Position numbers and translations under genes: made by a program | Shown here: positions 1 to 64,000 of the stretch, piece after piece | How the letters are laid out: the number at the start of each line of letters is the position of its first letter | Numbering within the stretch: the first letter of the stretch is position 1 | Assembly (NCBI RefSeq): GCF_005849285.1 | Contig: NZ_CP040517.1 | Span: forward strand, 2,424,501-2,488,500 | Direction: 5' to 3' | From: Luteithermobacter gelatinilyticus | GTDB taxonomy: Bacteria > Pseudomonadota > Alphaproteobacteria > Sphingomonadales > Emcibacteraceae | Length of the DNA stretch: 64,000 nt | The notes under the pieces: model-generated | Told to the model about the DNA's origin: nothing | The model's input: the letters and a program-made list of their open reading frames with translations, nothing else | The model's database searches: none

Positions 1-388
1 CCGCCGGTTTCGCCTCCGCCGGCGCCTCTACAATGCCTAAGGCCTTTTTCTGGTTCGGCCAGATCACGAACCAGACATTAAACGCCATAATCAGGCCCAG
101 CCACATGCCGAAACCGATATCCGGACGCTGCAACACCAGGGCATCCACCAGATAGCCGTTCATCCAAGCCAGAAGCAGACCAAAAATAACCGTGCTGAGC
201 GCCGCCCACCGGAACCAGAACAACGCTTCGGGGGCGATCACCTTGCTGATGGCCGGTTTCTGATCATCAGGGATTTTCGGCATGCTCGGGATCTGGACAA
301 AGTTGAAATACCACAAAATGCCGATCCACATAATGCCGCTCAATACATGAAGATACCGTACAATAAACAGTCCGAATTCATGGGTCAT
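1..388 (-). CDS. PuuD-like (urate oxidase N-terminal family) membrane protein, 3' end cut by window
   Basis: The first 129 codons are present, from an ATG at 388; the gene runs off the left edge. The protein starts MTHEFGLFIVRYLHVLSG and has a hydrophobic segment carrying the WIGILWYFNFVQ motif, a second segment around residues 58-75 and a third around 93-108. The H-x-x-S/T-G-x-x-W-I-G pattern followed by FNFVQ is typical of the membrane family annotated as PuuD-like urate hydroxylase, in which many members have no shown urate activity. A tiny membrane-protein gene lies 14 bp upstream on the same strand, so the two are probably co-transcribed. I am confident it is an integral membrane protein; the substrate is unknown. 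Confidence 0.6.
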   Translation of the reverse strand, partial: MTHEFGLFIVRYLHVLSGIMWIGILWYFNFVQIPSMPKIPDDQKPAISKVIAPEALFWFRWAALSTVIFGLLLAWMNGYLVDALVLQRPDIGFGMWLGLIMAFNVWFVIWPNQKKALGIVEAPAEAKPA

Positions 389-402
389 GATACCCGCCTC
401 CC

Positions 403-552
403 TTATTTCATTTTATCCATACTGTTTGAAACGGCGGACCCCACATCCGCAGTGCTTCCGCTGTCAAGATAATTGGTTGCAAGTACCATGATAATGGTCA
501 GCACAACCCCCGCGATAATCGTTAGCGGCAATGATTCCAGTATTTTGCTCAT
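403..552 (-). CDS. Small single-span membrane protein (49 aa)
   Basis: A 49-codon frame begins MSKILESLPLTIIAGVV and ends NSMDKMK. It has one clear transmembrane segment (about residues 8-26) and a short polar tail rich in Ser, Asp and Lys. It ends 14 bp before the PuuD-like gene on the same strand, which supports its being a real translated gene in that operon. No family is recognised. Small one-span proteins next to a multi-span protein often act as accessory subunits; that role is inference only. Confidence 0.5.
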   Translation of the reverse strand: MSKILESLPLTIIAGVVLTIIMVLATNYLDSGSTADVGSAVSNSMDKMK

Positions 553-751
553 TCTTTACATCCCTATATTTTTGTCCCTGTAATTGTATCTCCGTTGCGG
601 AAAATACTCCCTCTATCCTGTCATAAGGATTTGTTAAGGTTATCAGTTTCTTTGGAAATCGTCAAAATAAGCTTGTTGGGACCTGGCAGCACTTGTTTTG
701 TGAGAAAATATCGGCCATGTAAGGACATTATTCAAAAAACATGAAAAGATC

Positions 752-1606
752 ATGCCACGTCACAACAAACTTCGGCTCAGTTATTGCGCGGAGCAGGTTC
801 GCCGACAGGATCACGATCGGTTCCTGACCGTACTATTTGCTCCCCAGAACCGGCGGGAGGCATTATTCGCCCTGTACGCCTTTAATCAGGAGCTGGCCAG
901 AATCCGGGAAACTGTGTCCGAACCGATGCTCGGGGAAATCCGCCTGCAATGGTGGTACGAGGCACTCAGGGACATCTATGCCGGTCAGATCCGCCATCAC
1001 GAGGTAGTCCAGGCTTTGGCCCAGGCCATCCGGGATCATGACCTGCCCCGGGAGGCGTTCGAGCAACTCATCGAGGCCCGCCGGCAAGATCTGTATGATG
1101 AAACGCTGGCAGATCTGGACAGTTTGCGGGACTATCTGAGGAAAACACCCGGCACCCTCGCCGCCCTTGCCGCCCGGATCCTTCAGGACAGTGACTCCCG
1201 GCTTCAGGCGCGCGCCGTGGAAATGGGGGAACTTTGGGGGTTGGTCGGCATTATGCGTGCCGTGCCCTATCATCTGTCCCTCAACAAACTACTGTTGCCC
1301 GAAACGATGATGAAAAAATACGGCCTGACCAAAACCGGCCTCGCAAACGCCCAAAATCAGGACAACCTGCAACGGCTCATTGCCGAGCTGTGCGGAACGG
1401 CCGAAGACCAACTGGCTGCCTTGCGCCGCCACAGGAAAACCATCCCTGCCCGGGCGCATTCGCTGTTTCTTCTGGCGTCCCTGAGCCAAAGTTATCTGAA
1501 ATCCCTGCGCAAGGCCGGGCATAATCCCTTTGCCCTTGCCGAACGCGCAGACGCCCTGCCCCGACAATTCCGCCTAATCCGGGACGGCCTATTCCGCCGG
1601 TTCTAG
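752..1606 (+). CDS. Squalene/phytoene synthase family protein (NDUFAF6-like)
   Basis: A 284-aa all-helical isoprenyl-synthase-fold protein. Visible family features are FALYAFNQELARIR near residue 40, LQWWYEAL near 65 and IEARRQDLYDE near 107. The last corresponds to the first aspartate-rich region of squalene synthases but is degenerate here, and the second DxxxD motif is not obvious. This pattern matches the alphaproteobacterial relatives of mitochondrial complex I assembly factor NDUFAF6 better than HpnC/HpnD, and no hopanoid genes are nearby. A catalytic role is therefore doubtful. The stop codon TAG lies inside the first bases of a palindromic repeat element. Confidence 0.75.
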   Translation: MPRHNKLRLSYCAEQVRRQDHDRFLTVLFAPQNRREALFALYAFNQELARIRETVSEPMLGEIRLQWWYEALRDIYAGQIRHHEVVQALAQAIRDHDLPREAFEQLIEARRQDLYDETLADLDSLRDYLRKTPGTLAALAARILQDSDSRLQARAVEMGELWGLVGIMRAVPYHLSLNKLLLPETMMKKYGLTKTGLANAQNQDNLQRLIAELCGTAEDQLAALRRHRKTIPARAHSLFLLASLSQSYLKSLRKAGHNPFALAERADALPRQFRLIRDGLFRRF

Positions 1607-1873
1607 AGTGAATTGTGAAGAGGTTGGCTCAATTCTGTTGGCGGATTGTGGCCCGCCTCACGCGGAAGACGGCGCCGGGCGATGCGGGGCATCGGGCCAG
1701 GCGTCTGACAACGTGAGCGGCCCCAAGCCACTAACCCGAAGGGCCGGGCCGGTCTGGCCCAGTTCCTGCGGGGTTTGGCCGGGTCGTACCGCCAGTATGG
1801 CCCGCGCCAAATCCCTAGCTCCTGAACCAGACCTGACCGGCAGAATGGGTCAACCTATTCAAAATTCACTCTA
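1603..1873. mobile_element. MITE-like element, about 270 bp, with ~33-bp terminal inverted repeats
   Basis: The left end (1604-1637) begins TAGAGTGAATTGTGAAGAGG. The right end (1841-1873), read on the other strand, begins TAGAGTGAATTTTGAATAGG. Both then continue into a related TTG...TCTG block, so the arms match over about 33 bases with a few differences. The interior is GC-rich and has no convincing gene. The left arm supplies the stop codon of the upstream gene. The same arm recurs alone at 60971-61003, which argues for a mobile or formerly mobile unit. Confidence 0.6.
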
Positions 1874-1909
1874 GAGTGAATTGAATCGATCTCATCACGA
1901 TTCACTCTG
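1872..1909. repeat. Short palindromic repeat (family copy, abutting the 270-bp element)
   Basis: The sequence reads TAGAGTGAATTGAATCGATC, then a short spacer, then CGATTCACTCT, giving outer inverted arms of about 11 bases. It shares its left end with the right end of the 270-bp element. The TGA stop of trmFO on the minus strand (1902-1904) lies within its right arm. It sits between two convergent genes. Confidence 0.65.
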
Positions 1910-3254
1910 CCGCCGCGAGCCACTCCTGCAATGCGGCCAAGGCCCGCCGGCTTTTGGCCGGTTTACGGTCCCGGCGCTTGATTTTCTTGCCTTCCAGCGG
2001 CGGCATGATACCGAAATTGATGTTCATGGGCTGAAAGGTTTTCTGTTCCGGCGCGCCGGGAATATGGCCGCCGGTAATGTGGTTAAGCAGCGCGCCAAGC
2101 GCCGTGGTCGGCGGCGGCGGGCTGACTGTTCTGCCCAGACGTTCGGCAGCAGCAAACCGCCCTGCCAATAATCCCATGGCGGCGCTTTCCACATATCCTT
2201 CCACCCCGGTGATCTGCCCGGCGAATCTGAGCCGCGGCATGACTTTCAGGCGCAACTGGTGATCAAGCAGTTCCGGGCTGTTGATGAATGTGTTGCGATG
2301 CAACCCGCCGAGCCGGGCAAATTCCGCATTTTCCAGCCCAGGAATGCGCCGGAAGATTTCCTTCTGGGCGCCGTATTTCAATTTGGTCTGGAACCCCACC
2401 ATGTTATAGAGAGTGCCCAGCGCATTGTCCTGACGCAACTGCACCACGGCAAAAAGTGGCTCGTCACTGTGTGGATTTTTCAACCCCACCGGCTTCATGG
2501 GCCCGAACCGCAACGTGTCCCGGCCCCGTTCCGCCATCACTTCGATCGGCATACAGCCTTCAAAATAGGGGGTGTTTTTCTCCCATTCCCGGAATTCGGT
2601 CTTTTCACCTTCCAGAAGGGCATCTACAAAGGCATAATACTGGGCTTCGTTGAGCGGGCAGTTGATATAGTCGGCCCCATCCCCCTTATCATAGCGGGAC
2701 TGGAACCAGGCCTTGGAAAAATCAATGCTGTCCTTATACAGAATCGGGGCAATGGCATCAAAAAACGCCAGGGATTCCTTGCCCGTAAGCGCCATGATCT
2801 CCTCGGCCAACGCCGCCGAGGTCAGCGGCCCCGTGGCAATGATCACACTGTCCCAGTCTGCTGGCGGAATGCCGCTCACTTCCTCACGCACCAGGGTAAA
2901 ATCCGGTTCCGCCTCCAGGGCGCTTTGCACCTCGTGGCTGAACGCGTCCCGATCAACAGCAAGAGCGCTGCCGGCAGGCACCCGCGCCTTTTCAGCGGCG
3001 GCCATGATCAGGCTGTTGCAGCGGCGCATCTCTTCATGCAACAGACCCACGGCGTTATGTTCCGCATCGTCGGAACGGAAACTGTTGGAACAGACCAGTT
3101 CCGCCAGCCCGTCGGTCTGATGCGCATCGGTTTTCACCCGGGGGCGCATTTCATGCAGAATGACAGGAAGGCCAGCCTTCAGAATCTGCCAGGCAGCCTC
3201 TGTCCCGGCCATGCCGCCGCCGATGATATGAATGGGCTTGTGCTCTGCTGTCAT
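1902..3254 (-). CDS. trmFO: Methylenetetrahydrofolate-tRNA (uracil-5-)-methyltransferase TrmFO
   Basis: TrmFO makes 5-methyluridine at tRNA position 54 using methylene-THF and FADH2. The 450-aa product starts [20 protein letters not shown], whose GGGxAGxEA is the FAD Rossmann motif. [20 protein letters not shown] near residue 50 and the run around [21 protein letters not shown] near 345-365 are diagnostic of the family. I chose the ATG at 3254 because AGGAGA lies just upstream; a longer frame to 3326 has no such site. Length is normal. The C-terminus ends AAAE and its stop codon falls in a palindromic repeat. Confidence 0.95.
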
Positions 3255-3384
3255 CCGGTTGTCTCCTGAACCTGCGGCCCATACAGCCGCCGTCCCGATT
3301 TTGTCATACCGGCTAAATAGCACCACAAGAGGGGGAAGAAAAGAGCCTTTTCCGCGCTACGCCGCTGGCGAACAGACGACAGAA

Positions 3385-3420
3385 CAAAAAGCGCCCCCCC
3401 CGGAAAACCGGGCAGGCGCC
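3385..3420 (-). terminator. Rho-independent terminator (minus strand)
   Basis: Read on the minus strand, a GC-rich stem (GCGCC..CCCGG / CCGGG..GGCGC with a small bulge) closes on a TTTT loop and is followed by TTTTTG. It lies 320 bases beyond the pentapeptide-repeat gene and before trmFO, so it ends a transcript before trmFO begins. Confidence 0.6.
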
Positions 3421-3586
3421 AAGCACATGGAGATACCTATCGGAGATACAATCGTGTAACAGAGTTCCAGAGTATTGCCGGAGTATTCTAGGAGAGCCAG
3501 AGTTCCGTAATGGCCTCAGCTTAAGGGGTTTATGGTAAATAAAGGGTTAAAAAACAAAAAATTTTAGAAAGGTTCCGGCCATAAAG

Positions 3587-3619
3587 AAGGCCTCTTCCGG
3601 GGATCAGGGAAGAGGCCTT
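3587..3619. terminator. Strong stem-loop downstream of the pentapeptide-repeat gene
   Basis: AAGGCCTCTTCC pairs perfectly with GGAAGAGGCCTT across a 9-base loop. On the minus strand the stem is followed by CTTTAT, a modest U-rich tail, so it probably ends the rmuC/pentapeptide transcript. Confidence 0.6.
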
Positions 3620-3738
3620 GAATGGCAGAAAGGATAATGTCCAAAGCGGGAACACCATCCGTCCGTGAGAAAATGCCTGAGACCAGGCAACTTCCTTTAT
3701 ATTAGACAAATATTAACAAAAGATTTCTGTAGGACAAC

Positions 3739-5298
3739 CTAATTTCTTTTTACTTTATTGCGTATTGATAACGCGATCAGAGCCAATTGGAAGGGACCAA
3801 TAATCCTAAACGCCAGGTCAAGCCATTGATGAACTCCTTCAATACCTAAAGTATTGGCCGACGCCTTTAAGGTCATCAAGGAAAACCCACTGTAATATCT
3901 TTCCAGCCCATGAGAAAAATCACCGCTGATCGAGGCTGATATTAGTACATACAGGGTCAGCAAAAAGAAAAAGGCTATAATGGCCCGTACTGGTTTTGTC
4001 GCATAACCGCTAAGAAGTTTATACCAACCTATAATGCTAAAAAAATATCCTTTTACGCCAAGCCTTTTCAGCCTGTAATCCATCTCCCCGACATAAAAAT
4101 CACTTGCCGCCAAGAAATCCTTATTTGCTTCCAAAACACTTCGTAAATGACGGTATTGGGTTTCGATTTCCGGATTAATATATCTTTTGAAGTTCCAGTC
4201 AGGGGTCTCTAATGCACTGACATCATCATAAATCCCATTACGCCGCAGCTTTTTTTGATACCAATTCACATCGATCAGCTTTACTTCTGAAAAGTTGGTA
4301 CCCCTAATATAAGCTTTTCGGAAATCGGCACGTTGTATTGTCACCTTTTCTGGCGTTAGAAATTCTACATCTGTAAAATCAATTGGGCCGGATAGTGATG
4401 GTATAGCGTTGCCATAACCATCTCCCAATCTATTTCGTACATTTTGTATTAAATTTTTGAACCATTTCAAAAAAACATCTTTTTTTTCATTTATAGTTTT
4501 TTTGAAGCTGATCAAACAGCTTCTCCTTCTTCGAAAGAAAATCTGCCAATATCTATTTATATTATAGGATATATACTTACCAATACCATCCCGCTTTATA
4601 GAAATGGGAGATTGAGAGGAAACAACATCTTCACTCAAAGTTTCCACATTAGTAGAAAAGCTTACATCAATATCAATATCCCTAGCTCCTAAGAATTTCA
4701 CAACACTATGGAACACGACGGAATTAAAATTCCCCCCATGTGAAAATGCCCCCCGTGCAATAAACGGCCCTTTAAACTCACATTCGTTAAAAACTGGCAG
4801 CATGTTAAACTTAACGCGTGTTAATTCAACAATCTGGCCAAATCTAGCCTTGGAGAATTTGGCTGCTCCACAAAAAGTCGCATCCCTTAATATACGGACA
4901 GGACAATTGAAATATGCTTCAGAAAAATCTGCATTCTTCTCAAAGGTCGTCTTGTCTTTTAATTCGAAATTATCTTCAAAAATAGCGCTCGTGAAGTCAA
5001 CATCCTCTTTAAAGCTCACGTTAGATAGATCAAGCCCTTTTATGGTGGCGGCACGGGCACATATGGGAAAGTCAATTTCTATATCAGATAAAGTTATGGG
5101 GTCTCGAAGCTTGAAGCCGGTCCATTCACCATCTTTTTCTTCAATCAGTTTTTTCAAGTTAGATGAAGAAATTCCGGACTCAGAATGTCCGAGACAATAA
5201 TCACGATTATTTACAGTTCGTCTTCCACAACTGTAATTCCATTCCTTGCCTTCTTTTCTATATTGGCAAACGGTCTTTTTAACATCAGACATTTTCAT
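3739..5298 (-). CDS. Pentapeptide-repeat protein with N-terminal Cys/His motif and C-terminal membrane domain
   Basis: A 519-aa protein of unknown function. Near the N-terminus, Cys residues followed by CLGH (C-x12-C-x10-C-x2-H) resemble a small zinc-binding knuckle. Residues about 70-200 and 315-345 contain degenerate A(D/N)(L/F)xx pentapeptide repeats such as ADFSEAYF and ADFRKAYIRGTNF. The C-terminal 130 residues have two hydrophobic segments (AIIAFFFLLTLYVLISASI and one near the end), arranged like a two-helix channel-like domain. I prefer the ATG at 5298, preceded by GGGGG; a GTG at 5322 overlapping the rmuC stop is possible. The gene is distinctly AT-rich compared with its neighbours, a sign of transfer. 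Confidence 0.8.
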   Translation of the reverse strand: MKMSDVKKTVCQYRKEGKEWNYSCGRRTVNNRDYCLGHSESGISSSNLKKLIEEKDGEWTGFKLRDPITLSDIEIDFPICARAATIKGLDLSNVSFKEDVDFTSAIFEDNFELKDKTTFEKNADFSEAYFNCPVRILRDATFCGAAKFSKARFGQIVELTRVKFNMLPVFNECEFKGPFIARGAFSHGGNFNSVVFHSVVKFLGARDIDIDVSFSTNVETLSEDVVSSQSPISIKRDGIGKYISYNINRYWQIFFRRRRSCLISFKKTINEKKDVFLKWFKNLIQNVRNRLGDGYGNAIPSLSGPIDFTDVEFLTPEKVTIQRADFRKAYIRGTNFSEVKLIDVNWYQKKLRRNGIYDDVSALETPDWNFKRYINPEIETQYRHLRSVLEANKDFLAASDFYVGEMDYRLKRLGVKGYFFSIIGWYKLLSGYATKPVRAIIAFFFLLTLYVLISASISGDFSHGLERYYSGFSLMTLKASANTLGIEGVHQWLDLAFRIIGPFQLALIALSIRNKVKRN

Positions 5299-5318
5299 AA
5301 CCCCCAAATCACTGTTCC

Positions 5319-6500
5319 TCACGCTTCATTATTCGGCTTGGTTTTCTCCAGATGTTTCTGGGCGGGGCTGAGCACGGCTTCGGGGTTTTCCCCTTCCTCC
5401 AGTTGCAATGCGCCGATTTTTTCGGCCCGGGAGGTGATTTTGCGGGTCGAGGTAGAAATTTCCGAAAGATCCTTTTCCGCCTGCCGGAAGTGACGGTTCA
5501 GGTTATCCACCCGCCCTTCCAGCCGCCCCACATCGGTCAGCAGCGTTGTCACCTCTTTCTGAATGACCCCCGCCTGTTCGCGCATACGCACATCTTTGAG
5601 CACCGCCCGTACCGTATTCAGGGTCGCCATCAAGGTGGTGGGGCTCACAATCCACACCTTGGCCCGAAAGCTTTCTTCCACCAGTTCCGGGAAATTGGCG
5701 TGCAGTTCCGCATAAACCGCCTCACTGGGCAGGAACATCAGCGCCGATTCCGCCGTCTCTCCCGGCAGGATATATTTTTCGGCAATATCCTTCACATGTT
5801 TGCGGATGGCGGTGCGGAACGCTGCCACGGCCTGCTTGGCCTGAGCCTCGGTTTCGGCCTGGCGGATCTGGTGATAACTTTCCAGTGGGAATTTGGCATC
5901 CACGACGATAGGGCCCGGCGGGTTGGGCAGCTTGATCAGACAATCGGCGCGCCGGTTGTTGGTCAATGTTTCCTGAAAGCCATAGGCGCTAGGCGGCAGA
6001 ATGGTGCTGACCAGGTCATTGAGCTGAATTTCCCCGAACATGCCACGGGCCTGTTTGTTGCTCAGGATATCCTGTAACCCCACCATCTGGCCGGACAGTT
6101 CGGTAATATTCTTCTGCGCCTCGTCAATCACCGCCAGGCGGGTCTTGAGTTCGCTCAGACTTTCAGACGTGGTCTTGCGGGTATGCTCCAGACTCTCGCC
6201 CATGCGCTGGCTGACCTTGTCGAGCCTCTCTTCCAGCGTGCGCGACAGTTCCGCCTGGGTCTTGGTCGTGGCTTCGGACAGCTGGCTGAGGCGACCTTCC
6301 AGCGCCGCCTGAGATTGCATCATGCGCATCAGTGCCTCCTGGGCCCGGGCCTGGGCCTCGGCCTGTTGCTGACGCTCCGCTGCCAGGGTCTCCATCAGGG
6401 TATTGTTCCGCCGCGCCGTTAGCCACACCAACAGCAGAACAAGTGCCAAACCAAACAACACGGCCGCACCGGCCATCATATATGTCGGAGTAAAGTCCAC
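5319..6500 (-). CDS. rmuC: DNA recombination protein RmuC homolog
   Basis: The 393-aa protein has an N-terminal membrane anchor (residues 7-28), a long coiled coil (about 35-125) rich in Gln, Ala and Glu, and the RmuC nuclease-like domain. Signature stretches are KQARGMFGEIQL near 152, VVDAKFPLESY near 195 and MFLPSEAVYAEL near 255. RmuC limits inversions at short inverted repeats in E. coli, but the mechanism is not settled. The start is a GTG at 6500 preceded by AAGGAAATAAGGC. The stop overlaps a possible GTG start of the pentapeptide-repeat gene. Divergent from def. Confidence 0.92.
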   Translation of the reverse strand: MDFTPTYMMAGAAVLFGLALVLLLVWLTARRNNTLMETLAAERQQQAEAQARAQEALMRMMQSQAALEGRLSQLSEATTKTQAELSRTLEERLDKVSQRMGESLEHTRKTTSESLSELKTRLAVIDEAQKNITELSGQMVGLQDILSNKQARGMFGEIQLNDLVSTILPPSAYGFQETLTNNRRADCLIKLPNPPGPIVVDAKFPLESYHQIRQAETEAQAKQAVAAFRTAIRKHVKDIAEKYILPGETAESALMFLPSEAVYAELHANFPELVEESFRAKVWIVSPTTLMATLNTVRAVLKDVRMREQAGVIQKEVTTLLTDVGRLEGRVDNLNRHFRQAEKDLSEISTSTRKITSRAEKIGALQLEEGENPEAVLSPAQKHLEKTKPNNEA

Positions 6501-6582
6501 GCCTTATTTCCTTATCTCTTGACGTTGCGGGTTTCACATATTACCTACCAGATGGAGAACATGAAACACAAGATTGGCTGCC

Positions 6583-7098
6583 ATGGCAATATTACCGATA
6601 CTCACTGTTCCGGACCCACTTTTGAAGACCGTTTCCAAACCGGTGGAACGGGTGGATGACGATCTGCGCCGACTGATGGATGACATGCTGGAAACCATGT
6701 ATGACGCGCCGGGTATTGGTCTTGCCGCCATTCAAGTGGGCCACCCCCTGCGGGTGTTAGTGATCGACCTGGCCGGTGAGGACGAAGAGCCCCGCCCGAT
6801 GTATTTTGTTAATCCGGAAATCTACTGGACGTCGGAAGAAATGGCTAATTATACCGAAGGCTGTCTGTCGGTTCCGGAACAATATGCAGAAATCACCCGC
6901 CCGGCCGAATGCAAGGTCAGATATCTGGATTACAATGGTGAGGAACAGGACCTGCATTGTACCGGTCTGCTGGCGACCTGTCTTCAGCATGAAATGGATC
7001 ACCTGAACGGCATTCTGTTTGTGGACCATCTATCCAAACTCAAACGCGACATGATTGTCCGCAAGGTGAAAAAACTCACCCGCGAAGCCGCCCTTTAA
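6583..7098 (+). CDS. def: Peptide deformylase
   Basis: Removes the formyl group from the N-terminal methionine of new proteins. All three metal-site motifs are present: [17 protein letters not shown] (metal Cys) and QHEMDHLNG (two His ligands and the catalytic Glu). Length (171 aa) is normal. I take the ATG at 6583, giving [14 protein letters not shown] as in the family; a TTG three codons upstream is also possible. It is followed 19 bp later by fmt, the enzyme that adds the formyl group to initiator tRNA, so the two form one operon with truA. Confidence 0.95.
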
Positions 7099-7117
7099 AC
7101 CACCCGGGGGAAATCCG

Positions 7118-8050
7118 ATGACTACACGCCTGCGCCTTGCTTTCATGGGAACCCCCGATTTTTCAGTTCCTACCTTAAAAGCCCTTCTGGACGCTGGCCA
7201 TGAGGTGGCCGCCGTTTATTGCCAGCCCCCACGCCCGGCGGGACGCGGGAAAAAGGAACGCCCCTCCCCCGTCCACAGCTTTGCCGAAGCTCATAACCTC
7301 CCGGTATATTGCCCCACAAGCCTGAAATCTCCGAAAGAACAGGAAAAATTCAAAGCCCTTGATCTGGATGCGGCGGTGGTGGTGGCTTATGGCCTGCTGC
7401 TGCCCAAAGCTATCCTGGAGGCGCCAAGGCTGGGCTGTATCAATATTCACGCCTCGCTGTTACCACGCTGGCGGGGGGCGGCCCCCATTCACCGGGCGAT
7501 CATGGCCGGGGACAAGGAAACCGGTGTGAATATCATGCTGATGGAGGAGGGCCTCGACACCGGTCCCGTACTCCTGGAACGTCGTCTGCCCATCCACCCG
7601 CATGACACCACGGGCCTTCTGCATGACAAGCTGGCCGCGCTGGGCGCGGAAGCCATCGTGCCCGCCCTCGAAGGATTGGCCGCCGGCCGCCTCACCCCAC
7701 GCCCGCAGGCCGAGGAAGGTGTCACCTATGCGCACAAGATCGACAAGGCCGAAGCGCGCATTGACTGGCGCCGCCCGGCTGAGGAACTGCGCAACCATAT
7801 TCATGGCCTCAGCCCCTATCCCGGTGCCTGGACGGAAGTAAACGGCGAACGGCTGAAAATTCTCGAAGCCGAAGTGGAAGGGGGGCTCGGCGGCACCACC
7901 GGGGCCGTGATCCAGGGGCCGCTTGTGGTCGGCTGCGGTGACGGCAACGCGCTCAGAGTGCTGACGGCGCAACGGGCCGGCAAGGCCCCCATGGCGGCCG
8001 GTGACCTGCTGCGCGGGTTTCCCATCCCGCTGGGAACCATTCTCAAATGA
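7118..8050 (+). CDS. fmt: Methionyl-tRNA formyltransferase
   Basis: Transfers a formyl group from 10-formyl-THF to Met-tRNAfMet. The 310-aa product begins with [15 protein letters not shown]; the catalytic-site stretch [20 protein letters not shown] and the segment [19 protein letters not shown] are fully conserved, and the C-terminal domain that binds tRNA follows (about residues 205-305). The ATG at 7118 has a GGGGGAAA ribosome-binding site. Its stop codon overlaps the truA start as ATGA, so translation of the two is coupled. Confidence 0.97.
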
Positions 8051-8805
8051 GCGAAACCTTTCGCTATAAGCTCACTCTGGAATATGATGGCAGCAGCCTG
8101 GTAGGCTGGCAATATCAGACCAATGGCCCGTCCGTTCAGGGACTTCTGGAAGACGCCACCCGAAAATTCTGCCCCGCCTACAACCCGGCGGAAAGCCGGT
8201 ATGTGGCGGCAGGACGCACCGACGCCGGCGTGCATGCCCTTGCCATGGTCGCCCATGTGGACCTGCCGCAGGAAGTCGAAGCCCGCCGGCTGTGCGAGGC
8301 GCTGAACCATTTCCTTAACCGCGGCCCGGTGGCCGTGCTTGAGGCTGAACCGGTGTCACAGGAATTTCACGCCCGCTTCTCCGCCAAAAGGCGCGCATAC
8401 CGTTATCATATCATCAACCGTCGTGCGCCACTCACCCTGATGCGGCACAAAGCCTGGCACGTCAAACATCCGTTGGATACCGACGCCATGCATGAGGCCG
8501 CCCAGCAGCTCGTCGGACGTCACGACTTCACCACTTTCCGCAGCGTCCAGTGTCAGTCCCGCTCCCCTGTCAAAACGCTGGACCGGCTCGACGTCCGGCG
8601 CGAGGGGGAAAATATCTATGTGGAAACCTCGGCCCGCTCCTTTTTGCATCATCAGGTCCGCAGTATGGTCGGCTGCCTGTATTATGTGGGGCTCGGCAAA
8701 TGGAGCAAGCAGGACCTGAAAGAGGCACTTGAGGCGGCGGACCGCACCCGGCTGGCCTATAACGCCCCGCCCGATGGACTGTATTTCACCGGTGTGGACT
8801 ATTGA
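8047..8805 (+). CDS. truA: tRNA pseudouridine(38-40) synthase TruA
   Basis: Makes pseudouridine at tRNA positions 38-40. The 252-aa product shows the catalytic motif [20 protein letters not shown], with the active Asp in RTDAGVHA, and later [11 protein letters not shown] and [11 protein letters not shown] as in the family. It is the third gene of def-fmt-truA and starts within the fmt stop. The last codons and the TGA (8803-8805) run into a palindromic repeat (8801-8830). Confidence 0.96.
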
Positions 8806-8830
8806 ATCAATCTATGCACAATTCACTCTA
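8801..8830. repeat. Short palindromic repeat (truncated copy) between convergent genes
   Basis: It reads ATTGAATCAATCTATGCACA followed by ATTCACTCTA. It matches the right three quarters of the family copy at 24147-24185, while the left arm is replaced by the end of truA. The truA stop lies inside it and the next, convergent gene ends only 5 bp further on. Confidence 0.6.
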
Positions 8831-8835
8831 AGACC

Positions 8836-9447
8836 CTAAAGCCCCTTGGTCATATACCCAAAATAATCCGGGCTCAGGACACGGATCAGGATCATGTCCA
8901 CGGTCAGGACAAACAATTGCTGGAACAGCAACACGCCGATCGACAGCCACCCACTGATCTGCAATGAAACCTTAAAAACAAACCAGCGATAAATATAGAC
9001 ATAGCCGGAAACAATCATGGTCATCAGAATCCCCACATCCGGCCTCACAACCCCCGTCATAATCAGCAGATGCACCGGTACCGTGACCAGATAGGTGATC
9101 ACTGTGGACCAGTTATAGGTGATAATCATTGGCGCATAATTGGCATCAATCTTCATGTAACGGGTAAAATAAATCATGATGAAAGCCGTAAGCGGAAGAT
9201 GCAGCGCATAACTGATCAGGGAGGGCAACAATGTGCTCGGCAGGTCATTTAGACGTGCGGCCTCCTGTCCCACATAAAGCGACGCCAGAAACAGCGGGGC
9301 CGCCACCGCCATGGCCCAGAAGGATTTCCAAAACCCCTCGGCTGACATGTCAAAATAGGCCAGTCCCAACGGATTAAACTGGGCCAGGGCCCAGGCTCCC
9401 TTGACAGACTGGACCCATTCGGCGATCAGCGACTCTTTATGTTCCAT
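8836..9447 (-). CDS. Multi-span membrane protein of unknown function (Yip1-like topology)
   Basis: A 203-aa protein with about five hydrophobic segments, near residues 40-62, 72-95, 108-130, 137-155 and 163-190, and a short soluble N-terminus (MEHKESLIAEWVQSVKGAW). The pattern resembles YIP1-family integral membrane proteins, but I see no decisive motif. It lies 32 bp after dapE on the same strand and could be the last gene of the dapD-dapE transcription unit. GAGGG lies immediately before the ATG. Confidence 0.7.
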   Translation of the reverse strand: MEHKESLIAEWVQSVKGAWALAQFNPLGLAYFDMSAEGFWKSFWAMAVAAPLFLASLYVGQEAARLNDLPSTLLPSLISYALHLPLTAFIMIYFTRYMKIDANYAPMIITYNWSTVITYLVTVPVHLLIMTGVVRPDVGILMTMIVSGYVYIYRWFVFKVSLQISGWLSIGVLLFQQLFVLTVDMILIRVLSPDYFGYMTKGL

Positions 9448-9479
9448 CCCTCAAATTCTCTTTATTTTATTTATTGTCT

Positions 9480-10637
9480 CTAACCCGTTTCAAAAAAACG
9501 TTCTAAAATGGCGGCATAGATATCGGTTAGCTGTTCAATATCCTCCACCCTCACCCGTTCATCAATCTTGTGCATGGTCTGACTAACCAGGCCGAATTCG
9601 GATACCGGACAATAATCCTTGATGAATCGCGCATCGGAGGTGCCACCGGTGGTGCTGAGTTCGGGTTCCCGCCCCGTAACCTCCTTTACAGCCTGGGTAA
9701 TCAGATCACTTAACACCCCGGGCGGCGTGAGAAAGGCATCACCGGACGCCTTCATCTCCAGCTCATATTCACCGCCCACGTCATCGCACACACTGCGGAT
9801 CCAGTCCTTCAAACCGTCGATGGTCTGTTCATTGTTAAAGCGGATGTTAAAGCGGGCTGTGGCCTCGGCTGGAATCACATTGCTGGCCTCGTTCCCCACA
9901 TCTATGCTAACCACTTCCAGGTTGCTGGGCTGAAAATGAGCATTGCCCTGATCCAGTTCCCGGCTGACCAGACGGTCCAGAATTCTGATCAGACGCGGAA
10001 TCGGGTTATCGGCCAGATGCGGATAAGCCACATGCCCCTGGGTACCCTTGACCACCAGACGGGCATTCAGACTGCCGCGACGGCCGATTTTGGCCATTTC
10101 CCCCAGTGTCGAGGGGTTGGTGGGTTCCCCCACCAGACAATAATCCAGCTTTTCCCCCCGTTCTTCCAGCCATTTCAACATCTTGACTGTACCGTTGATG
10201 GCCGGGCCTTCCTCATCTCCGGTGATCAGGAAACTGATGGATCCTTTAAAACCTTGCGGCCGCCGGGCCAGAAAGCGGGAGGTGGCGGCGACAAAGGCCG
10301 CAATGGCCCCCTTCATATCCGCGGCCCCGCGCCCCATCAACCAGCCGTCCTTGATATGGGCTTCAAACGGTTCAACACTCCAGGCGTCTCGCGCCCCCAC
10401 CGGCACCACATCCGTGTGCCCGGCAAAACAGAAATTGGGGCCGTCCTGTCCCAAACGCGCATACAGATTGTCCACATCCGGCGTGCCGTCGTCGGAAAAC
10501 CGGAGGCGATGACAGACAAAACCCAGCCCCTTCAGGGCCGTTTCCAGCACATCAAGGGCGCCGGCATCCTCAGGTGTGACACTGGGACAACGGATCAGTG
10601 CCTGGGTGAATTCCACGGGATTGATAATGGTGACCAA
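9480..10637 (-). CDS. dapE: Succinyl-diaminopimelate desuccinylase
   Basis: Zinc-dependent M20-family enzyme that hydrolyses N-succinyl-LL-diaminopimelate in lysine and cell-wall synthesis. The 385-aa product has the metal motifs [25 protein letters not shown] (bridging Asp) and [10 protein letters not shown] (catalytic Glu), then [10 protein letters not shown] and a late His in [11 protein letters not shown]. The start appears to be TTG at 10637, preceded by GGATTAGGG; no ATG fits. It begins 3 bp after the dapD stop, so the two consecutive pathway steps are co-transcribed. Confidence 0.95.
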
Positions 10638-10640
10638 ACC

Positions 10641-11498
10641 CTAATCCCTCAGCAAATCATTAATGGAGGTTTTGGCCCGGGTTTTTTCATCCACCCGTTT
10701 GACAATAACCGCCGCATACAGATTGGGCCCTGGCGTGCCGTCCGGCAACGGTTTGCCCGGTAGCGCCCCCGGCACCACCACACTATAGGCCGGCACGCGG
10801 CCATAAAAAATCTCGCCCGTCTCCCGATCAATGATTTTCGTGGAAGCCCCGATATAGACCCCCATGCTCAACACGGCGCCCTCTTCCACGATCACCCCCT
10901 CGGCCACTTCGGACCGGGCCCCGATAAAGCAGTTATCCTCAATGATCACGGGTTCCGCCTGCAACGGTTCCAGAACGCCGCCAATGCCCACGCCCCCCGA
11001 CAAATGCACATTTTTGCCGATCTGGGCGCAGGATCCTACGGTGGCCCAGGTATCGACCATGGTGCCTTCGCCCACATAGGCCCCAAGATTGACAAAGGAC
11101 GGCATCAGCACCGCCCCCGGGGCAATATAGGCCGAATGACGCACCACTGCAGTCGGCACGGCCCGAAAACCGGCCTGATCAAATTCCGCCTGGCCCCAGC
11201 CTTCGAATTTTGACGGCACCTTGTCATACCACGGCGCGGTCTCACCAGGACCGCCGGGAATGATTCGCATGGGATTCAGGCGAAACGACAACAACACCGC
11301 CTTTTTCAGCCATTGATGCACGACCCATTGACTTTTTCCGTCCGCGCCGGGTTCTCTGGACGCCACGCGGACTTTGCCGCTGTCCAGAAGGTTCAGGGTT
11401 TCCTGTACCGCTTCGCGGATCTCCCCTTGAGTATCGGGACCAATTTCCGTACGATTCTCCCACGCCTGCTCAATGACGTTTTCCAGTGAGGTAGACAT
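10641..11498 (-). CDS. dapD: 2,3,4,5-tetrahydropyridine-2,6-dicarboxylate N-succinyltransferase
   Basis: Succinylates tetrahydrodipicolinate, the step before DapC/DapE. The 285-aa protein has an N-terminal helical domain and a left-handed beta-helix of hexapeptide repeats from about residue 120 to 235, including [20 protein letters not shown] and [17 protein letters not shown], as in all DapD. The ATG at 11498 has AAAGGATAAAAACA upstream. Confidence 0.96.
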
Positions 11499-11600
11499 TG
11501 TTTTTATCCTTTATGCTAACGGGCTCTCTAAATCTGTGGCACTCAAAATACAATTGCGGACTTTCTTAACGGCCTGACAATAGCGATCAGGGGCCGGCTG

Positions 11601-12341
11601 TCAATAAGCCCCTTGCCTGCGCCGGGCGTTTTTGCCGGCGGCGGGCTCTTCTGCCTCTGGCACCGTTTCACCTGAAGAACGGTCCAGAAGGGACTGCAAC
11701 CATCCGGTCAGATCTTCTGCGGTATGGTCGATATGTTTTTCTTCCATACCGTCCCGGGACCAGGACAGTGCTGTGGGCACCCAGACCGTTTTCATGCCCA
11801 GATGATGGGCGGGAACAAGATTCCGGGCAATATCCTCAATCATGACGGCTCGCTCCGGGGTAATGCCAAACAGACGGATCATTTTCTGATAACTTTCAGG
11901 GGCCGGCTTGGACCGATAATCCGCCTGATGAATATCGAAAACCCCGGAAAAGGCCCGGCTTAGCCCCAGACGGTCAAGGACTTTTTCCGCATAACCGACA
12001 TCCGCATTGGTATAGATCACCTTGGTGCCCGGCAAACGGCTCAAAACCTCTTTCAACGGCACATTTTCCGTCAAAACCGAAAAATCAATATCATGGACAT
12101 AATCCAGAAATTCCCGCGGAGGAATGTCATGTTCGCTCATCAGGCCACGCAGGGTGGTGCCATAGGTACGAAAATAGGCTTTCTGACGTTGACGGGCCTG
12201 ATCATAGGGCAGGTTCAGCCGTTCGGCGATGAACTCCCCCATCCGCCGGTCCACCTGGGTAAACAGGTTACAGTCCGCTGGGTAAAGCGTGTTATCCAGG
12301 TCAAAAACCCAATGATCAAGCTGTGCGGGATCAAAAGTCAT
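11601..12341 (-). CDS. HAD-family pyrimidine 5'-nucleotidase-like hydrolase
   Basis: A 246-aa HAD phosphatase. Motif I is VFDLDNTLYPADCNLFTQVD, with both catalytic Asp; motif II is KVIYTNADVGYA; motif III/IV covers YRSKPAPESYQKMI and AVMIEDIARNLVPAHHLGM. This arrangement matches the pyrimidine 5'-nucleotidase (YjjG/SDT1-like) branch that sits beside dapD or argB in many alphaproteobacteria. The C-terminal tail after residue 220 is acidic then basic and probably disordered. The true substrate is not evident. It lies 102 bp before dapD on the same strand. Confidence 0.85.
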   Translation of the reverse strand: MTFDPAQLDHWVFDLDNTLYPADCNLFTQVDRRMGEFIAERLNLPYDQARQRQKAYFRTYGTTLRGLMSEHDIPPREFLDYVHDIDFSVLTENVPLKEVLSRLPGTKVIYTNADVGYAEKVLDRLGLSRAFSGVFDIHQADYRSKPAPESYQKMIRLFGITPERAVMIEDIARNLVPAHHLGMKTVWVPTALSWSRDGMEEKHIDHTAEDLTGWLQSLLDRSSGETVPEAEEPAAGKNARRRQGAY

Positions 12342-12523
12342 CCTGTATGTCCCAATTTATATACCTTAATCTTAATATGCCTTAATCCTGACTTGGACAG
12401 TTATCTGCCTCAAAACACCCTCTCTGCACAAACACCGAGTAAACCAGTTGTTAACAGCTTGCCTCTAACATGGGTCAGATCGGGGCTTCACTATAGTACA
12501 GGGTAACAAGAGCGTTCAGAGTC

Positions 12524-14347
12524 ATGGAAGTGAATATTGCACGGATCATTCAGAAAGCCAATCTTGAAGACCAAAAGGATCATCTTCCCGATCTCTCCAC
12601 CTATCGGTTCCAGACAGAAGTTATTATAGAACTTTTCCCCGGCCCTGCCCTGATGGTGGGAGCGGACTTTAGCGTTCTGCATCATAATGTTCATGCCAGT
12701 GGTCTGGTTGAGGCCCTGCATCACAAAGACCCTGCCCTGCACAGCCTCATCAGTCGCAGTCTGAACAACAACAGTCCGGAAGCCCAGAAAATGACGCTCC
12801 ATGACACAAAAGGTCGCCGTCATTATTATCTCTGTGCCCTTCCGGCCTGTGAAGAAGCGGTCAAACGCCCGCAGGCGGTGCTGGTTACGGGCCGGGAGAC
12901 CACTGTGGAACACAATCTGACCACCGCCCTGGTGGACAGCCGCCAGATGTTCAAGGATCTGGTCAGTTGCTCATCCGATTTTTCCTGGGAAACCGACGGT
13001 CAGGGTCGGTTTAAATATGTTTCTCCCAAAGGGATGCTGGGATATACGGCTTTTGAACTGAATGGTAAAAAAGCCGCCGAACTGATTATCGACAGCGGCG
13101 GCAAAAACCCCTTTGATACCCTGGATGTCGTGCAGGATATGGAGCTGTGGGTTCGCCGCAGCGACGGCTCCAAGGCCTGTCTTCTGGTGTCTGCCGTTCC
13201 CATCATCGACAAAGACTCCTGCTGGCAGGGCGCGCGCGGGGTTTGCCGGGATGTGACCACCATTCGGGAACGTGACGCCATGCTGCGCAAGGCGCGCAAG
13301 CGGGAGCATGTACTTAACCGAATCGTTACCTCCATCCGGGACCTGTCCAACCCCGAAGACATGCTCAACACCATTCTGAAGGCGAGCCTGGACGCCGTTC
13401 GCGCCACATCCGGCGGCATCTATGAACTGGTTCACACCTCTGCGCCGTCCCAGGACAACGTCGCCACGGTTCATCCCCGGCTGCGCCACGACCTCGGAAA
13501 GATGAAAGAGACCGACATACAAGACGGCATTTATCAGATGGTTTTGGAATTGTGCCGACATATTGAACAGGGGCCGGGTCGGGCCGCCCAATCCATTTCC
13601 CTCAATGGTCATCATATTCTGGTGGGGGTGAGTTCACATCACAATCGGCCCAATGGAGCCCTATATCTGATCCGCGAAAAAGATACGCCGGGCTGGAACG
13701 ATGACGATGCCCTGTTGTTCGGTGGCATCCTCAGCCATCTGGGCATCGCGCTGGACCAATTGCAAAACCAGGAAGAGCTAGTTCGCCTGTCCTGCACAGA
13801 TGAACTGACCGGCCTTATGAACCGGCGGGCTTTTTTCAATCATGTGGAAAAAAGGCTTTCGCACCTGCTCCATAATCCGCAAGACTGCGCCCTGCTGTAT
13901 ATTGACCTCGATAATTTCAAGACCGTCAATGATACACTGGGACATGCCACAGGTGATGTGGTTTTGCAAAAACTGGCCCTGGAATTGCGGCGGCATGCCG
14001 GGGCCGGAACATGTGTCGCCCGCCTTGGCGGTGATGAATTTGTGTTGTGGCTGGAAGGTGTTAGCGAGGAAGAAGTCACAGAAAAAGCCCAGAAACTGCG
14101 GTCTCTCAGGGACCCGCTTCAGGCCATTACTGGCCCACTCATACCGGCTCTTTCCCTGTCTATTGGGATTTGCCATCAGCCAACCGGTCACAACAACAGC
14201 CTTTACGGTCTTTTGGAACAGGCTGACGCCGCCCTTTATCATGTCAAAAAAAATCGCAAAGACGCCGTAGCCTGCCATGTGACGCCAGAAACTGCCCCTG
14301 ACAAGCTGACAAACGGCAAGCTGACAAATGGGGAGTCTGATCCATGA
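12524..14347 (+). CDS. Diguanylate cyclase with PAS and GAF sensory domains
   Basis: A soluble 607-aa protein. Residues about 25-135 form a PAS-like region and 145-250 a second PAS (FSWETDGQGRFKYVSPKGML). Then come a short coiled coil, a GAF-like domain (about 270-425) and a GGDEF domain (about 435-590). The catalytic LGGDEF is intact and IDLDNFKTVNDTLGHATGD carries the substrate-binding residues, so cyclic di-GMP synthesis is expected. No RxxD inhibitory site is seen five residues before it. The stop overlaps the DUF2336 gene as ATGA, a coupling that suggests a joint role. Confidence 0.9.
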   Translation: MEVNIARIIQKANLEDQKDHLPDLSTYRFQTEVIIELFPGPALMVGADFSVLHHNVHASGLVEALHHKDPALHSLISRSLNNNSPEAQKMTLHDTKGRRHYYLCALPACEEAVKRPQAVLVTGRETTVEHNLTTALVDSRQMFKDLVSCSSDFSWETDGQGRFKYVSPKGMLGYTAFELNGKKAAELIIDSGGKNPFDTLDVVQDMELWVRRSDGSKACLLVSAVPIIDKDSCWQGARGVCRDVTTIRERDAMLRKARKREHVLNRIVTSIRDLSNPEDMLNTILKASLDAVRATSGGIYELVHTSAPSQDNVATVHPRLRHDLGKMKETDIQDGIYQMVLELCRHIEQGPGRAAQSISLNGHHILVGVSSHHNRPNGALYLIREKDTPGWNDDDALLFGGILSHLGIALDQLQNQEELVRLSCTDELTGLMNRRAFFNHVEKRLSHLLHNPQDCALLYIDLDNFKTVNDTLGHATGDVVLQKLALELRRHAGAGTCVARLGGDEFVLWLEGVSEEEVTEKAQKLRSLRDPLQAITGPLIPALSLSIGICHQPTGHNNSLYGLLEQADAALYHVKKNRKDAVACHVTPETAPDKLTNGKLTNGESDP

Positions 14348-15597
14348 AAAAGCTCCTGACCCGTCTCTTTGACAAACCGGCATCGAAAAAAAAGCTGTCC
14401 TATGAAGAGGCCCGGACGATCCTGGAACAGGAAAAAACTGCGGATAAGCGTCTTTTGGCCCAACAGGAAGATACGCGGCCGGAAATGTTATATTATCTGG
14501 CGACAGACGCCGATCCGGTTATCCGCCGCCATGTCGCAGGAAATCCCGGCACTCCGATCCAGGCGGATGAAATACTGGCCAATGATAATGATGACGAGGT
14601 ACGTAGCGAACTGGCCCGCAAGATCGCCCGTATTTTTCCCGACCTTTCTCCATCAGATCAGGCACAGATCCGGGAGAAAGCCATCGAAATTCTTGAAAAA
14701 CTGGCTCAGGACCAGTTCCCGAAAGTGCGCCGCATCCTTGCCGAGGAACTGAAATCCTGCGCTGAGGTGCCTAAAAACATCATCCGGCGGCTGGCCGAGG
14801 ACGAAGACCTGAAAGTATGCATTCCAATCCTGGAATATTCTCCGTTGCTCAGCGACGTGGATCTCAAGGAAATCATTGCGGCCAGCACCCTTAGCGGGGC
14901 GCTACAGGCCATCGCCCGGCGTCGTCATGTTAGTGAGGATGTGGCCGAAGCCATTACCAACTCCTTGGATATCCCGGCCGTGGCCACGTTGCTGGCCAAT
15001 AAAAATGCACAGATTCGTGAAGATACCCTGGACAGCATCATTGACCAGGCCCACACCGCAGACATTTTGCATCCACCGCTTGTGGAGCGGCCCAATCTGT
15101 CACTCAGGACCATAAAACGTATCGCCACCTTCGTCGCCTCCTCCCTTGTTCATCGCATGATCGAGCACAACCACCTGGACCAAAACGTCGCCGATGAAAT
15201 TCTGGCCAAAGTCCGGGCGCGTATTCAGGAACAGAAAGTCGATGAGGAAGACATCGAAACCCTTGCCCAACAGGCCCGGGACCTTTTTAACAAGGGCGTT
15301 GTGGACGACGCCTTCATCAAAAACGCTCTGAACAATCGTCAACGGGAACTGGTGATTCAGTGTCTGGCGTTATTGTCCGGTCTGGAGGCCAATACGGTAC
15401 GGAAAATCCTTCAGAGTAAGAAAGGCCAGCGGGTCGTCTCCCTTGCCTGGCGGTCCAATCTCAGCATGCGCACCGCCATTGAGTTACAGAACAAGTTGGC
15501 GTTCATTCCGCCGGACAGCTTTCTTCATGCCAAAGGCGGCATTGATTATCCGCTGAGCCCGGCGGAAATGGAATATGAACTGGCCCTGTATGAATGA
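14344..15597 (+). CDS. DUF2336 domain protein (alpha-helical HEAT-like repeats)
   Basis: A 417-aa soluble, charged, helix-rich protein. Repeating units such as DADPVIRRHVAGNPGTP, DNDDEVRSELARKIARI and DQFPKVRRILAEELKS resemble HEAT-like repeats and fit the DUF2336 family, found mainly in Alphaproteobacteria. No catalytic motif is visible. Because it is translationally coupled to the diguanylate cyclase, it may be an effector or partner in cyclic di-GMP signalling; this is inference. Confidence 0.8.
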   Translation: MKKLLTRLFDKPASKKKLSYEEARTILEQEKTADKRLLAQQEDTRPEMLYYLATDADPVIRRHVAGNPGTPIQADEILANDNDDEVRSELARKIARIFPDLSPSDQAQIREKAIEILEKLAQDQFPKVRRILAEELKSCAEVPKNIIRRLAEDEDLKVCIPILEYSPLLSDVDLKEIIAASTLSGALQAIARRRHVSEDVAEAITNSLDIPAVATLLANKNAQIREDTLDSIIDQAHTADILHPPLVERPNLSLRTIKRIATFVASSLVHRMIEHNHLDQNVADEILAKVRARIQEQKVDEEDIETLAQQARDLFNKGVVDDAFIKNALNNRQRELVIQCLALLSGLEANTVRKILQSKKGQRVVSLAWRSNLSMRTAIELQNKLAFIPPDSFLHAKGGIDYPLSPAEMEYELALYE

Positions 15598-15640
15598 ACT
15601 TTTGACCCCCGGTCGAGAGCGAATTTAAAGACGAGGGGGA

Positions 15641-15672
15641 TCATCATTGCGAGCGGCCGCGACGCAAGCCAC
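15641..15672. repeat. CATTGCGAG-type dispersed repeat fragment
   Basis: TCATCATTGCGAGCGGCCGC followed by GACGCAAGCCAC resembles the common proteobacterial dispersed repeat that starts CGTCATTGCGAG and continues to GAAGCAATCC. A second, fuller relative lies at 41229-41319. It sits between convergent genes. Confidence 0.4.
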
Positions 15673-15683
15673 AAAAAAACATC

Positions 15684-15723
15684 CTAGAGTGAACTGAGTC
15701 GACCTTTTCACAATTCACCCTAG
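15684..15723. repeat. Short palindromic repeat between convergent genes
   Basis: CTAGAGTGAACTGAGTCGAC continues to TTTTCACAATTCACCCTAG, with outer inverted arms of about 14 bases and two mismatches. The argB stop codon on the minus strand (15720-15722) lies in the right arm. Confidence 0.7.
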
Positions 15724-16637
15724 CGGCGGATAAAGGTTCCCGCGCCATGTTCGGTGAACAACTCCAGAAGCAGGGCATGTTTGACCCGCCCATCAATAAT
15801 CACCGCCGCCCCCACGCCGTGATCTACGGCATGAATACAGGTGTCGATTTTGGGGATCATACCGCCTGAAATCGTACCGTCCGCAATCATGGCTCTGGCT
15901 TTTTCTTCGGTCATCTCGGTAATCAGATTACCTTTCTTATCCAGAACCCCCGTCACATCGGTAAGCAGCAAAAGCCGTGTCGCCCCCAACGCTTCAGCGA
16001 TGGCACCGGCCATGGTGTCCGCATTGATGTTATAGGTTTCCCCATTTTCGCCCAGACCAATGGGGGCGATCACCGGAATCACATCGGTTTTTTCAAACAT
16101 GCGCAGAAAATCCGCATTGACCTTCTTGGGATATCCTACAAAACCCAGATCCAGAACCTGTTCGATATTTGAATCGGGATCCTTGCGCGTACGGCGCAGC
16201 GGTTCGGCAATAGCGAGATTGCTGTCCTTGCCCGACAGGCCCACCGCCTGCCCGCCCACATTATTGATGGACGCCACAATCGCCTTGTTGATGCTGCCAC
16301 ACAGCACCATCTCAGCAATGCCAATGGTATCCTTGTCGGTCACCCTCAACCCGTCGATGAAGGAACTTTTGATCTGGAGCGCGTCTAGCATACGGCCGAT
16401 TTGCGGGCCGCCGCCATGCACCACCACCGGGTTCATACCCACCTGTTTCATCAGCACCACATCATGGGCAAAACTGCGGGCCAGATTTTCATCCCCCATG
16501 GCGTGCCCCCCGTATTTGATCACGATGGTCTGACCCGCATAACGCCGCATATAGGGCAAAGCTTCGGATAGGGTCGCGGCTTTTTTGAGAAAAACTTCCT
16601 TCTCTGCATCTGTGACTGTTTTATATTCTTCACTCAT
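15720..16637 (-). CDS. argB: Acetylglutamate kinase
   Basis: Phosphorylates N-acetylglutamate, the second step of arginine synthesis. The 305-aa product has the amino-acid-kinase motifs [13 protein letters not shown] and [14 protein letters not shown] near the N-terminus, then [30 protein letters not shown] and [11 protein letters not shown] chose the ATG at 16637 ([13 protein letters not shown]); a longer frame upstream overlaps the intergenic region and reads as low-complexity sequence. The stop is TAG inside a palindromic repeat. It lies 70 bp after engB. Confidence 0.95.
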
Positions 16638-16707
16638 CTGGTCCTGTACCCCGTCTTGTTTCTCGCCGTTCGATCCTGTCCCGGTGTCATGCCGGCCTTT
16701 ACGACCT

Positions 16708-17373
16708 TTAGAGGGCGGCCACAGAAGCCACCGCCGCCCGCAGCTCCGCAATACCGTCTCCTTTGACGGAACTGGTGAGAATCACCTCGGGATGGGCCGC
16801 AACATGTTTAACGATGGCCTGTTGCGTCGCGTCTTTAATCTTTTCCTGCGCTTGTTTCTTCAGCTTGTCAACTTTTGTCAGCACAATCTGATAGGAAACG
16901 GCGCTGTCATCCATCATTGTCATGATCTCCCGGTCCGCCTCCTTAAGACCATGCCGGCTGTCGATCAACAGATACACCCGCCGCAGATTAGGCCGCCCCC
17001 TGAGATAGTCCTTCATCACCCGGGTCCAGTGCCGCACCTGGGACTGGGACACCTTGGCATAGCCATATCCCGGCAGGTCCACCAGATACAACGCCAGATC
17101 CTCAGGACGCCCGAGCAGGAAAAAATTCAATTCCTGGGTGCGGCCCGGCGTGTTTGACGTTCGCGCCAGGGTCTTACGTCCGGTCAGGGCATTAACCAGA
17201 CTGGACTTGCCCACATTGGAGCGTCCGGCAAAAGCAATCTCGGCATAATCCGCCGGTGGCAACTGGGCGAGATCATACACGCCCAGAACAAAGTCGCAAT
17301 TTTGCGCAAAAAGCCGGCGGCCCTGCTCCAGCCAGGCCGCCCGCTCTTCTTCGGTCATCTCGACTGTCATCAT
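16708..17373 (-). CDS. engB: Ribosome biogenesis GTPase EngB (YsxC/YihA)
   Basis: A 221-aa TrmE-Era-EngA-like GTPase needed for large-subunit assembly. G1 is [14 protein letters not shown]2 lies around [15 protein letters not shown]3 is VDLPGYGYA and G4 is TKVDK. The start is taken as ATG at 17373 ([14 protein letters not shown]); an adjacent ATG at 17370 is equally possible. It begins 45 bp after yidC, the usual alphaproteobacterial neighbour order. Confidence 0.94.
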
Positions 17374-17418
17374 GTTACCCGACAGAATGAATATACCAGA
17401 TCTTGGCACAACAGGACA

Positions 17419-19170
17419 TTAGGACGTCGCATTCTCAGGAAGCTCTTCTTCCACACGTCGCATAATGATCCATTGCTGAATGATGCTGAGGATATTGTTC
17501 CATGTCCAGTAAATCACCAACCCGACAGCAAACTGCGCCAGAATAAAGGTAAACATGATCGGCATGAACATGAAAATCTTCTGCTGCACCGGATCCCCCA
17601 CCTGCGGGTTCAGCTTCTGTTGCAACCACATAGTGACCCCCATGAGAATCGGCAACACGCCAATAGCCAGAAAACCCGGCGGATCCCAGGGTATCAGCCC
17701 GAAAAGATTAGTGACCAACAGCGGATCCGGGGCTGACAGGTCCTTGATCCAACCGAAAAACGGCGCATGACGCATGTCAATGGTCACATAGAGCGTCTTA
17801 TACAGGGCAAAGAATACCGGAATCTGAATAAAAATCGGCAGGCAGCTGGCCAGTGGATTGACCTGTTCCTTTTTATACAGCGCCATGGTCTCCTGCTGCA
17901 GACGCATCCGGTCATCCCCGTATTTTTCCTTGAGCGCCTTGAGTTTTGGCGTGAGCTTCTTCATCTTGCTCATGGAAATAAACTGCTTGTTGGCAATAGG
18001 GAACAAAATCAGCCGGATCACCACCGTAAACAGCAGGATCGCCACGCCAAAATTGCCGGTCAGGCCATAAAGGTAATCCAGCCCATAAAAAATCGGCTTG
18101 GTGAGAAAATCAAACCAGCCCCAGTCAATGGCGTAGTTGAACAGCTTGATATCCAGCTTGTCGCGGTAATTTTCCAGAAGACCAACCTTCTTGGCGCCGG
18201 CAAACAGGCGGTTCGTGACCTTGACGCTTTGGCCCGGCTGAAGCGTGACCGCTTCGCGGATATAATCCGCCTGAAACTTCTCAGAACCGCCAGAGAGATA
18301 CCGTTTCAGGCCACCGGTAAACAGCCCCTTCTGATCCGGAATCAACGCCACCAGCCAGTATTTGTCAGTGATCCCCAGCCAGCCGCCGTCATGGCTTTGC
18401 TCCTGGCGGGGCTCTTCTGCAATCTCGTCATAGCTGAACTCTTCCTTGCCTTCATCCATGACCCAGATCGGGCCTTCATGCAGGATATAAAGAGCCTTGT
18501 CTTCGGGGCGCCCATGACGCACCACCCGCCCGTAAGGGGCAAGGGTCACCGGCTGGGCAGAGGTGTTTCTCACTTCCTGGGTGATGGTAAACATATAGTT
18601 TTCATCCAGCGCAATGGTCCGGACAAACAACAGCCCCTCCCCATTGGCCCAAGTCAATGTCACCTCGCTTCCAGCCACAAGTTCGTCCTTATCGGCCTGC
18701 CAGACCGCATTGTTACGCGGGGCGTTCTCTATGCCCGCCCAACCGAATTCCGCGAAATAGCCTTGAGCAGTTTCAGACGGAGACAGCAAAACCACTTCCG
18801 GCGCATCCTTGTCCGCTTCCACCCGATAATCCGCCAGTGTCAGATCGTCGATACGCCCCCCCCGCAGTGAGATGGAGCCGTGCACCCGGTCCGATCTGAT
18901 CGGCAGGCGGGGCGCATTGGCCAGCACATTATCCCGCGCCACGGGAACCTGCTTGACAATCGGTTGTTCCAGCGCCGGAATGCTGCCGGCATCCACGGCA
19001 GCACCGGCTTGAGCGCTCTTTCCGTCAGCTTCCTTCTGGGCGGCCAGCTGTTCCTGTCTGGCTTTTTCCGCCGCTTCCTGACGCGGCTTAGTATAAAAAT
19101 AGTCATAGCCCAGCAGGATCCCCATGGTGAGAACGATTGCCAGTATAAAGTTACGGTTTTCCTGCATCAT
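17419..19170 (-). CDS. yidC: Membrane protein insertase YidC
   Basis: A 583-aa inner-membrane insertase of the Oxa1 family. It has an N-terminal transmembrane helix (residues 5-24), a charged linker, the large periplasmic beta domain (about 65-345) and the conserved five-helix core (about 355-570), including YGLTGNFGVAILLFTVVIRL and NPLASCLPIFIQIPVFFALY. It follows yidD and rnpA, so the gene order rpmH-rnpA-yidD-yidC-engB is the standard one. Confidence 0.96.
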   Translation of the reverse strand: MMQENRNFILAIVLTMGILLGYDYFYTKPRQEAAEKARQEQLAAQKEADGKSAQAGAAVDAGSIPALEQPIVKQVPVARDNVLANAPRLPIRSDRVHGSISLRGGRIDDLTLADYRVEADKDAPEVVLLSPSETAQGYFAEFGWAGIENAPRNNAVWQADKDELVAGSEVTLTWANGEGLLFVRTIALDENYMFTITQEVRNTSAQPVTLAPYGRVVRHGRPEDKALYILHEGPIWVMDEGKEEFSYDEIAEEPRQEQSHDGGWLGITDKYWLVALIPDQKGLFTGGLKRYLSGGSEKFQADYIREAVTLQPGQSVKVTNRLFAGAKKVGLLENYRDKLDIKLFNYAIDWGWFDFLTKPIFYGLDYLYGLTGNFGVAILLFTVVIRLILFPIANKQFISMSKMKKLTPKLKALKEKYGDDRMRLQQETMALYKKEQVNPLASCLPIFIQIPVFFALYKTLYVTIDMRHAPFFGWIKDLSAPDPLLVTNLFGLIPWDPPGFLAIGVLPILMGVTMWLQQKLNPQVGDPVQQKIFMFMPIMFTFILAQFAVGLVIYWTWNNILSIIQQWIIMRRVEEELPENATS

Positions 19171-19259
19171 CCCTGCTCAATATCCATCAAAACTTTACGG
19201 CCGCACATTGACCGGATTTGCTATCCATTGCCGGCATCCACATTTCCAGCAACGCGCGA

Positions 19260-19532
19260 TTAACACATATGCTTTTTATTCCGACTGTTCTCCTGCTCCA
19301 GCGGGGGCACCGGATCGAACCCATGCCCACCCCAGGGATTGCAGCGCAAAATCCGCCACACAGCCAGAACCGTCCCCTTGAAAGGCCCAAACCTGTCTAT
19401 GGCTTCATAGGCATATTCCGAACAGGTCGGCAGATACCGGCACTTGGGCCCCAGAAGCGGGGAAATCAAATACTTATAGAGCTTGATGAGCCCTTTCAAG
19501 ACATAAGAGAGGATCAGGGAGAGAAATCTCAT
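19260..19532 (-). CDS. yidD: Membrane protein insertion efficiency factor YidD
   Basis: A 90-aa protein with an amphipathic N-terminus ([19 protein letters not shown]) and the family signature [20 protein letters not shown] followed by [14 protein letters not shown]. The ATG at 19532 overlaps the rnpA stop as ATGA and has AGAGGTGA upstream. YidD sits at the inner membrane and helps YidC-dependent insertion. Confidence 0.95.
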
Positions 19533-20008
19533 TTTTTCACCTCTGTTTTTGCGGCGCGATTGATCTTTCCGCTCTGCTTTCCCGGAACGGGCCGAGGGCT
19601 TTTGGAGTCCGGTGCACCACCCGATTTTTGGCCTGCGAGACGTTTCAATGACCATTTCAAATCACGAATCAGATCATCAAAGGCCCGGTTTTCAATCCCC
19701 GCGCGGGCAATGAGCACATAATCATGCCCCTTGTGCCCTTTGTCCGGAATGACCCGCCGAGCCACTTCCCGAAGGCGCCGTTTGGCCCGGTTTCGCTGAA
19801 CCGCCGAGCCCACCTTTTTGCTGGCAGTGAACCCCACCCGGATCTGTTGGTCCCCGGCCCCGTCCTGATGTGGCTGAGGGCAAACCTGAACCACCATACC
19901 GGGAGAGACCCAACGGGTCTGTGCCTTTGCCACCCGCAAAAAATCCTCGCGCTTTTTCAGCACGGAAATTTTTTCCTTTTTATATCCAACCGGTTGGGTG
20001 ATCGTCAT
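19529..20008 (-). CDS. rnpA: Ribonuclease P protein component
   Basis: The basic protein subunit of RNase P, which trims tRNA 5' ends. The 159-aa product has the diagnostic RNR motif in [14 protein letters not shown]. Its length exceeds the usual 115-125 aa because of a C-terminal basic extension after KRLAGQ, made of Lys, Ser and Pro and probably disordered. It lies 90 bp after rpmH with a terminator-like hairpin between the two. Confidence 0.94.
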
Positions 20009-20029
20009 TCTTTTCTGCCTAAAAGCTCA

Positions 20030-20063
20030 AAACAAAACCGGCCGCTGATTGCTCAGGGCCGGT
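20030..20063 (-). terminator. Intrinsic terminator/attenuator between rpmH and rnpA
   Basis: On the minus strand ACCGGCC pairs perfectly with GGCCGGT across a 13-base loop, followed by TTTGTTTT. It should end part of the rpmH transcripts, which would explain how ribosomal protein L34 is made in excess of RnpA. Confidence 0.7.
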
Positions 20064-20097
20064 CTGTCACTTGCCTTGTCAGGCGAATTCTGGGCCT

Positions 20098-20232
20098 TTA
20101 CGCAGAAAGGCGCTTCCGTCCCTTGGCGCGACGGGCAGCAAGAACCCGGCGGCCACCAACAGAAGCGGAACGTGCCCGGAAACCGTGGCGACGTTTGCGA
20201 ACCAGAACACTGGGTTGATATGTACGTTTCAC
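20098..20232 (-). CDS. rpmH: 50S ribosomal protein L34 (GTG start)
   Basis: The 44-aa product reads (M)[18 protein letters not shown] and then [20 protein letters not shown], a complete L34. The start is GTG at 20232 with GGAG seven bases upstream. The longer frame to 20343 runs through the promoter and is not coding. Confidence 0.96.
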
Positions 20233-20314
20233 TGGTGTACTCCATTTGCCGCTGCGGGCTGTAACAGCCCTCTGCACCGAATCCCATGATTCAGCGCCTG
20301 CTATTGAAGTGGGG

Positions 20315-20343
20315 TGTATAATGCCTTTCCCGACACAAGTCAA
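20315..20343 (-). promoter_or_regulatory. Sigma-70-type promoter of rpmH
   Basis: On the minus strand TTGACT (20343-20338) and TATACA (20320-20315) are separated by exactly 17 bases. The first transcribed base would be around 20308, about 75 bases before the GTG of rpmH. This is close to the consensus for a strong housekeeping promoter. Confidence 0.75.
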
Positions 20344-20501
20344 CGCATCTTGACTCTTTTTCTTGTCCTTTGAGGACCTCGCCTGTCCTTATTGCCGGCC
20401 ACATGGTCCTGCCGCCTGTGACCAATTTCACGCAGTCGTGATAACGCGTTATTTTATCTATGGTAATTTCCCCTATATTCTGGCTTCCTAGAGCAAATCC
20501 T

Positions 20502-21284
20502 ATGGAGCCTGAAACAATATCAATGAAAGACGACATTTCCGCAAAATCCGCTAAGGCGCTAACCCGTGCCCGTCGATATTTGCCGCTTGGACTCATTGCC
20601 GCCGGTTTCATTCTGGCGTTGGCCTTTGATCTGTCCACCTATCTCAGCCTGCAAAGCCTGAAAGATCATCGTGAAATGCTCAGCTCCTATGTTTTCGATC
20701 ATTTCTGGATGAGCGCCGGCCTGTTCAGCGCCGCCTATACCGCCGTAGTTGCCTTTTCCATTCCCGGCGGGGCGGTCATGACACTGGGCGCCGGCTTTCT
20801 GTTCGGCACCCTGATCGGCGGCAGTCTGGTGGTTGTCAGCGCCACTGTTGGGGCAACGCTTATTTTCCTAGCCGCCCGGACCGCCGCCGGTGGGTCGCGC
20901 TTTAGCGACATTCTGGCCCGACGCGCGGCCCCCTGGCTTAAAAAAATGGAGCAAGGCTTCGCACAAAATGCCACGAGTTACCTGCTGACCCTGCGGCTGG
21001 TGCCGATTTTTCCGTTTTTTATTGTCAATCTGGTGCCAGCTTTCCTGGGGGTCAGGCTGCCCGTCTATGTCCTGACCACCTTTTTCGGCATCATTCCGGG
21101 CACCTTTATTTATGCCTCGGTGGGCAGCGGTATGGGACATCTGATTGATCAGGGGCAGGACCCGGATCTGAATATTATCTTTTCCCCGGAAATCCTGCTG
21201 CCGCTTCTGGGGTTGGCGGTGCTAGCGCTGCTGCCGGTTCTTTATAAAAAACTGAAACAGTATCGAGGGGGGCAAAATACATGA
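20502..21284 (+). CDS. TVP38/TMEM64 family (SNARE-associated/DedA-like) membrane protein
   Basis: A protein of about 260 aa with five to six membrane segments. The family core is visible as FSIPGGAVMTLGAGFLFG, then GATLIFLAARTAAG, and later LRLVPIFPFFIVNLVPAFLG and FFGIIPGTFIYASVGSGMG. Members are thought to move lipids or small molecules, but the function here is open. ATG codons at 20502 and 20523 are both possible starts. The stop overlaps the next gene as ATGA, the common TVP38-flavoprotein pair. Confidence 0.85.
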   Translation: MEPETISMKDDISAKSAKALTRARRYLPLGLIAAGFILALAFDLSTYLSLQSLKDHREMLSSYVFDHFWMSAGLFSAAYTAVVAFSIPGGAVMTLGAGFLFGTLIGGSLVVVSATVGATLIFLAARTAAGGSRFSDILARRAAPWLKKMEQGFAQNATSYLLTLRLVPIFPFFIVNLVPAFLGVRLPVYVLTTFFGIIPGTFIYASVGSGMGHLIDQGQDPDLNIIFSPEILLPLLGLAVLALLPVLYKKLKQYRGGQNT

Positions 21285-22735
21285 CAAATTTTTTACAGGC
21301 GGATCTTTGTGTGATCGGGGCTGGGTCCGGCGGCCTGTCTGTGGCTGCGGGAGCCGCGCAACTGGGATTGAAAACCCTGTTGCTGGAAAAAGACAGAATG
21401 GGCGGAGATTGTTTGAATTATGGCTGCGTGCCGTCCAAGGCCCTGCTTGCCGCCGCACATGCCGCCTGGCATGTGCAGGCTGGGACGGATTTTGGCATCG
21501 CTCCGGCCACCCCGACAGTGGATTGCTCAGCGGTAGATTTTTCAAAGGTGCACCGCCATGTCCATAAAGTGATCGCCGCCATCGCCCCCAATGATTCCGT
21601 ACAGCGGTTTAGCGCTCTAGGCGTAAAAGTCATTCGGGAGGCCGGCCGTTTTATTGACGACCGCACCGTTGCCACCCCCTCCTGCCGGATTCGCGCCCGG
21701 CGCTATGTCATTGCCACCGGGTCCCGCCCGGCCATTCCGCCATTGCCCGGCCTGGACACAGTAGACTACCTGACCAACGAAACCATCTTTGATCTGGAAG
21801 AACGACCCGATCATCTGATCATCATTGGCGGGGGACCAATCGGCCTGGAGATGGCGCAGGCCTTTCGTCGCCTGGGATCCAGAGTGACAGTACTGGCGCT
21901 CGCCTTTATGGAACAGGACGATCCGGAACTGGCCGCAGTGGTGCTTGAACGCCTGCGCCGTGAAGGCATTCGCCTTGAAGGCGGCATCGACATTACCGCC
22001 ATTCACAAACGCAACGACCGTTATGACGTTTGCTTTTCCGGAAACGGACAGGCGCAAACAATCACCGGATCGCATCTTCTTGTCGCCACAGGCCGCAAGC
22101 CCAACCTGGACGGCCTTAATCTCATGGCCGCTGAAATCAAACATTCCCCAAGCGGCATTACCGTTGGTCCCGATCTGCGCACCAGCAACAAACGGGTTTA
22201 TGCGCTTGGCGACGTCACCGGCGGACCACAATTCACCCATAAGGCAGGTTATGATGCCGGCATTCTAATCCGTCGCCTTGCCTTTGGCATGTTCTGGACC
22301 CGAACGGACTATTCCGCCCTGCCCCGCGTGACCTATACGGACCCCGAACTGGCGCAGGTGGGGCTGAGCGAACCGGCGGCCCGGGAAAAATATGGTGATG
22401 ATTTTTCACGACAGATCCGAATATTACGTTGGCCCTATAGCGAAAATGACCGGGCCCAAGCCGAACGCCGAACCGAGGGCCTGATCAAGGTCATCACCAG
22501 CCCCAAAGGACACATTCTGGGGGCCGGAATCGCCGGGGCCGGGGCCGGAGAACTGATACAGGTCTGGGCGCTTGCCATGAGCAAGAAGCTGAAAATATCT
22601 GCGCTGGCCAGCATGATTTCCCCCTATCCCACCCTTGGCGAAATCAGCAAACGCGCTGCGGGCAGTTTTTATACCCCTTCCCTTTTCAGCACAAAAACCC
22701 GTAAACTAGTACGCCTGTTGTCAAAATTGGGATAA
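21281..22735 (+). CDS. FAD-dependent pyridine nucleotide-disulphide oxidoreductase (MerA/Lpd-like)
   Basis: A 484-aa flavoenzyme. The N-terminal FAD motif is VIGAGSGGLSVAAGAA, the redox-active disulphide is in GGDCLNYGCVPSKALL, the NAD(P) motif is IIGGGPIGLEMAQAFRRLGS and the second FAD motif is VYALGDVTGG. The C-terminal dimer domain follows. It lacks both the N-terminal HMA domain and the C-terminal Cys pair of true mercuric reductases, and no mer genes are nearby. It is translationally coupled to the TVP38 membrane protein, so the two likely act together on an unknown substrate. Confidence 0.88.
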   Translation: MTNFLQADLCVIGAGSGGLSVAAGAAQLGLKTLLLEKDRMGGDCLNYGCVPSKALLAAAHAAWHVQAGTDFGIAPATPTVDCSAVDFSKVHRHVHKVIAAIAPNDSVQRFSALGVKVIREAGRFIDDRTVATPSCRIRARRYVIATGSRPAIPPLPGLDTVDYLTNETIFDLEERPDHLIIIGGGPIGLEMAQAFRRLGSRVTVLALAFMEQDDPELAAVVLERLRREGIRLEGGIDITAIHKRNDRYDVCFSGNGQAQTITGSHLLVATGRKPNLDGLNLMAAEIKHSPSGITVGPDLRTSNKRVYALGDVTGGPQFTHKAGYDAGILIRRLAFGMFWTRTDYSALPRVTYTDPELAQVGLSEPAAREKYGDDFSRQIRILRWPYSENDRAQAERRTEGLIKVITSPKGHILGAGIAGAGAGELIQVWALAMSKKLKISALASMISPYPTLGEISKRAAGSFYTPSLFSTKTRKLVRLLSKLG

Positions 22736-22740
22736 CCGGG

Positions 22741-24150
22741 ATGGCCGACGAACAACACCCTCTGGCTCTGCGTCACAGCCTGTCCAACAGGCTGCTTTTG
22801 CTGACTATCGCCTTTGTCATGCTGGCGGAAGTGCTGATTTACGTGCCCTCCATTGCCAATTTCCGCAAAACCTGGCTGGAAGAACGTTTGGCCGCCGCCC
22901 AAATCGCCATTCTCGCCATTGAGGCGGCCCCGGATTATATGGTCAGCGAGACCCTGGCCAAAGAGCTTCTGCAATCCGCCGAGGTGATGGCCATTGTCCG
23001 CAAAAAGGACGACAACCGTCTTCTGGTGCTGGGCACCGACCGGCCGCTGGAGGTGGAGGCCCGGTATGATCTGCGCAATGCCGGTTTTCTGGACCTGATC
23101 CGGGACGCTTTTATCACCATGATGCATACCCATCCCCACAGCCGGGTCATCGAGGTTACAGGCTACACCAATGATGAAAGAATGGACTTTCTGCAAATTA
23201 TTTTCGAGGAAGAGAAGCTGTGTCATGCCATGCTCGTTTTTTCCCGGAATGTATTGCTGCTGTCCATCATCATTTCCCTGATCACCGCCGGCCTGGTTTA
23301 TTACAGCCTGAGCTGTCTTCTGATCCGTCCGGTCCGCAAAATCACCGACAGCATGGTCGCCTTTCGCAACGCCCCGGAAGATCACCGCCGACAGATCGTA
23401 CCCGATAACCGCCGTGACGAAATCGGCATTGTCATGCGAGAACTGGCCGTGATGCAGGACCAGTTGCGCCGGGCCTTGAAACAAAAAACCCATCTGGCAG
23501 ATCTTGGCAGCGCCGTCAGCAAAATCAATCACGACCTGCGCAACATCCTGGCCAGTGCTCAGCTTGTCTCAGACCGGTTCATCACCGTTCAGGACCCCAC
23601 GGTCCGGCGGCTCACCCCCCGTTTCGTGCGCGCCATTGACCGGGCAGTGCGCCTGTGCGAAGCCACATTGCAATATGGCCGGGCCGAACCGGAAAAACCC
23701 GATTATACAAAGGTGGAGCTGCACCCTTTGGTTGACGAAGTGGGCATTTCTTTGGGCCTTGCCGAAAACAGCCCGATAAAACTTCGCAATGACGTGCCCG
23801 AAAATTTTACGCTTCAGGCCGATCCGGATCATTTGTTTCGGATTTTTATGAATCTCGGTCGCAATGCGGTACAGGCCATGACCCAGGCCGGACGGCTGTC
23901 CGGGACCATCAAATTTTCCGCCCATCGCCACGGCAATGACGCCGTCATTGATATCTGCGACCAAGGGCCCGGGATTCCCGCCAAGATCCGGGAAAAACTG
24001 TTTGTGCCATTTCACGGCAGCGGCAATGGCGGTACCGGTCTTGGACTTGCCATAGCACGGGAGCTGGTCCAAGGGCATGGCGGCAGTATCGAGCTTCTGT
24101 CTTCCGGTCCGGAAGGCAGCTGTTTCAGAATCACCCTCCCCCTCGCCTAG
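22741..24150 (+). CDS. Membrane sensor histidine kinase (orphan)
   Basis: A 469-aa kinase with transmembrane helices near residues 20-40 and 165-190, a periplasmic sensor loop, a HAMP domain (about 195-245), the phospho-acceptor box SKINHDLRNILASAQ (His near residue 264) and an ATPase domain with the N box NLGRNAVQAM, G1 DQGPGIP and G2 GTGLGLAIAREL. No response regulator gene is adjacent. The HDLRN form of the H box is less usual than HELRT but known. It follows the flavoprotein gene by 5 bp and the TAG stop lies inside a palindromic repeat. Confidence 0.9.
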   Translation: MADEQHPLALRHSLSNRLLLLTIAFVMLAEVLIYVPSIANFRKTWLEERLAAAQIAILAIEAAPDYMVSETLAKELLQSAEVMAIVRKKDDNRLLVLGTDRPLEVEARYDLRNAGFLDLIRDAFITMMHTHPHSRVIEVTGYTNDERMDFLQIIFEEEKLCHAMLVFSRNVLLLSIIISLITAGLVYYSLSCLLIRPVRKITDSMVAFRNAPEDHRRQIVPDNRRDEIGIVMRELAVMQDQLRRALKQKTHLADLGSAVSKINHDLRNILASAQLVSDRFITVQDPTVRRLTPRFVRAIDRAVRLCEATLQYGRAEPEKPDYTKVELHPLVDEVGISLGLAENSPIKLRNDVPENFTLQADPDHLFRIFMNLGRNAVQAMTQAGRLSGTIKFSAHRHGNDAVIDICDQGPGIPAKIREKLFVPFHGSGNGGTGLGLAIARELVQGHGGSIELLSSGPEGSCFRITLPLA

Positions 24151-24185
24151 AGTCAATTGAGTCAACCTATGCACAATTCACTCTA
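24147..24185. repeat. Short palindromic repeat (best full copy) between convergent genes
   Basis: CTAGAGTCAATTGAGTCAAC continues to CTATGCACAATTCACTCTA. The outer arms TAGAGTCAATTG and CAATTCACTCTA pair with one mismatch. The histidine kinase stop (24148-24150) lies at its start. Confidence 0.75.
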
Positions 24186-24228
24186 AGGCCCACCCCCAAC
24201 AATAATCAGGGCGACAAACAAACATCCA

Positions 24229-24870
24229 TCAGGGCGAAAGACCGAGACTCTCCTGCGCCCGGCGGATCAATGCGTCGGTGTGGCGCTGTTCCAGACGCGC
24301 TCGATCTAGCAATTCTTCAAGCCGGTGGTGGGGTGTTGGCGCTTTATCCGCTGTGGTCTTCGGGGGCTGTCGAAGGCGAACGTGAATGTCCTGCAATTCC
24401 ACAATCAATTTTTCCAGCCGGTTTTCCCGATCCATGAGTCGGGACAGGGCAAGCTGCGCCCCACGCCAAAGTTCGCCGCGCCGTGCCGCACGCTGTTGTG
24501 CGGAATCATCTGCCGTCCCCCCAGACGCCTCCTCATAGGTTTTAAGCATTTGGATCAGGTCTTGGCGGAACCTGTCAAGCTCCCCGCTGAGATTCTGAAA
24601 GGTTGTTTCGTATTCTTGCAAGCTTTCTTCCGCCACCATCTGAGGGGCAGACACATCTGGCGCAGAGGCCAAAACATCCTCTTTTGGTGCGGGCGCCGAC
24701 TCCGGCGTCAGGGGCTTTTGACGTTCGGCCTCAATCTCCTGCCAGGTCCGGTCTGCCTGCAACGCCGGCCAACCCTGTTGCGCATCGCGGGAACATGCAC
24801 CCAGCACCCCGCCGGCTGAAATCGCAAGAATTATGCCTAACACCTTGGTATTATAGAGCTTCTCTAACAT
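24229..24870 (-). CDS. Predicted lipoprotein with coiled-coil region
   Basis: A 213-aa protein starting MLEKLYNTKVLGIILAISAG, with a lipobox LGAC (Cys about residue 26). This predicts cleavage and lipid attachment. The mature part is hydrophilic, with Pro-rich and acidic sections followed by a helical coiled-coil region (about 85-205) rich in Arg, Leu and Gln. I do not recognise a family. It may act at the cell envelope; nothing in its neighbourhood tells more. Confidence 0.65.
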   Translation of the reverse strand: MLEKLYNTKVLGIILAISAGGVLGACSRDAQQGWPALQADRTWQEIEAERQKPLTPESAPAPKEDVLASAPDVSAPQMVAEESLQEYETTFQNLSGELDRFRQDLIQMLKTYEEASGGTADDSAQQRAARRGELWRGAQLALSRLMDRENRLEKLIVELQDIHVRLRQPPKTTADKAPTPHHRLEELLDRARLEQRHTDALIRRAQESLGLSP

Positions 24871-25015
24871 ACGGACTTCTCGATTTTTGTTTTTGGCGGG
24901 ACGTTTTTCCCGGTTCAGGTCCTGTCGTGGCCGCGAGTTTAGGGCAGCCCCCGGGCAAGGACAAGCGGCCCATTGTCGAAAGCGTAAAAAAATGTCATAT
25001 TTTTTGCAAAGGGGG

Positions 25016-25045
25016 CTTGCATTCCCCGGTCATTCTGGGTAGGTT
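25016..25045 (+). promoter_or_regulatory. Probable promoter of tRNA-Arg
   Basis: CTTGCA (25016-25021) and TAGGTT (25040-25045) are separated by 18 bases, about 40 bases before the tRNA. CTTG-type -35 boxes are usual for alphaproteobacterial stable-RNA promoters. The assignment is by eye. Confidence 0.4.
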
Positions 25046-25086
25046 GCGCGCCACAGGATGATTCCTGTTTCAAGGAAACGACATGC

Positions 25087-25163
25087 GCGCTCGTAGCTCA
25101 GCTGGATAGAGCACCAGACTACGAATCTGGGGGTCGGGAGTTCGAATCTTCCCGAGCGCGCCA
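25087..25163 (+). tRNA. tRNA-Arg (anticodon ACG)
   Basis: The acceptor arms GCGCTCG and CGAGCGC pair fully and are followed by G and an encoded CCA. The anticodon stem CCAGA/TCTGG encloses the loop CTACGAA, giving anticodon ACG, which is read as ICG after deamination. The D arm (AGCTCAGCTGGATAGAGC) and T loop (TTCGAAT) are standard. A terminator follows 11 bases later. Confidence 0.97.
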
Positions 25164-25174
25164 TTCTCTTCAAG

Positions 25175-25206
25175 GACTTAGCAGTTTCAACGCTGAGTCT
25201 TTTTTT
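25175..25206 (+). terminator. Rho-independent terminator of tRNA-Arg
   Basis: GACTTAGC pairs with GCTGAGTC (one G-T wobble) across a 9-base loop and is followed by seven T. Confidence 0.85.
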
Positions 25207-25233
25207 ATTTGGGGGCACAGCGGACAGCATTGC

Positions 25234-25253
25234 GCCCCGGACATGGCCGGGGC
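25234..25253. other. GC-rich stem-loop downstream of the porin gene
   Basis: GCCCCGG and CCGGGGC form a perfect 7-bp stem with a 6-base loop. It lies between the tRNA terminator and the convergent porin gene. There is no T run on the minus strand, so it may only protect or weakly end the porin mRNA. Confidence 0.4.
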
Positions 25254-25300
25254 GGCAATCACTGAGATAAATATAAATCAAGATCAGACAGCGGAACGGC

Positions 25301-26530
25301 CTAGAATTTGGCCGCCAGCGTCAGCCAGATTTTTGTCGTATCGGTGGCAAAGGCATCGGCCTCATAAAACGCCGCCTTGACAGAAGCCGTATAGTGTTTG
25401 GCAAAGGGTTTGGAGACCAGAAAGTCCCATTCGCTGCCATAACTTACCCCGCCCACATCCGAAGAAAAGTCATGATAGATGCCTTTCAGCAGCAGGCCGG
25501 CAAGCGGTCCCTCTCCCATCATTTTATAGGCCAGGGAAACACTGATGTCTTCCAGGCCCTGGGCCGGTGTGGAGAGGAACTTGTCCGCCCAGCCGTTAAA
25601 TTTATGCAGCGTGGCCAGAGGGGTCTGGAAACTTACCCCATTGTCGCTCCCCAGAAGCTCATATCCAAAACCCGCCGTGAAGCCAGCGGTTGACACGCTG
25701 AGCGCCGCATTCCAGTAATCCGCCTGATACTCAGCCGGGTTGTCCTCATAATCGCTCTGGCGCGCATATTCCAGTTCATATCCCAGCCGGACGGTGTCCG
25801 TGACCGCTTGGGCGCCCGCAAAACGCACCCCGTAGGTGCTGCTGGACAGGCCAAGCACCGGCGCGTCATTGAGGTCGAGCAGATAGGCATAAGCGGTGAG
25901 TTTGCCGAATTCCAGTCCCGAATAGCTCACATTGATCAGATGGGTATTCGTATCCAGATCACCCAGTGGATGATCATCGCTGAAAATCCGGTTGACATTC
26001 CAGACATAGCCATACAACGCCGTCAGCTCTTTGATCGGTGTCACGGTCGCCGTGACGATGTCATAGGTCTGGTCATTCTGGCGAAATCCGACGGTACCGA
26101 TAAAGCGCTGATTGTCCAGATTAACGCCGATGCGGCCCGCCTTCAGCGTGAACAGGTCCTGGGTATAGGCCAGATAAGCCTGGTTGACTTCCGTGCTTTC
26201 CGGATCAGCAACCACGGGGCGGTCGGTCTTGCCATTGATGGTATTGTTGTAATTCTCGTCCCCCACCACGGTCACATTGGTGACTTCCGCAAATCCGCTT
26301 ATCCCTTTCAGGCTAGCGGTTTTGTACCATAGTTTGCTTAACAGGGTGGATGCCGTGGCATCTTTTTCAAAACCATCCTGATCGACATTTTCAAACCGGT
26401 AGCGGAACGCCAGTCCGGCATCGCCCTGGGTGAACATTTCCGTAAAATTTGCGGCCTCCCCGGCCCCGGCTGGCGCACTGGCCGACAGCGCCAGTACCCC
26501 AGCCAGACATGAAAGGGCAATTTTTTGCAT
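25301..26530 (-). CDS. Outer-membrane beta-barrel porin at the end of the nar operon
   Basis: A 409-aa precursor with a signal peptide (MQKIALSCLAGVLALSASAP, cleavage likely after AGA near residue 24). The mature part has alternating polar/apolar strands and ends in Phe (LTLAAKF), as outer-membrane barrels do. It has motifs such as LKAGRIGVNLDNQRFIGTVG typical of alginate-export-like or general porins. The ATG at 26530 follows AAGGAGTAAGAGTG. It begins 49 bp after the parvulin-related gene, so it is most likely transcribed with nar. A role in nitrate or nitrite passage is inference. Confidence 0.75.
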   Translation of the reverse strand: MQKIALSCLAGVLALSASAPAGAGEAANFTEMFTQGDAGLAFRYRFENVDQDGFEKDATASTLLSKLWYKTASLKGISGFAEVTNVTVVGDENYNNTINGKTDRPVVADPESTEVNQAYLAYTQDLFTLKAGRIGVNLDNQRFIGTVGFRQNDQTYDIVTATVTPIKELTALYGYVWNVNRIFSDDHPLGDLDTNTHLINVSYSGLEFGKLTAYAYLLDLNDAPVLGLSSSTYGVRFAGAQAVTDTVRLGYELEYARQSDYEDNPAEYQADYWNAALSVSTAGFTAGFGYELLGSDNGVSFQTPLATLHKFNGWADKFLSTPAQGLEDISVSLAYKMMGEGPLAGLLLKGIYHDFSSDVGGVSYGSEWDFLVSKPFAKHYTASVKAAFYEADAFATDTTKIWLTLAAKF

Positions 26531-26578
26531 CACTCTTACTCCTTAAAACAACATTTTTGGGAAAAACATCTTCGAATG

Positions 26579-27031
26579 TTAGAGCGAAGCTGCGAGGTCA
26601 AATCCCGCAATCTGCGCCCGATGTGCCAAGTCCAATATGTAAGACTGTATTCCATGACGAATGCTCCTGACATGCAGGTAATCCCGAATGCGATTTTCCA
26701 CGTCCTCAAACGGCAGTGGCGCACCATCACCGTTTTCCACCGTAAACCGGTCAATATTCTGATCGTAATAGCGGCGACAGGCTTCGGTTGTGGCCTCGGG
26801 CGTCGTCACCATGTTTTCCACCAAACGCATGATCCCGCTGTCCACAGCGTCTGCCGCGGCCTGCGGTTCAAGAAACCCCTGCTCCACCGCTTCCTGGCGC
26901 AACAATTCACGGATCAGGAGCGCCCCTGCTGCCTCATCACGGGCTTTTTCTTGAGTGGGCGCCGGATGAAACTGCATTTCCCGGAACACCTCATCATCGG
27001 TAATTTCCACTTCATTCACATATATCGGCAT
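26579..27031 (-). CDS. Short parvulin (PpiC/SurA)-related protein lacking the isomerase domain
   Basis: A 150-aa protein with no signal peptide. It begins MPIYVNEVEITDDEVFREMQ and resembles the N-terminal chaperone part of NifM/PpiC-type proteins, including ACRRYYDQNIDRF, which normally leads into the rotamase domain. Here that domain is absent and the sequence goes straight to a C-terminal helix (LPFEDVENRIRDYLH) of the kind that normally follows it. Pseudomonas aeruginosa has a PpiC-type gene at the same place, between narI and moaA1, so this is a shortened version of a known nar-operon component, perhaps a maturation chaperone. The ATG is 3 bp after the narI stop. Confidence 0.7.
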   Translation of the reverse strand: MPIYVNEVEITDDEVFREMQFHPAPTQEKARDEAAGALLIRELLRQEAVEQGFLEPQAAADAVDSGIMRLVENMVTTPEATTEACRRYYDQNIDRFTVENGDGAPLPFEDVENRIRDYLHVRSIRHGIQSYILDLAHRAQIAGFDLAASL

Positions 27032-27033
27032 GA

Positions 27034-27717
27034 TCAGGACCTCTTACGAACGATCTGGTATCCGGAACGGAACAGATATTTGACCGGCGCCGACAGCACA
27101 TGCACCAGTCGGGTAAAGGGGAACAACAAGAAAATCGTCAGCCCCAGCACAATATGCAGCTTGAAGATCAGTGAGGTTCCGGCCACGAAATCCGCCGCCC
27201 CACCCCGGAAGGTGACAATATACTGTGCCCAGTTGGCCAGCGCGATCATGGAACTGCCGTCCGGATGACTGGCAGAGGCGGGAATGGTGGCCAGCCCCAG
27301 AATGAGCTGCACATACAGAACCAGAAGGATCATGATGTCCGCAGGCCGACTGGTTGCCCGGATGCGGGGGTCCGTCAGCCGCCGGATAATCAAGATCGTC
27401 AGACCAATAAAACAAATCACGCCGAAAATGCCGCCGGCCACCATCGCCAACATCTGCTTGGCCGCCGCCGACATCACCAGATGATAGACGGGTTCCGGCG
27501 TCAACAGCCCGATCAGATGGCCGAAAAACAGCAAAATAATCCCGATATGGAACAGATTACTGCCAATCCGCATGCCGCGTGACCGCAGCAGCTGACTGGA
27601 CCCGGCCCGCCAGCTATAGGGATCCTGATCATAGCGCAGGATCGTGCCCAATATCATAACGACAATCGCAAGATAGGGGTAAATCCCGAAAAAAAACTCA
27701 TTCAGATATGCGCTCAT
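27034..27717 (-). CDS. narI: Respiratory nitrate reductase gamma subunit (cytochrome b)
   Basis: The membrane-anchor subunit that takes electrons from quinol through two b hemes. It has five transmembrane helices in 227 aa. Heme-ligand His residues are visible in SNLFHIGIILLFFGHLIGLL (helix 2) and in FKLHIVLGLTIFLLFPFTRL plus the following VHVLSAP (helix 5), and the C-terminal contact region is conserved. AGGAGGCGAGC precedes the ATG. It is the fourth nar structural gene. Confidence 0.96.
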   Translation of the reverse strand: MSAYLNEFFFGIYPYLAIVVMILGTILRYDQDPYSWRAGSSQLLRSRGMRIGSNLFHIGIILLFFGHLIGLLTPEPVYHLVMSAAAKQMLAMVAGGIFGVICFIGLTILIIRRLTDPRIRATSRPADIMILLVLYVQLILGLATIPASASHPDGSSMIALANWAQYIVTFRGGAADFVAGTSLIFKLHIVLGLTIFLLFPFTRLVHVLSAPVKYLFRSGYQIVRKRS

Positions 27718-27726
27718 GCTCGCCTC

Positions 27727-28425
27727 CTATGAATGATGAGGGCTGGAAGCCCCGCTCCTCCCGGCGCGGTGCCGGGTAACCTGCGGGCAAAGATTGCAGT
27801 CCGCCGTGTCCGTGCCATCGAAGGCGGGAGCTTCTTCCCATTCCCTGTCAAGCGCCTCAAGACTCGTATCCTCGCGGGCGGCATCGTCCATCGCCTGCTG
27901 GACGATCTTCTTGTCCACCTTGACGCTGCTTAACGCTTCCAGCGCCCGGAAGACATGCCGGTAGGAACTCCCTTTCACTTTCATCTTGGCACCGATGGTG
28001 GCGATGATATGCACCGTGTCCCCCAACAGCTCCTGCGCCTCGGCGAAAGGCGACACAGAAAGGAATTCCAGAAACAGCGGCAGATAATCCGGCAGTTCGT
28101 TGGCGGCGATTCTGAAACCCTGCCGGGCGTAATATTCCATAAGATCAACCATGGCCGGACCGCGGTCCCGGCTTTCGCCGTGAACATGTTCAAACAGATA
28201 CAGGGAATGAGACCGTCCCCTGTCAAACAGGGACACGTACTCTTCCTGGATGGAGAGGATATCGTGACGGGCCAGATCATCCATGAACACAAACAGCGGT
28301 TTGCGAATTTTTTCGGGGATCAGCCCCTCATCAACAAGAATGGTTTTCATCTCGGCCATATGCTGCTGCAGTTCCTCATGGGGATATGTCAACAACAGCC
28401 CGAGGACTTTAAACGTACGCATCAT
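27727..28425 (-). CDS. narJ: Nitrate reductase molybdenum cofactor assembly chaperone
   Basis: A 232-aa TorD/NarJ-family chaperone that holds NarG during Moco insertion. Typical features are LGLLLTYPHEEL near the N-terminus, YVSLFDRGRSHSLYLFEHVH (near 65-80) and YLPLFLEFLS. The C-terminal tail is longer and more charged than in E. coli NarJ. The start ATG overlaps the narH stop, so the two are translationally coupled. Confidence 0.95.
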   Translation of the reverse strand: MMRTFKVLGLLLTYPHEELQQHMAEMKTILVDEGLIPEKIRKPLFVFMDDLARHDILSIQEEYVSLFDRGRSHSLYLFEHVHGESRDRGPAMVDLMEYYARQGFRIAANELPDYLPLFLEFLSVSPFAEAQELLGDTVHIIATIGAKMKVKGSSYRHVFRALEALSSVKVDKKIVQQAMDDAAREDTSLEALDREWEEAPAFDGTDTADCNLCPQVTRHRAGRSGASSPHHS

Positions 28426-29975
28426 GATTTCCTTATGTTGCCGTTCATGGTGTTTTTGTGGGTCGGACCGCCAAACAGTCCCCCGGTGCGCGCCGCCCCC
28501 CCGGCACAGCCATTGCCAAAGCTGAAACCGCAGGCGGAACGGGTTTCAAAGGCAATGTCATTATCAAACGGGGTCTGACCGGCATATTCCCGGTGGTTGG
28601 TGGGGATCACAAAACGGTCTTCATACTCCGCCAGCGCCATGATCCTGTACATTTCCTCTACGGTTTTGGCCTCCAGCTCAACCCGTTCAAGCGCCCTTAT
28701 ATCCCCATTTCCGTTGATGGTTTTGGCCCGCATATAGCTGCGCATGGCCAGCATGCGCTCCAGCGCGTGCACCACCGGTTGTTCCCGGCCACCCGTCAGC
28801 ATATTGGCAAGATATTTCACTGGAATGCGCAGATTTTTCACATCCGGCATGATGTCATCCCCAGCGATCTTGCCCTCTGTATGGGCGCTTTGAATGGGGG
28901 AAAGCGGCGGAATATACCAGACCATCGGCAGGGTGCGGTATTCGGGATGCAACGGGAAAGCCACCTTCCAGTCAATCGCCATTTTATAGACCGGCGATTT
29001 TTTTGCCGCCTCAAGCCAGCTGTCGGGCACGCCATCCTTGCGGGCCTGTTCAATCACCTTGGGATCATGCGGGTCAAGGAAGATGTCGCACTGGGCTTGA
29101 TACAGGTCCCCTTCATCCGCCGTCGCGGCCGCTTCCTCGATACGGTCCGCGTCATACAACAACACGCCAAGATAGCGGATGCGTCCGACGCAGGTTTCCG
29201 AACATATAGTCGGATCACCGTTTTCAATACGCGGGAAACAGAAAGTGCATTTTTCCGATTTGCCAGACTGCCAGTTGAAATAGATCTTTTTGTAAGGGCA
29301 GCCAGACACACACATGCGCCAGCCCCGGCATTTGTCCTGGTCGATGAGCACAATGCCGTCTTCCTCGCGTTTATAGATGGCACCAGAAGGACAGGCCGCC
29401 ACGCAGGTCGGGTTCAGGCAATGCTCGCACAGCCGCGGCAGATACATCAGGAAGGTGTTTTCAAACTGACCATAAATATCCTTCTCAACATCTTTGAAGT
29501 TATAGTCCCGGGAACGTTTTTCGAACTCGCCGCCGAGAATCTCCTCCCAGTTGGGCCCCCATTCCGGTTTTTCCATTTTCTCTCCGGTAATGGCGGAATG
29601 GGCCCGCGCCGTCGGCGGTGTCTTCACGTCGCCCGCCGTTTGCAGATGGGCGTAATCAAACGTGAAGGGTTCATAATAGTCGTCAATTTCCGGCAGGTCC
29701 GGATTGGCAAAGATTTTGGCCAGGAGCCGGAACTTTCCGCCCATTTTCGGCTGGATCTTGCCATTGGACTTGCGCACCCAGCCGCCGTTCCAGCGGTCCT
29801 GGTTTTCCCATTCCCGCGGATACCCCACACCGGGTTTGCTTTCCACATTGTTGAACCAGGCATATTCAACGCCTTCACGGCTCGTCCAGACATTCTTGCA
29901 GGTCACCGAACAGGTGTGGCACCCGATACATTTGTCCAGATTGAGAACCATCCCGATTTGTGCACGTATCTTCAT
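28422..29975 (-). CDS. narH: Respiratory nitrate reductase beta subunit (iron-sulfur)
   Basis: A 517-aa electron-transfer subunit with four Fe-S clusters. The Cys groups are CIGCHTCSVTCKNVW, CEHCLNPTCVAACPSG, CRGWRMCVSGCPYKK (Trp in place of Cys, which gives the 3Fe-4S cluster as in E. coli NarH) and CTFCFPRIENGDPTICSETC. It lies between narG and narJ and is complete. Confidence 0.97.
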   Translation of the reverse strand: MKIRAQIGMVLNLDKCIGCHTCSVTCKNVWTSREGVEYAWFNNVESKPGVGYPREWENQDRWNGGWVRKSNGKIQPKMGGKFRLLAKIFANPDLPEIDDYYEPFTFDYAHLQTAGDVKTPPTARAHSAITGEKMEKPEWGPNWEEILGGEFEKRSRDYNFKDVEKDIYGQFENTFLMYLPRLCEHCLNPTCVAACPSGAIYKREEDGIVLIDQDKCRGWRMCVSGCPYKKIYFNWQSGKSEKCTFCFPRIENGDPTICSETCVGRIRYLGVLLYDADRIEEAAATADEGDLYQAQCDIFLDPHDPKVIEQARKDGVPDSWLEAAKKSPVYKMAIDWKVAFPLHPEYRTLPMVWYIPPLSPIQSAHTEGKIAGDDIMPDVKNLRIPVKYLANMLTGGREQPVVHALERMLAMRSYMRAKTINGNGDIRALERVELEAKTVEEMYRIMALAEYEDRFVIPTNHREYAGQTPFDNDIAFETRSACGFSFGNGCAGGAARTGGLFGGPTHKNTMNGNIRKS

Positions 29976-29986
29976 TTCTGCTACTC

Positions 29987-32900
29987 CTATTCCGCGACCT
30001 GAACAGATGTGTCACCATCCGCCGGGTCTTCGCCCCACTCCACATTTTCGGCCTTGCGCACGACCACAAACTCGTCCCGGTTGGATCCAACCGTACCGTA
30101 GTAGTTAAATCCGTAAGACAGTTGCGCATACCCGCCGATCATATGGGTGGGTTTGAGCACCGCCCGGGTGACGGAATTATGAATGCCGCCGCGGGCGCCA
30201 GTGATTTTGGACAAGGGGGTGTTAACGATTTTCTCCTGGGCGTGATACATCATCGTCATGCCTTCGGGCACCCGCTGGGACACCACGGCCCGGGCCATAA
30301 TCACGCCGTTGCTGTTATACAGCTCCAGCCAGTCGTTATCTTTCACGTCCATCTTGCGGGCGTCGGTTTCTGAAATCCACACCACCGGCCCCCCCCGGTT
30401 CAGCGTCAGCATCAACAGGTTGTCGCTGTAGGTGGAGTGAATGCCCCATTTCTGGTGCGGCGTGATCCAGTTGAGCACCACTTGTTTTTTGCCGTCACCA
30501 TATTTGTCGATCACCGGTGCGATGGTTTTGGTGTTCACCGGCGGCTTGTAGACGCAAAAGCCCTCGCCGAAATCGCGCATCCATTCATGGTCCTGATAGA
30601 ATTGCTGGCGACCGGTTAGCGTGCGCCACGGGATCAGTTCATGCACATTGGTATATCCCGCATTATAACTGACATGTTCATCCTCAAGACCGGACCAGGT
30701 GGGTGAAGAAATGATCTTCCTCGGCTGCGCCTTGATGTCATGGAAGCGGATCTTCTCTTCCTGTTTCGGTTTGGCAAGATGGGTATGTTTACGACCCGTC
30801 ACCTCGCCCAGTGCCGCCCATGATTTTACAGCCACATTGCCATTGGTTTCCGGCGCGAGGGAAAGCACCACTTCCGTGGCATCCACATCCGTAACAATTT
30901 TCGGCAGCCCCTCATTAACCCCAGGGTCATTGTGAGTGCCGTTCAGGCGCGCCAGCAATTCCACCTCCTCATCGGTGTTCCAGCTGATGCCCTTGCCGCC
31001 ATTGCCCAGTTTCCCCATCAGCGGACCAAGCGCGGTAAAACGCTTATAGGTATTGGGATAATCCCGGGTGACTTCCACAAGGGCGGGCATGGTTTTGCCC
31101 GGAATGGGTTCGCATTCGCCTTTTTTCCAGTCGGCCACGCCCAGGGGTTGCGCCAGTTCACCCGGCGTATCATGCAAAATGGGCAGGGTGACGACATCCT
31201 TTTCCACGCCCAGATGTCCCTCGCAAACTTCCGAGAATTTTTCTGCAATCCCGCGGTAAATGTCCCAGTCGCTGCGGCTTTCCCAAGCCGGATCCACCGC
31301 GCGGGTCAGCGGGTGAATAAAGGGATGCATGTCGGAAGTGTTGAGGTCGTTCTTTTCATACCAGGTGGCCGACGGCAACACGATGTCCGAATAGACGCAG
31401 GTGGTAGACATCCGGAAATCCAGCGTCACCACAAGATCCAGCTTGCCCTCCGGCGCGTCCTCATGCCAGACCACTTCGCTGGGTTTCTGTCCCCCGCTTT
31501 CCCCCAGATCCTTGCCCAAGAGGCCATGCTGGGTGCCCAGCAGGTGTTTGAGCATATATTCATGCCCCTTGCCCGAGGATCCCAACAGGTTCGACCGCCA
31601 GATAAACATGTTGCGAGGAAAGTTTTTGGGATTGTCCGGATCTTCGCAGGCAAATCCCAGCTCCCCGCTTTTCAGCTTGTCCACCACATAATCCGCCACC
31701 GGCTGGCCGGCTTCTTCTGCGGCCCGGGCCACCTTCAGGGGGTTATCATTGAGCTGCGGCGCGGACGGCAGCCAGCCCATGCGCTCTGAACGCACATTAC
31801 AATCCACAAGCGTGGTGTTCTGCCATTTGTCCCGGTCCGCAAGCGGCGAAAGAATTTCATCCACTTCCAGTTTTTCATACCGCCACTGATCCGAATGGGC
31901 GTAGAAAAAGCTGGTGGAATTCATCTGCCGCGGCGGACGCGCCCAATCCAGCCCGAACGCCAGCGGCAGCCATCCGGTTTGCGGACGCAATTTCTCCTGG
32001 CCCACATAATGGGCCCAACCGCCCCCCGATTTGCCAACACAGCCGCACATGATCAGGAGATTCATAATCCCACGGTAATTCATATCCATATGGTACCAGT
32101 GATTGATCGCCGCCCCCAGAATCACCATGGACCGCCCGCGGGTCTGGTCCGCATTCATGGCGAACTCCCGCGCCACCTGGATCACCTTGTGGCGATCCAC
32201 GCCGGTGATTTTTTCCTGCCAGGCCGGCGTATAGGGCACATCATCGTCAAAGGAAGAAGCCACATTGTCGCCGCCCAACCCCCGGTCCACGCCGTAATTG
32301 GCGACCAGCAGGTCAAACACCGTGGCGACCTTCACCGGGCCATCCTTGGTCTCAACGACTTTCAGCGGCACGTGCCGTTCCAGAACGCTGTCATGATCCG
32401 TGTGTTTGAAGATGGGCTGGTCATTGACGATATTGCCGAAATAGGGGAACGCCACCGGCGCGACCTCATCACGGTCCTCCAGAAGAGAAACTTTCGGCCA
32501 CACATCACTGCCATCAGCCACATTCTTCAGTTCCAGATTCCATTTTTTGCTTTTGTCCCAGCGTGAACCGATGGTGCCGTTCGGCACACAGACTTTGCCG
32601 GACGTCCCGTCAAGAATGGTGGCTTTCCATTCGGCATGCTGCGCCTCGCCCAGACTATTTTCAAAATCAGACGCCCGCAGTAACCTGTCGGGCACCAGTT
32701 TACCGTCTTTTTCTTCAAGCCGCACCAGGAACGGCATATCGGTATACATGCGGCAATAATCGTCAAAATATTCGGATTTTCCGGCAACATGGAACTCTTT
32801 GAGGATCACATGTCCCATGGCCATGGCCATGGCGCTGTCGGTTCCCTGGCGCGGATTGAGCCAAATGTCCGTCAATTTGGCCACTTCCGAATAGTCCGGG

Positions 32901-33745
32901 GTCACGGAGACGGTCTTGGTGCCTTTATACCGAACCTCGGTGAAGAAATGGGCGTCGGGCGTGCGGGTTTGCGGCACGTTGGAGCCCCAGGCAATGATAT
33001 AGCCGGAATTATACCAGTCGGCGCTTTCGGGCACGTCCGTCTGCTCGCCCCAGGTTTGCGGCGAACTGGGCGGCAGGTCGCAATACCAGTCATAAAAAGA
33101 CATGCACACCCCGCCGATCAGCGACAGATAACGGCTTCCGGCGGCATAGGAGATCATCGACATGGCCGGAATCGGCGAAAAGCCGATGATACGGTCAGGG
33201 CCAAATTCTTTTGCGGTATAGACATTTGCCGCGGCAATAATCTCATTCACCTCGTCCCAGCTGGAGCGCACGAACCCGCCCAGACCTCGGACCTGTTTAT
33301 AAGCCCGCGCCTTATCCGGATCGCAGACAATGCTCTGCCAAGCCTCCACAGGATCCGGATGTTCGGCCTTGGCCGCGCGCCACAGTTCAATTAGCCGACG
33401 GCGGACCAGGGGAAATTTAAGCCGTGCCGCGCTATAGAGATACCAGCTGTAACTGGCGCCACGGGCACAGCCGCGGGGTTCGTGATTTGGCAGGTCCGGC
33501 CGGGTCTTGGGATAATCCGTCTGCTGGGTTTCCCAGGTCACCAGGCCGTTTTTGACATAAATTTTCCAGGAACAGGACCCCGTGCAGTTCACCCCATGGG
33601 TGGAACGCACCACCTTGTCATGGGCCCAACGGCCACGATAGGCCTTTTCCCAGTCCCGGCGTTCATCGGTTGTGATGCCATGCCCGTTCGCAAAGGTTTC
33701 GGGCGTTTTGGTGAAATAGGAAAGTCTGTCGATAAAATTGCTCAT
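29987..33745 (-). CDS. narG: Respiratory nitrate reductase alpha subunit (Mo-bisMGD)
   Basis: The 1252-aa catalytic subunit that reduces nitrate to nitrite at the cytoplasmic face. The His/Cys ligands of the FS0 cluster are in THGVNCTGSCSWKIYVKNGL and RGCARGASYSWYLYS. The molybdenum ligand Asp is in SFYDWYCDLPPSSP. Later segments RSNLLGSSGKGHEYMLKHLL and GFNYYGTVGSNRDEFVVVRK are standard for NarG. Length is normal. It is followed by narH after 11 bp. Confidence 0.98.
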   Translation of the reverse strand: MSNFIDRLSYFTKTPETFANGHGITTDERRDWEKAYRGRWAHDKVVRSTHGVNCTGSCSWKIYVKNGLVTWETQQTDYPKTRPDLPNHEPRGCARGASYSWYLYSAARLKFPLVRRRLIELWRAAKAEHPDPVEAWQSIVCDPDKARAYKQVRGLGGFVRSSWDEVNEIIAAANVYTAKEFGPDRIIGFSPIPAMSMISYAAGSRYLSLIGGVCMSFYDWYCDLPPSSPQTWGEQTDVPESADWYNSGYIIAWGSNVPQTRTPDAHFFTEVRYKGTKTVSVTPDYSEVAKLTDIWLNPRQGTDSAMAMAMGHVILKEFHVAGKSEYFDDYCRMYTDMPFLVRLEEKDGKLVPDRLLRASDFENSLGEAQHAEWKATILDGTSGKVCVPNGTIGSRWDKSKKWNLELKNVADGSDVWPKVSLLEDRDEVAPVAFPYFGNIVNDQPIFKHTDHDSVLERHVPLKVVETKDGPVKVATVFDLLVANYGVDRGLGGDNVASSFDDDVPYTPAWQEKITGVDRHKVIQVAREFAMNADQTRGRSMVILGAAINHWYHMDMNYRGIMNLLIMCGCVGKSGGGWAHYVGQEKLRPQTGWLPLAFGLDWARPPRQMNSTSFFYAHSDQWRYEKLEVDEILSPLADRDKWQNTTLVDCNVRSERMGWLPSAPQLNDNPLKVARAAEEAGQPVADYVVDKLKSGELGFACEDPDNPKNFPRNMFIWRSNLLGSSGKGHEYMLKHLLGTQHGLLGKDLGESGGQKPSEVVWHEDAPEGKLDLVVTLDFRMSTTCVYSDIVLPSATWYEKNDLNTSDMHPFIHPLTRAVDPAWESRSDWDIYRGIAEKFSEVCEGHLGVEKDVVTLPILHDTPGELAQPLGVADWKKGECEPIPGKTMPALVEVTRDYPNTYKRFTALGPLMGKLGNGGKGISWNTDEEVELLARLNGTHNDPGVNEGLPKIVTDVDATEVVLSLAPETNGNVAVKSWAALGEVTGRKHTHLAKPKQEEKIRFHDIKAQPRKIISSPTWSGLEDEHVSYNAGYTNVHELIPWRTLTGRQQFYQDHEWMRDFGEGFCVYKPPVNTKTIAPVIDKYGDGKKQVVLNWITPHQKWGIHSTYSDNLLMLTLNRGGPVVWISETDARKMDVKDNDWLELYNSNGVIMARAVVSQRVPEGMTMMYHAQEKIVNTPLSKITGARGGIHNSVTRAVLKPTHMIGGYAQLSYGFNYYGTVGSNRDEFVVVRKAENVEWGEDPADGDTSVQVAE

Positions 33746-33769
33746 GAAGTATCTCCGATACCCGCTGCT

Positions 33770-35413
33770 TCAAGGATTTTTCACATAGGCGTTGCGACGC
33801 AGATAGAACCACCAGTTGATCAGGATGCAGACCGTGTAGAAAATGGCGAAACCATACAGTGCATATTCCGGTGTGGTGGCCTTGATCTGTTCCCCGAAAA
33901 CCTGCGGAATGATGAAAGCGCCGTAAGCCGCCACCGCTGAAGTCCAGCCCAAAACGGGACCCGCCTGTTCCTTGTTGAACACCATGGCAATGGTGCGGAA
34001 GGTGGACCCATTGCCGATGCCGGTGGCCGCAAACAGAATGATAAACAGGATCAGGAAGGGATAAAAATAATCCTCAGGGGTGGCGGAGGCATAGGCCGCC
34101 TGCATGAAATAGGCCACACCCAGTGCCGACAAGACCATTACCACGCTGATGATCTGGGTCACTTTCGCCCCACCCATCCTGTCCGCCAAGGCGCCCCCCA
34201 GCGGGCGGATCAAAGCGCCAATGAACGGCCCCATCCAGGCATAGGTTAGGGCGCTGGGACCATTGGGATTGACTGTGCTGTGGGTCATGACTCCATCAAC
34301 CAGAATATGCTGATAGCCGAACACCACCTTGATCGCGAGCGGCAACGCTGCGGAAAAACCGATGAAAGAACCAAAGGTCATGGTGTAGATAATGGTCATG
34401 GCCCAGGTGTGCTTGTTGCTGAAAATCTGGAACTGACGTTTCAGATTGGCCTGGATCTTGCCCGGGATCAGCCGCAACAACAGCAGGGTGAGCACGATCA
34501 CCAACGGCAACACGATCCACTTGTTGAGTTCTGTCCCCGCCCCGCCGGTCGCCGCCGGCAGCATCAGCCACAGTCCAAACGCCGCCGTCAGCAAACCAAT
34601 GGCCAACATGCCCAGAATTTTAGCGAAGGCCGGCAACGCCGCCTTGGCATCCGGAGAGACATGTTCGTCACGAATGTTATTCATGCCAAACCAGATGGCA
34701 AACGACAGCGGAACAAGGAACAGAAGCCACACCCAGCCGGCATTAAAGATATAGGTTTCAGTCCCTGCCGGGATTTTGCCGATCAGCGTGCCGGAGGTGT
34801 TCTGAAGCGTCATGCTTTCGCCGCCGAACAGTCCAAACGTCATCACCAGCGGCACCAGGATCTGCATTGTCGTGACCCCGAAATTCCCGAGGCCCGCATT
34901 CATGCCCAGCGCATATCCCTGAATTTTCTTGGGATAAAAGAAGCTGATATTGGACATGGAGGAGGCAAAATTACCCCCGCCCAGGCCCGACAGCAGAGCC
35001 ATCAATTGAAACTGCCACAGAGGGGTTTCAGGATTCTGAAGCAGGTACCCAGTCCCAGCCGCCGGAATAATCAGCAACGCCGTCGTGAGGAAAATGGTAT
35101 AACGTCCGCCCGCAATGCGGATTAGAAAAGAACTGGGAATCCTCAACGTGGCCCCGGAAAGCCCGGCAATCGCCGCCAGTGTGAAAAGCTGGCTTTGCGA
35201 AAACGGAAAGCCGAGATTAAGCATCTGCACCGTGATGATGCCCCAGTAGAGCCACACCGCAAACCCGCATAGCAACGCCGGAATGGAAATCCAGAGATTG
35301 CGGGTGGCAATGCGCCGGCCTTCCGACTGCCATTGTTGTTCATTATCCGGGTTCCAACCGATAATATCCCGGCCTGTTTGCTGAAAACCTTGTACTGTTT
35401 CCTCGGATGACAT
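33770..35413 (-). CDS. narK2: Nitrate/nitrite transporter NarK2-type (MFS)
   Basis: A 547-aa, 12-helix MFS transporter. The nitrate signature motifs are seen as GLGGGNFASSMSNISFFYPK and AGLGNFGVTTMQ in the first half and a second copy around TGIGNGSTFRTIAMVFNKEQ. The long soluble N-terminus with WNPDNEQQWQSEGRRIATRN is typical of the type-II NarK that exchanges nitrate for nitrite. AAAGGAGAGAAACA precedes the ATG. It lies between narK1 and narG. Confidence 0.93.
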   Translation of the reverse strand: MSSEETVQGFQQTGRDIIGWNPDNEQQWQSEGRRIATRNLWISIPALLCGFAVWLYWGIITVQMLNLGFPFSQSQLFTLAAIAGLSGATLRIPSSFLIRIAGGRYTIFLTTALLIIPAAGTGYLLQNPETPLWQFQLMALLSGLGGGNFASSMSNISFFYPKKIQGYALGMNAGLGNFGVTTMQILVPLVMTFGLFGGESMTLQNTSGTLIGKIPAGTETYIFNAGWVWLLFLVPLSFAIWFGMNNIRDEHVSPDAKAALPAFAKILGMLAIGLLTAAFGLWLMLPAATGGAGTELNKWIVLPLVIVLTLLLLRLIPGKIQANLKRQFQIFSNKHTWAMTIIYTMTFGSFIGFSAALPLAIKVVFGYQHILVDGVMTHSTVNPNGPSALTYAWMGPFIGALIRPLGGALADRMGGAKVTQIISVVMVLSALGVAYFMQAAYASATPEDYFYPFLILFIILFAATGIGNGSTFRTIAMVFNKEQAGPVLGWTSAVAAYGAFIIPQVFGEQIKATTPEYALYGFAIFYTVCILINWWFYLRRNAYVKNP

Positions 35414-35453
35414 TGTTTCTCTCCTTTAAAACCGTGGGGAAGCGGAAGGGGGG

Positions 35454-36785
35454 TTACCCCTTCATCCCTTCCAGTTCCGGCAGGTTGTGAGGCCCGCGCA
35501 GTTCGGGATTGCGCTGTTTTTCAAGGCGCCGGATCGCAAAGTGCATCCAGGTCAGCGCTATGGCGATAATGACAGTCAACAGCATGAAACAACTGGTCCA
35601 GACCCCGATCAGGTCATTCATTGCCCCAAAAATAATCGGCAGGAAAAAGCCGCCCAGGCCGCCAACCAGTCCAACCATGCCGCCCACGGACCCCACATGG
35701 TTCGGGTAATAAACGGGGATATGTTTGTAGACAGCGGCCTTGCCCAGCGACATGAAGAAGCCGAGAATCACGGTCAGCGCAACAAATACCTCAAGCGGAA
35801 TTGTGATGTTGAATTCAATGGGGCCGTTAATGCCAGCCACCCGGTAATCCGTGGAAGGATAGGACATGATGAATGTACAGATGACGCTGGCGATAAACGT
35901 CCAATACATGACAGTCCGGGCCCCGTATTTATCAGACATCCAGCCGCCCAGCGCCCGGAACACTGATCCTGGCAGGGCATACATGGCGGCCAGCATACCG
36001 GCCGTTTTCAGTTCCAGCCCATAGGCCCCCACATAATAACGCGGCAACCACAAAGCCAGCGCCACATAGGCGCCGAAAACAAAGAAATAATACAGTGAAA
36101 ACCGCCAGACCTGCTGCTTCTTGAGCGGTTCGATCTGTTCCAGGAAAGAGGGATGTTTCATCCCTGAAGTCTTGTGGGTGGCATGAACCGGATCGTCTTT
36201 GGAAAACAGGTAAAACAGAATCGCTGTCACCGCCAGCACGATGGCATAAACCTGGGCCACACCCTGCCAGGCGCCACCCATGGCCGCCAGCAGGAACGGC
36301 GCGCCGAAATTGGTGACCGCCGCCCCCACATTCCCCATGCCGAAAATACCCAGCGCCGTCCCCTGTTGTTCCTTGGGGTACCAGCGCGAAACATAGGCCA
36401 CGCCAACGGCAAAGCTGCCCCCCGCCAGGCCCACGCCCAGCGCCGCGACAAGAAACATTTCGTAACTGCTGACCAGAGTCAGCAAATAGACTGCCACCGC
36501 CGTGGTCAGCATCTGCAGGGTATAGACAAGCCGTCCGCCATACTGGTCCGTCCAGATCCCCAGAAACAGCCGACTCAGGGAGCCAGTCAGAACCGGTGTG
36601 GCAACCAGCAGGCCGAATTGAGTATCATTCAGCCCGAGTTCGGCCTTGATTCTGATGCCGATAATGGAAAAAATCGTCCAGACGGCAAAACATACGGTAA
36701 ATGCCAGTGTGCTGGTAGACAGCGCACGATACTTATCCCCCGGCCTTACCGGGACATCGCCTTTATTTGCCAACGTATCGGTCAC
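35454..36785 (-). CDS. narK1: Nitrate/proton symporter NarK1-type (MFS)
   Basis: A 443-aa, 12-helix transporter with GLAGGSFAVGVAYVSRWYPK and GIFGMGNVGAAVTNFGAP, the type-I nitrate motifs. I set the start at GTG 36785, which has AGGAGGAAGTT directly upstream. The longer open frame that begins at TTG 36866 is not coding because that TTG is part of the FNR-type box. It is the first gene of the nar operon. A CACAAT -10 (36832-36827) lies at the right distance from the box at 36853-36866 for class II activation. Confidence 0.92.
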   Translation of the reverse strand: MTDTLANKGDVPVRPGDKYRALSTSTLAFTVCFAVWTIFSIIGIRIKAELGLNDTQFGLLVATPVLTGSLSRLFLGIWTDQYGGRLVYTLQMLTTAVAVYLLTLVSSYEMFLVAALGVGLAGGSFAVGVAYVSRWYPKEQQGTALGIFGMGNVGAAVTNFGAPFLLAAMGGAWQGVAQVYAIVLAVTAILFYLFSKDDPVHATHKTSGMKHPSFLEQIEPLKKQQVWRFSLYYFFVFGAYVALALWLPRYYVGAYGLELKTAGMLAAMYALPGSVFRALGGWMSDKYGARTVMYWTFIASVICTFIMSYPSTDYRVAGINGPIEFNITIPLEVFVALTVILGFFMSLGKAAVYKHIPVYYPNHVGSVGGMVGLVGGLGGFFLPIIFGAMNDLIGVWTSCFMLLTVIIAIALTWMHFAIRRLEKQRNPELRGPHNLPELEGMKG

Positions 36786-36852
36786 AACTTCCTCCTGATA
36801 CTGTCGCGTTTCAAAATTGAGAACATTGTGACCGCAGGACCGGACCCTGTGC

Positions 36853-36866
36853 TTGACTTTGGTCAA
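36853..36866. promoter_or_regulatory. FNR/DNR-type box in the narK1 / NIT-CRP intergenic region
   Basis: TTGACTTTGGTCAA is a perfect TTGAC-N4-GTCAA dyad. Its centre lies about 27-32 bp upstream of the minus-strand CACAAT hexamer, which places it near -41.5 of the nar operon. It could also serve the divergent regulator gene. The HTH of that regulator has the E-x-x-S-R signature that reads TTGA half-sites. Confidence 0.8.
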
Positions 36867-36914
36867 GTAACGTCGTTTTTTTGGAAAGGCGTCCCGTTCC
36901 CCACTCCGGGAGAT

Positions 36915-38699
36915 ATGGACAAGACAGCAAAAAAAGTATATTCCTCAGCCTTACGTAAAACACAAACGCCCAGACAAATTCCAAAAATAAACAACCAAGA
37001 GCCGGCAGATCAGGGGATAAAGGCGGAAGGCGTGACTAAACCGACTGAGAATACGTTGCTGGTGCAGGACCTGTTGCACAGACTTGGGGATGTTGTGCAT
37101 CAGATTCAGCGCGAGCGCGGCTGTGCCGGACTTTTCCTGGACAGTATGGGAAAAATCTTCACCGAAGAGCTGAATGCACAAAGCAAAACCGTGGATCAGG
37201 CCATTGCCAATCTCCATGACTTTTGCACCCGCCGTGACGTCAAGAACGCCTTGCCGGCGAATTTTGAAGGGCGCCTGAACTTTCTGTTTGTCAAATATGA
37301 TGGCCTGACCGAGTTGCGGGACAAAATGCGCCTGCTGGCCATGCGCTACACCCAGGCGCTTAATACCTATACGTTCAATTTTATCATTCCGACCATCGAC
37401 GCCATGATTGAACTGGCGCAGCGCGAACCGTCCCACAATTCCGCCCTTGTCTCGGCCTATGCCAATTTTTTGCAATGGAAGGAAAGGGTCGGCATGGAAC
37501 GGGCCTTCGGCGCACGCGGTTTTTATACCTTTGCCTTCCGCAATCAAGAATTTTGTGACCGGTTTGTGGCCCTGATCGCAGAACAGAAAACCTATTTCGA
37601 CACATTCAAGGCGCTGGCGTCGCCCTCCCAGATCGCCCTATTGCAGGAAACAGTGGACACAAACGCCCTGGAGGCGCTGAATACGATCAATCGGCTCCTG
37701 GAACAGGAAGCCCCGCCGGGTGAAATTGAGCAATATTCCGGCGAAGCATGGTTTGACATCCTGACCCGTATTATTGACGGCCTCCGATGCGTCGAGAAAG
37801 AACTGGTCCGGGGACTGGTCGGTGTTGACAAGAGAGAAATCAACGCCTCGGCACAAAGCAGGCCCGGGCGATTCACAGATCTGCCCCCGCCGGATGCCGG
37901 CAGCCGGGAATGCCGCAAGCAACCGGGGGTTAAAACCAAACTCGATCAGTATCGCCCGTTTCTTCGCTCCCTGCCCATTTTTGCCGCACTGGAGGAAAAA
38001 GATCTGGAAGAACTGCTGGCCTTTGCGCAGATCAGGGAATATGAAAAGGACAAGCTCCTGATTCTCAGGGACGAACCCGTTTCGCGCCTGTATATTGTCC
38101 TGGACGGCTGGGTCAAGGTCTACAACGGTCTTGAAACCGGGGAAGAGGCCATTCTGCAAATGCTGGGCAGTGGGGAAACCCTGCTGGAATCTGCGGTTTT
38201 TCTTAATGTGCCCACGCCGGTCAATGCCCAGGTGGTCGAACGGGCGCTGCTGCTGTCCCTTCCCGCGCCGGTGATCCGGCAATATATCCAGTCCAGCCCA
38301 CAACTGGCCATGAACATGCTGAATACGGTCTCTCTGCGTTCCCAGCGGCTGGTGCAGCAGATCGAACTGTCCCGCCTCAAAACCGCCCAGGAACGTGTAG
38401 GCTGGTTTCTGCTTCGTCTGGCACTGAATCAGAAACCGAAGGATGGCAGGGTGGTTCTGCCTTATGAAAAATCCATCATTGCCTCTTATCTGGATATGCG
38501 GCCGGAAACCTTTTCCAGATCCCTGAAAAAGTTTAAGGCAGAAGGCTTTGATGTGAACACCGATAGTGTCAGAATCCCTCATGACCGGGCCCTGTGCGAC
38601 TATTGTGACGTGGAACTGGCCAGCCAGTGTGATAGCGCCGGAACCGAGGATTGCCCCCGCCCCGAATTGGCTGATGCGGTCAATTCCACCGACACTTGA
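36915..38699 (+). CDS. NIT-domain / CRP-FNR fusion transcription regulator
   Basis: A protein of up to 594 aa. Residues about 50-290 form a NIT (nitrate/nitrite-sensing) domain, recognised by VHQIQRERGCAGLFLDS, LQWKERVGMERAFGARGF and RFVALIAEQKTYFDTFKALA. After a Pro/Arg-rich linker come a cyclic-nucleotide-binding-fold domain (about 345-460) and a Crp-type HTH (about 490-545) whose recognition helix RPETFSRSL has the E-x-x-S-R set that contacts TTGA. A tail with Cys at about 561, 564, 572 and 580 (C-x2-C-x7-C-x7-C) follows. The start is uncertain: ATG 36915 (GGGAG close by) or GTG 37032. The open frame reaching back to 36174 overlaps narK1 and is spurious. It lies divergent from narK1 and upstream of moaA, so it is the obvious nar regulator. 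Confidence 0.88.
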   Translation: MDKTAKKVYSSALRKTQTPRQIPKINNQEPADQGIKAEGVTKPTENTLLVQDLLHRLGDVVHQIQRERGCAGLFLDSMGKIFTEELNAQSKTVDQAIANLHDFCTRRDVKNALPANFEGRLNFLFVKYDGLTELRDKMRLLAMRYTQALNTYTFNFIIPTIDAMIELAQREPSHNSALVSAYANFLQWKERVGMERAFGARGFYTFAFRNQEFCDRFVALIAEQKTYFDTFKALASPSQIALLQETVDTNALEALNTINRLLEQEAPPGEIEQYSGEAWFDILTRIIDGLRCVEKELVRGLVGVDKREINASAQSRPGRFTDLPPPDAGSRECRKQPGVKTKLDQYRPFLRSLPIFAALEEKDLEELLAFAQIREYEKDKLLILRDEPVSRLYIVLDGWVKVYNGLETGEEAILQMLGSGETLLESAVFLNVPTPVNAQVVERALLLSLPAPVIRQYIQSSPQLAMNMLNTVSLRSQRLVQQIELSRLKTAQERVGWFLLRLALNQKPKDGRVVLPYEKSIIASYLDMRPETFSRSLKKFKAEGFDVNTDSVRIPHDRALCDYCDVELASQCDSAGTEDCPRPELADAVNSTDT

Positions 38700-38709
38700 C
38701 GCAGGTCAA
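38696..38709. promoter_or_regulatory. Second FNR/DNR-type box, upstream of the Moco riboswitch and moaA
   Basis: TTGACGCAGGTCAA is again a perfect TTGAC-N4-GTCAA dyad and overlaps the stop codon of the NIT-CRP gene. A TACTAT hexamer at 38743-38748 could be the -10. It probably drives moaA-moeA in step with nar. Confidence 0.75.
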
Positions 38710-38754
38710 GCCGCCCATCTGCGGTTCGGATTAAAAGATTCATACTATAAGATT

Positions 38755-38880
38755 TTTTAACTCCGAAGCCTCTGCGCCTAAGTCCGCCGCATCGGATAAG
38801 GCGCCTTGGCCGCAGCGCTGATGCTGCCGGGTCAGAAGGGGAAACCGTCTGGCCTCTCGTGTTCAGAAAGGAGACCGCTT
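38755..38880 (+). promoter_or_regulatory. Moco riboswitch (molybdenum cofactor RNA motif) leader of moaA
   Basis: The leader can be aligned by eye with the E. coli moaA leader. Both share GCCTCTGC(G/A)CC near the start, a complementary GG(C/T)GC with CTTTGGCC or CTTGGCC, a GC-rich hairpin ending in GCCTC (here GGTCAGA/TCTGGCC at about 38830-38853), then a GAAAGG block that includes the ribosome-binding site. The RNA binds molybdenum cofactor and typically shuts off its synthesis. The site for moaA translation (AAAGGAGACC) lies inside the motif, so control at translation is likely. Confidence 0.8.
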
Positions 38881-39858
38881 GTGACTCTTAGCGACGGATT
38901 TGGCCGCACCTTCAGATATCTTCGGCTATCAATTACCGAAGCCTGCAACTTTCGCTGCAGCTACTGCCTGCCAGACGGATATAAAAAACGGCCCGGTCCC
39001 GCGCCATTATCCCGCGTCGAATTGCGACGCGCAGCTACGGCATTTTCCGAACTCGGCCTGACAAAAATCCGCCTCACGGGCGGCGAACCAACCCTGCGCA
39101 AGGATTTCGAACAAATTGCTGCTGATATCAGCGCTTTGCAGCAGGTCCGCACCCTGGCCCTCACCACCAATGGCTACCGGCTGGAAAAACGGGCCCATCT
39201 CTGGCGCGCCGCCGGCATCAACGCGCTCAATATCAGCCTGGACAGTCTGGACCGCGAACGTTTCCGTCAGATTACCGGCCATGACCGCCGTGACGAAGTG
39301 CTGCGCGGCATTGACGCCGCCTTTGAAGCGGGGTTTGAAACCATCAAAATTAATGTGGTTTATATGAAGGGGCTGAATGATCATGAAGTTGGGGATTTCA
39401 TTAACCTTACCCGTGAACGCCCCCTGTCTGTCCGGTTTATCGAACTGATGGAAACCGGTGAACACGCGGCCTTTTTCACCCGCCATCATATTCCGGCTGA
39501 CACCATCGCCCGCAAGCTGTATCAGCAGGGCTGGACCCCGAAACTAAAGGCCGCTGATGCCGGTCCCGCCAATAACTTCATCCATCCCGACCATCGGGGC
39601 AGTATCGGCCTGATCGCCCCTTATTCAAAGGATTTCTGCCAAAGCTGCAATCGCCTGCGGTTTTCCAGCTTCGGCAATCTTCATCTGTGTCTGTTTGGTA
39701 ATTTTGGTCTTCCCCTGCGCCGTTATCTCCAGCATGACGAACAGATCGGGGATCTGAAACAGCAGTTGATCAAAGCCGTCCGGCGCAAAACCGCCGGGCA
39801 TCAGCTGGCACAACACCAGACCGGCATGACCGGCAATCTTTCCGCCATCGGCGGTTGA
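38881..39858 (+). CDS. moaA: GTP 3',8-cyclase MoaA
   Basis: A radical-SAM enzyme that starts molybdopterin synthesis from GTP. The N-terminal cluster motif is EACNFRCSYCLP (C-x3-C-x2-C). The C-terminal second cluster is in CQSCNRLRFSSFGNLHLCLF, and the protein ends with the conserved Gly-Gly. It has 325 aa from GTG 38881, preceded by AAAGGAGACC; the frame extending upstream lies in the riboswitch and is not coding. Its place next to nar resembles moaA1 of Pseudomonas. Other Moco genes must be elsewhere. Confidence 0.95.
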   Translation: MTLSDGFGRTFRYLRLSITEACNFRCSYCLPDGYKKRPGPAPLSRVELRRAATAFSELGLTKIRLTGGEPTLRKDFEQIAADISALQQVRTLALTTNGYRLEKRAHLWRAAGINALNISLDSLDRERFRQITGHDRRDEVLRGIDAAFEAGFETIKINVVYMKGLNDHEVGDFINLTRERPLSVRFIELMETGEHAAFFTRHHIPADTIARKLYQQGWTPKLKAADAGPANNFIHPDHRGSIGLIAPYSKDFCQSCNRLRFSSFGNLHLCLFGNFGLPLRRYLQHDEQIGDLKQQLIKAVRRKTAGHQLAQHQTGMTGNLSAIGG

Positions 39859-39930
39859 TATGAAACCCGCCGCAAGCTCGCCGTGAAGTTCTTACCGGCA
39901 AATCATTGTCTCTGACAGGAGATTACAGCC

Positions 39931-41199
39931 ATGTCCAATACCCCGTCCTCCCAAGGCATGCCGATGACCATGCAGTCCTATGACGACAGCCTGGCACGCA
40001 TTTGTGCCGAAGCAGCCCCCCGCCCCCCCGTCTCCCGACCGCTTTTTGAAAGTGTGGGCCTGGTGCTGGCGGAAGACCTCACTGCGCCCCTTTCGGTCCC
40101 GTCCTTTGACAACAGCGCCATGGACGGATTTGCCTTTTCCGCTGCGGCGGTCGCGACAGCCACGCCGGACAGGCCAATAAGGCTCACCGTAGCAGGCGCC
40201 AGCATCGCCGGCGCAGAACCCCCGCCGCCCTTGCAGAAAGGAACCGCCGTCAAAATCATGACCGGCGCCCCTCTGCCGAAGGGGGCCGATACCATCCTGC
40301 CGGTCGAAGCGGCAGGATGGGATCACGAAACGCTGATCTTCGACCGCCCCTATCCCGCCGGCCGGCATGTGCGGCGGGAGGGAGAAGATATCATGGCGGG
40401 CGCTCCCCTGCTTGCCGCCGGAACTCGGATCGCACCGCAACATCTGCCGTTGCTGTGTGCAGCGGGACAGGCCCGTCTGCCGGTTTCTCCCGCTCCGAGA
40501 GTGGTTTGGATTTCAACGGGACAGGAAATTTCCGACGATTTCAACGCGCCGCTGACCGCCGGGCAGATCTATAACGCCACCCGGCTTTATGGACAGGTCA
40601 TGGCCTCTGACATAGGCATGAAGATAATCGGCAGCTTCACCGTCAGGGACACGCCGGAAGATTTCGCCGATGCCCTGCATCAGGCGCTGGAGAGCGACCC
40701 GGACCTTATTCTTTCCACCGGCGGGGTTTCGGCAGGACAGTATGATTTTGTCCGTCCGGTCCTGGAACGCATCGGCGCGGATATTATCCTGCACAAGGCA
40801 CGGATCAAACCGGCCAAGCCGGTGCTGTTCGCCCGCCTGCAACAGGGCAGTTTTTTCTTCGGCCTGCCTGGCAATCCGATCTCCACGGCCCTGGCGCTCA
40901 GAATTTTTGTGGCTCCATTCATACGCCGGTTTACCGGACGCGCACCGGAAACGATGCGGAAGGCCCGGCTGGCCGGCGCGATTGAAACCGCGGACGACAA
41001 AACCGTGTTCCTGATGGGCACGGTGGCACCGGACGCCACAGGCGCTCTGATCGCCACCGCCCAAACCGGCCAACATTCCTTCCGAACCGCATCTTTCGCT
41101 GCCGGCAATGCCTGGATCATTGTGCCCGAAGGCACCGGAAGACTGGAAGCCGGGGCCGAAGTCATCTGGCTACCGTTTCATCCTGAAGCGGCCCTGTAG
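39931..41199 (+). CDS. moeA: Molybdopterin molybdotransferase MoeA
   Basis: Inserts molybdate into adenylylated molybdopterin. The 422-aa product has SVPSFDNSAMDGFAF near residue 55, the MPT-binding VKIMTGAPLPKGADTILPVE and the MoCF-domain motif LILSTGGVSAGQYDFV, then FFGLPGNPISTALALRIFV. ACAGGAGATTACAGCC precedes the ATG. It follows moaA by 72 bp, probably under the same riboswitch and promoter. Confidence 0.95.
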   Translation: MSNTPSSQGMPMTMQSYDDSLARICAEAAPRPPVSRPLFESVGLVLAEDLTAPLSVPSFDNSAMDGFAFSAAAVATATPDRPIRLTVAGASIAGAEPPPPLQKGTAVKIMTGAPLPKGADTILPVEAAGWDHETLIFDRPYPAGRHVRREGEDIMAGAPLLAAGTRIAPQHLPLLCAAGQARLPVSPAPRVVWISTGQEISDDFNAPLTAGQIYNATRLYGQVMASDIGMKIIGSFTVRDTPEDFADALHQALESDPDLILSTGGVSAGQYDFVRPVLERIGADIILHKARIKPAKPVLFARLQQGSFFFGLPGNPISTALALRIFVAPFIRRFTGRAPETMRKARLAGAIETADDKTVFLMGTVAPDATGALIATAQTGQHSFRTASFAAGNAWIIVPEGTGRLEAGAEVIWLPFHPEAAL

Positions 41200-41228
41200 G
41201 TCTCGTGTGAATTCTGATGAGATGGAAA

Positions 41229-41319
41229 CGTCATAGCGAGATGCATTAACGACGAAGCAATCCATGGTTCTGTGGCGTCTGTGGGTTGCCACGCCCCTTT
41301 CAGGGGCTCACGATGACGG
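41229..41319. repeat. CGTCATTGCGAG-type dispersed palindromic repeat
   Basis: The stretch opens CGTCATAGCGAG, contains GACGAAGCAATCCATGG and TGGGTTGCCACGCCCC, and closes GGGGCTCACGATGACG. CGTCAT at the left end pairs with ATGACG at the right. This is the pattern of the widespread proteobacterial repeats of this class. It lies between moeA and the convergent GlmU-like gene, whose last four codons and stop come from its right end. Confidence 0.7.
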
Positions 41320-42126
41320 CCCAGCTTCATCGGCATGGCGAAAAGCATCAGTGGCGACGCAATCCTGTCCGTCTCTGAGCAGTTCCTCAAGGCGGGATAA
41401 TTCGGCAGGGGTGTTCACCCCTGTGACTTCCAGAGGTGATGTTTCCAGGGCAGCCGAGAAATAGCCGGCCTCACGGGCGAGACGGACAAGGTCCGTCAGA
41501 TAATATTCTCCCTTGGCATTTTGATTGTCTAGGCTGTCCAGTAACCGAAACAGCAGCTCCCCACGGATCATCATGATACCTGAATTACACAGTCCGATCC
41601 GCCGTTGTGCCGTCGTTGCCTCCTTATATTCAACAATGGCCTCAAGCTGACCGTCTTCCGACATGACAAGCCGACCGTATTCCCTGCCGTCTTCCGGCCG
41701 GAAGCCCAGAACGGTGACTGCGGGACGTTGGCCCCGGATTGCCGTCTGATGCACCGATTTCATCCTGTGTATGGTTTCGCAGGAAATCAGCGGCACATCC
41801 CCATAAAGCACCAGAACATCCCCGGAAAAACCAGCCAGCTGCTCCCGACAGGTCATGACCGCATGCCCGGTGCCCCATTGTTGTTCCTGAACAGCAAAAT
41901 CAACATTGCGGACAGCCGCCATGACCTGCTCTTTCGCCTCTCCGACCACAACAATCCTTTTCTGTGCCCCCAGCTTCCCGGTCATTTCAAGAAGATGACA
42001 GATCATGGGTTTGCCGGCCAGCGGATGCAATACCTTATGCAGGGGCGATTTCATGCGGGTCCCTTGTCCCGCCGCCAGTATGATCACGGCAAGGGGACGG
42101 GACTGTAACGTCACAGCATGTTCCAT
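41308..42126 (-). CDS. GlmU-like nucleotidyltransferase without the acetyltransferase domain
   Basis: A 272-aa protein matching only the uridylyltransferase half of GlmU. Visible are LAAGQGTRMKSPLHKVLHPL (the G-x-G-T-R-M nucleotide loop), QWGTGHAV, LVLYGDVPLI, NSGIMMI and KGEYYLTDLV. Full GlmU has about 450 aa; the left-handed beta-helix half is missing. The coding sequence ends inside a dispersed repeat, so loss by insertion or deletion is possible. It is the last gene of the 41-52 kb operon. Its product may be a stand-alone enzyme that activates a sugar phosphate; whether it is still active is unproven, although its motifs are intact. Confidence 0.8.
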   Translation of the reverse strand: MEHAVTLQSRPLAVIILAAGQGTRMKSPLHKVLHPLAGKPMICHLLEMTGKLGAQKRIVVVGEAKEQVMAAVRNVDFAVQEQQWGTGHAVMTCREQLAGFSGDVLVLYGDVPLISCETIHRMKSVHQTAIRGQRPAVTVLGFRPEDGREYGRLVMSEDGQLEAIVEYKEATTAQRRIGLCNSGIMMIRGELLFRLLDSLDNQNAKGEYYLTDLVRLAREAGYFSAALETSPLEVTGVNTPAELSRLEELLRDGQDCVATDAFRHADEAGPSS

Positions 42127-42150
42127 ATGATTTTCTCTTGATTCCCTAAG

Positions 42151-43641
42151 CTAACCAATGCCGTACCACCCCAATTTCTCGCCATCACGAAATCGGGTGA
42201 CCTGTTTTGTCTCAAGGTAGTTCTCCAGCCCCCAGGGGCCAAGCTCACGGCCAATACCGCTCAGCCCTCTGCCGCCCCAGGGCGCTTCGCAGAATGTCGG
42301 TTGTGAACAATTGAGCCAGACAATGCCGGCCCTGAGCGCTCGTGCCATACGCAGCAGGCGATCCTCGTCTTGTGTCATGACGGCGGCGGCCAATCCGAAA
42401 CGGCTTTTATTGGCCTGACCGATGGCATCTAATTCATCTTCAAATGTTCTTGCTGCCAAAACAGGGCCAAAAATTTCCTCCCGCCAGATTTCGCTGTCTT
42501 CTGGCACCTGATCAAAAATGGTGGGTGCAAGAAAATATCCTTTGGACAAATGTGCCGGCCGTACCCCGCCCGTCAGCAGCTTCAGTCCCTGGGCCTTTGC
42601 CCGCTGAAGATAAGCCGAAACCTTTTCATACTGTCCCTGGCTGACCAATGGGCCTAGCTGGATACCCTCTGTCAATCCATCCCCAATTCTGAGTTTCTCT
42701 GCGGCATCCACCAGCTTTTTCATAAGCGGTTCATATATGCCTTGCTGCACCAAAAGGCGTGAGGTTGCAGAACAGACTTCCCCCTTGTTCCAGAAAATCC
42801 CGAACATGATCCACTCTACGGCAGTGTCAAGATCAACGTCATCAAACACCAGGATCGGAGACTTCCCCCCCAGTTCAAGACTGACCGGGGTGATGTTTTC
42901 CGCCGCCGCTTTCATCACAGCGCGGCCGGTCTCCACACTGCCGGTAAATGCGACTTTCTGAACATCCTGATGCCGACACAAAGGCGCCCCTACTTCGAGG
43001 CCTGTACCGGTTACAACATTTAACACCCCGGCCGGCAAATGCACCTGATGGGCAATTCTAGCCAGTTCCAGAGCCGTCATGGACGTCAGTTCAGACGGTT
43101 TCAGAACCATGGCGCAGCCCGCCGCAAGGGCAGGGGCAACCTTCCAGGCGGCCATTAACATCGGATAATTCCAGGGAATAATCAGCCCTGCCACACCGGC
43201 CGGTTCACGCACCGCCTGCGACTGGAACCGTGGATCAGGAAGCTCGACCGGGCTGACGCAGCCCTCCTCCAACTCCCGCGCCAGGCCGGCATAATATCTG
43301 AAACATCCCGCCGTATCTTCAATATCCCAGAGGGCTTCGGCAAGAGGTTTGCCATTATCCAGAACTTCGAGGCGGGCAAGATGTTCTTGTTCCCGTTCGA
43401 TGACCTGCGCAATCTGTTCGAGAAAACAGGCTCTCTCCCGCCCTGATGTATGCCCCCAGGATCCGTGGAATGCTTTTGTAGCTGCCGAAACGGCACGCTC
43501 AATATCCTCCGCATTGCCGGCGGCAAAACTGCCGATCTTTTCTTCGGTCGCCGGATTGATGATCGGCAGGCTACCCCCGCTGCTTGGCCGGCACCATTGT
43601 CCTCCGATATAGATTTCTTCCCGGATGAACAGATCTCGCAT
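42151..43641 (-). CDS. NAD(P)-dependent aldehyde dehydrogenase, betaine/aminoaldehyde type
   Basis: A 496-aa ALDH. The nucleotide-site and catalytic motifs are IIPWNYPMLMAAWKVAPALA, VAFTGSVETGRAV, the general base in LELGGKSP, the catalytic Cys in NKGEVCSATSRLLV and EEIFGPVL. The C-terminal WGGRGLSGIGRELGPWGLEN and YLETKQVT are close to betaine-aldehyde and aminoaldehyde dehydrogenases. The substrate is therefore plausibly an aminoaldehyde; this is inference from resemblance. It starts 8 bp after the saccharopine-dehydrogenase-like gene. Confidence 0.85.
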   Translation of the reverse strand: MRDLFIREEIYIGGQWCRPSSGGSLPIINPATEEKIGSFAAGNAEDIERAVSAATKAFHGSWGHTSGRERACFLEQIAQVIEREQEHLARLEVLDNGKPLAEALWDIEDTAGCFRYYAGLARELEEGCVSPVELPDPRFQSQAVREPAGVAGLIIPWNYPMLMAAWKVAPALAAGCAMVLKPSELTSMTALELARIAHQVHLPAGVLNVVTGTGLEVGAPLCRHQDVQKVAFTGSVETGRAVMKAAAENITPVSLELGGKSPILVFDDVDLDTAVEWIMFGIFWNKGEVCSATSRLLVQQGIYEPLMKKLVDAAEKLRIGDGLTEGIQLGPLVSQGQYEKVSAYLQRAKAQGLKLLTGGVRPAHLSKGYFLAPTIFDQVPEDSEIWREEIFGPVLAARTFEDELDAIGQANKSRFGLAAAVMTQDEDRLLRMARALRAGIVWLNCSQPTFCEAPWGGRGLSGIGRELGPWGLENYLETKQVTRFRDGEKLGWYGIG

Positions 43642-43649
43642 GATGTCCC

Positions 43650-44840
43650 CTATCCTTCCTGAATGTCCAGCCTGTAGTCAAAATGACGTTTTTGAACTTC
43701 CGCAAAATATGCGTTGACGTCAAAAAACTCCTCCGGCGCCCACACGCCGGGGCGGGGGGATTTCAGCAGCAATTGCGCGCTGATCGACGCATTCATGGAT
43801 GTTGCCGCATCCACATAAGCCTCATAATCGGCATGAGGGCGCACGATGACTTCCCCCCGCACCGTACAGGGCCGGCCGTTTTTCTGCCCCCGTCCAATGA
43901 CAAAATGAATTTCATGGCTTTCCTGCTGCGGAATATCCGTTTGGTTTTTCTCGATATTCTGGGTGATAACCGCATTCAGAAGATCCAGTTTTCTGAATTT
44001 GACCCCATTCACCTCTACATCTTCATCAAAATCGCCGAACCCCGCCTTGACCAGCCCGATCCAGGCTTCATGCTCACGACGCGGCAGATGCAGCTTCCAC
44101 GTAAATTCCCGAATACCTTTCTCCCGGATGCCTTCCGCCAGTGGCACTGTCAACTGTTCCGAATGAGGGGAATACATAAATTCCGCTTGGCCCCAAGGGT
44201 CCGGCAGTTCGATGACCTCTACCCCTGTGCGCGGCGGACAGGACACATGCGCGCCGTTGAGAAACTGGGTACTTTCCTGAGCATATTCGGCAAGCACCGT
44301 GGAAAGGCTGTAGGGCGGAATAAGAATCGGGTTTTCAGGGCCAACAAATTCCGCCGCCCAATACAGATTGAGGCGATCAATCGTCTCCAGCTGATCCGCC
44401 ACCGCCCGGCACAGAACGTTGGACATGCCTGGGTCCGCCCCGACACCAATCACCGCACAAACGCCCGCCGCCTTGAATTTTTCGTGATATGATTTTTGTT
44501 CCAGGGTATAGATCCCCATTCCCCCCAGATCAATATAGGGCACCCCCGCCGCAAGGCAGGCCTCGAAAATTTGCATTTGTTTCCCGACAAATGTCGGCAC
44601 CGAATTGATGCAGAGGTCATATCCTTCCAGAATACCGGCCAGGTCATCGGAAGCCCTGATGTCAAGCGTCAACGCCGACAGACGCGGATCGCCCATCTCG
44701 TCGATAAAGGCGCTGATTTTTTCGGCTGAAATATCGGCAATGCACAATTCTGTGAAATCAATGATGCATTTTTCCGAGACCAGGTCGCGCACAATACCGG
44801 TGCCCATCAGCCCGGCACCACCCAAAATAATGATTTTCAT
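43650..44840 (-). CDS. Saccharopine dehydrogenase-like NAD(P) oxidoreductase
   Basis: A 396-aa protein with an N-terminal Rossmann motif MKIIILGGAGLMGTGIVRDL, then NSVPTFVGKQMQIFEACLAA, YIDLGGMG and the glycine-rich GVGADPGMSNVLCRA. These match the saccharopine dehydrogenase / lysine 6-dehydrogenase / carboxynorspermidine synthase superfamily. The start is ATG 44840 with AGAGG upstream. Placed between two aldehyde dehydrogenase genes, it may make or use an amino-semialdehyde. The precise reaction is unknown. Confidence 0.8.
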   Translation of the reverse strand: MKIIILGGAGLMGTGIVRDLVSEKCIIDFTELCIADISAEKISAFIDEMGDPRLSALTLDIRASDDLAGILEGYDLCINSVPTFVGKQMQIFEACLAAGVPYIDLGGMGIYTLEQKSYHEKFKAAGVCAVIGVGADPGMSNVLCRAVADQLETIDRLNLYWAAEFVGPENPILIPPYSLSTVLAEYAQESTQFLNGAHVSCPPRTGVEVIELPDPWGQAEFMYSPHSEQLTVPLAEGIREKGIREFTWKLHLPRREHEAWIGLVKAGFGDFDEDVEVNGVKFRKLDLLNAVITQNIEKNQTDIPQQESHEIHFVIGRGQKNGRPCTVRGEVIVRPHADYEAYVDAATSMNASISAQLLLKSPRPGVWAPEEFFDVNAYFAEVQKRHFDYRLDIQEG

Positions 44841-44884
44841 CCGATAATCCTCTTGCAACAGTATTTGTTTTTCACATTTCCCGA

Positions 44885-46402
44885 TCAGTTCTGCTGACGG
44901 CCTTTGGCGCCATAGAACCAGTCATCCGCATAGGGGTACCACCAGTCCTGAACGTCCGGCTTGTAGTCCATAAAAACCATCTTGGTTTGTCGGAAACTGT
45001 CCAGCCCAAACTTGCCCAGCGATCGGCCAAGGCCGGAATTTTTCCATCCCCCAAAAGGAAGCGCATCATTGTCAGGCATCGGGTTATTGATCCAGACCAT
45101 ACCGGCCTCAAGCCGATCAGCCGCCGTCATGGCTTCCTCAAGATTGGCCGTAAAAACACATGCCCCGAGGCCAAAATCGCTGTCATTGGCCAGGCACAAC
45201 GCCTCTTCAAAATCCTGAACCCTGATGATGGACGCCACAGGACCAAAACTTTCTTCTTTCAGGATTGACATATCAGGCGTCACCCCGGTCAGAAGCGTTG
45301 GTTCATAGAACCAGCCCTTGCCACAATTTTCAGGGATTTTTCCGCCACAGGCGAGGGTCGCCCCTTCCGTCACTGCCTGTTGGACCAGTTCCATCACCCT
45401 CGTCCGGGCCGCCTCGCTCACCAACGGGCCGATTTCGTTTTTCCCCAAACCATCGCCAATGCGCAACTTCTGTGTGGCTGCGACAAAACGGCGGACAAAT
45501 TCATCATGGACAGTATCTTCCACATAAAACCGTTCCGTAGAGACACAGATCTGACCGGACAGGTGAAATGCCGCCGTTACCGCCGCCGGAACGGCCACGT
45601 CCAGATCACAATTTTTTGAAACAATCAGGGGATCACTGCCTCCGGCCTCAATCACGCAGGGTTTCATATGGGCCGCACAGCTCATGGCGACCCGGCGCCC
45701 GGTCTCAACCCCGCCGGTAAAGGCCACCACATCGGTACCACCATGCTCAATCAACTGCTGGCCGACCCGGCCATCGCCTGGCAGGCAGGCGACCAGTCCT
45801 TTGGGAAGCAGTGAAAAATATTCCATGAATTTCAATGTGGACAGCGTCGTGGCCTCGGCCGGTTTAATGAGAACCGCATTGCCCGCCGCAAGGGACGCTG
45901 CCACGGTCCAGACCATCAGAATGATGGGAAAATTAAAGGGAACAATATGCACACTTACCCCATAAGGGTACTGACGCATATATTCCAGGGTATGGGGATG
46001 GGTGCTGCCCGCCACATGACCTTCGTCATGACGGGCCAGTTCGGCAAAATACCGGAAAATCGGACCGCAATTTGCCAGTTCCCCCTCTGCCTCGGGATAG
46101 GGTTTCCCCATTTCCAAAGTAATCAGCTTTGCCACATCATGAAAAGGGTTTTTTTCAATCCTGTCGGCCAGTTGATGCAGATGTCGCGCCCGGCTTTTGG
46201 CATCCAACCCTGCCCATTCTTTTTGCGCCCTTCGCGCCGCCGCCACGCTCTGGTCAATCTCCTGTGCTGTGGATCGTGTCCTGTGCCCCACCGTCTCCAA
46301 TGTCGAAGGATTAAGGACCGGGATCCGCTCCCCTCCTGCCGAAGGAACATAATCGCCGTCCAGATAAAGGCAGGGGCAAAAAGGATCGAATGAACCCACC
46401 AT
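44885..46402 (-). CDS. Second aldehyde dehydrogenase of the cluster
   Basis: A 505-aa ALDH distantly related to its neighbour. The motifs are VHIVPFNFPIILMVWTVAAS, VAFTGGVETGRRV, the base Glu in CVIEAGGSDPLIV, the catalytic Cys in LSGQICVSTERFYV and EESFGPVA. The C-terminus has an unusual aromatic tail (DWWYPYADDWFYG). The start is ATG 46402, preceded by AAGGAGTCATACA; a longer frame exists but overlaps the kinase gene. PNFP-type motifs of this branch are seen in succinate-semialdehyde and glyceraldehyde-type enzymes; the substrate is not assignable. Confidence 0.85.
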   Translation of the reverse strand: MVGSFDPFCPCLYLDGDYVPSAGGERIPVLNPSTLETVGHRTRSTAQEIDQSVAAARRAQKEWAGLDAKSRARHLHQLADRIEKNPFHDVAKLITLEMGKPYPEAEGELANCGPIFRYFAELARHDEGHVAGSTHPHTLEYMRQYPYGVSVHIVPFNFPIILMVWTVAASLAAGNAVLIKPAEATTLSTLKFMEYFSLLPKGLVACLPGDGRVGQQLIEHGGTDVVAFTGGVETGRRVAMSCAAHMKPCVIEAGGSDPLIVSKNCDLDVAVPAAVTAAFHLSGQICVSTERFYVEDTVHDEFVRRFVAATQKLRIGDGLGKNEIGPLVSEAARTRVMELVQQAVTEGATLACGGKIPENCGKGWFYEPTLLTGVTPDMSILKEESFGPVASIIRVQDFEEALCLANDSDFGLGACVFTANLEEAMTAADRLEAGMVWINNPMPDNDALPFGGWKNSGLGRSLGKFGLDSFRQTKMVFMDYKPDVQDWWYPYADDWFYGAKGRQQN

Positions 46403-46430
46403 TGTATGACTCCTTGATAGAGGTTTATGA

Positions 46431-47441
46431 TCAGGGCAGATAGGGCAACGCCACTCTGCCAAAATCGGGAACCATTGTTTCCATGACCGATTTCACTTCG
46501 ACCAAAGCAGAATGATTGAGAGATGTTTCCAGCAGCTTCATCACGCGCGGCAGGTGTCTGAGATACGCGGCCTTTCCGTCACGGACATAAAGCCGGACAA
46601 AAATGCCGGCGACCTTGGTATGGCGCTGCGCCCCCAATATGGCCATATCCGTCAGAAAGATTTCACTCAGAGCCCCACAGCCTTGGGCATAACGGTGCAA
46701 GACCCGCGCCTTTAGGTCCGCAGAAACATCCTTGCGGGCATCTTCCAGCAAAGACACCAGATCATAAGCCCGCGGCCCGGCCAGCGCATCCTGATAGTCC
46801 AGAAGCCCACAGGCCCGAACGCCAGGACGCCCCTTCAGCAGCATTAGATTGTCCACATGATAATCCCGCAACACCAGGGTTTCCGGTCGATCAGCCACTC
46901 GTTCCAGAACCTCCCGCCAGGCCATATCAAATGCCCGGCGTTCTTTTTCAGTCGCGCTGCGCCCCAATGCCGCCGGCACATACCAGTCAACAAAAAGAGA
47001 AATTTCCTCTTTCATCCGCGCAAGGTCATAGAGGGGCAGGTCGGCATCAAGAACCCTTTGATTTTGATGCAAGGCCACAAGAACATCCGTCGCCAGGAGA
47101 TACAGACTTTCCTCATCCCGGCCTTCGGTAAAAAGCCTGGTGAAGGTTGCATCGCCAAAATCCTCGATCAGGGCAAATCCGGTGGCCCGATCTTCGGCGA
47201 ATATTTCAGGAACGGAAAATCCATGTTTCCGGAGATGGCCAGTCATATCAAGATACGCGCCAATATCTTCATAAGGCGCCGCGGCATCCATCAATAACAC
47301 GGACCGATCCTCGCCTGTCAGGCGGTAATATTGCCTGAATGATGCGTCCGAGGTTAACGCCTGCCAGTGGACATTTCCCCAACCATGCTTTCTGGCGAAG
47401 GCCTGTCTTTGCTGATCCCGGTTTAAAGTATAAAAATTCAC
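46431..47441 (-). CDS. AmgK-like sugar kinase (aminoglycoside phosphotransferase fold)
   Basis: A 336-aa kinase. The N-terminal part has DASFRQYYRLTGEDRSVLLM and ALIEDFGDATFTRLF. The catalytic loop is VLRDYHVDNLML (D/H-x-D-x3-N type) and the metal site is GLLDYQDALAGPRAYDLVSL. These are the features of the alphaproteobacterial AmgK family, which phosphorylates N-acetylmuramate/N-acetylglucosamine at C1, rather than of drug-resistance enzymes. The usual partner murU is absent, but a GlmU-like nucleotidyltransferase ends the same operon. The start is GTG 47441, 15 bp after the cupin stop. Confidence 0.75.
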   Translation of the reverse strand: MNFYTLNRDQQRQAFARKHGWGNVHWQALTSDASFRQYYRLTGEDRSVLLMDAAAPYEDIGAYLDMTGHLRKHGFSVPEIFAEDRATGFALIEDFGDATFTRLFTEGRDEESLYLLATDVLVALHQNQRVLDADLPLYDLARMKEEISLFVDWYVPAALGRSATEKERRAFDMAWREVLERVADRPETLVLRDYHVDNLMLLKGRPGVRACGLLDYQDALAGPRAYDLVSLLEDARKDVSADLKARVLHRYAQGCGALSEIFLTDMAILGAQRHTKVAGIFVRLYVRDGKAAYLRHLPRVMKLLETSLNHSALVEVKSVMETMVPDFGRVALPYLP

Positions 47442-47456
47442 AGGAACACCCAGAGC

Positions 47457-48224
47457 TTAGCGGATCATATAAACCTTGCGCACCGTTTCATGAACCGTGC
47501 AGACTCCTTTCCAACCTTCTGGGAAAAACGCGATGGTATCCGGTTTAATCTCAATCACTTGCCCATCTTCCCCCACATAGGTGCACCGTCCTTCCAGAAA
47601 GTGACAAAATTCGTCCCGCGTCACATGACAATCCCATTTCCCGGGCGTACATCTCCACAACCCGCATTCGGACTGCCCTTTAGGTCCTTTATGCAGCAAA
47701 AAACCGGATATATGAGACTGCCCTTCGATCATGGTGGGGATCACCCCCCAATCCGTCACATTGGTTTCCGCCAGAGGATTTTTCTTGTAACTGACCTTCA
47801 TCGTTCCCTCCTTGTCCATCTTCGAAGTGCTCTCTGGAGCATCTGTATCTGGAGCATCTGTTTCGGATTTGACCAGAATGTAGGTGTTGCGCATGGTTTC
47901 ATGCACCGTGCAAATCCCTTTCCAGCCCCGCGGAAACAGCACCGCTGTTTGAGCCTGCACATCAATTTTCTCACCCTCCACGCTTTCATAAGTGGCTTTG
48001 CCTGCGGTGAAATAACAAAACTCATCATCAGGGATGTGCAGGAACCATTTGCCTGGCGTGCACCGCCACAGGCCGCTTTCCTGAGCGCCGCCATAACGTT
48101 TATTCAGCACCAAGCCGGAACTTTGGGACAGTCCCTCGATCATATTTGGCTGATTTCCCCAGTCATTCAGATCCATACGTGTAGAGGCCCGGGAAAGCAG
48201 CGAAACCGTATTGCCCATGATCAT
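47457..48224 (-). CDS. Tandem-cupin protein (two DUF861-type domains)
   Basis: A 255-aa protein made of two similar halves. Each half has LWRCTPGKW followed by DEFC(Y/H)F and ends with (P)(R/E)GWKG(I/V)CTVHET. These are (S)-ureidoglycine-aminohydrolase-like cupin_3 domains, joined by an acidic linker (about residues 118-142). The halves probably arose by duplication and may form an internal dimer. Few metal-ligand His are visible in the core, so a binding or isomerase role is as likely as oxygenase chemistry. The start ATG overlaps the glycosyltransferase stop. Confidence 0.75.
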   Translation of the reverse strand: MIMGNTVSLLSRASTRMDLNDWGNQPNMIEGLSQSSGLVLNKRYGGAQESGLWRCTPGKWFLHIPDDEFCYFTAGKATYESVEGEKIDVQAQTAVLFPRGWKGICTVHETMRNTYILVKSETDAPDTDAPESTSKMDKEGTMKVSYKKNPLAETNVTDWGVIPTMIEGQSHISGFLLHKGPKGQSECGLWRCTPGKWDCHVTRDEFCHFLEGRCTYVGEDGQVIEIKPDTIAFFPEGWKGVCTVHETVRKVYMIR

Positions 48225-49537
48225 GACCTTTCCATTTCCTGCCCCAGCAGCGCATCAAGCAGCGCATCAAGCAGCGCCGCCGCCTTCGCTGGCCCCTTGG
48301 CCGCCTGCATCACGGTTTTGCTGTGGTGCAATTTTTGATGCATGTCCCGATCGGTCAGAACACGCTCGATCGCACGGGCCAGGTCTTCTTCCGCCCAGTT
48401 ATATCGGTCCAGTTTCAAGCCATGTCCGGTTTCCTGAATTCGCATGGCATTGTCATGCCCATCCCAGCAATAGGACATGATAATGGCCGGTTTGCCGAAA
48501 TACAGGCATTCCGTAAAACTGTTATTGCCCCCGTGATGAATGACAGCATCCACCTGCGGGATCACGGAAGGTTGGGGATACCAGCTGGCCAGATGAACAT
48601 TGTCAGGCACCTGGTCATAACTTTCGATATGTTCCCCGACATTCACAAGAGCCCGCACCGCTAGCTTGCCGATCGTTCGGATGACACGTTTCATCAACGC
48701 CGTATCCCCGGCGCCAAGACTTCCAAAACTGATATAAAGAAGCGGAGCGTCCTTATTGGCCCTGAATTCCGGAATTTCATAGGGGTCATCCTGGCGCACA
48801 CAGCCTTCCAGATACTGAAATCTCGCAGGGTCCAGGGGGATCTTGCGCGCGAACCGTACGACATCGGGATACAGCAGCAGATTCAAATAAGGTGACGTTT
48901 CACAAAATTCCGTGGGGGGATAAGGCGGAATGCCGCATTCGGCAAGAAAAGCATTATATTTGTCATGAACGTCTTTCAGGCTGGCGTCATAATGGGCCCT
49001 GAAACGCACAAAGCCTTCCTTGTCATCCTGCGATAATCCCGACAGATAAGGAGGAATGTTTTCGTCGGGAATTTCATTTTCGCTACAGGATGTTATCCTC
49101 ACCCAGGGCACCCCGTGCTGTTTGATTGCCGGATGCATGATCACCGCATCCATACAGATCAAATCCGGGTTTATCCGATTCAGAACGTCCGGCAGTTCTT
49201 TATGGGCCCAGATCGCCGTATCCACCGTCGCTTCCCAGCATTCCCTGATATAATTGTCAATCTGCTCTTCGGGACTCAGGCGGAAATTAGGAATATGGCG
49301 ATTGACAAAATCCACCCAGTAGCGAGACATTGCCTCCGGCGGCATCGGTTCCGAGAGATGAACCTCATATTCGTCAAAACCGTATTTTTCAAAAACCCCT
49401 CTAAAACCGGGGTCGCAGATAAAAACAGCTTTATGGCCTCTTTTTTCGCAAGCCTGGGCGATGGCAACGGAATTCAGGGCCGGGCCATAGGCCGCTTCGG
49501 GAAAAAAGGCAATAATCTTCTGTTTTTTGGTATCCAT
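48221..49537 (-). CDS. GT1-family glycosyltransferase (MGT/UGT-like)
   Basis: A 438-aa GT-B enzyme. The C-terminal half shows YISFGSLGAGD, then LASWYPQPSVIPQVDAVIHH and GGNNSFTECLYFGKPAIIMS, the motif by which GT1 enzymes bind a UDP- or dTDP-sugar. The N-terminal half begins IIAFFPEAAYGPALNSVAIA as in macrolide-type glycosyltransferases acting on small hydrophobic acceptors. The C-terminus has LLDALLDALL, the product of a 12-bp DNA repeat. It lies 128 bp after the TonB receptor. The acceptor is unknown. Confidence 0.85.
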   Translation of the reverse strand: MDTKKQKIIAFFPEAAYGPALNSVAIAQACEKRGHKAVFICDPGFRGVFEKYGFDEYEVHLSEPMPPEAMSRYWVDFVNRHIPNFRLSPEEQIDNYIRECWEATVDTAIWAHKELPDVLNRINPDLICMDAVIMHPAIKQHGVPWVRITSCSENEIPDENIPPYLSGLSQDDKEGFVRFRAHYDASLKDVHDKYNAFLAECGIPPYPPTEFCETSPYLNLLLYPDVVRFARKIPLDPARFQYLEGCVRQDDPYEIPEFRANKDAPLLYISFGSLGAGDTALMKRVIRTIGKLAVRALVNVGEHIESYDQVPDNVHLASWYPQPSVIPQVDAVIHHGGNNSFTECLYFGKPAIIMSYCWDGHDNAMRIQETGHGLKLDRYNWAEEDLARAIERVLTDRDMHQKLHHSKTVMQAAKGPAKAAALLDALLDALLGQEMERS

Positions 49538-49665
49538 CTCTGTTCCAGTTAAAGTCTTGGGAAATCGTCTTTGTATGGCAACCGCGCAGGCGCTCTCTTT
49601 TTCTGAATAAAAAGGGCCGGAACTTTCCCGGTGCGCCGCCCGAACGGCACACCGGGCTTGTGTGA

Positions 49666-52008
49666 TCAGAACGCGTAATTGGCTTCCACGCCGTACCAGC
49701 GCGGCGGACCATAGACATCAAGGGAATATCCGAAGCCGCTGACATCAAAACCGTATTGTTTGTAGCGTTTGTCTGTCAGGTTCTTGACATATGCCGCAAA
49801 TTCCCACTCGCCCCCCGCATTGGTATATCCAATCCGGGCATTCATCAGAAAATACCCGTCAGCCTGAACGGTGGGATGGTTTACCGTGTTGAACACCTGA
49901 TCATCCACATAGGCACCGTCTATCTGGGCGGCTACCGTCCCCCAGTCTCCCTGCCAGGTTTTTACAAATACCGCATTGGCGGTGAAATCCGGAGCCAGCA
50001 CCAAATCCTGGTCCCGTACCGTCACCGTATCCGGCATGGGGACGTCATATACCACGGAATCCATCAGCGAGATGCCGGCCATCAGATTAAACCCGTTCCC
50101 CAGATCCGTGACCAATTCCGCTTCCATGCCATAAATCCGCGCATCCGCGTTAAACTGAAACTGGGTCAGGCCAACAAAGTTAAATGCTTGAAAATCGTTA
50201 TAGTCATAATAAAACGCCGCCATATTCAGCCGGGTTCTGCCGTCATTCAGGGTGGATTTCAGCCCAACCTCATAGGAAATCAGGACTTCAGGATCAAACG
50301 GTACCTTATCCTGCCCCACGGCCGGATCGGCATCTCCCAATCCGTCGATCGGCGCGTTAAATCCCCCGCCCTTGGTGCCCCGGCTCACACTGGCATAAAG
50401 CAAAATATCCTCCGTCGCCCGCCAATCCAGCTGGACCTTTCCGGCCCATTCATTATCTTTGCGCGCGCGAGATACAATTTCGTGTTCATTAAGCTGTTTC
50501 ACCCCATCATCGGGGAAATAGAAAAACTCGATACAGGACGCCCCGCCAGGATTATCAACCGCCACGCCATTTTCAAAGGTGATAACCGGCTCCCACTGAT
50601 CACGAGCCGACAGATCCGCCGCCTGGGGATAGCCCGGCACCCCAAAACACCGGCTGACCAGATCAATGGATTTTTTATCCTGATACCAGCGCCCCCCGAC
50701 CGTCAGGGTCAAAGCCTCATTCAGGTCATATTCGATCTGGCCGAAGGCAGAGAATGTTTCAGTTTCCTGGGTGAAACGGTTGCGGCTGTCTGCAACGGCT
50801 ACCGTCCCGTCCCCTAGCGGCCAGACCGACCAGATGGAAGATGAATACTCCCCATCCACTTTCAGATAATACACCCCCGCGGTCCAGCGTATCCGTTCCT
50901 GCGTCCCGTCCAGGCGCAATTCCTGGGTAAACTGATAGGAATCCTGGCCTGAAATAAACTGCAACAGTTCGGTCGGCGAAGAATCGCTGTCTTCCATATA
51001 AGATTTCTGCACGTCCAGATAATCCGTAATGCTGGTGAATTTAACCGCCTCAGAAAACTGCCATTCAAAAGTGGCGGACGCATTCCAGGATTCCTTGTCG
51101 ATAAACCCGAGCGGGTTAAAGGCCCCGGCCAGCACATCTCCGTCCGTATCCCGATACCCGGCAAAATCTACATCATCGACAACCGCACCCAGACCGAATT
51201 CCCCGGTCCGTGACGGTTTGTGCTGATAAACCCCGCCATCCGCATGATCCACACGATTATAGCGGCCAATGAAGGTCGCCATCAGCTCGTCACTGAGATC
51301 CACCTCCACAATTCCCCGCAACGATGTGCTGCGGTCCTCACGCGCATCCTTGCCCAGCCGGTTTTCGATATAACCATCATGCCGGTTATGGACCCCGGCA
51401 ATTCTAGCCCGCACGGCATCACTCAACGGCCCGCCCACGGCCCCCTCCGCTCGTACCATGTTATAGGAGCCGGCCTGAATATTTATATATCCATTCGGTT
51501 CCTGTCCGGGGCGACGACTGATAAAATGGACCAATCCCCCTGTGGCATTCCGCCCGTACAGCGTTCCCTGCGGCCCCCGTAAAACCTCGACCCGTTCCAA
51601 GTCAAACATCTGAAGCCCGGTGGCGCCGGGAAAGGATACATAAGACCCGTCCACATAAATTGCCGTGGGTGTTTCCTGATGGTCTGAAAAATCATTCTGG
51701 CCGACGCCCCGCAACGTAAAAAAGGACACCGATTTGTCACCGGAAAAAGATCCCGTCTGCAGACCCGGGACATGCAGGTTCAGATCCTCGGCGTTTTTCA
51801 GACTAAGCAGCCGCATCTGATCCCCGGACAGGGCCGTGACGGAAACCCCCACCGACTGAAGGCTTTGTTCCCGCTTCTGAGCCGTTACGGTAATTTCCTC
51901 CAGGAGGAGAGAGCCATCATTGTTGTCCGCCGCCTGGGCCGCCACGATCATACTGCCCGCCAAAGCCGTCGACACGCATAAACCCGACACTTGTTTTGAA
52001 ATCGACAT
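49666..52008 (-). CDS. TonB-dependent outer-membrane receptor
   Basis: A 780-aa precursor, starting at ATG 52008 behind GGGGAAGACA. It has a signal peptide (about 27 residues, ending AAQAA). A TonB-box-like EEITVTAQKREQSLQSVGVS leads into the plug with LRGVGQND and VEVLRGPQGTLYGRNATGGL. The 22-strand barrel follows and ends in Phe (ANYAF). This type is common in sphingomonads and related groups for import of organic molecules. It is the first gene of the 41-52 kb operon, so it probably takes up the substrate of that pathway. Confidence 0.92.
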   Translation of the reverse strand: MSISKQVSGLCVSTALAGSMIVAAQAADNNDGSLLLEEITVTAQKREQSLQSVGVSVTALSGDQMRLLSLKNAEDLNLHVPGLQTGSFSGDKSVSFFTLRGVGQNDFSDHQETPTAIYVDGSYVSFPGATGLQMFDLERVEVLRGPQGTLYGRNATGGLVHFISRRPGQEPNGYINIQAGSYNMVRAEGAVGGPLSDAVRARIAGVHNRHDGYIENRLGKDAREDRSTSLRGIVEVDLSDELMATFIGRYNRVDHADGGVYQHKPSRTGEFGLGAVVDDVDFAGYRDTDGDVLAGAFNPLGFIDKESWNASATFEWQFSEAVKFTSITDYLDVQKSYMEDSDSSPTELLQFISGQDSYQFTQELRLDGTQERIRWTAGVYYLKVDGEYSSSIWSVWPLGDGTVAVADSRNRFTQETETFSAFGQIEYDLNEALTLTVGGRWYQDKKSIDLVSRCFGVPGYPQAADLSARDQWEPVITFENGVAVDNPGGASCIEFFYFPDDGVKQLNEHEIVSRARKDNEWAGKVQLDWRATEDILLYASVSRGTKGGGFNAPIDGLGDADPAVGQDKVPFDPEVLISYEVGLKSTLNDGRTRLNMAAFYYDYNDFQAFNFVGLTQFQFNADARIYGMEAELVTDLGNGFNLMAGISLMDSVVYDVPMPDTVTVRDQDLVLAPDFTANAVFVKTWQGDWGTVAAQIDGAYVDDQVFNTVNHPTVQADGYFLMNARIGYTNAGGEWEFAAYVKNLTDKRYKQYGFDVSGFGYSLDVYGPPRWYGVEANYAF

Positions 52009-52357
52009 TGTCTTCCCCTTTGCCTTTCCTCTTGCCAGCGCCATCAAAAGCGACGCCTTTTCCCTATAGATGATGATATTTTTCATTATTGTTTTTAGTC
52101 TATCGTACTAATTAGTACAGTCAATAGTTTTTTTGACAGAAATAAATCTTTTTTGAAAAACGCCCCACCAAGATATTTTTTCTTTAAAATACATACAATT
52201 AAGCGAATCTTAGTTTTGTCTTATTTGATCTCATGACTTGACCCGAACCTGGAGACACTCTATTTTTTAGTCAAATAAACTAAAGATGGAGTCTCTGGAG
52301 GCCTAACCAGTCCTTCCTGTTCTCCTCATCAAAACACCAAAGGGCACGACTTTCGAC
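52009..52357. other. AT-rich divergent control region (TonB operon / TetR gene)
   Basis: This stretch of about 350 bases has no gene. It holds the operator and minus-strand promoter at 52105-52124 and a second imperfect dyad around 52249-52302 (GGAGAC..GTCTC arms around TTTAGT..ACTAAA). The plus-strand signals for the tetR gene should lie in the second half. Confidence 0.5.
52105..52118. promoter_or_regulatory. Perfect palindromic operator in the promoter of the TonB-receptor operon
   Basis: GTACTAATTAGTAC is a perfect 14-bp dyad. It directly follows a minus-strand TTGACT -35 (52124-52119) and fills the spacer before a weak -10. This is the classic position for repression by the TetR-family protein encoded on the other side. 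Confidence 0.7.
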
Positions 52358-52972
52358 ATGAACAAAACTCCTGCCAAAACGCAGCGCACCAGCACCAAAG
52401 GCAAACGCACCCGCGACAATATTGTCAAAGTGGCGCGGGACGTTCTGGCCCATGAAGGATATGAAGGATTTGTGTTACGGCAGATTGCTGCCAAAGCCGG
52501 AGTCAAACCCGGAAATCTGCAATATTATTTTTCCAGCAAAAAAGAACTTCTTCAGGCGGTTCTGGAACAGGAACTCCATCGTTATCAGGAAACATATGGG
52601 AAGGTCGCCGAAGACAAACACGGCAAAACTGCCCGAATTCTGGCCATCGTGGATTTCCTGTTGGATGAAATCAAAAACAACAAGGCCACCAGCAACATCT
52701 GGTATACGGTCTGGGCCCTGGCTCCTCTGGATCCGGAAATCGCGGAACTGATGGATGAGTGGTATCAGCAATATATGGAAAAACTCAAGGACGTTTTTAA
52801 AACGGCCGCCCCCGAAATCAGCGATATCCAAGCCGGCCATACGGCCAGCATCCTCACGGCCCTGATGGACGGGCTGACCAACCAGATCGGGTATGGCAAA
52901 ACCCCGCATGAAATTCATGACGGTATAGAAAGCGCCGTCAGGTCCCTGATCCTGGACCTGATTGACAGCTGA
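52358..52972 (+). CDS. TetR-family transcriptional regulator
   Basis: A 204-aa protein. The HTH lies at residues about 25-65: ARDVLAHEGYEGFVLRQIAA followed by KAGVKPGNLQYYFSSKKELL. The C-terminal ligand domain resembles the BetI-like group (WALAPLDPEIAELMDEWYQQ). It is divergent from the TonB-receptor operon and separated by the palindromic operator, so it most likely represses that operon until its ligand, perhaps the imported compound, appears. Confidence 0.9.
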   Translation: MNKTPAKTQRTSTKGKRTRDNIVKVARDVLAHEGYEGFVLRQIAAKAGVKPGNLQYYFSSKKELLQAVLEQELHRYQETYGKVAEDKHGKTARILAIVDFLLDEIKNNKATSNIWYTVWALAPLDPEIAELMDEWYQQYMEKLKDVFKTAAPEISDIQAGHTASILTALMDGLTNQIGYGKTPHEIHDGIESAVRSLILDLIDS

Positions 52973-52992
52973 GACCTTACAGCTGAGACCTT
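52965..52992. repeat. 14-bp tandem duplication at the end of the tetR gene
   Basis: ACAGCTGAGACCTT occurs twice in direct succession. The first copy contains the tetR stop, so the duplication does not alter the protein. Confidence 0.8.
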
Positions 52993-53031
52993 ATGGTGTG
53001 TCAGACACAGACAGAGTGTAAGATGACGAAA

Positions 53032-53055
53032 CGCACGACGCAAAAGCGCCGTGCG
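53032..53055 (-). terminator. Possible terminator hairpin of the nitric oxide reductase gene
   Basis: CGCACG...CGTGCG with an inner GCG/CGC pair forms a stem 44 bases beyond the norZ stop. The minus strand then reads TTTCGT, a weak T tail. Confidence 0.4.
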
Positions 53056-53098
53056 TTACCGCTTGGGATCTCCCTTTGGGATATTCCGGACCGGAAGA

Positions 53099-55366
53099 TC
53101 ATGACGTTTCCGTCACCGGAACCGCCTCGCTGCTGCGTTTCAGCCGGAACATCACCTTCAGCGCGAACCAGACAATAAACAGGCCGCCAAAGGCGAACAG
53201 AACGTCGCCCGGAAGCCGCATCCAGACCAGTGTTTCCACCAGCGGCGAATGGATCACCTCCGGTGAACGGGCATACCAGTAACCATGTTCCAGCGCGGCC
53301 GTAAACTGCACCACGCCCACCGGCAGCAATGAGAACAGCGCCATCATCGCCAAGCCACCATTCAGCGTCCAGAAGGACCATTTCAGTAGCCGGTCGTCCC
53401 AGAAGCGGCCGTCCGCGAACTGTCGCGTGCAATACAGGATCAGGCCGATCCCCAACATGCCATAGACGCCCATGAAAGCAGTATGGGCATGCAGCGGCGT
53501 GGTGTTCAGACCCTGCAGGTAATACAGTGAGATCGGCGGATTGATGAGAAAGCCGAACATCCCCGCGCCCACCAGGTTCCAGAACGCGCAGGCCACGAAG
53601 AACATCACCGCCCAGTGATAGCGGCTCATCCAGGGCGATGCCTTGCGCAGTCTGAAACTCTCATAAGCCTCAAACCCGATCAGTGCAAGCGGCACCACCT
53701 CTAGGGCGGAAAAGCTCGCCCCCCAGGCAATGACCGAGGTTGGCGCCCCGGTCCAGTACAGGTGATGCAGTGTCCCCAGAATCCCGCCAGTGAGGAAGAT
53801 CACCGTGGAGAACAGCACTGCGGAATTGGCGGATTTCGCCCGGATCAGGCCCAACCGCACGAACATCAGCGCAACAACCGCCGTGGCGAAGGTCTCAAAA
53901 AAGCCCTCAACCCACAGGTGAACCACCCACCAGCGCCAGTATTCGGCAATGGCGATATGAGTGTGTTTCCCCATGAACAGCCCGGCCGCATAAAACAGGC
54001 CAATAGCAATGGACGACAGGAACAGGACATACACTACCGGCCGATGGTCATGCCGCTCCCAAAGCGCTGGGCGGATCGCCCGGACCACCAGGGTCAGCCA
54101 GATCATCAGACCAAACAGCAGCACGAACTGCCAGAACCGGCCCAGATCGACAAATTCATAACCTTGATGTCCGAACCAGAAGCTTGTGTCCAGGTCCCAA
54201 ATCTGTTGAACCGCCGCCCATTCGCCGAACATGGAACCCAGCACCAGCACCACCAGCGCAAGCCACAGGATATTTACGCCGGCCTTCTGAAATTTCGGCT
54301 CATGCCCCGACAGGGCCGGAGCAATGAACAGCCCCGTGCCCAGCCAGGCCGTGGCGATCCAGAACACAGCCAGCTGGGTATGCCAGGTTCGGGTCACCGT
54401 ATAAGGCAGCAATTCCGACAAAGGAATGCCATAAAAATCCTGACCTTCCACAGCATAATGGGCGGTAATCCCTCCCAGGCCGATTTGCAGCAAAAACAGC
54501 CCCAGGGCCGTGAGAAAATATTTTCCCACCGCGCGCTGCGACGGCGTCAGCTTCGCCGACAGCAGGGGATCATTGGCGGACGGCTGCGGCAACGGCTCAT
54601 GCTTGAGTGACGCATGATACCAGGCCAGCGCCCCGATCCCGGCAATCATGAGCACGATGGAAAACAGCGACCAGCCGAGCACCCCCGGCGTCGGCGTATT
54701 CTCCACCAACGGTTCGTAAGGCCAGTTGCTGGTATAGCTGATCGTCTCGCCCGGCCGGTTGGTCACCGTGGCCCAAGTAGACCAGAAGAAAAAGGCAGCC
54801 AGACGCTCCCGGCGGCCAGCATCCGGGACGGGGTTTTCCTTGAGGGCATATTGTTCCCTCAGGCTCTGGAACTCGGGGTCGGCCCCGAAAAGCCGCGCAT
54901 AATAGGCGGTCAGGTCTTGCACCGCGTCAGCACGGATCTCCGATAATGTAACGACGCCGGTCGCCGCGTCATAGCTGTTGCGACGCATATCCTGGGTCAG
55001 CTTTTTCTGCAAAAAAGCCTGGGAGGCCTCGTCCAGGCTGTCATAGGCGGCGCCATATTCCTGCTGCGCCAGACTTTCCAGCATCAACAACGCCTCACGG
55101 TGCAACCAGTCCGCGTTCCAGTCCGGCGCCACCAGGCTGCCATGCCCCCAGATCGACCCCGTTTGATGTCCACCCATGGACCGCCAAACCAGCTGGCCGG
55201 CCTCAATATCCTCTTTTGTAAACAGCACCTCTCCCTCCACGGAAATGATTTTCTCCGGAATGGGCGGGGCTTTCTGATAAATCTCACTTCCGAGATACAG
55301 CAATATGCCAAAAGAGACCACACACACGGCAATGAGTGCGATCCATATACGACTTAAATGACTCAT
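53099..55366 (-). CDS. norZ: Quinol-dependent nitric oxide reductase (qNOR)
   Basis: A 755-aa, 14-helix enzyme that reduces NO to N2O with quinol electrons. It has the N-terminal extension of qNOR (GQLVWRSMGGHQTGSIWGHG), a heme-copper-oxidase-like core with the His ligands in RTWHTQLAVFWIAT, WWVVHLWVEGFFETFATAVV and LHHLYWTGAP, and the late TTPLHAHTAFMGVYG. The C-terminus is complete. It acts at the inner membrane against NO made during nitrate respiration. It is the only gene on this strand here, with an NsrR-type box 164 bp upstream. Confidence 0.96.
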   Translation of the reverse strand: MSHLSRIWIALIAVCVVSFGILLYLGSEIYQKAPPIPEKIISVEGEVLFTKEDIEAGQLVWRSMGGHQTGSIWGHGSLVAPDWNADWLHREALLMLESLAQQEYGAAYDSLDEASQAFLQKKLTQDMRRNSYDAATGVVTLSEIRADAVQDLTAYYARLFGADPEFQSLREQYALKENPVPDAGRRERLAAFFFWSTWATVTNRPGETISYTSNWPYEPLVENTPTPGVLGWSLFSIVLMIAGIGALAWYHASLKHEPLPQPSANDPLLSAKLTPSQRAVGKYFLTALGLFLLQIGLGGITAHYAVEGQDFYGIPLSELLPYTVTRTWHTQLAVFWIATAWLGTGLFIAPALSGHEPKFQKAGVNILWLALVVLVLGSMFGEWAAVQQIWDLDTSFWFGHQGYEFVDLGRFWQFVLLFGLMIWLTLVVRAIRPALWERHDHRPVVYVLFLSSIAIGLFYAAGLFMGKHTHIAIAEYWRWWVVHLWVEGFFETFATAVVALMFVRLGLIRAKSANSAVLFSTVIFLTGGILGTLHHLYWTGAPTSVIAWGASFSALEVVPLALIGFEAYESFRLRKASPWMSRYHWAVMFFVACAFWNLVGAGMFGFLINPPISLYYLQGLNTTPLHAHTAFMGVYGMLGIGLILYCTRQFADGRFWDDRLLKWSFWTLNGGLAMMALFSLLPVGVVQFTAALEHGYWYARSPEVIHSPLVETLVWMRLPGDVLFAFGGLFIVWFALKVMFRLKRSSEAVPVTETS

Positions 55367-55529
55367 CGTCTTTTCTCATTCTCACATGATTTTTGCCTGA
55401 CCCTCATCCCCCATAATGCGACTCAGATCAGGACGGTTCTGAATTATGACGCCGGAGGTCGTTGATTTTCCTCACTTTTCCGACACAAAAAGATCACAGG
55501 GCTGTCGGGTACCGTATTTTAAATAATAA

Positions 55530-55552
55530 AAGATGTATGTCAAATACATCTT
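55530..55552. promoter_or_regulatory. NsrR-type operator between norZ and the HMA-AraC gene
   Basis: AAGATGTAT (55530-55538) and AAATACATCTT (55542-55552) form a 23-bp dyad that differs at one position from the 11-1-11 consensus known for the NO-sensing repressor NsrR. It lies 164 bp before norZ and 98 bp before the AraC-type gene. No nsrR gene is in the window. Confidence 0.7.
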
Positions 55553-55650
55553 TTATTAACCCCAGAATGAACCCTCTTTTCTGACTGGGTGGTCCGGTTT
55601 ATGATAAAAAGGGTAAAAGCGCCCTCACCCTGAAGGAAAACAAACTCTCC

Positions 55651-56217
55651 ATGAAATTATATGTTAAAAATATGGTCTGCCAACGCTGTGTGATGGTGGT
55701 GAGGGATCTTCTTGAGAAGACCGGTTTTCCTCCTATGGTGGTCAATCTGGGAGAAATCGATTTTGGGGACAGGACGTTAAGCCCTGAGGAAATCAGCCAG
55801 ATCGGCAAAAAGATTGAAGATTGCGGTTTTGAGCTGATCGACGATAAAAAAAGCCGCCTGGTCAACAGCATCAAGACGCACATCATCGAACTGGTGCAGA
55901 ACCGGGATGACCCGGCCCCTATCCGCATCTCGGCCTATCTCACTGAAAGGCTGCCGTATGAATACAGCTATCTGAGCAACCTGTTTTCCGCGGTGGAGGG
56001 CACCACTATCGAACAGTATCTGATCCGCCAAAAAGTGGAAAGGATCAAGGAGCTTCTGGTCTATGATGAACTGAGTCTGAAGGAGATTTCCTACCTTTTG
56101 GGGTATAGCAGCCCGGCTCATCTCAGCACCCAGTTCAAGAAGGTGACCGGCCTCAGCCCCAGCCATTTCAGCCGGCTGAAAAACACAAAACTCAGAAAAT
56201 CTCTTGATAAACTTTAA
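55651..56217 (+). CDS. HMA-like / AraC-type HTH regulator (Bacteroidetes-like)
   Basis: A 188-aa protein. The first ~65 residues fold like a heavy-metal-associated domain (MKLYVKNMVCQRCVMVVRDL, with C-x2-C). The last ~100 are an AraC HTH: YSYLSNLFSAVEGTTIEQYL then LKEISYLLGYSSPAHLSTQF. This compact HMA-AraC form is, from memory, typical of Bacteroidetes copper loci. It sits 214 bp upstream of a Cu+ ATPase, so it is probably its copper-responsive regulator. Transfer from another phylum is likely. Confidence 0.85.
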   Translation: MKLYVKNMVCQRCVMVVRDLLEKTGFPPMVVNLGEIDFGDRTLSPEEISQIGKKIEDCGFELIDDKKSRLVNSIKTHIIELVQNRDDPAPIRISAYLTERLPYEYSYLSNLFSAVEGTTIEQYLIRQKVERIKELLVYDELSLKEISYLLGYSSPAHLSTQFKKVTGLSPSHFSRLKNTKLRKSLDKL

Positions 56218-56431
56218 ATTCTGTAAATCTTTTCCAGAATCTTGTAACGGGAAAATTGCAGGTCGCCTGTATGCTGTGATCAATACATCCCTTCCCGAGG
56301 CATCATAACGGCCCGGCTCTTCAAACATCCGGGCAGATATCTGAAGCCGGCCAGATCAAAAAATCCGAGGGAAGGGCACTCTTTATCCGTATACGAAAAA
56401 TGTATTCATGTCATTTCAGGGAAGTCATCTT

Positions 56432-58792
56432 ATGAATAACCGCTGTTCGCACCACACCCCGTCACATAAACATAAACACAATCACCAGCATCAAAACACA
56501 GCAACACAAAAGGATCCCGTCTGCGGTATGGCGGTCGACACCGATGTCACCTCCCATGTTATGGATCATGACGATAAAACCTATTATTTCTGTTCTGCGC
56601 GCTGCAAAGACAAATTCGCGCGCGATCCGGAACGCTATCTTGGGGATCACCCTGTTCAGGACGCCATGCCCCCGGGCACCCGCTACACCTGTCCCATGCA
56701 CCCGGAAATCATTCGTGATGAGCCGGGCTCCTGTCCTATCTGTGGTATGGCCCTGGAACCCATGGGGGTACCAACTGGTGAAGAAGGCCCCAATCCCGAG
56801 CTCATCGATTTCACCCGACGGTTCTGGGTCGGTCTTGTCCTGTCGCTTCCTGTTTTATTTCTGGAAATGAGTGGGCATTTCAGCACCGCCTTCCATGAGC
56901 TGGTGAGTGAAAAACTTTCCCTCACCCTGCAATTTTTGCTGGCAACCCCCGTCATGCTGTGGTGCGCGGCACCGTTTTTTGTAAGAGGCTGGCAATCGAT
57001 CCGCAGCCTAAACCCGAATATGTGGACCCTGATCAGCATCGGTACCGGAATTGCTTATGTCTATAGTGTGGTGGCTTATTTCGCCCCGGACATCTTCCCC
57101 GAAACGGTCAAAACCGAAAGCGGGATTGTGCCGGTGTATTTCGAGGCGGCGGCGGTAATTATCGTGCTGGTGCTTTTGGGGCAGGTGCTGGAACTCAGAG
57201 CCCGGGAGAAAACCGGTGGTGCCATCCGGGCACTTCTGGATCTTGCGCCAAAAACCGCCCTGCGCCTCCGTGAGGATGGCACCGAGGAAGAAGTCCCCCT
57301 GGACGAGATCAAAAAAGGTGACAGGCTGCGCGTGCGCCCCGGCGAAAAAGTCCCGGTGGACGGCACCGTTGTGGAGGGACGCTCCGCCATTGACGAATCC
57401 ATGTTGACAGGCGAACCTGTGCCGGTGGAAAAAACCATCGGCGACAAGGTGACCGGCGCCACACTCAACGGCACGGGTAGTTTTATCATGCAGGCCGAAC
57501 GGGTGGGCGCGGAAACCATGCTGTCCCAGATCGTCGCCATGGTGGCTGACGCCCAGCGCAGTCGGGCCCCGATCCAGAAATATGCCGATCTGATTGCCAG
57601 CTGGTTTGTGCCCAGCGTGATTGTCATCGCCATTGTCTCATTTTTTGTCTGGTATCTGTGGGGACCTGAACCGGCGCTCCCCATGGGCCTGATTGCCGCC
57701 GTTTCTGTGCTGATCATCGCGTGCCCTTGCGCCGTGGGACTGGCTACCCCCATGTCCATCATGGTCGCCACCGGCCGGGGCGCCCAGTCCGGGGTGCTGA
57801 TTAAAAATGCCGAAGCCCTGGAAGTTTTCGCCAAGGTTGACACGCTGATCGTGGATAAAACCGGCACCCTCACCCGCGGCAAACCGGCACTTACTGATGT
57901 TGTGGCGTTTGAGGGATTTCAGGAACAAGACGTTCTGGCCGCTGCCGCCAGCCTGGAACGGGGCAGTGAACACCCCCTCGCCGCGGCCATTGTCAGCGGT
58001 GCCAAAGAAAAGGGCGTGAACCTGACAAAGGCGGAAGAGTTCGACGCCATCACCGGCCAGGGGGTCAAGGGCGTTGTAGACGGCCGCAAGGTGGCGCTGG
58101 GCAATGCACGACTGATGGAAACCCTGAGCCTGTCCACGACCGGCCATGCTGCACAGGCTAACACCATGCGCAAGGAAGGCAAAACCGTCATGTTTGTAGC
58201 CCTCGACGGAAAACTGGCGGGGCTGGTGGCGGTGGCCGATCCGATCAAGGAAACAACGGCCGAGGCCTTGGACGCCTTGCACCGGGAAGGTTTGCGCATT
58301 GTCATGGTAACCGGCGATAATGAAACCACGGCCCGGGCGGTGGCAGAACGGCTGGGCATTGATGAAGTCCGGGCCGATGTAATGCCAGAGACCAAAGCCG
58401 AAATTATCAAGGAATTTCAGGCCCAAGGAGCCGTGGTTGCGATGGCCGGAGACGGCGTTAATGATGCCCCGGCCCTGGCCCAGGCAGAGGTGGGAATCGC
58501 CATGGGCACCGGGGCCGATGTGGCCATGGAAAGCGCCGGCATCACCTTGGTCAAGGGAGATCTCAATGGTATTGTCCGGGCCCGCCGCCTGTCACAGCTC
58601 ACCATGCGCAACATCAAACAGAATCTTTTTCTGGCGTTTATCTATAATACCCTGGGCGTTCCCGTGGCCGCCGGTGTGCTTTACCCCTTCTTTGGGGTAC
58701 TGCTCTCCCCTATTATCGCAGCCGCGGCGATGAGCCTGTCCTCCCTTTCGGTGGTCGGTAACGCCCTGAGGCTGAGAATGATCAAATTCTAG
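56432..58792 (+). CDS. copA: Copper-exporting P1B-type ATPase
   Basis: A 786-aa P-type ATPase. The N-terminus has a His-rich stretch, a YHS domain ([19 protein letters not shown], about 28-70) and a heavy-metal-binding motif [19 protein letters not shown], in place of classic HMA domains. The transport motif is [13 protein letters not shown] (CPC, Cu+/Ag+ type), phosphorylation is at [11 protein letters not shown], and TGDNE and [14 protein letters not shown] complete the ATPase core. The start is ATG 56432 behind AGGGAAGTC. It exports Cu+ from the cytoplasm; silver is also possible. Confidence 0.93.
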
Positions 58793-58837
58793 GGTCAGGA
58801 CCTAGTAAATAAAGGGGAAAAAAGTCATCGCAAACTT

Positions 58838-59881
58838 TTATGGGGATGGCGCCTTGCCGTCCTCACGCGCGGTGCTGTGAATGACGCCGTCAGGGTGGAA
58901 GGCCTTGAAGGCAAAGGCGAAGGTCATGTGGTGAGGCACCTCCTCATGGCTTCCGCCCGGCAGCAGGCGGCGGACATTGACAAAACCGATATCGCGGCCT
59001 TTGGCGATGCGGCGGCTGTCGAGCGCAGAATTCATACCCGCCCGCCATTCGAGACGCAAATTGCCATGATCTATGCGCCCCGCCCGCCTGATATCTTCCA
59101 GTAACCAGGCCTCCTTTCCGACGCTGATCACATAGGACAGCGGCAAGCCGGGGCCGTCATAGCGGCCATCATAAAGAAACGGCGCGGTGGCCCGATCATA
59201 GCCGGCATAGGGATTATCGCCATAGGGCCGGACGCGGCGGTCCGGCGGGATCAGCACCCGCCCCCCGGGAAACGCCGCCCTGAAGGCAGAGAAGGGGCGG
59301 AGGACGGCGGGCAAATGCCTGAGCCGCATCCCGGTCATGACACCAACGATTCCCTCTCCGACAAACTGCTGCCACCAGCTTTCCGTCTGCCGGTCATACA
59401 TTACCATGTCCGAATGACGCAGCTTGCCCGAAACGCCGAAATCCAACACCCGCCCCTCGATGCGGCGATCAAAGGCCACGGCGGCATTGCACAGCGGGCA
59501 ATAGGTCACCGCGACCGGTACATCGCCAATCTGGTCATTGACAATTTCATGCCACATCAGAATACGCAGGGGATACGCCCTGGCCTCACCTTTCATGTTC
59601 AGGACGATCACCGGTTCCCGGGGGTCAAGGTCGCGAATCTCCCGTGCCGGCCTGAAGCGTGGATTGTCAATGGCGGGGATGCCATCCTTGGGCGGCCCGC
59701 CGGACAGGATTTCGGAAAACTCAACAGACGAGCGGCTGAAATCCGTGCGCGGCCATTCCCGCACCCATTCCTCGGGCACAGGGTCGGCCCACACCACCAG
59801 GCCGCCTCCCCCCAATATCCTTATGATGATCAGAAAAGCCGCAAACAACAGGACGTTCCTGACCGGGAAGCCAGGTTTCAT
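58838..59881 (-). CDS. DUF3179 domain-containing secreted or anchored protein
   Basis: A 347-aa protein with an N-terminal signal/anchor (NVLLFAAFLIIIRILGGGGL) and the DUF3179 core. The core is recognised by ARAYPLRILMWHEIVNDQIG, VPVAVTYCPLCNAAVAFDR and a late SYVISVGKEAWLLEDIRRAG. The YCPLCNAA Cys pair suggests metal binding. The family has no settled function. It is convergent with the Cu+ ATPase gene and divergent from ppk2; no operon partner is seen. Confidence 0.85.
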   Translation of the reverse strand: MKPGFPVRNVLLFAAFLIIIRILGGGGLVVWADPVPEEWVREWPRTDFSRSSVEFSEILSGGPPKDGIPAIDNPRFRPAREIRDLDPREPVIVLNMKGEARAYPLRILMWHEIVNDQIGDVPVAVTYCPLCNAAVAFDRRIEGRVLDFGVSGKLRHSDMVMYDRQTESWWQQFVGEGIVGVMTGMRLRHLPAVLRPFSAFRAAFPGGRVLIPPDRRVRPYGDNPYAGYDRATAPFLYDGRYDGPGLPLSYVISVGKEAWLLEDIRRAGRIDHGNLRLEWRAGMNSALDSRRIAKGRDIGFVNVRRLLPGGSHEEVPHHMTFAFAFKAFHPDGVIHSTAREDGKAPSP

Positions 59882-60043
59882 GATAAGAAGTTACTAAATC
59901 TGCTATTATCTTTCTATGTTTTTCTTTCTAAAAAGACCGAGCAGAACAACGGATCAGAAAAAAAGGCCCCCTCACCAAATCCTTTTTAGGTTAGAATAAA
60001 ACAGAAATGACGTGGCTTTTTCCCTTGCCTCAAGGAACCGGTT

Positions 60044-60808
60044 ATGAGTGTTACGCCTGACGATTATAAAAAAAACCTGCGGCAATTACAGATCGAACTG
60101 GTCAAATTGCAGCGGCACATCATTAAATATAATCACAAGATTCTGGTGATTTTTGAAGGCCGTGACGCTGCTGGCAAGGATGGGGTGATCAAACGGATCA
60201 TCCAGCATCTCAGCCCCCGCGAAACCCGGGTGGTGGCGCTGGGCAAACCCACAGAACGGGACCGCCATTCCTGGTATTTTCAGCGTTTTGTGCCGCATCT
60301 GCCTGCGGCACAGGAAATGGTGCTGATGAACCGCAGCTGGTACAACCGCGCCGGGGTTGAACGGGTGATGGGCTATTGCACAGACCCCGAATATGAAGAC
60401 TTCATGAACAGCGTGGTGCCCTTTGAACAGATGTTGGTGCATTCCGGCATCCAGATCTTTAAATATTATCTGGATATTTCCAAAACCGAGCAGCGGAAAC
60501 GACTGGAGGAACGACGCACCAACCCGTTGAAACAGTGGAAGATCAGCCCCATAGATGAAGTGGCTCTACACTACTGGTCGGCCTATAGTTCCGCCCGGAA
60601 TGAAATGTTTGAGCGCACCCATAACCCGCTTACGCCCTGGGTCGTGGTACGCGCCGATGACAAAAAAACCGCACGCCTGAACGTCATCCGGCACCTGATG
60701 TCAAAGGTGGATTGCCCGGACAAGGACCACCATGTGGCCACGCCGGATGAAAATATCGTTTTTCCCTATCACCCTGACCATCTCAAAAACGGAAATATCG
60801 CGTTTTAA
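60044..60808 (+). CDS. ppk2: Polyphosphate kinase 2 (PPK2) family protein
   Basis: A 254-aa P-loop kinase that moves phosphate between polyphosphate and nucleoside phosphates. The Walker A is FEGRDAAGKDGVIKRI, the lid is around ERDRHSWYFQRFVPHLPAA, Walker B is LMNRSWYNRAGVERVMG, and RRTNPLKQWKISPID is typical of the family. It is shorter than the two-domain forms. AAGGAACCGGTT precedes the ATG. No phosphate-related neighbour is present. Confidence 0.92.
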   Translation: MSVTPDDYKKNLRQLQIELVKLQRHIIKYNHKILVIFEGRDAAGKDGVIKRIIQHLSPRETRVVALGKPTERDRHSWYFQRFVPHLPAAQEMVLMNRSWYNRAGVERVMGYCTDPEYEDFMNSVVPFEQMLVHSGIQIFKYYLDISKTEQRKRLEERRTNPLKQWKISPIDEVALHYWSAYSSARNEMFERTHNPLTPWVVVRADDKKTARLNVIRHLMSKVDCPDKDHHVATPDENIVFPYHPDHLKNGNIAF

Positions 60809-60956
60809 CGGGATACGGGATACGATCCTGAGCGGAATACAATACCGCGCATCGTCTTCCCCATAACCGAAATTTATACCCTGCCAAACGCGTGATAATG
60901 GACAGATCCGGATCCGGTACCTACCCTGCTCCGGGATCATAGAGGGAATTGTTATC

Positions 60957-61003
60957 AGATTCACTCTAGCTAGAGTGAATTGTGAAGAGGTTGACCCATT
61001 CTG
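60957..61003. repeat. Solo arm of the 270-bp element with flanking inverted copy
   Basis: TCACTCTAGCTAGAGTGA lies at the centre of a perfect 22-bp palindrome (60959-60980). The sequence then continues TGTGAAGAGGTTGACCCATT to 61003, which matches the right end of the 270-bp element (inverse strand) almost base for base. It lies directly upstream of the serine hydrolase gene, within its leader. Confidence 0.65.
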
Positions 61004-61024
61004 ACGATAAAACGGGGAAGATTT

Positions 61025-62275
61025 ATGACACACCAACCCAGGCACATCAGGCAGGCGGCAATCATGGCGGTCATGGCAACACTCATGATCTGCAGCCTTG
61101 AAATCCGGACGGCATTGGCACACTCCCCCACCGCCCCCGGGACCGGCACTCCGGCCACAGTGCTTTCCCCTGGTATTCCCGAAGAAGTCGGCATGGATGC
61201 CGGAATTCTCAAGGCCGGAATTGAGATGTACCGCCGAGCCATCGCCCGGGACGAGGGGCGCGGGGCGGTATTACTGGTGGCCCGGAAGGGCAAGGTGATC
61301 TTGCATGAGGCCGTAGGCTGGCGAGACAAGGAACAAGACCTTCCAATGCAAAAAGACACCATGTTCCGTATGGCCTCCAACACCAAGCCGGTCATAGCCA
61401 CGGTCCTCGCCATGCTGGCGGACCAAGGCAAGCTGAATTTTGAAGATCCGGTGCATCATTATCTGCCCTCTTTTGACCACGGCCAGGCCCGGGACATCAC
61501 GTTGCATCATCTCCTGACCCACAGCAGCGGCCTGCGCATCCGGCCGATTTTCTTCCAACCGCTGATTGAAAAATCATCCGACCACCCCGAGGCCCCCAGC
61601 CTGCAACTGGAAGTGGCCCGGTTCGGCGCAGTGGGCCCCGAAGCGCCGGTGGGTGGCCCCTATCAATACAGCAATGCCGGTTATAACACGCTCGGCGCCG
61701 TGGCCGAGGTGATCACCCGGCAGCCGTTGGACAAACTCCTTCGGGAAATGCTGTACCGCCCGCTCGGCATGACGGACAGCTATCACCATGAAGTGGCGGA
61801 CAAGCTGGATGGCAAGCTCGCACGTATGGGCACGGTCTATTACTGGCGCGAAGGGCGCTGGACCATTGGCTGGAAACCGGGGCAGCCGCCCAAATACCCG
61901 TTTGTGCGGGCCTCAGGCGGCATGATTTCCACGGCATTGGATTACGCCGCCTTCTGCCAGATGCTCCTCAATGGCGGGGTTTATGACGGCCAGCGGCTGC
62001 TGAGTGAGGAAACCATCGCCCGGATGATACACCCCCATGTGAAGGTGCTAAACCGCAATGGCGTCGCGCCGGAACCCCCGGAATATTATGGTTATGGCTG
62101 GCGCGTCCGGCCCGACGGCGTCTATCATCACGGTGGCTCCGATGGTACCGCCGCCTGGATCGATCCCGAACGGCAGTTGGTTGTGCTGGTCCTCACCCAA
62201 AGCCCGAGCGCCGCCGGCAAGACGCTGCGCCGGCGGTTTTTCGAACTGGTCCGGTTGGCTGTGGAAACCCCCTAG
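61025..62275 (+). CDS. Periplasmic serine hydrolase, beta-lactamase/class C-like family
   Basis: A 416-aa precursor with a signal peptide (about 1-32, ending ALA). The nucleophile motif S-x-x-K is in FRMASNTKP, the Y-x-N is in YQYSNAGYNTLG and the third motif H-x-G is in YHHGGSDGTAAW. These are shared by penicillin-binding-protein-like esterases, peptidases and class C beta-lactamases. Its closest look is to the broad serine hydrolase (AmpC-like/EstB) group, and there is no ampR gene, so resistance is not the best guess. GGGGAAG precedes the ATG. Confidence 0.85.
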   Translation: MTHQPRHIRQAAIMAVMATLMICSLEIRTALAHSPTAPGTGTPATVLSPGIPEEVGMDAGILKAGIEMYRRAIARDEGRGAVLLVARKGKVILHEAVGWRDKEQDLPMQKDTMFRMASNTKPVIATVLAMLADQGKLNFEDPVHHYLPSFDHGQARDITLHHLLTHSSGLRIRPIFFQPLIEKSSDHPEAPSLQLEVARFGAVGPEAPVGGPYQYSNAGYNTLGAVAEVITRQPLDKLLREMLYRPLGMTDSYHHEVADKLDGKLARMGTVYYWREGRWTIGWKPGQPPKYPFVRASGGMISTALDYAAFCQMLLNGGVYDGQRLLSEETIARMIHPHVKVLNRNGVAPEPPEYYGYGWRVRPDGVYHHGGSDGTAAWIDPERQLVVLVLTQSPSAAGKTLRRRFFELVRLAVETP

Positions 62276-62280
62276 CAGGC

Positions 62281-63051
62281 TTAATACCAGAGACGCAGGC
62301 CAACCACAAAGGACAGGCTATCCACCGTCTCCCCTTCCAGGCGGGCGAAATCTGCCGTATCACCTATTTTGCGGTTCCAGGCAAAGCCGATATAGGGAGC
62401 GATCTCACGCTTGATTTCATAACGCAGTCGCATTCCGGCCTCCACCGTAGACAAGCCGGAGCCGATCCCGAGTTCTTCCACATCCTGTGCGGCAAAACTC
62501 AACTCTGTGCGAGGCTGTAAAATAAGACGTTGCGTCAGCAACAACTCATATTCGGCTTCGATGCGGGCCGTTACCTCTCCTTCGTCACTGACAAAGGCGG
62601 CGGCGTCCACTTCAAACCAGTATGGCGCCAGCCCCTGGATGCCGATCACCGCATGCGTACGTGACGGATTGGGAGTTATGTCATGACGCAGGCCGACCTG
62701 CAGATCGAAAAAGGGAGAGATGGCCCGACTATAGAGCGCCTGGACTTCCGCCTCCTCAAATTCATCAGCATCCAAAAAATATTCGCCTTCTGTCTTGAAC
62801 CAGAATTTGTTGATATCACCGCCAATCCAGCCCTGGGCATCCCATAACAGCACCCCTTCCCCTTCATTGGTCTGATATTCCAGACGATCAGCCTGAACAA
62901 AGGTGAAGGTCTGCCCTCCGGTTTCCTGCCGCAGGGCGGTACGGGCCTTTTCCATCTCCGCCGGATCATAATAGGCGTCAGCGGCTGTTTGCGCATGAAC
63001 CGATGTTGCCGCCAAAGACAAAAGAGCACATAACGTCAGAAGGTATTTCAT
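62281..63051 (-). CDS. copB: Copper resistance outer-membrane protein CopB
   Basis: A 256-aa precursor with a signal peptide (MKYLLTLCALLSLAATSVHA) and a CopB/PcoB barrel: FTFVQADRLEYQTNEGEGVL, FWFKTEGEYF, ALYSRAISPFFDLQVGLRHD and a C-terminal aromatic end (LRLWY). The Met/His-rich N-terminal region seen in many CopB is absent. The ATG overlaps the copA stop (ATGA). Confidence 0.92.
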   Translation of the reverse strand: MKYLLTLCALLSLAATSVHAQTAADAYYDPAEMEKARTALRQETGGQTFTFVQADRLEYQTNEGEGVLLWDAQGWIGGDINKFWFKTEGEYFLDADEFEEAEVQALYSRAISPFFDLQVGLRHDITPNPSRTHAVIGIQGLAPYWFEVDAAAFVSDEGEVTARIEAEYELLLTQRLILQPRTELSFAAQDVEELGIGSGLSTVEAGMRLRYEIKREIAPYIGFAWNRKIGDTADFARLEGETVDSLSFVVGLRLWY

Positions 63052-64000
63052 TGGGCCTTCTCCCTGGTTTTCTCACGGACGGACACGACCTGCATCATGC
63101 CGGCGTGCATGTGGTACAACAGATGACAATGAAAGGCCCAGTCGCCAACGGCATCCGCCGTAATGTCCACGGACAGTTTTTCACCGGGTTTGACGATAAT
63201 GGTATGTTTGCGCGGCTTGTGGTGATGTTCCCCATTCACCACATCAAAGAACATACCGTGCAAATGAATGGGATGGGACATCATGGTATCGTTGACCAAG
63301 GTCATCCGCAGACGTTCGTCCTTGTAAAACAGGATCGGTTCCGTCACTTCCGAAAATTTGACCCCGTCAAAAGACCACATATACCGTTCCATGTTGCCGG
63401 TCAGATGAATTTCGATTTCCCGTTCCGGCGTCCGGTGATCAGGATTGGGATCCAGACTTTTAAGATCGGCATAGGTCAGAGCCCTGTGTGGCACATCTTC
63501 AAGACCGAGACCCGGTTCATGCAACCGGTTGACCGGCATCATGGCCGTGCTGTCAACGCCCACCCCCGTGGGATGATTATGTTTCTGCATGGTCCCCCCT
63601 TGCGCCATGGTATCATGTCCCATGGCGGCATGATTCATGCCAGAATGGCCCATATTTGAATGATCCATACCGGAGTGATCCATACCGGAGTGATCCATCG
63701 CATCTTGCCCGCTCATATCCCCATGTGTTGTCATGTCCCCATGTGTTGTCATGTCATGAGCCATACCCATGTCTTTCATGGTCAGCAGCGGACGCGGACG
63801 CAAGGGCGGTATCTCGGCCTCCATACCGGGGCGGGGGGCGAGAGTGGCGCGGGCATACCCGCTGCGGTCAATGGTTTCACACATCAAGGTAAAGGCCCGG
63901 TCCGCCTGCGGATGGATAATGACATCATAGGTTTCGGCCACCCCGATCTGGAATTCATCAATCTCTACCGGCTGCACATTCAGCCCGTCCGCCTGCACCA
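63048..64000 (-). CDS. copA: Copper resistance multicopper oxidase CopA (5' end cut by window)
   Basis: Only about 317 C-terminal residues are in the window; the gene continues past the right edge. The C-terminal copper motifs HPIHLHGMFFDVV and FHCHLLYHMHAGMMQVV bind the T1/T2/T3 coppers. Between them and the upstream domain is a Met/His-rich stretch (about 20 Met plus many His, codons near 63580-63770) built from imperfect DHSGM-like repeats, probably a Cu+ scavenging segment. It acts in the periplasm, oxidising Cu+. Confidence 0.93.
   Translation of the reverse strand, partial: VQADGLNVQPVEIDEFQIGVAETYDVIIHPQADRAFTLMCETIDRSGYARATLAPRPGMEAEIPPLRPRPLLTMKDMGMAHDMTTHGDMTTHGDMSGQDAMDHSGMDHSGMDHSNMGHSGMNHAAMGHDTMAQGGTMQKHNHPTGVGVDSTAMMPVNRLHEPGLGLEDVPHRALTYADLKSLDPNPDHRTPEREIEIHLTGNMERYMWSFDGVKFSEVTEPILFYKDERLRMTLVNDTMMSHPIHLHGMFFDVVNGEHHHKPRKHTIIVKPGEKLSVDITADAVGDWAFHCHLLYHMHAGMMQVVSVREKTREKAQ

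Follow-up and report, generated by a model that had tools for sequence, protein, structure and literature searches.

Two conserved CRP/FNR-type boxes flank the gene of a NIT-domain regulator between narK1 and moaA in Luteithermobacter gelatinilyticus

A gene for a NIT-CRP regulator, which combines a NIT domain with a CRP/FNR-type DNA-binding protein, lies between two palindromic boxes, the first upstream of the nitrate/nitrite transporter gene narK1 and the second upstream of moaA (Table 1). We consider it probable that both boxes act as class II sites driving narK1 and moaA(-moeA), that the regulator is a one-component nitrate/nitrite sensor, that FNR shares the boxes with it, and that a riboswitch adds feedback. 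According to this model, nitrate or nitrite would be bound by the NIT domain, and the dimer would then bind TTGAY-N4-RTCAA; standing 41.5 bp upstream of the start, the bound dimer would recruit RNA polymerase, with box 1 activating narK1 and, probably, the nar operon along with it, and box 2 driving moaA(-moeA). Production of nitrate reductase would in this way be coupled to that of the first Moco enzyme, an oxygen-sensing FNR in the same cell would read the same boxes and add an anaerobic signal, and, when Moco is plentiful, the riboswitch on the moaA message would shut translation. The window, i.e. the whole 64-kb stretch analysed, corresponds to positions 2424501-2488500 of a genome made up of one contig (3,145,891 bp).

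Table 1. Features at and around the two boxes in the window, and the further perfect TTGACN4GTCAA sites of the genome
Feature	Position	Strand	Remarks
narJ-like chaperone	27727..28425	-	assigned by reading the translation and by operon position
narH-like subunit	28422..29975	-	assigned by reading the translation and by operon position
narG, respiratory nitrate reductase alpha subunit	29987..33745	-	TIGR01580 2211.7 bits, cut-off 1084
narK2-type transporter	33770..35413	-	TIGR00886 7.2e-84, below curated cut-off
narK1-type nitrate/nitrite transporter	35454..36785	-	GTG start after AGGAGG; Pfam MFS_1 7.6e-58; TIGR00886 2.2e-70, below curated cut-off
likely narK1 -10 element, CACAAT	36825..36830	-	predicted start near 36818, placing box 1 at -41.5
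box 1	36853..36866	.	TTGACTTTGGTCAA forward; TTGACCAAAGTCAA toward narK1; predicted CRP/FNR-type site
NIT-CRP regulator	37032..38699	+	NIT, CRP/FNR cNMP-type domain, HTH_Crp_2 and C-terminal Cys tail
box 2	38696..38709	.	TTGACGCAGGTCAA; left arm includes regulator stop codon TGA (38697-38699)
possible moaA -10, TAAAAG	38732..38737	+	predicted start near 38744, placing box 2 at -41.5
Moco riboswitch RF01055	38749..38889	+	69.1 bits, gathering score 36, E 1.4e-14
moaA, GTP 3',8-cyclase	38881..39858	+	TIGR02666 339.6 bits, cut-off 284
moeA-like molybdotransferase	39931..41199	+	MoeA_N 3.7e-43
perfect site	L001		well inside ntrC-like gene (named by reading the translation)
perfect site	L005		overlaps first codons of RidA-like ORF (named by reading the translation)
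perfect site	L006		within a short doubtful ORF
perfect site	L004 1501-1514 (genome 2518799-2518812)		263 bp upstream of nosR-like gene (by reading)

The sequence-only reading of this stretch had described two perfect TTGAC-N4-GTCAA boxes with identical arms at 36853 and 38696, the latter lying over the regulator stop codon and ahead of moaA; both proved exact at these coordinates, the arms of each form exact palindromes, and the TGA does fall inside the left arm of box 2. Neither the NIT domain of the regulator nor the riboswitch ahead of moaA figured in that reading. No other exact TTGAY-N4-RTCAA site exists in the window, in which versions with at most one mismatch numbered 5, against 1.68 expected. 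The genome-wide search that had been proposed returned 6 perfect TTGACN4GTCAA sites (3 for a reversed-pattern control) and 18 TTGAYN4RTCAA sites (4 for the control), and with 6 perfect sites in the genome the chance that a given site has another no more than 1.85 kb away is about 0.006. Two of the six are those upstream of narK1 and moaA. By ORF inspection a single one of the six lies well inside a gene, so that the many random copies in coding DNA which the reading had named as speaking against the boxes were not seen. The perfect site ahead of a nosR-like gene suggests that the regulon may extend to N2O reduction, and genes resembling ccoN, fnrL and that of cytochrome oxidase subunit II are preceded by TTGAT-containing sites (L034, L035, L031).

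The strongest support for the boxes being beyond chance comes from their conservation at both places among relatives. In the eight named relatives (Kordiimonas marina, one uncultured Kordiimonas and six environmental genomes), both positions carry an exact TTGAY-N4-RTCAA (8/8). The analysis covered 32 full-length NIT-CRP loci, comprising the named relatives, other genomes of the order and one genome from another family of the class; dropped were L041-L047, which duplicate contigs already present as seven of L019-L026, and L040, which begins inside the gene; the divergent homologues L151, L152, L154 and L157, as well as second copies (in G437 and G425 among other genomes), stand outside this set. 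Compilation revealed that (i) 31 of the 32 loci have an exact box 1, the exception (L054) being one where narK is not visible upstream on a short contig, (ii) an exact box 2 is present in 22 of the 24 loci with moaA downstream, L063 showing one mismatch and L069 no box within range, and in none of the 8 loci without moaA, (iii) the regulator stop codon falls inside box 2 in 7 of these 22 loci, and (iv) the inner letter varies, from TTGAC/GTCAA in the window to TTGAT/ATCAA in several relatives. The moaA calls were made by ORF reading, which is damaged in L022 and cut by the contig end in L065, and in L049 by position and riboswitch match. The narK-regulator-moaA layout is not retained around the four divergent homologues, and in genus g279 moaA lies elsewhere, mostly without a box, though most of those genomes have NIT-CRP. 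Both boxes are thus, as judged from sequence, real CRP/FNR-type sites. That they might be chance palindromes without function, as the five near-matches in the window could suggest, a single box of this kind being not very rare, is refuted by conservation in a fixed geometry over many loci and genera, and we give this view practically no credence.

Porin-like genes recur in these neighbourhoods: in g279 (L052, L053, L055, L056, L057, L062) NIT-CRP is followed by an opposite-strand porin-like gene with its own TTGAY-N4-RTCAA box, in L151 and L154 a boxed porin-like gene stands in front of NIT-CRP, and in the window a porin-like ORF (25301-26533) lies beside the nar operon.

On the narK1 side, the centre of box 1 lies 74.5 bp upstream of the GTG. 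When the loci were aligned on box 1, an A and a T proved conserved on its narK side, at +30.5 and +34.5 relative to the centre; of 27 non-redundant loci, 19 have a -10 hexamer there, which sets the start at +41.5 in class II fashion, against a mean of 2.4 over offsets. The class II spacing that had been suggested for narK1 is therefore upheld, the -10 element lying at +29.5 from the box centre in these 19 promoters, and box 1 is predicted to be a class II site centred at about -41.5 from the narK1 start. Elsewhere in the window, an ORF (53099-55366) resembles, by reading, a quinol-dependent NO reductase, and no TTGAY-N4-RTCAA box for it is present in the window.

Toward moaA, a T at +29.5 and an A at +30.5 from the box 2 centre were seen in 14 and 17 of 22 loci, respectively, and the test with a full -10 was weak (4 of 18 loci at the class II offset and 6 of 18 when moved on by four bases). 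The riboswitch constitutes the moaA leader; it begins 5 bp past the predicted moaA start site (~38744) and covers the ribosome-binding site and the start codon. The moeA-like gene is probably in the same operon. Seven of the eight named relatives have the Moco riboswitch, the other being L022, whose moaA region is damaged. For the order 33 riboswitch matches were listed, 32 of them above cut-off; among the 30 loci inspected, an exact box was found 41.5-76.5 nt upstream of the leader in 17 of the 19 that adjoin NIT-CRP, and in 1 of the 11 situated away from it (at 80.5 nt), all 11 being from a single genus; the box therefore tracks the gene arrangement and not the riboswitch as such. About 110 bp past the moeA end, on the opposite strand, a gene (41308-42126) encodes a short nucleotidyltransferase like the N-terminal half of GlmU, which may conceivably be a Moco nucleotidyltransferase.

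Box 1 had also been thought possibly to serve autoregulation, doubling as a promoter element of the regulator itself. It does lie in the sole intergenic stretch upstream of that gene, and palindromic sites are able to work in both directions. Its distance from the regulator start, however, is 172.5 bp in the window (GTG 37032) and 64.5-288.5 bp elsewhere, and a -10 toward the regulator at the class II offset was seen in 6 of 28 loci, against a background mean of 2.9, and is thus not conserved. We consequently hold autoregulation from box 1 to be rather unlikely, and did not retain the earlier suggestion of it, although repression of the regulator through box 1, or activation from another position, may occur. 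A second dyad resembling ACAAG-N4-CTTGT, on the regulator side of box 1 and some 50-60 nt away from it, recurs in one genus (L058, L060, L061, L066, L067) and is possibly the regulator's own control site.

Pfam searches place the regulator in the CRP/FNR superfamily, with matches above cut-off to PF00027 (cNMP_binding, 3.1e-15) and PF13545 (HTH_Crp_2, 2.8e-9), in addition to PF08376 (NIT; 1.1e-38, 134.4 bits for a cut-off of 24.9). Its NIT half matches NasR (PDB 4akk; E 1.9e-18, family profile) and its CRP half matches DNR (PDB 3dkw; E 5.8e-25) plus other CRP proteins. PF08376 and the homology to NasR mark it as a putative NIT-domain sensor, for which binding of nitrate or nitrite is predicted. 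GTG 37032 is the likely true start, favoured over ATG 36915, because similarity to relatives starts at residue 38-47 of the ATG reading; identity to the eight named relatives reaches 65-70% in the best segment. The recognition helix, PETFSR, is the same in all 37 aligned homologues of full or nearly full length, as are four C-terminal cysteines, spaced CxxC-x7-C-x7-C in the window protein. The E-T-F-S-R of this helix would suit TTGA half-sites, and its E..SR is what we take to be the counterpart of E209/S212/R213 of E. coli FNR. An FNR-type N-terminal cysteine cluster before the cNMP domain is absent from the regulator, the conserved cysteines being all C-terminal. R157 is kept in 36 and E156 in 30 of the 37 homologues; E156/R157 align with E175/R176 of NasR (numbering offset 27, counted on the alignment), which PMC7496416 names as predicted nitrate-pocket residues. 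The AlphaFold model of the regulator (9 sequences) was poor (mean pLDDT 56, pTM 0.34).

A Cys-tailed relative without NIT does occur (G407, L149 and L150); the tail therefore belongs to this particular branch of the CRP family, and NIT was gained or lost on that branch. One further CRP protein of 250 aa with the same Cys tail and no NIT domain (L071 of G115) is encoded beside unrelated genes. The CRP genes at L150 (7240-8028) and L157 (7833-9404) share a gene neighbourhood, each coming after a boxed carbonic anhydrase-like gene (names by reading), and the CRP protein carries a NIT domain in only one of the two genomes. Plasmid matches to the CRP half showed unrelated contexts in the 3 inspected of 62 records.

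In the order sample, NIT-CRP was found in narG-positive genomes only (34/34), the genomes without it comprising 12 narG-positive and 53 narG-negative ones (Fisher 1e-16, kinship ignored); genomes were assigned to the NIT-CRP class when the match extended into the NIT half, and G425 was classed by reading its protein. The box upstream of narK1 is nevertheless present in 7 of 8 narG-positive loci lacking NIT-CRP, one of which (G454) is also boxed before moaA. These 8 are drawn from the 12 genomes after leaving out L155 and L156, whose narG is of a different type and is not immediately preceded by narK, G407 (the NIT-less relative) and G422. It follows that the boxes do not need NIT-CRP, and that an FNR-type protein may also read the narK box. 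Three of the eight loci (L144, L145, L147) have in the place of NIT-CRP a short CRP-type gene, divergent from narK, whose product has a PENLSR helix and lacks the Cys tail. A census of CRP-type proteins, taken as PF13545 matches in the L. gelatinilyticus genome, identified two FNR-like proteins (L007, L009), both with N-terminal cysteines and a VETVSR helix, and a further CRP-like protein (L008), in addition to the regulator itself.

Could these be ordinary FNR boxes, read only by the oxygen-sensing FNR-type protein L007 or L009, with NIT-CRP acting elsewhere or on other sites? Two such proteins are encoded in the genome, narK1 is boxed in 7 of the 8 narG-positive loci without NIT-CRP, many boxes of relatives have the FNR form TTGAT-N4-ATCAA, the same box class occurs at ccoN genes of the order, and moa of E. 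coli is activated by FNR (PMC2408646). Against this, NIT-CRP is locked between both boxes and confined to narG-positive genomes, its recognition helix is invariant, and the window has no further TTGAY-N4-RTCAA site. Perfect TTGACN4GTCAA sites moreover exceed their control in NIT-CRP genomes (201 to 117, kinship ignored) and not in narG-positive genomes without NIT-CRP (17 to 18), with 138 to 107 in the remaining genomes; G444 is a counter-case, as it has the most perfect sites (15) and yet both boxes of its locus are of the TTGAT form. Inner letters of the arms were C/G in 37 of 62 cases for box 1, 20 of 44 for box 2, 16 of 46 for ccoN boxes (30 ccoN loci were read, and the 23 with an exact box were counted) and 3 of 14 for narK boxes without NIT-CRP. 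Relative to ccoN boxes, the arms of box 1 differ modestly (p 0.012, kinship ignored) and those of box 2 do not (p 0.39). As a signature of NIT-CRP, strict TTGAC/GTCAA was put to three comparisons (arm letters together with the ccoN boxes, whole-genome counts, and the sites of three genomes), with a modest difference at box 1, none at box 2 and G444 as counter-case; these trends, small and with kinship ignored, would point to NIT-CRP preferring the C/G form to some extent.

Reading by FNR alone is, on balance, unlikely, and NIT-CRP and an FNR-type protein most likely both read the boxes, as the sequence comparisons suggest. We liken this to Paracoccus because NarR and FnrP both control nar there. 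The proposal that one factor ties nitrate reductase to Moco supply stands as regards shared control, given the conserved second box before moaA; its "one factor" is less secure, since the narK box occurs in loci devoid of the regulator. More tentatively, the regulator might itself be a dual-input AND gate acting on nar and moaA, in which NIT would read nitrate/nitrite and the Cys tail would hold a redox- or oxygen-labile metal cluster. If so, one protein would do the job that is split in E. coli between NarXL and FNR, and enzyme (nar) and cofactor (moaA, with riboswitch feedback) would be controlled at once. The two-box arrangement around the regulator is kept in many related bacteria, and amounts to a compact design in which the regulator gene is flanked by a putative enzyme switch and a putative cofactor switch, with the riboswitch as brake. 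Since the sensor is explicit, being a covalently attached NIT domain, whether a CRP/FNR protein senses nitrate could be examined directly using a single purified protein and a pair of short DNA fragments.

Searches of the open-licence literature brought up no NIT-CRP fusion, and the combination is apparently new; CRP/FNR control of nar, NIT sensors, and FNR with a Moco riboswitch at moaA are already known. From NarR, which to our knowledge is without a NIT domain and was compared by description only, the window regulator differs in its NIT domain and its four-Cys tail. The likeness is that NarR of Paracoccus is an alphaproteobacterial CRP/FNR protein without the FNR-type N-terminal cluster, tied to nar and present beside an FNR (FnrP); it has been stated that NarR replaces NarXL in alphaproteobacteria (review PMC8139620) and that nar of Paracoccus is under both NarR and FnrP (PMC3541799, PMC8139620). 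With NasR, a NIT-ANTAR antiterminator, the regulator shares a NIT sensor homologous over ~250 residues, but NasR binds RNA through ANTAR and serves assimilatory genes, whereas the window regulator has a CRP/FNR DNA-binding part and is predicted to serve respiratory genes. Pseudomonas DNR, whose ligand is haem/NO, has an alignable CRP half and the same PETFSR recognition helix; it is, however, a chain of 227 residues without a NIT domain or Cys tail in the alignment. Bacillus Fnr, which bears a C-terminal [4Fe-4S] cluster, is likewise a CRP/FNR protein with conserved C-terminal cysteines, spaced C(x4)C(x2)C(x3)C in the notation of PMC3520743, against C-x2-C-x7-C-x7-C here, where a cluster is conjectured from the cysteines. 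Finally, moa of E. coli, controlled by FNR, ModE and a Moco riboswitch (PMC2408646), resembles the present locus in having an anaerobic CRP/FNR-type activator site and a riboswitch upstream of moaA, and differs from it in that the box of the window lies within the regulator gene or immediately after it and is paired with a second one at narK.

Follow-up and report, generated by a model that had tools for sequence, protein, structure and literature searches.

The 64-kb stretch of DNA analysed here, referred to as the window, carries a group of nar genes on its minus strand and a regulator gene running away from them on the plus strand. The minus-strand genes are narK1, which encodes a nitrate/nitrite transporter (35454-36785, an ORF with a conserved start, probably the GTG at 36785 with an AGGAGG), narK2 (33770-35413), narG (29987-33745), narH (28422-29975), narJ (27727-28425) and narI (27034-27717). 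The assignments of narK2, narG, narH and narJ were made from the ORF list and locus comparison, and that of narI from its position and sequence. The regulator gene (37032-38699) is divergent from this narK1-narK2-narGHJI block and is followed on the same strand by moaA, involved in molybdenum cofactor synthesis (38806-39858, exact start uncertain), and by moeA (39931-41199, ORF list and locus comparison). The initial annotation had placed the regulator beside narK-narGHJI with no narXL in sight, and both statements held: a genome-wide search for NarX/NarQ-type sensors returned no match above the PilJ cut-off and a single one below it (21.7 of 26.6 bits).

The same annotation had the regulator gene span 36915-38699. 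This reading frame is indeed open, but its first ATG is probably not the start of the protein. Orthologue starts and the conserved N-terminus align at amino acids 40-50 of the 36915 ORF, and the GTG at 37032, which corresponds to V40, is preceded by a purine-rich stretch. On these grounds we preferred GTG 37032 over the earlier alternative, ATG 36915; the regulator would then be a protein of 555 amino acids and the first 39 codons of the ORF would be intergenic.

Domains of the regulator and its C-terminal cysteines

Pfam profile searches on the 36915 ORF identified a NIT domain (PF08376, residues 59-301, 37089-37817) with 134.4 bits against a curated cut-off of 24.9 (E 1.1e-38), followed by a CRP-type β-barrel (cNMP_binding, PF00027, E 3e-15, residues 374-460, 38034-38294) and a helix-turn-helix domain (HTH_Crp_2, PF13545, residues 493-561, 38391-38597), both above their curated cut-offs. 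The fusion of NIT and CRP/FNR parts in one ORF, with NIT expected over residues 50-290, was thus correctly predicted, and the regulator is the sole NIT-domain protein of the 3.15 Mb genome. In phmmer searches the N-terminal part matched the nitrate receptor NasR (4akk, E 1.7e-16) and the remainder CRP/FNR proteins; Pfam gave no match to an ANTAR domain in the regulator, which has a CRP/FNR output in its place. A structure model was computed with AlphaFold using 31 orthologues as input (pLDDT 77.7). It showed an all-helical NasR-like NIT fold (Z 29.0, rmsd 3.7, 265 aligned residues with 4akk_A) and also resembled holo-FNR (Z 19.3). The segment linking NIT to the barrel (37818-37950) aligned poorly, varied in length and fell below a pLDDT of 50 at model residues 267-301, and is probably flexible.

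The FNR-type recognition helix PETFSR (38502-38519) carries the E-x-x-S-R pattern announced in the initial annotation, and its residues E531, S534 and R535 were invariant in all 39 aligned proteins. An Arg-Ser pair is the mark of the cAMP pocket in CRP, and the barrel of the regulator, as read from its sequence, is devoid of it. The protein has no N-terminal cysteine cluster of the FNR type and reached 30.7 of 228 bits with the FNR model. The best NCBIfam models were those of FtrB, yet with 116 of 211 bits they remained far below cut-off.

The initial annotation had recovered the domains and overlooked four cysteines at the C-terminus, the only conserved cysteines among the 39 aligned proteins. 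The tail behind the HTH domain reads LCxxCDxxxxxxC-x7-C and contains C561, C564, C572 and C580 (CX2CX7CX7C, 38595-38654). The last three were found in all aligned proteins and C561 in 38, with one ambiguous residue, while the 2-7-7 spacing was kept in 37 of 38 homologues. CRP proteins ending in the same tail without a NIT domain occur in other alphaproteobacterial families, several of them beside narK, narG or moeA. We propose that the motif probably binds metal, a [4Fe-4S] cluster that reports O2 or NO being the most likely form. A cluster at this end of the protein is plausible because the C-X2-C-X7-C part of the tail has the same spacing as the N-terminal cysteines of the FnrL-like paralogues encoded in the same genome, and because the [4Fe-4S] cluster of Bacillus Fnr sits at its C-terminus (PMC3520743, PMC8139620). 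The main alternative is that the cysteines hold a structural zinc or form disulfides and have no sensing role, the regulator responding to nitrate or nitrite alone. The invariance of four cysteines would fit a zinc site as well, and we regard this reading as quite plausible even though the shared spacing and the Bacillus precedent speak against it. RedB (PMC9603854) was also considered as a parallel for the tail and judged not relevant. Separately, four CRP proteins (L109, L119, L173, L178) end in a three-cysteine tail of about CX2CX6C, possibly a second class of C-terminal cysteine clusters.

Occurrence of the fusion with nar genes

Relatives of the regulator were collected from named genome contigs, including Kordiimonas marina and several MAGs, and by whole-genome searches. 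Full-length NIT-CRP proteins were present in 39 of the 248 genomes sampled from the order. All 39 carriers possessed narG, compared to 27 of the 209 non-carriers (Fisher 4.9e-28, a value that overstates independence as the genomes are related). In the best-sampled genus (g9), eight genomes had both NIT-CRP and narG and nine had neither, a pattern that points to repeated joint gain or loss. The same architecture was thus found to recur beside narG, as the initial annotation had suggested looking for: 32 of 40 NIT-CRP copies lay within 8 kb of it, and no narG was seen on the contigs of the remaining eight, partly at least through contig ends. Typically, narGHJI-narK2-narK1 runs divergently from the regulator, which is followed by moaA and often moeA. 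Class and phylum samples added few full-length copies, all from Alphaproteobacteria; none was detected outside this class in a phylum-wide sample of 398 genomes at E 1e-45, a threshold that distant ones may escape. A plasmid collection yielded no full-length NIT-CRP, just NIT-only or CRP-only matches.

Several loci departed from the common arrangement. At L041 (G015:C106) two NIT-CRP genes, both with the cysteine tail, stand in tandem (7058-8638 and 10152-11717) next to one nar cluster. At L058 and L059, which encode more distant NIT-CRP proteins, a second CRP gene separates the NIT-CRP gene from narK and there is no perfect TTGAY box upstream. The narG of a MAG (L008, 2955-6677) is broken into three fragments lying in different frames, as is that of G468, reflecting either a frameshift or an assembly error. 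As for the nar block and regulator of the window (27034-38699), this narG is 87-88% identical to the copies of genus g9, which belongs to another, Kordiimonas-like family (f5), but within its own family (f1) most copies share only about 75-76% identity with it. The regulator also groups with family f5 in the tree, and a joint horizontal transfer of the nar block and its regulator is possible.

Boxes, promoter geometry and integrity of the nitrate pocket

Two boxes flank the regulator gene, TTGACTTTGGTCAA between narK1 and the regulator (36853-36866) and TTGACGCAGGTCAA upstream of moaA (38696-38709). Both had been pointed out in the initial annotation, and they proved to be the only perfect TTGAYN4RTCAA sites within the window. 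Counting perfect TTGAYN4RTCAA sites within 300 bp upstream of the 39 aligned genes, we found the first box in 32 of the 39 regions; a perfect TTGAY box was present in 23 of the 39 homologous downstream regions. We relied on this phylogenetic conservation because counts in the genome itself showed no clear excess (6 perfect TTGACN4GTCAA sites, the reversed control pattern giving 3). On the narK side, a hexamer of the form nAnnnT starts 22 bp from the box in 24 of the 32 cases and 21 bp from it in 7, other spacings giving 0-6; in the window this candidate narK1 -10 element is CACAAT (36825-36830, minus strand), 22 bp from the 36853 box. Class II FNR promoters have their site centred at -41.5, with the -10 element at such a distance, and the narK-side spacing is consistent with this geometry. 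On the regulator's own side, no comparable peak was seen when a class II -10 element was looked for at the 32 boxes.

Box conservation and promoter geometry are read directly from the alignments; that the regulator is the protein bound there, we infer. The initial annotation had taken the match between helix and boxes as a sign of this pairing. Helix and boxes are both present, but the boxes lost their value as specific evidence for the regulator: sequence does not single out their binder because two FNR paralogues of the same genome (the FnrL-like L075 and L077), with N-terminal C-X2-C-X7-C motifs, share the E-x-x-S-R helix. The boxes could then be served mainly by an FnrL-type paralogue for oxygen control, the NIT-CRP protein acting elsewhere or only fine-tuning, and in Paracoccus both FnrP and NarR do act on nar (PMC8139620). 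We nevertheless consider this explanation unlikely, since NIT-CRP carriers always have narG, the two are gained or lost together inside a genus, and the NIT-CRP gene almost always adjoins the box.

Returning to the NIT-CRP protein as the probable nar regulator, we looked at the integrity of its sensor. Residues E175 and R176 of NasR, predicted to belong to the nitrate pocket (PMC7496416), align with E195 and R196 of the regulator. R196 is retained in 36 of the 37 NIT-bearing rows of the alignment and E195 varies, with a glutamate in 31; R68, K189, G193 and R196 hardly vary. The pocket was assessed through E175/R176 and not through the NasR positions R49 and R236. That the NIT domain has lost ligand binding and is a mere dimerisation module, as its divergence among orthologues (with identities to the NIT of the window as low as about 28%) might allow, is very improbable, given that QxER, KE and the R196 motif persist in almost every copy linked to nar and are missing from the nar-less one. 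L057, which has neither box nor nar alongside, shows a broken pocket (K189S, G193C, R196F), and NIT has disappeared entirely from its sister L061. Judged on these very few cases, the constraint on the pocket appears linked to the nar setting.

Proposed mode of action and comparison with known systems

We think it likely that the protein is a one-component, nitrate/nitrite-responsive activator of nar, an analogue of NarR in function with a built-in, recognisable nitrate sensor. Domain identity, pocket conservation, synteny, co-occurrence and promoter geometry together argue for nitrate binding and for control of nar. Nitrate, and perhaps lack of oxygen too, would probably turn on the nar genes directly through this regulator. 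In the cytoplasm, the N-terminal helical bundle would bind nitrate or nitrite, and the ligand would either change the NIT dimer or release the CRP/FNR part from NIT, by analogy with NasR, for which relief of autoinhibition has been demonstrated (PMC7496416). These two routes seem the likely ones; since the linker varies and is modelled with low confidence, signalling through a rigid helical relay of the histidine-kinase type is improbable. The FNR-type helix would then bind the TTGAYN4RTCAA boxes and, from a class II position, activate narK1-narK2-narGHJI; moaA is probably a target too. If the C-terminal CX2CX7CX7C motif holds a [4Fe-4S] cluster, it would report O2 or NO. A gate requiring both nitrate and anoxia, in which NIT reads nitrate or nitrite, the tail cluster reads O2 or NO and the helix acts on the narK-narGHJI promoter, is a possibility that we put forward tentatively.

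Among known systems, the closest in role is NarR, the nitrate/nitrite-responsive CRP/FNR factor for nar that is described as replacing NarXL in Alphaproteobacteria (PMC8139620). NarR of Paracoccus shares with the regulator the CRP/FNR fold, the E-x-x-S-R helix and a gene divergent from narK-narGHJI. However, the proteins found in this slot in Paracoccus and relatives are about 230 amino acids long and have neither NIT nor C-terminal cysteines, whereas the regulator has both. In the tree, under a long-branch warning, the NarR-slot proteins of Paracoccus, Thioclava, Tistrella and others did not group with the regulator and formed a separate clade (99/99), each of the two being supported. NasR of Klebsiella senses nitrate in the cytoplasm as a one-component receptor, through a NIT domain of the same fold (Z 29), but it acts through an RNA-binding ANTAR output in nitrate assimilation, while the regulator has a DNA-binding CRP/FNR output that would serve respiration. 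Bacillus Fnr, which controls nar in B. subtilis, is a CRP/FNR factor with a C-terminal cysteine cluster (PMC3520743, PMC8139620); it differs in having three cysteines and an aspartate (C-X2-C-X4-C) in place of CX2CX7CX7C, and no nitrate sensor. In the NreABC system of Staphylococcus, nar is controlled by a nitrate sensor (NreA) together with an O2 sensor that carries a [4Fe-4S] cluster (NreB) (PMC8139620), but the system is a two-component pathway of three proteins and its nitrate sensor is a GAF domain. Finally, Sphingopyxis granuli TFA has a CRP/FNR protein in the same nar-divergent slot, an FtrB-like regulator (PMC4741004) described without a NIT domain, unlike the protein of the window.

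The initial annotation had called the regulator an uncharacterised direct switch from nitrate to DNA. Full-text searches of the open PMC library indeed turned up no account of a NIT-CRP/FNR fusion, but the role itself is already filled by NarR in other Alphaproteobacteria. Where Alphaproteobacteria lack NarXL, it is NarR that accounts for the perception of nitrate in respiration, a protein in which no nitrate-sensing domain is recognisable; in the window, the genomic slot of NarR is occupied by a CRP/FNR factor that carries an explicit NIT domain, and the step from nitrate to promoter therefore becomes testable with one protein and one DNA box. The regulator would represent a ready one-component, nitrate-responsive DNA-binding part and, if its tail binds an Fe-S cluster, would combine the tasks of NarXL and FNR in a single protein in this lineage. 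Elsewhere in the genome, a further TTGAC box precedes an FMN-binding NosR-like gene, with nosZ at a distance of about 4 kb (L183, G000:C1:2514700-2518812), which we count in favour of the proposed reading; the organism may also be capable of N2O reduction.
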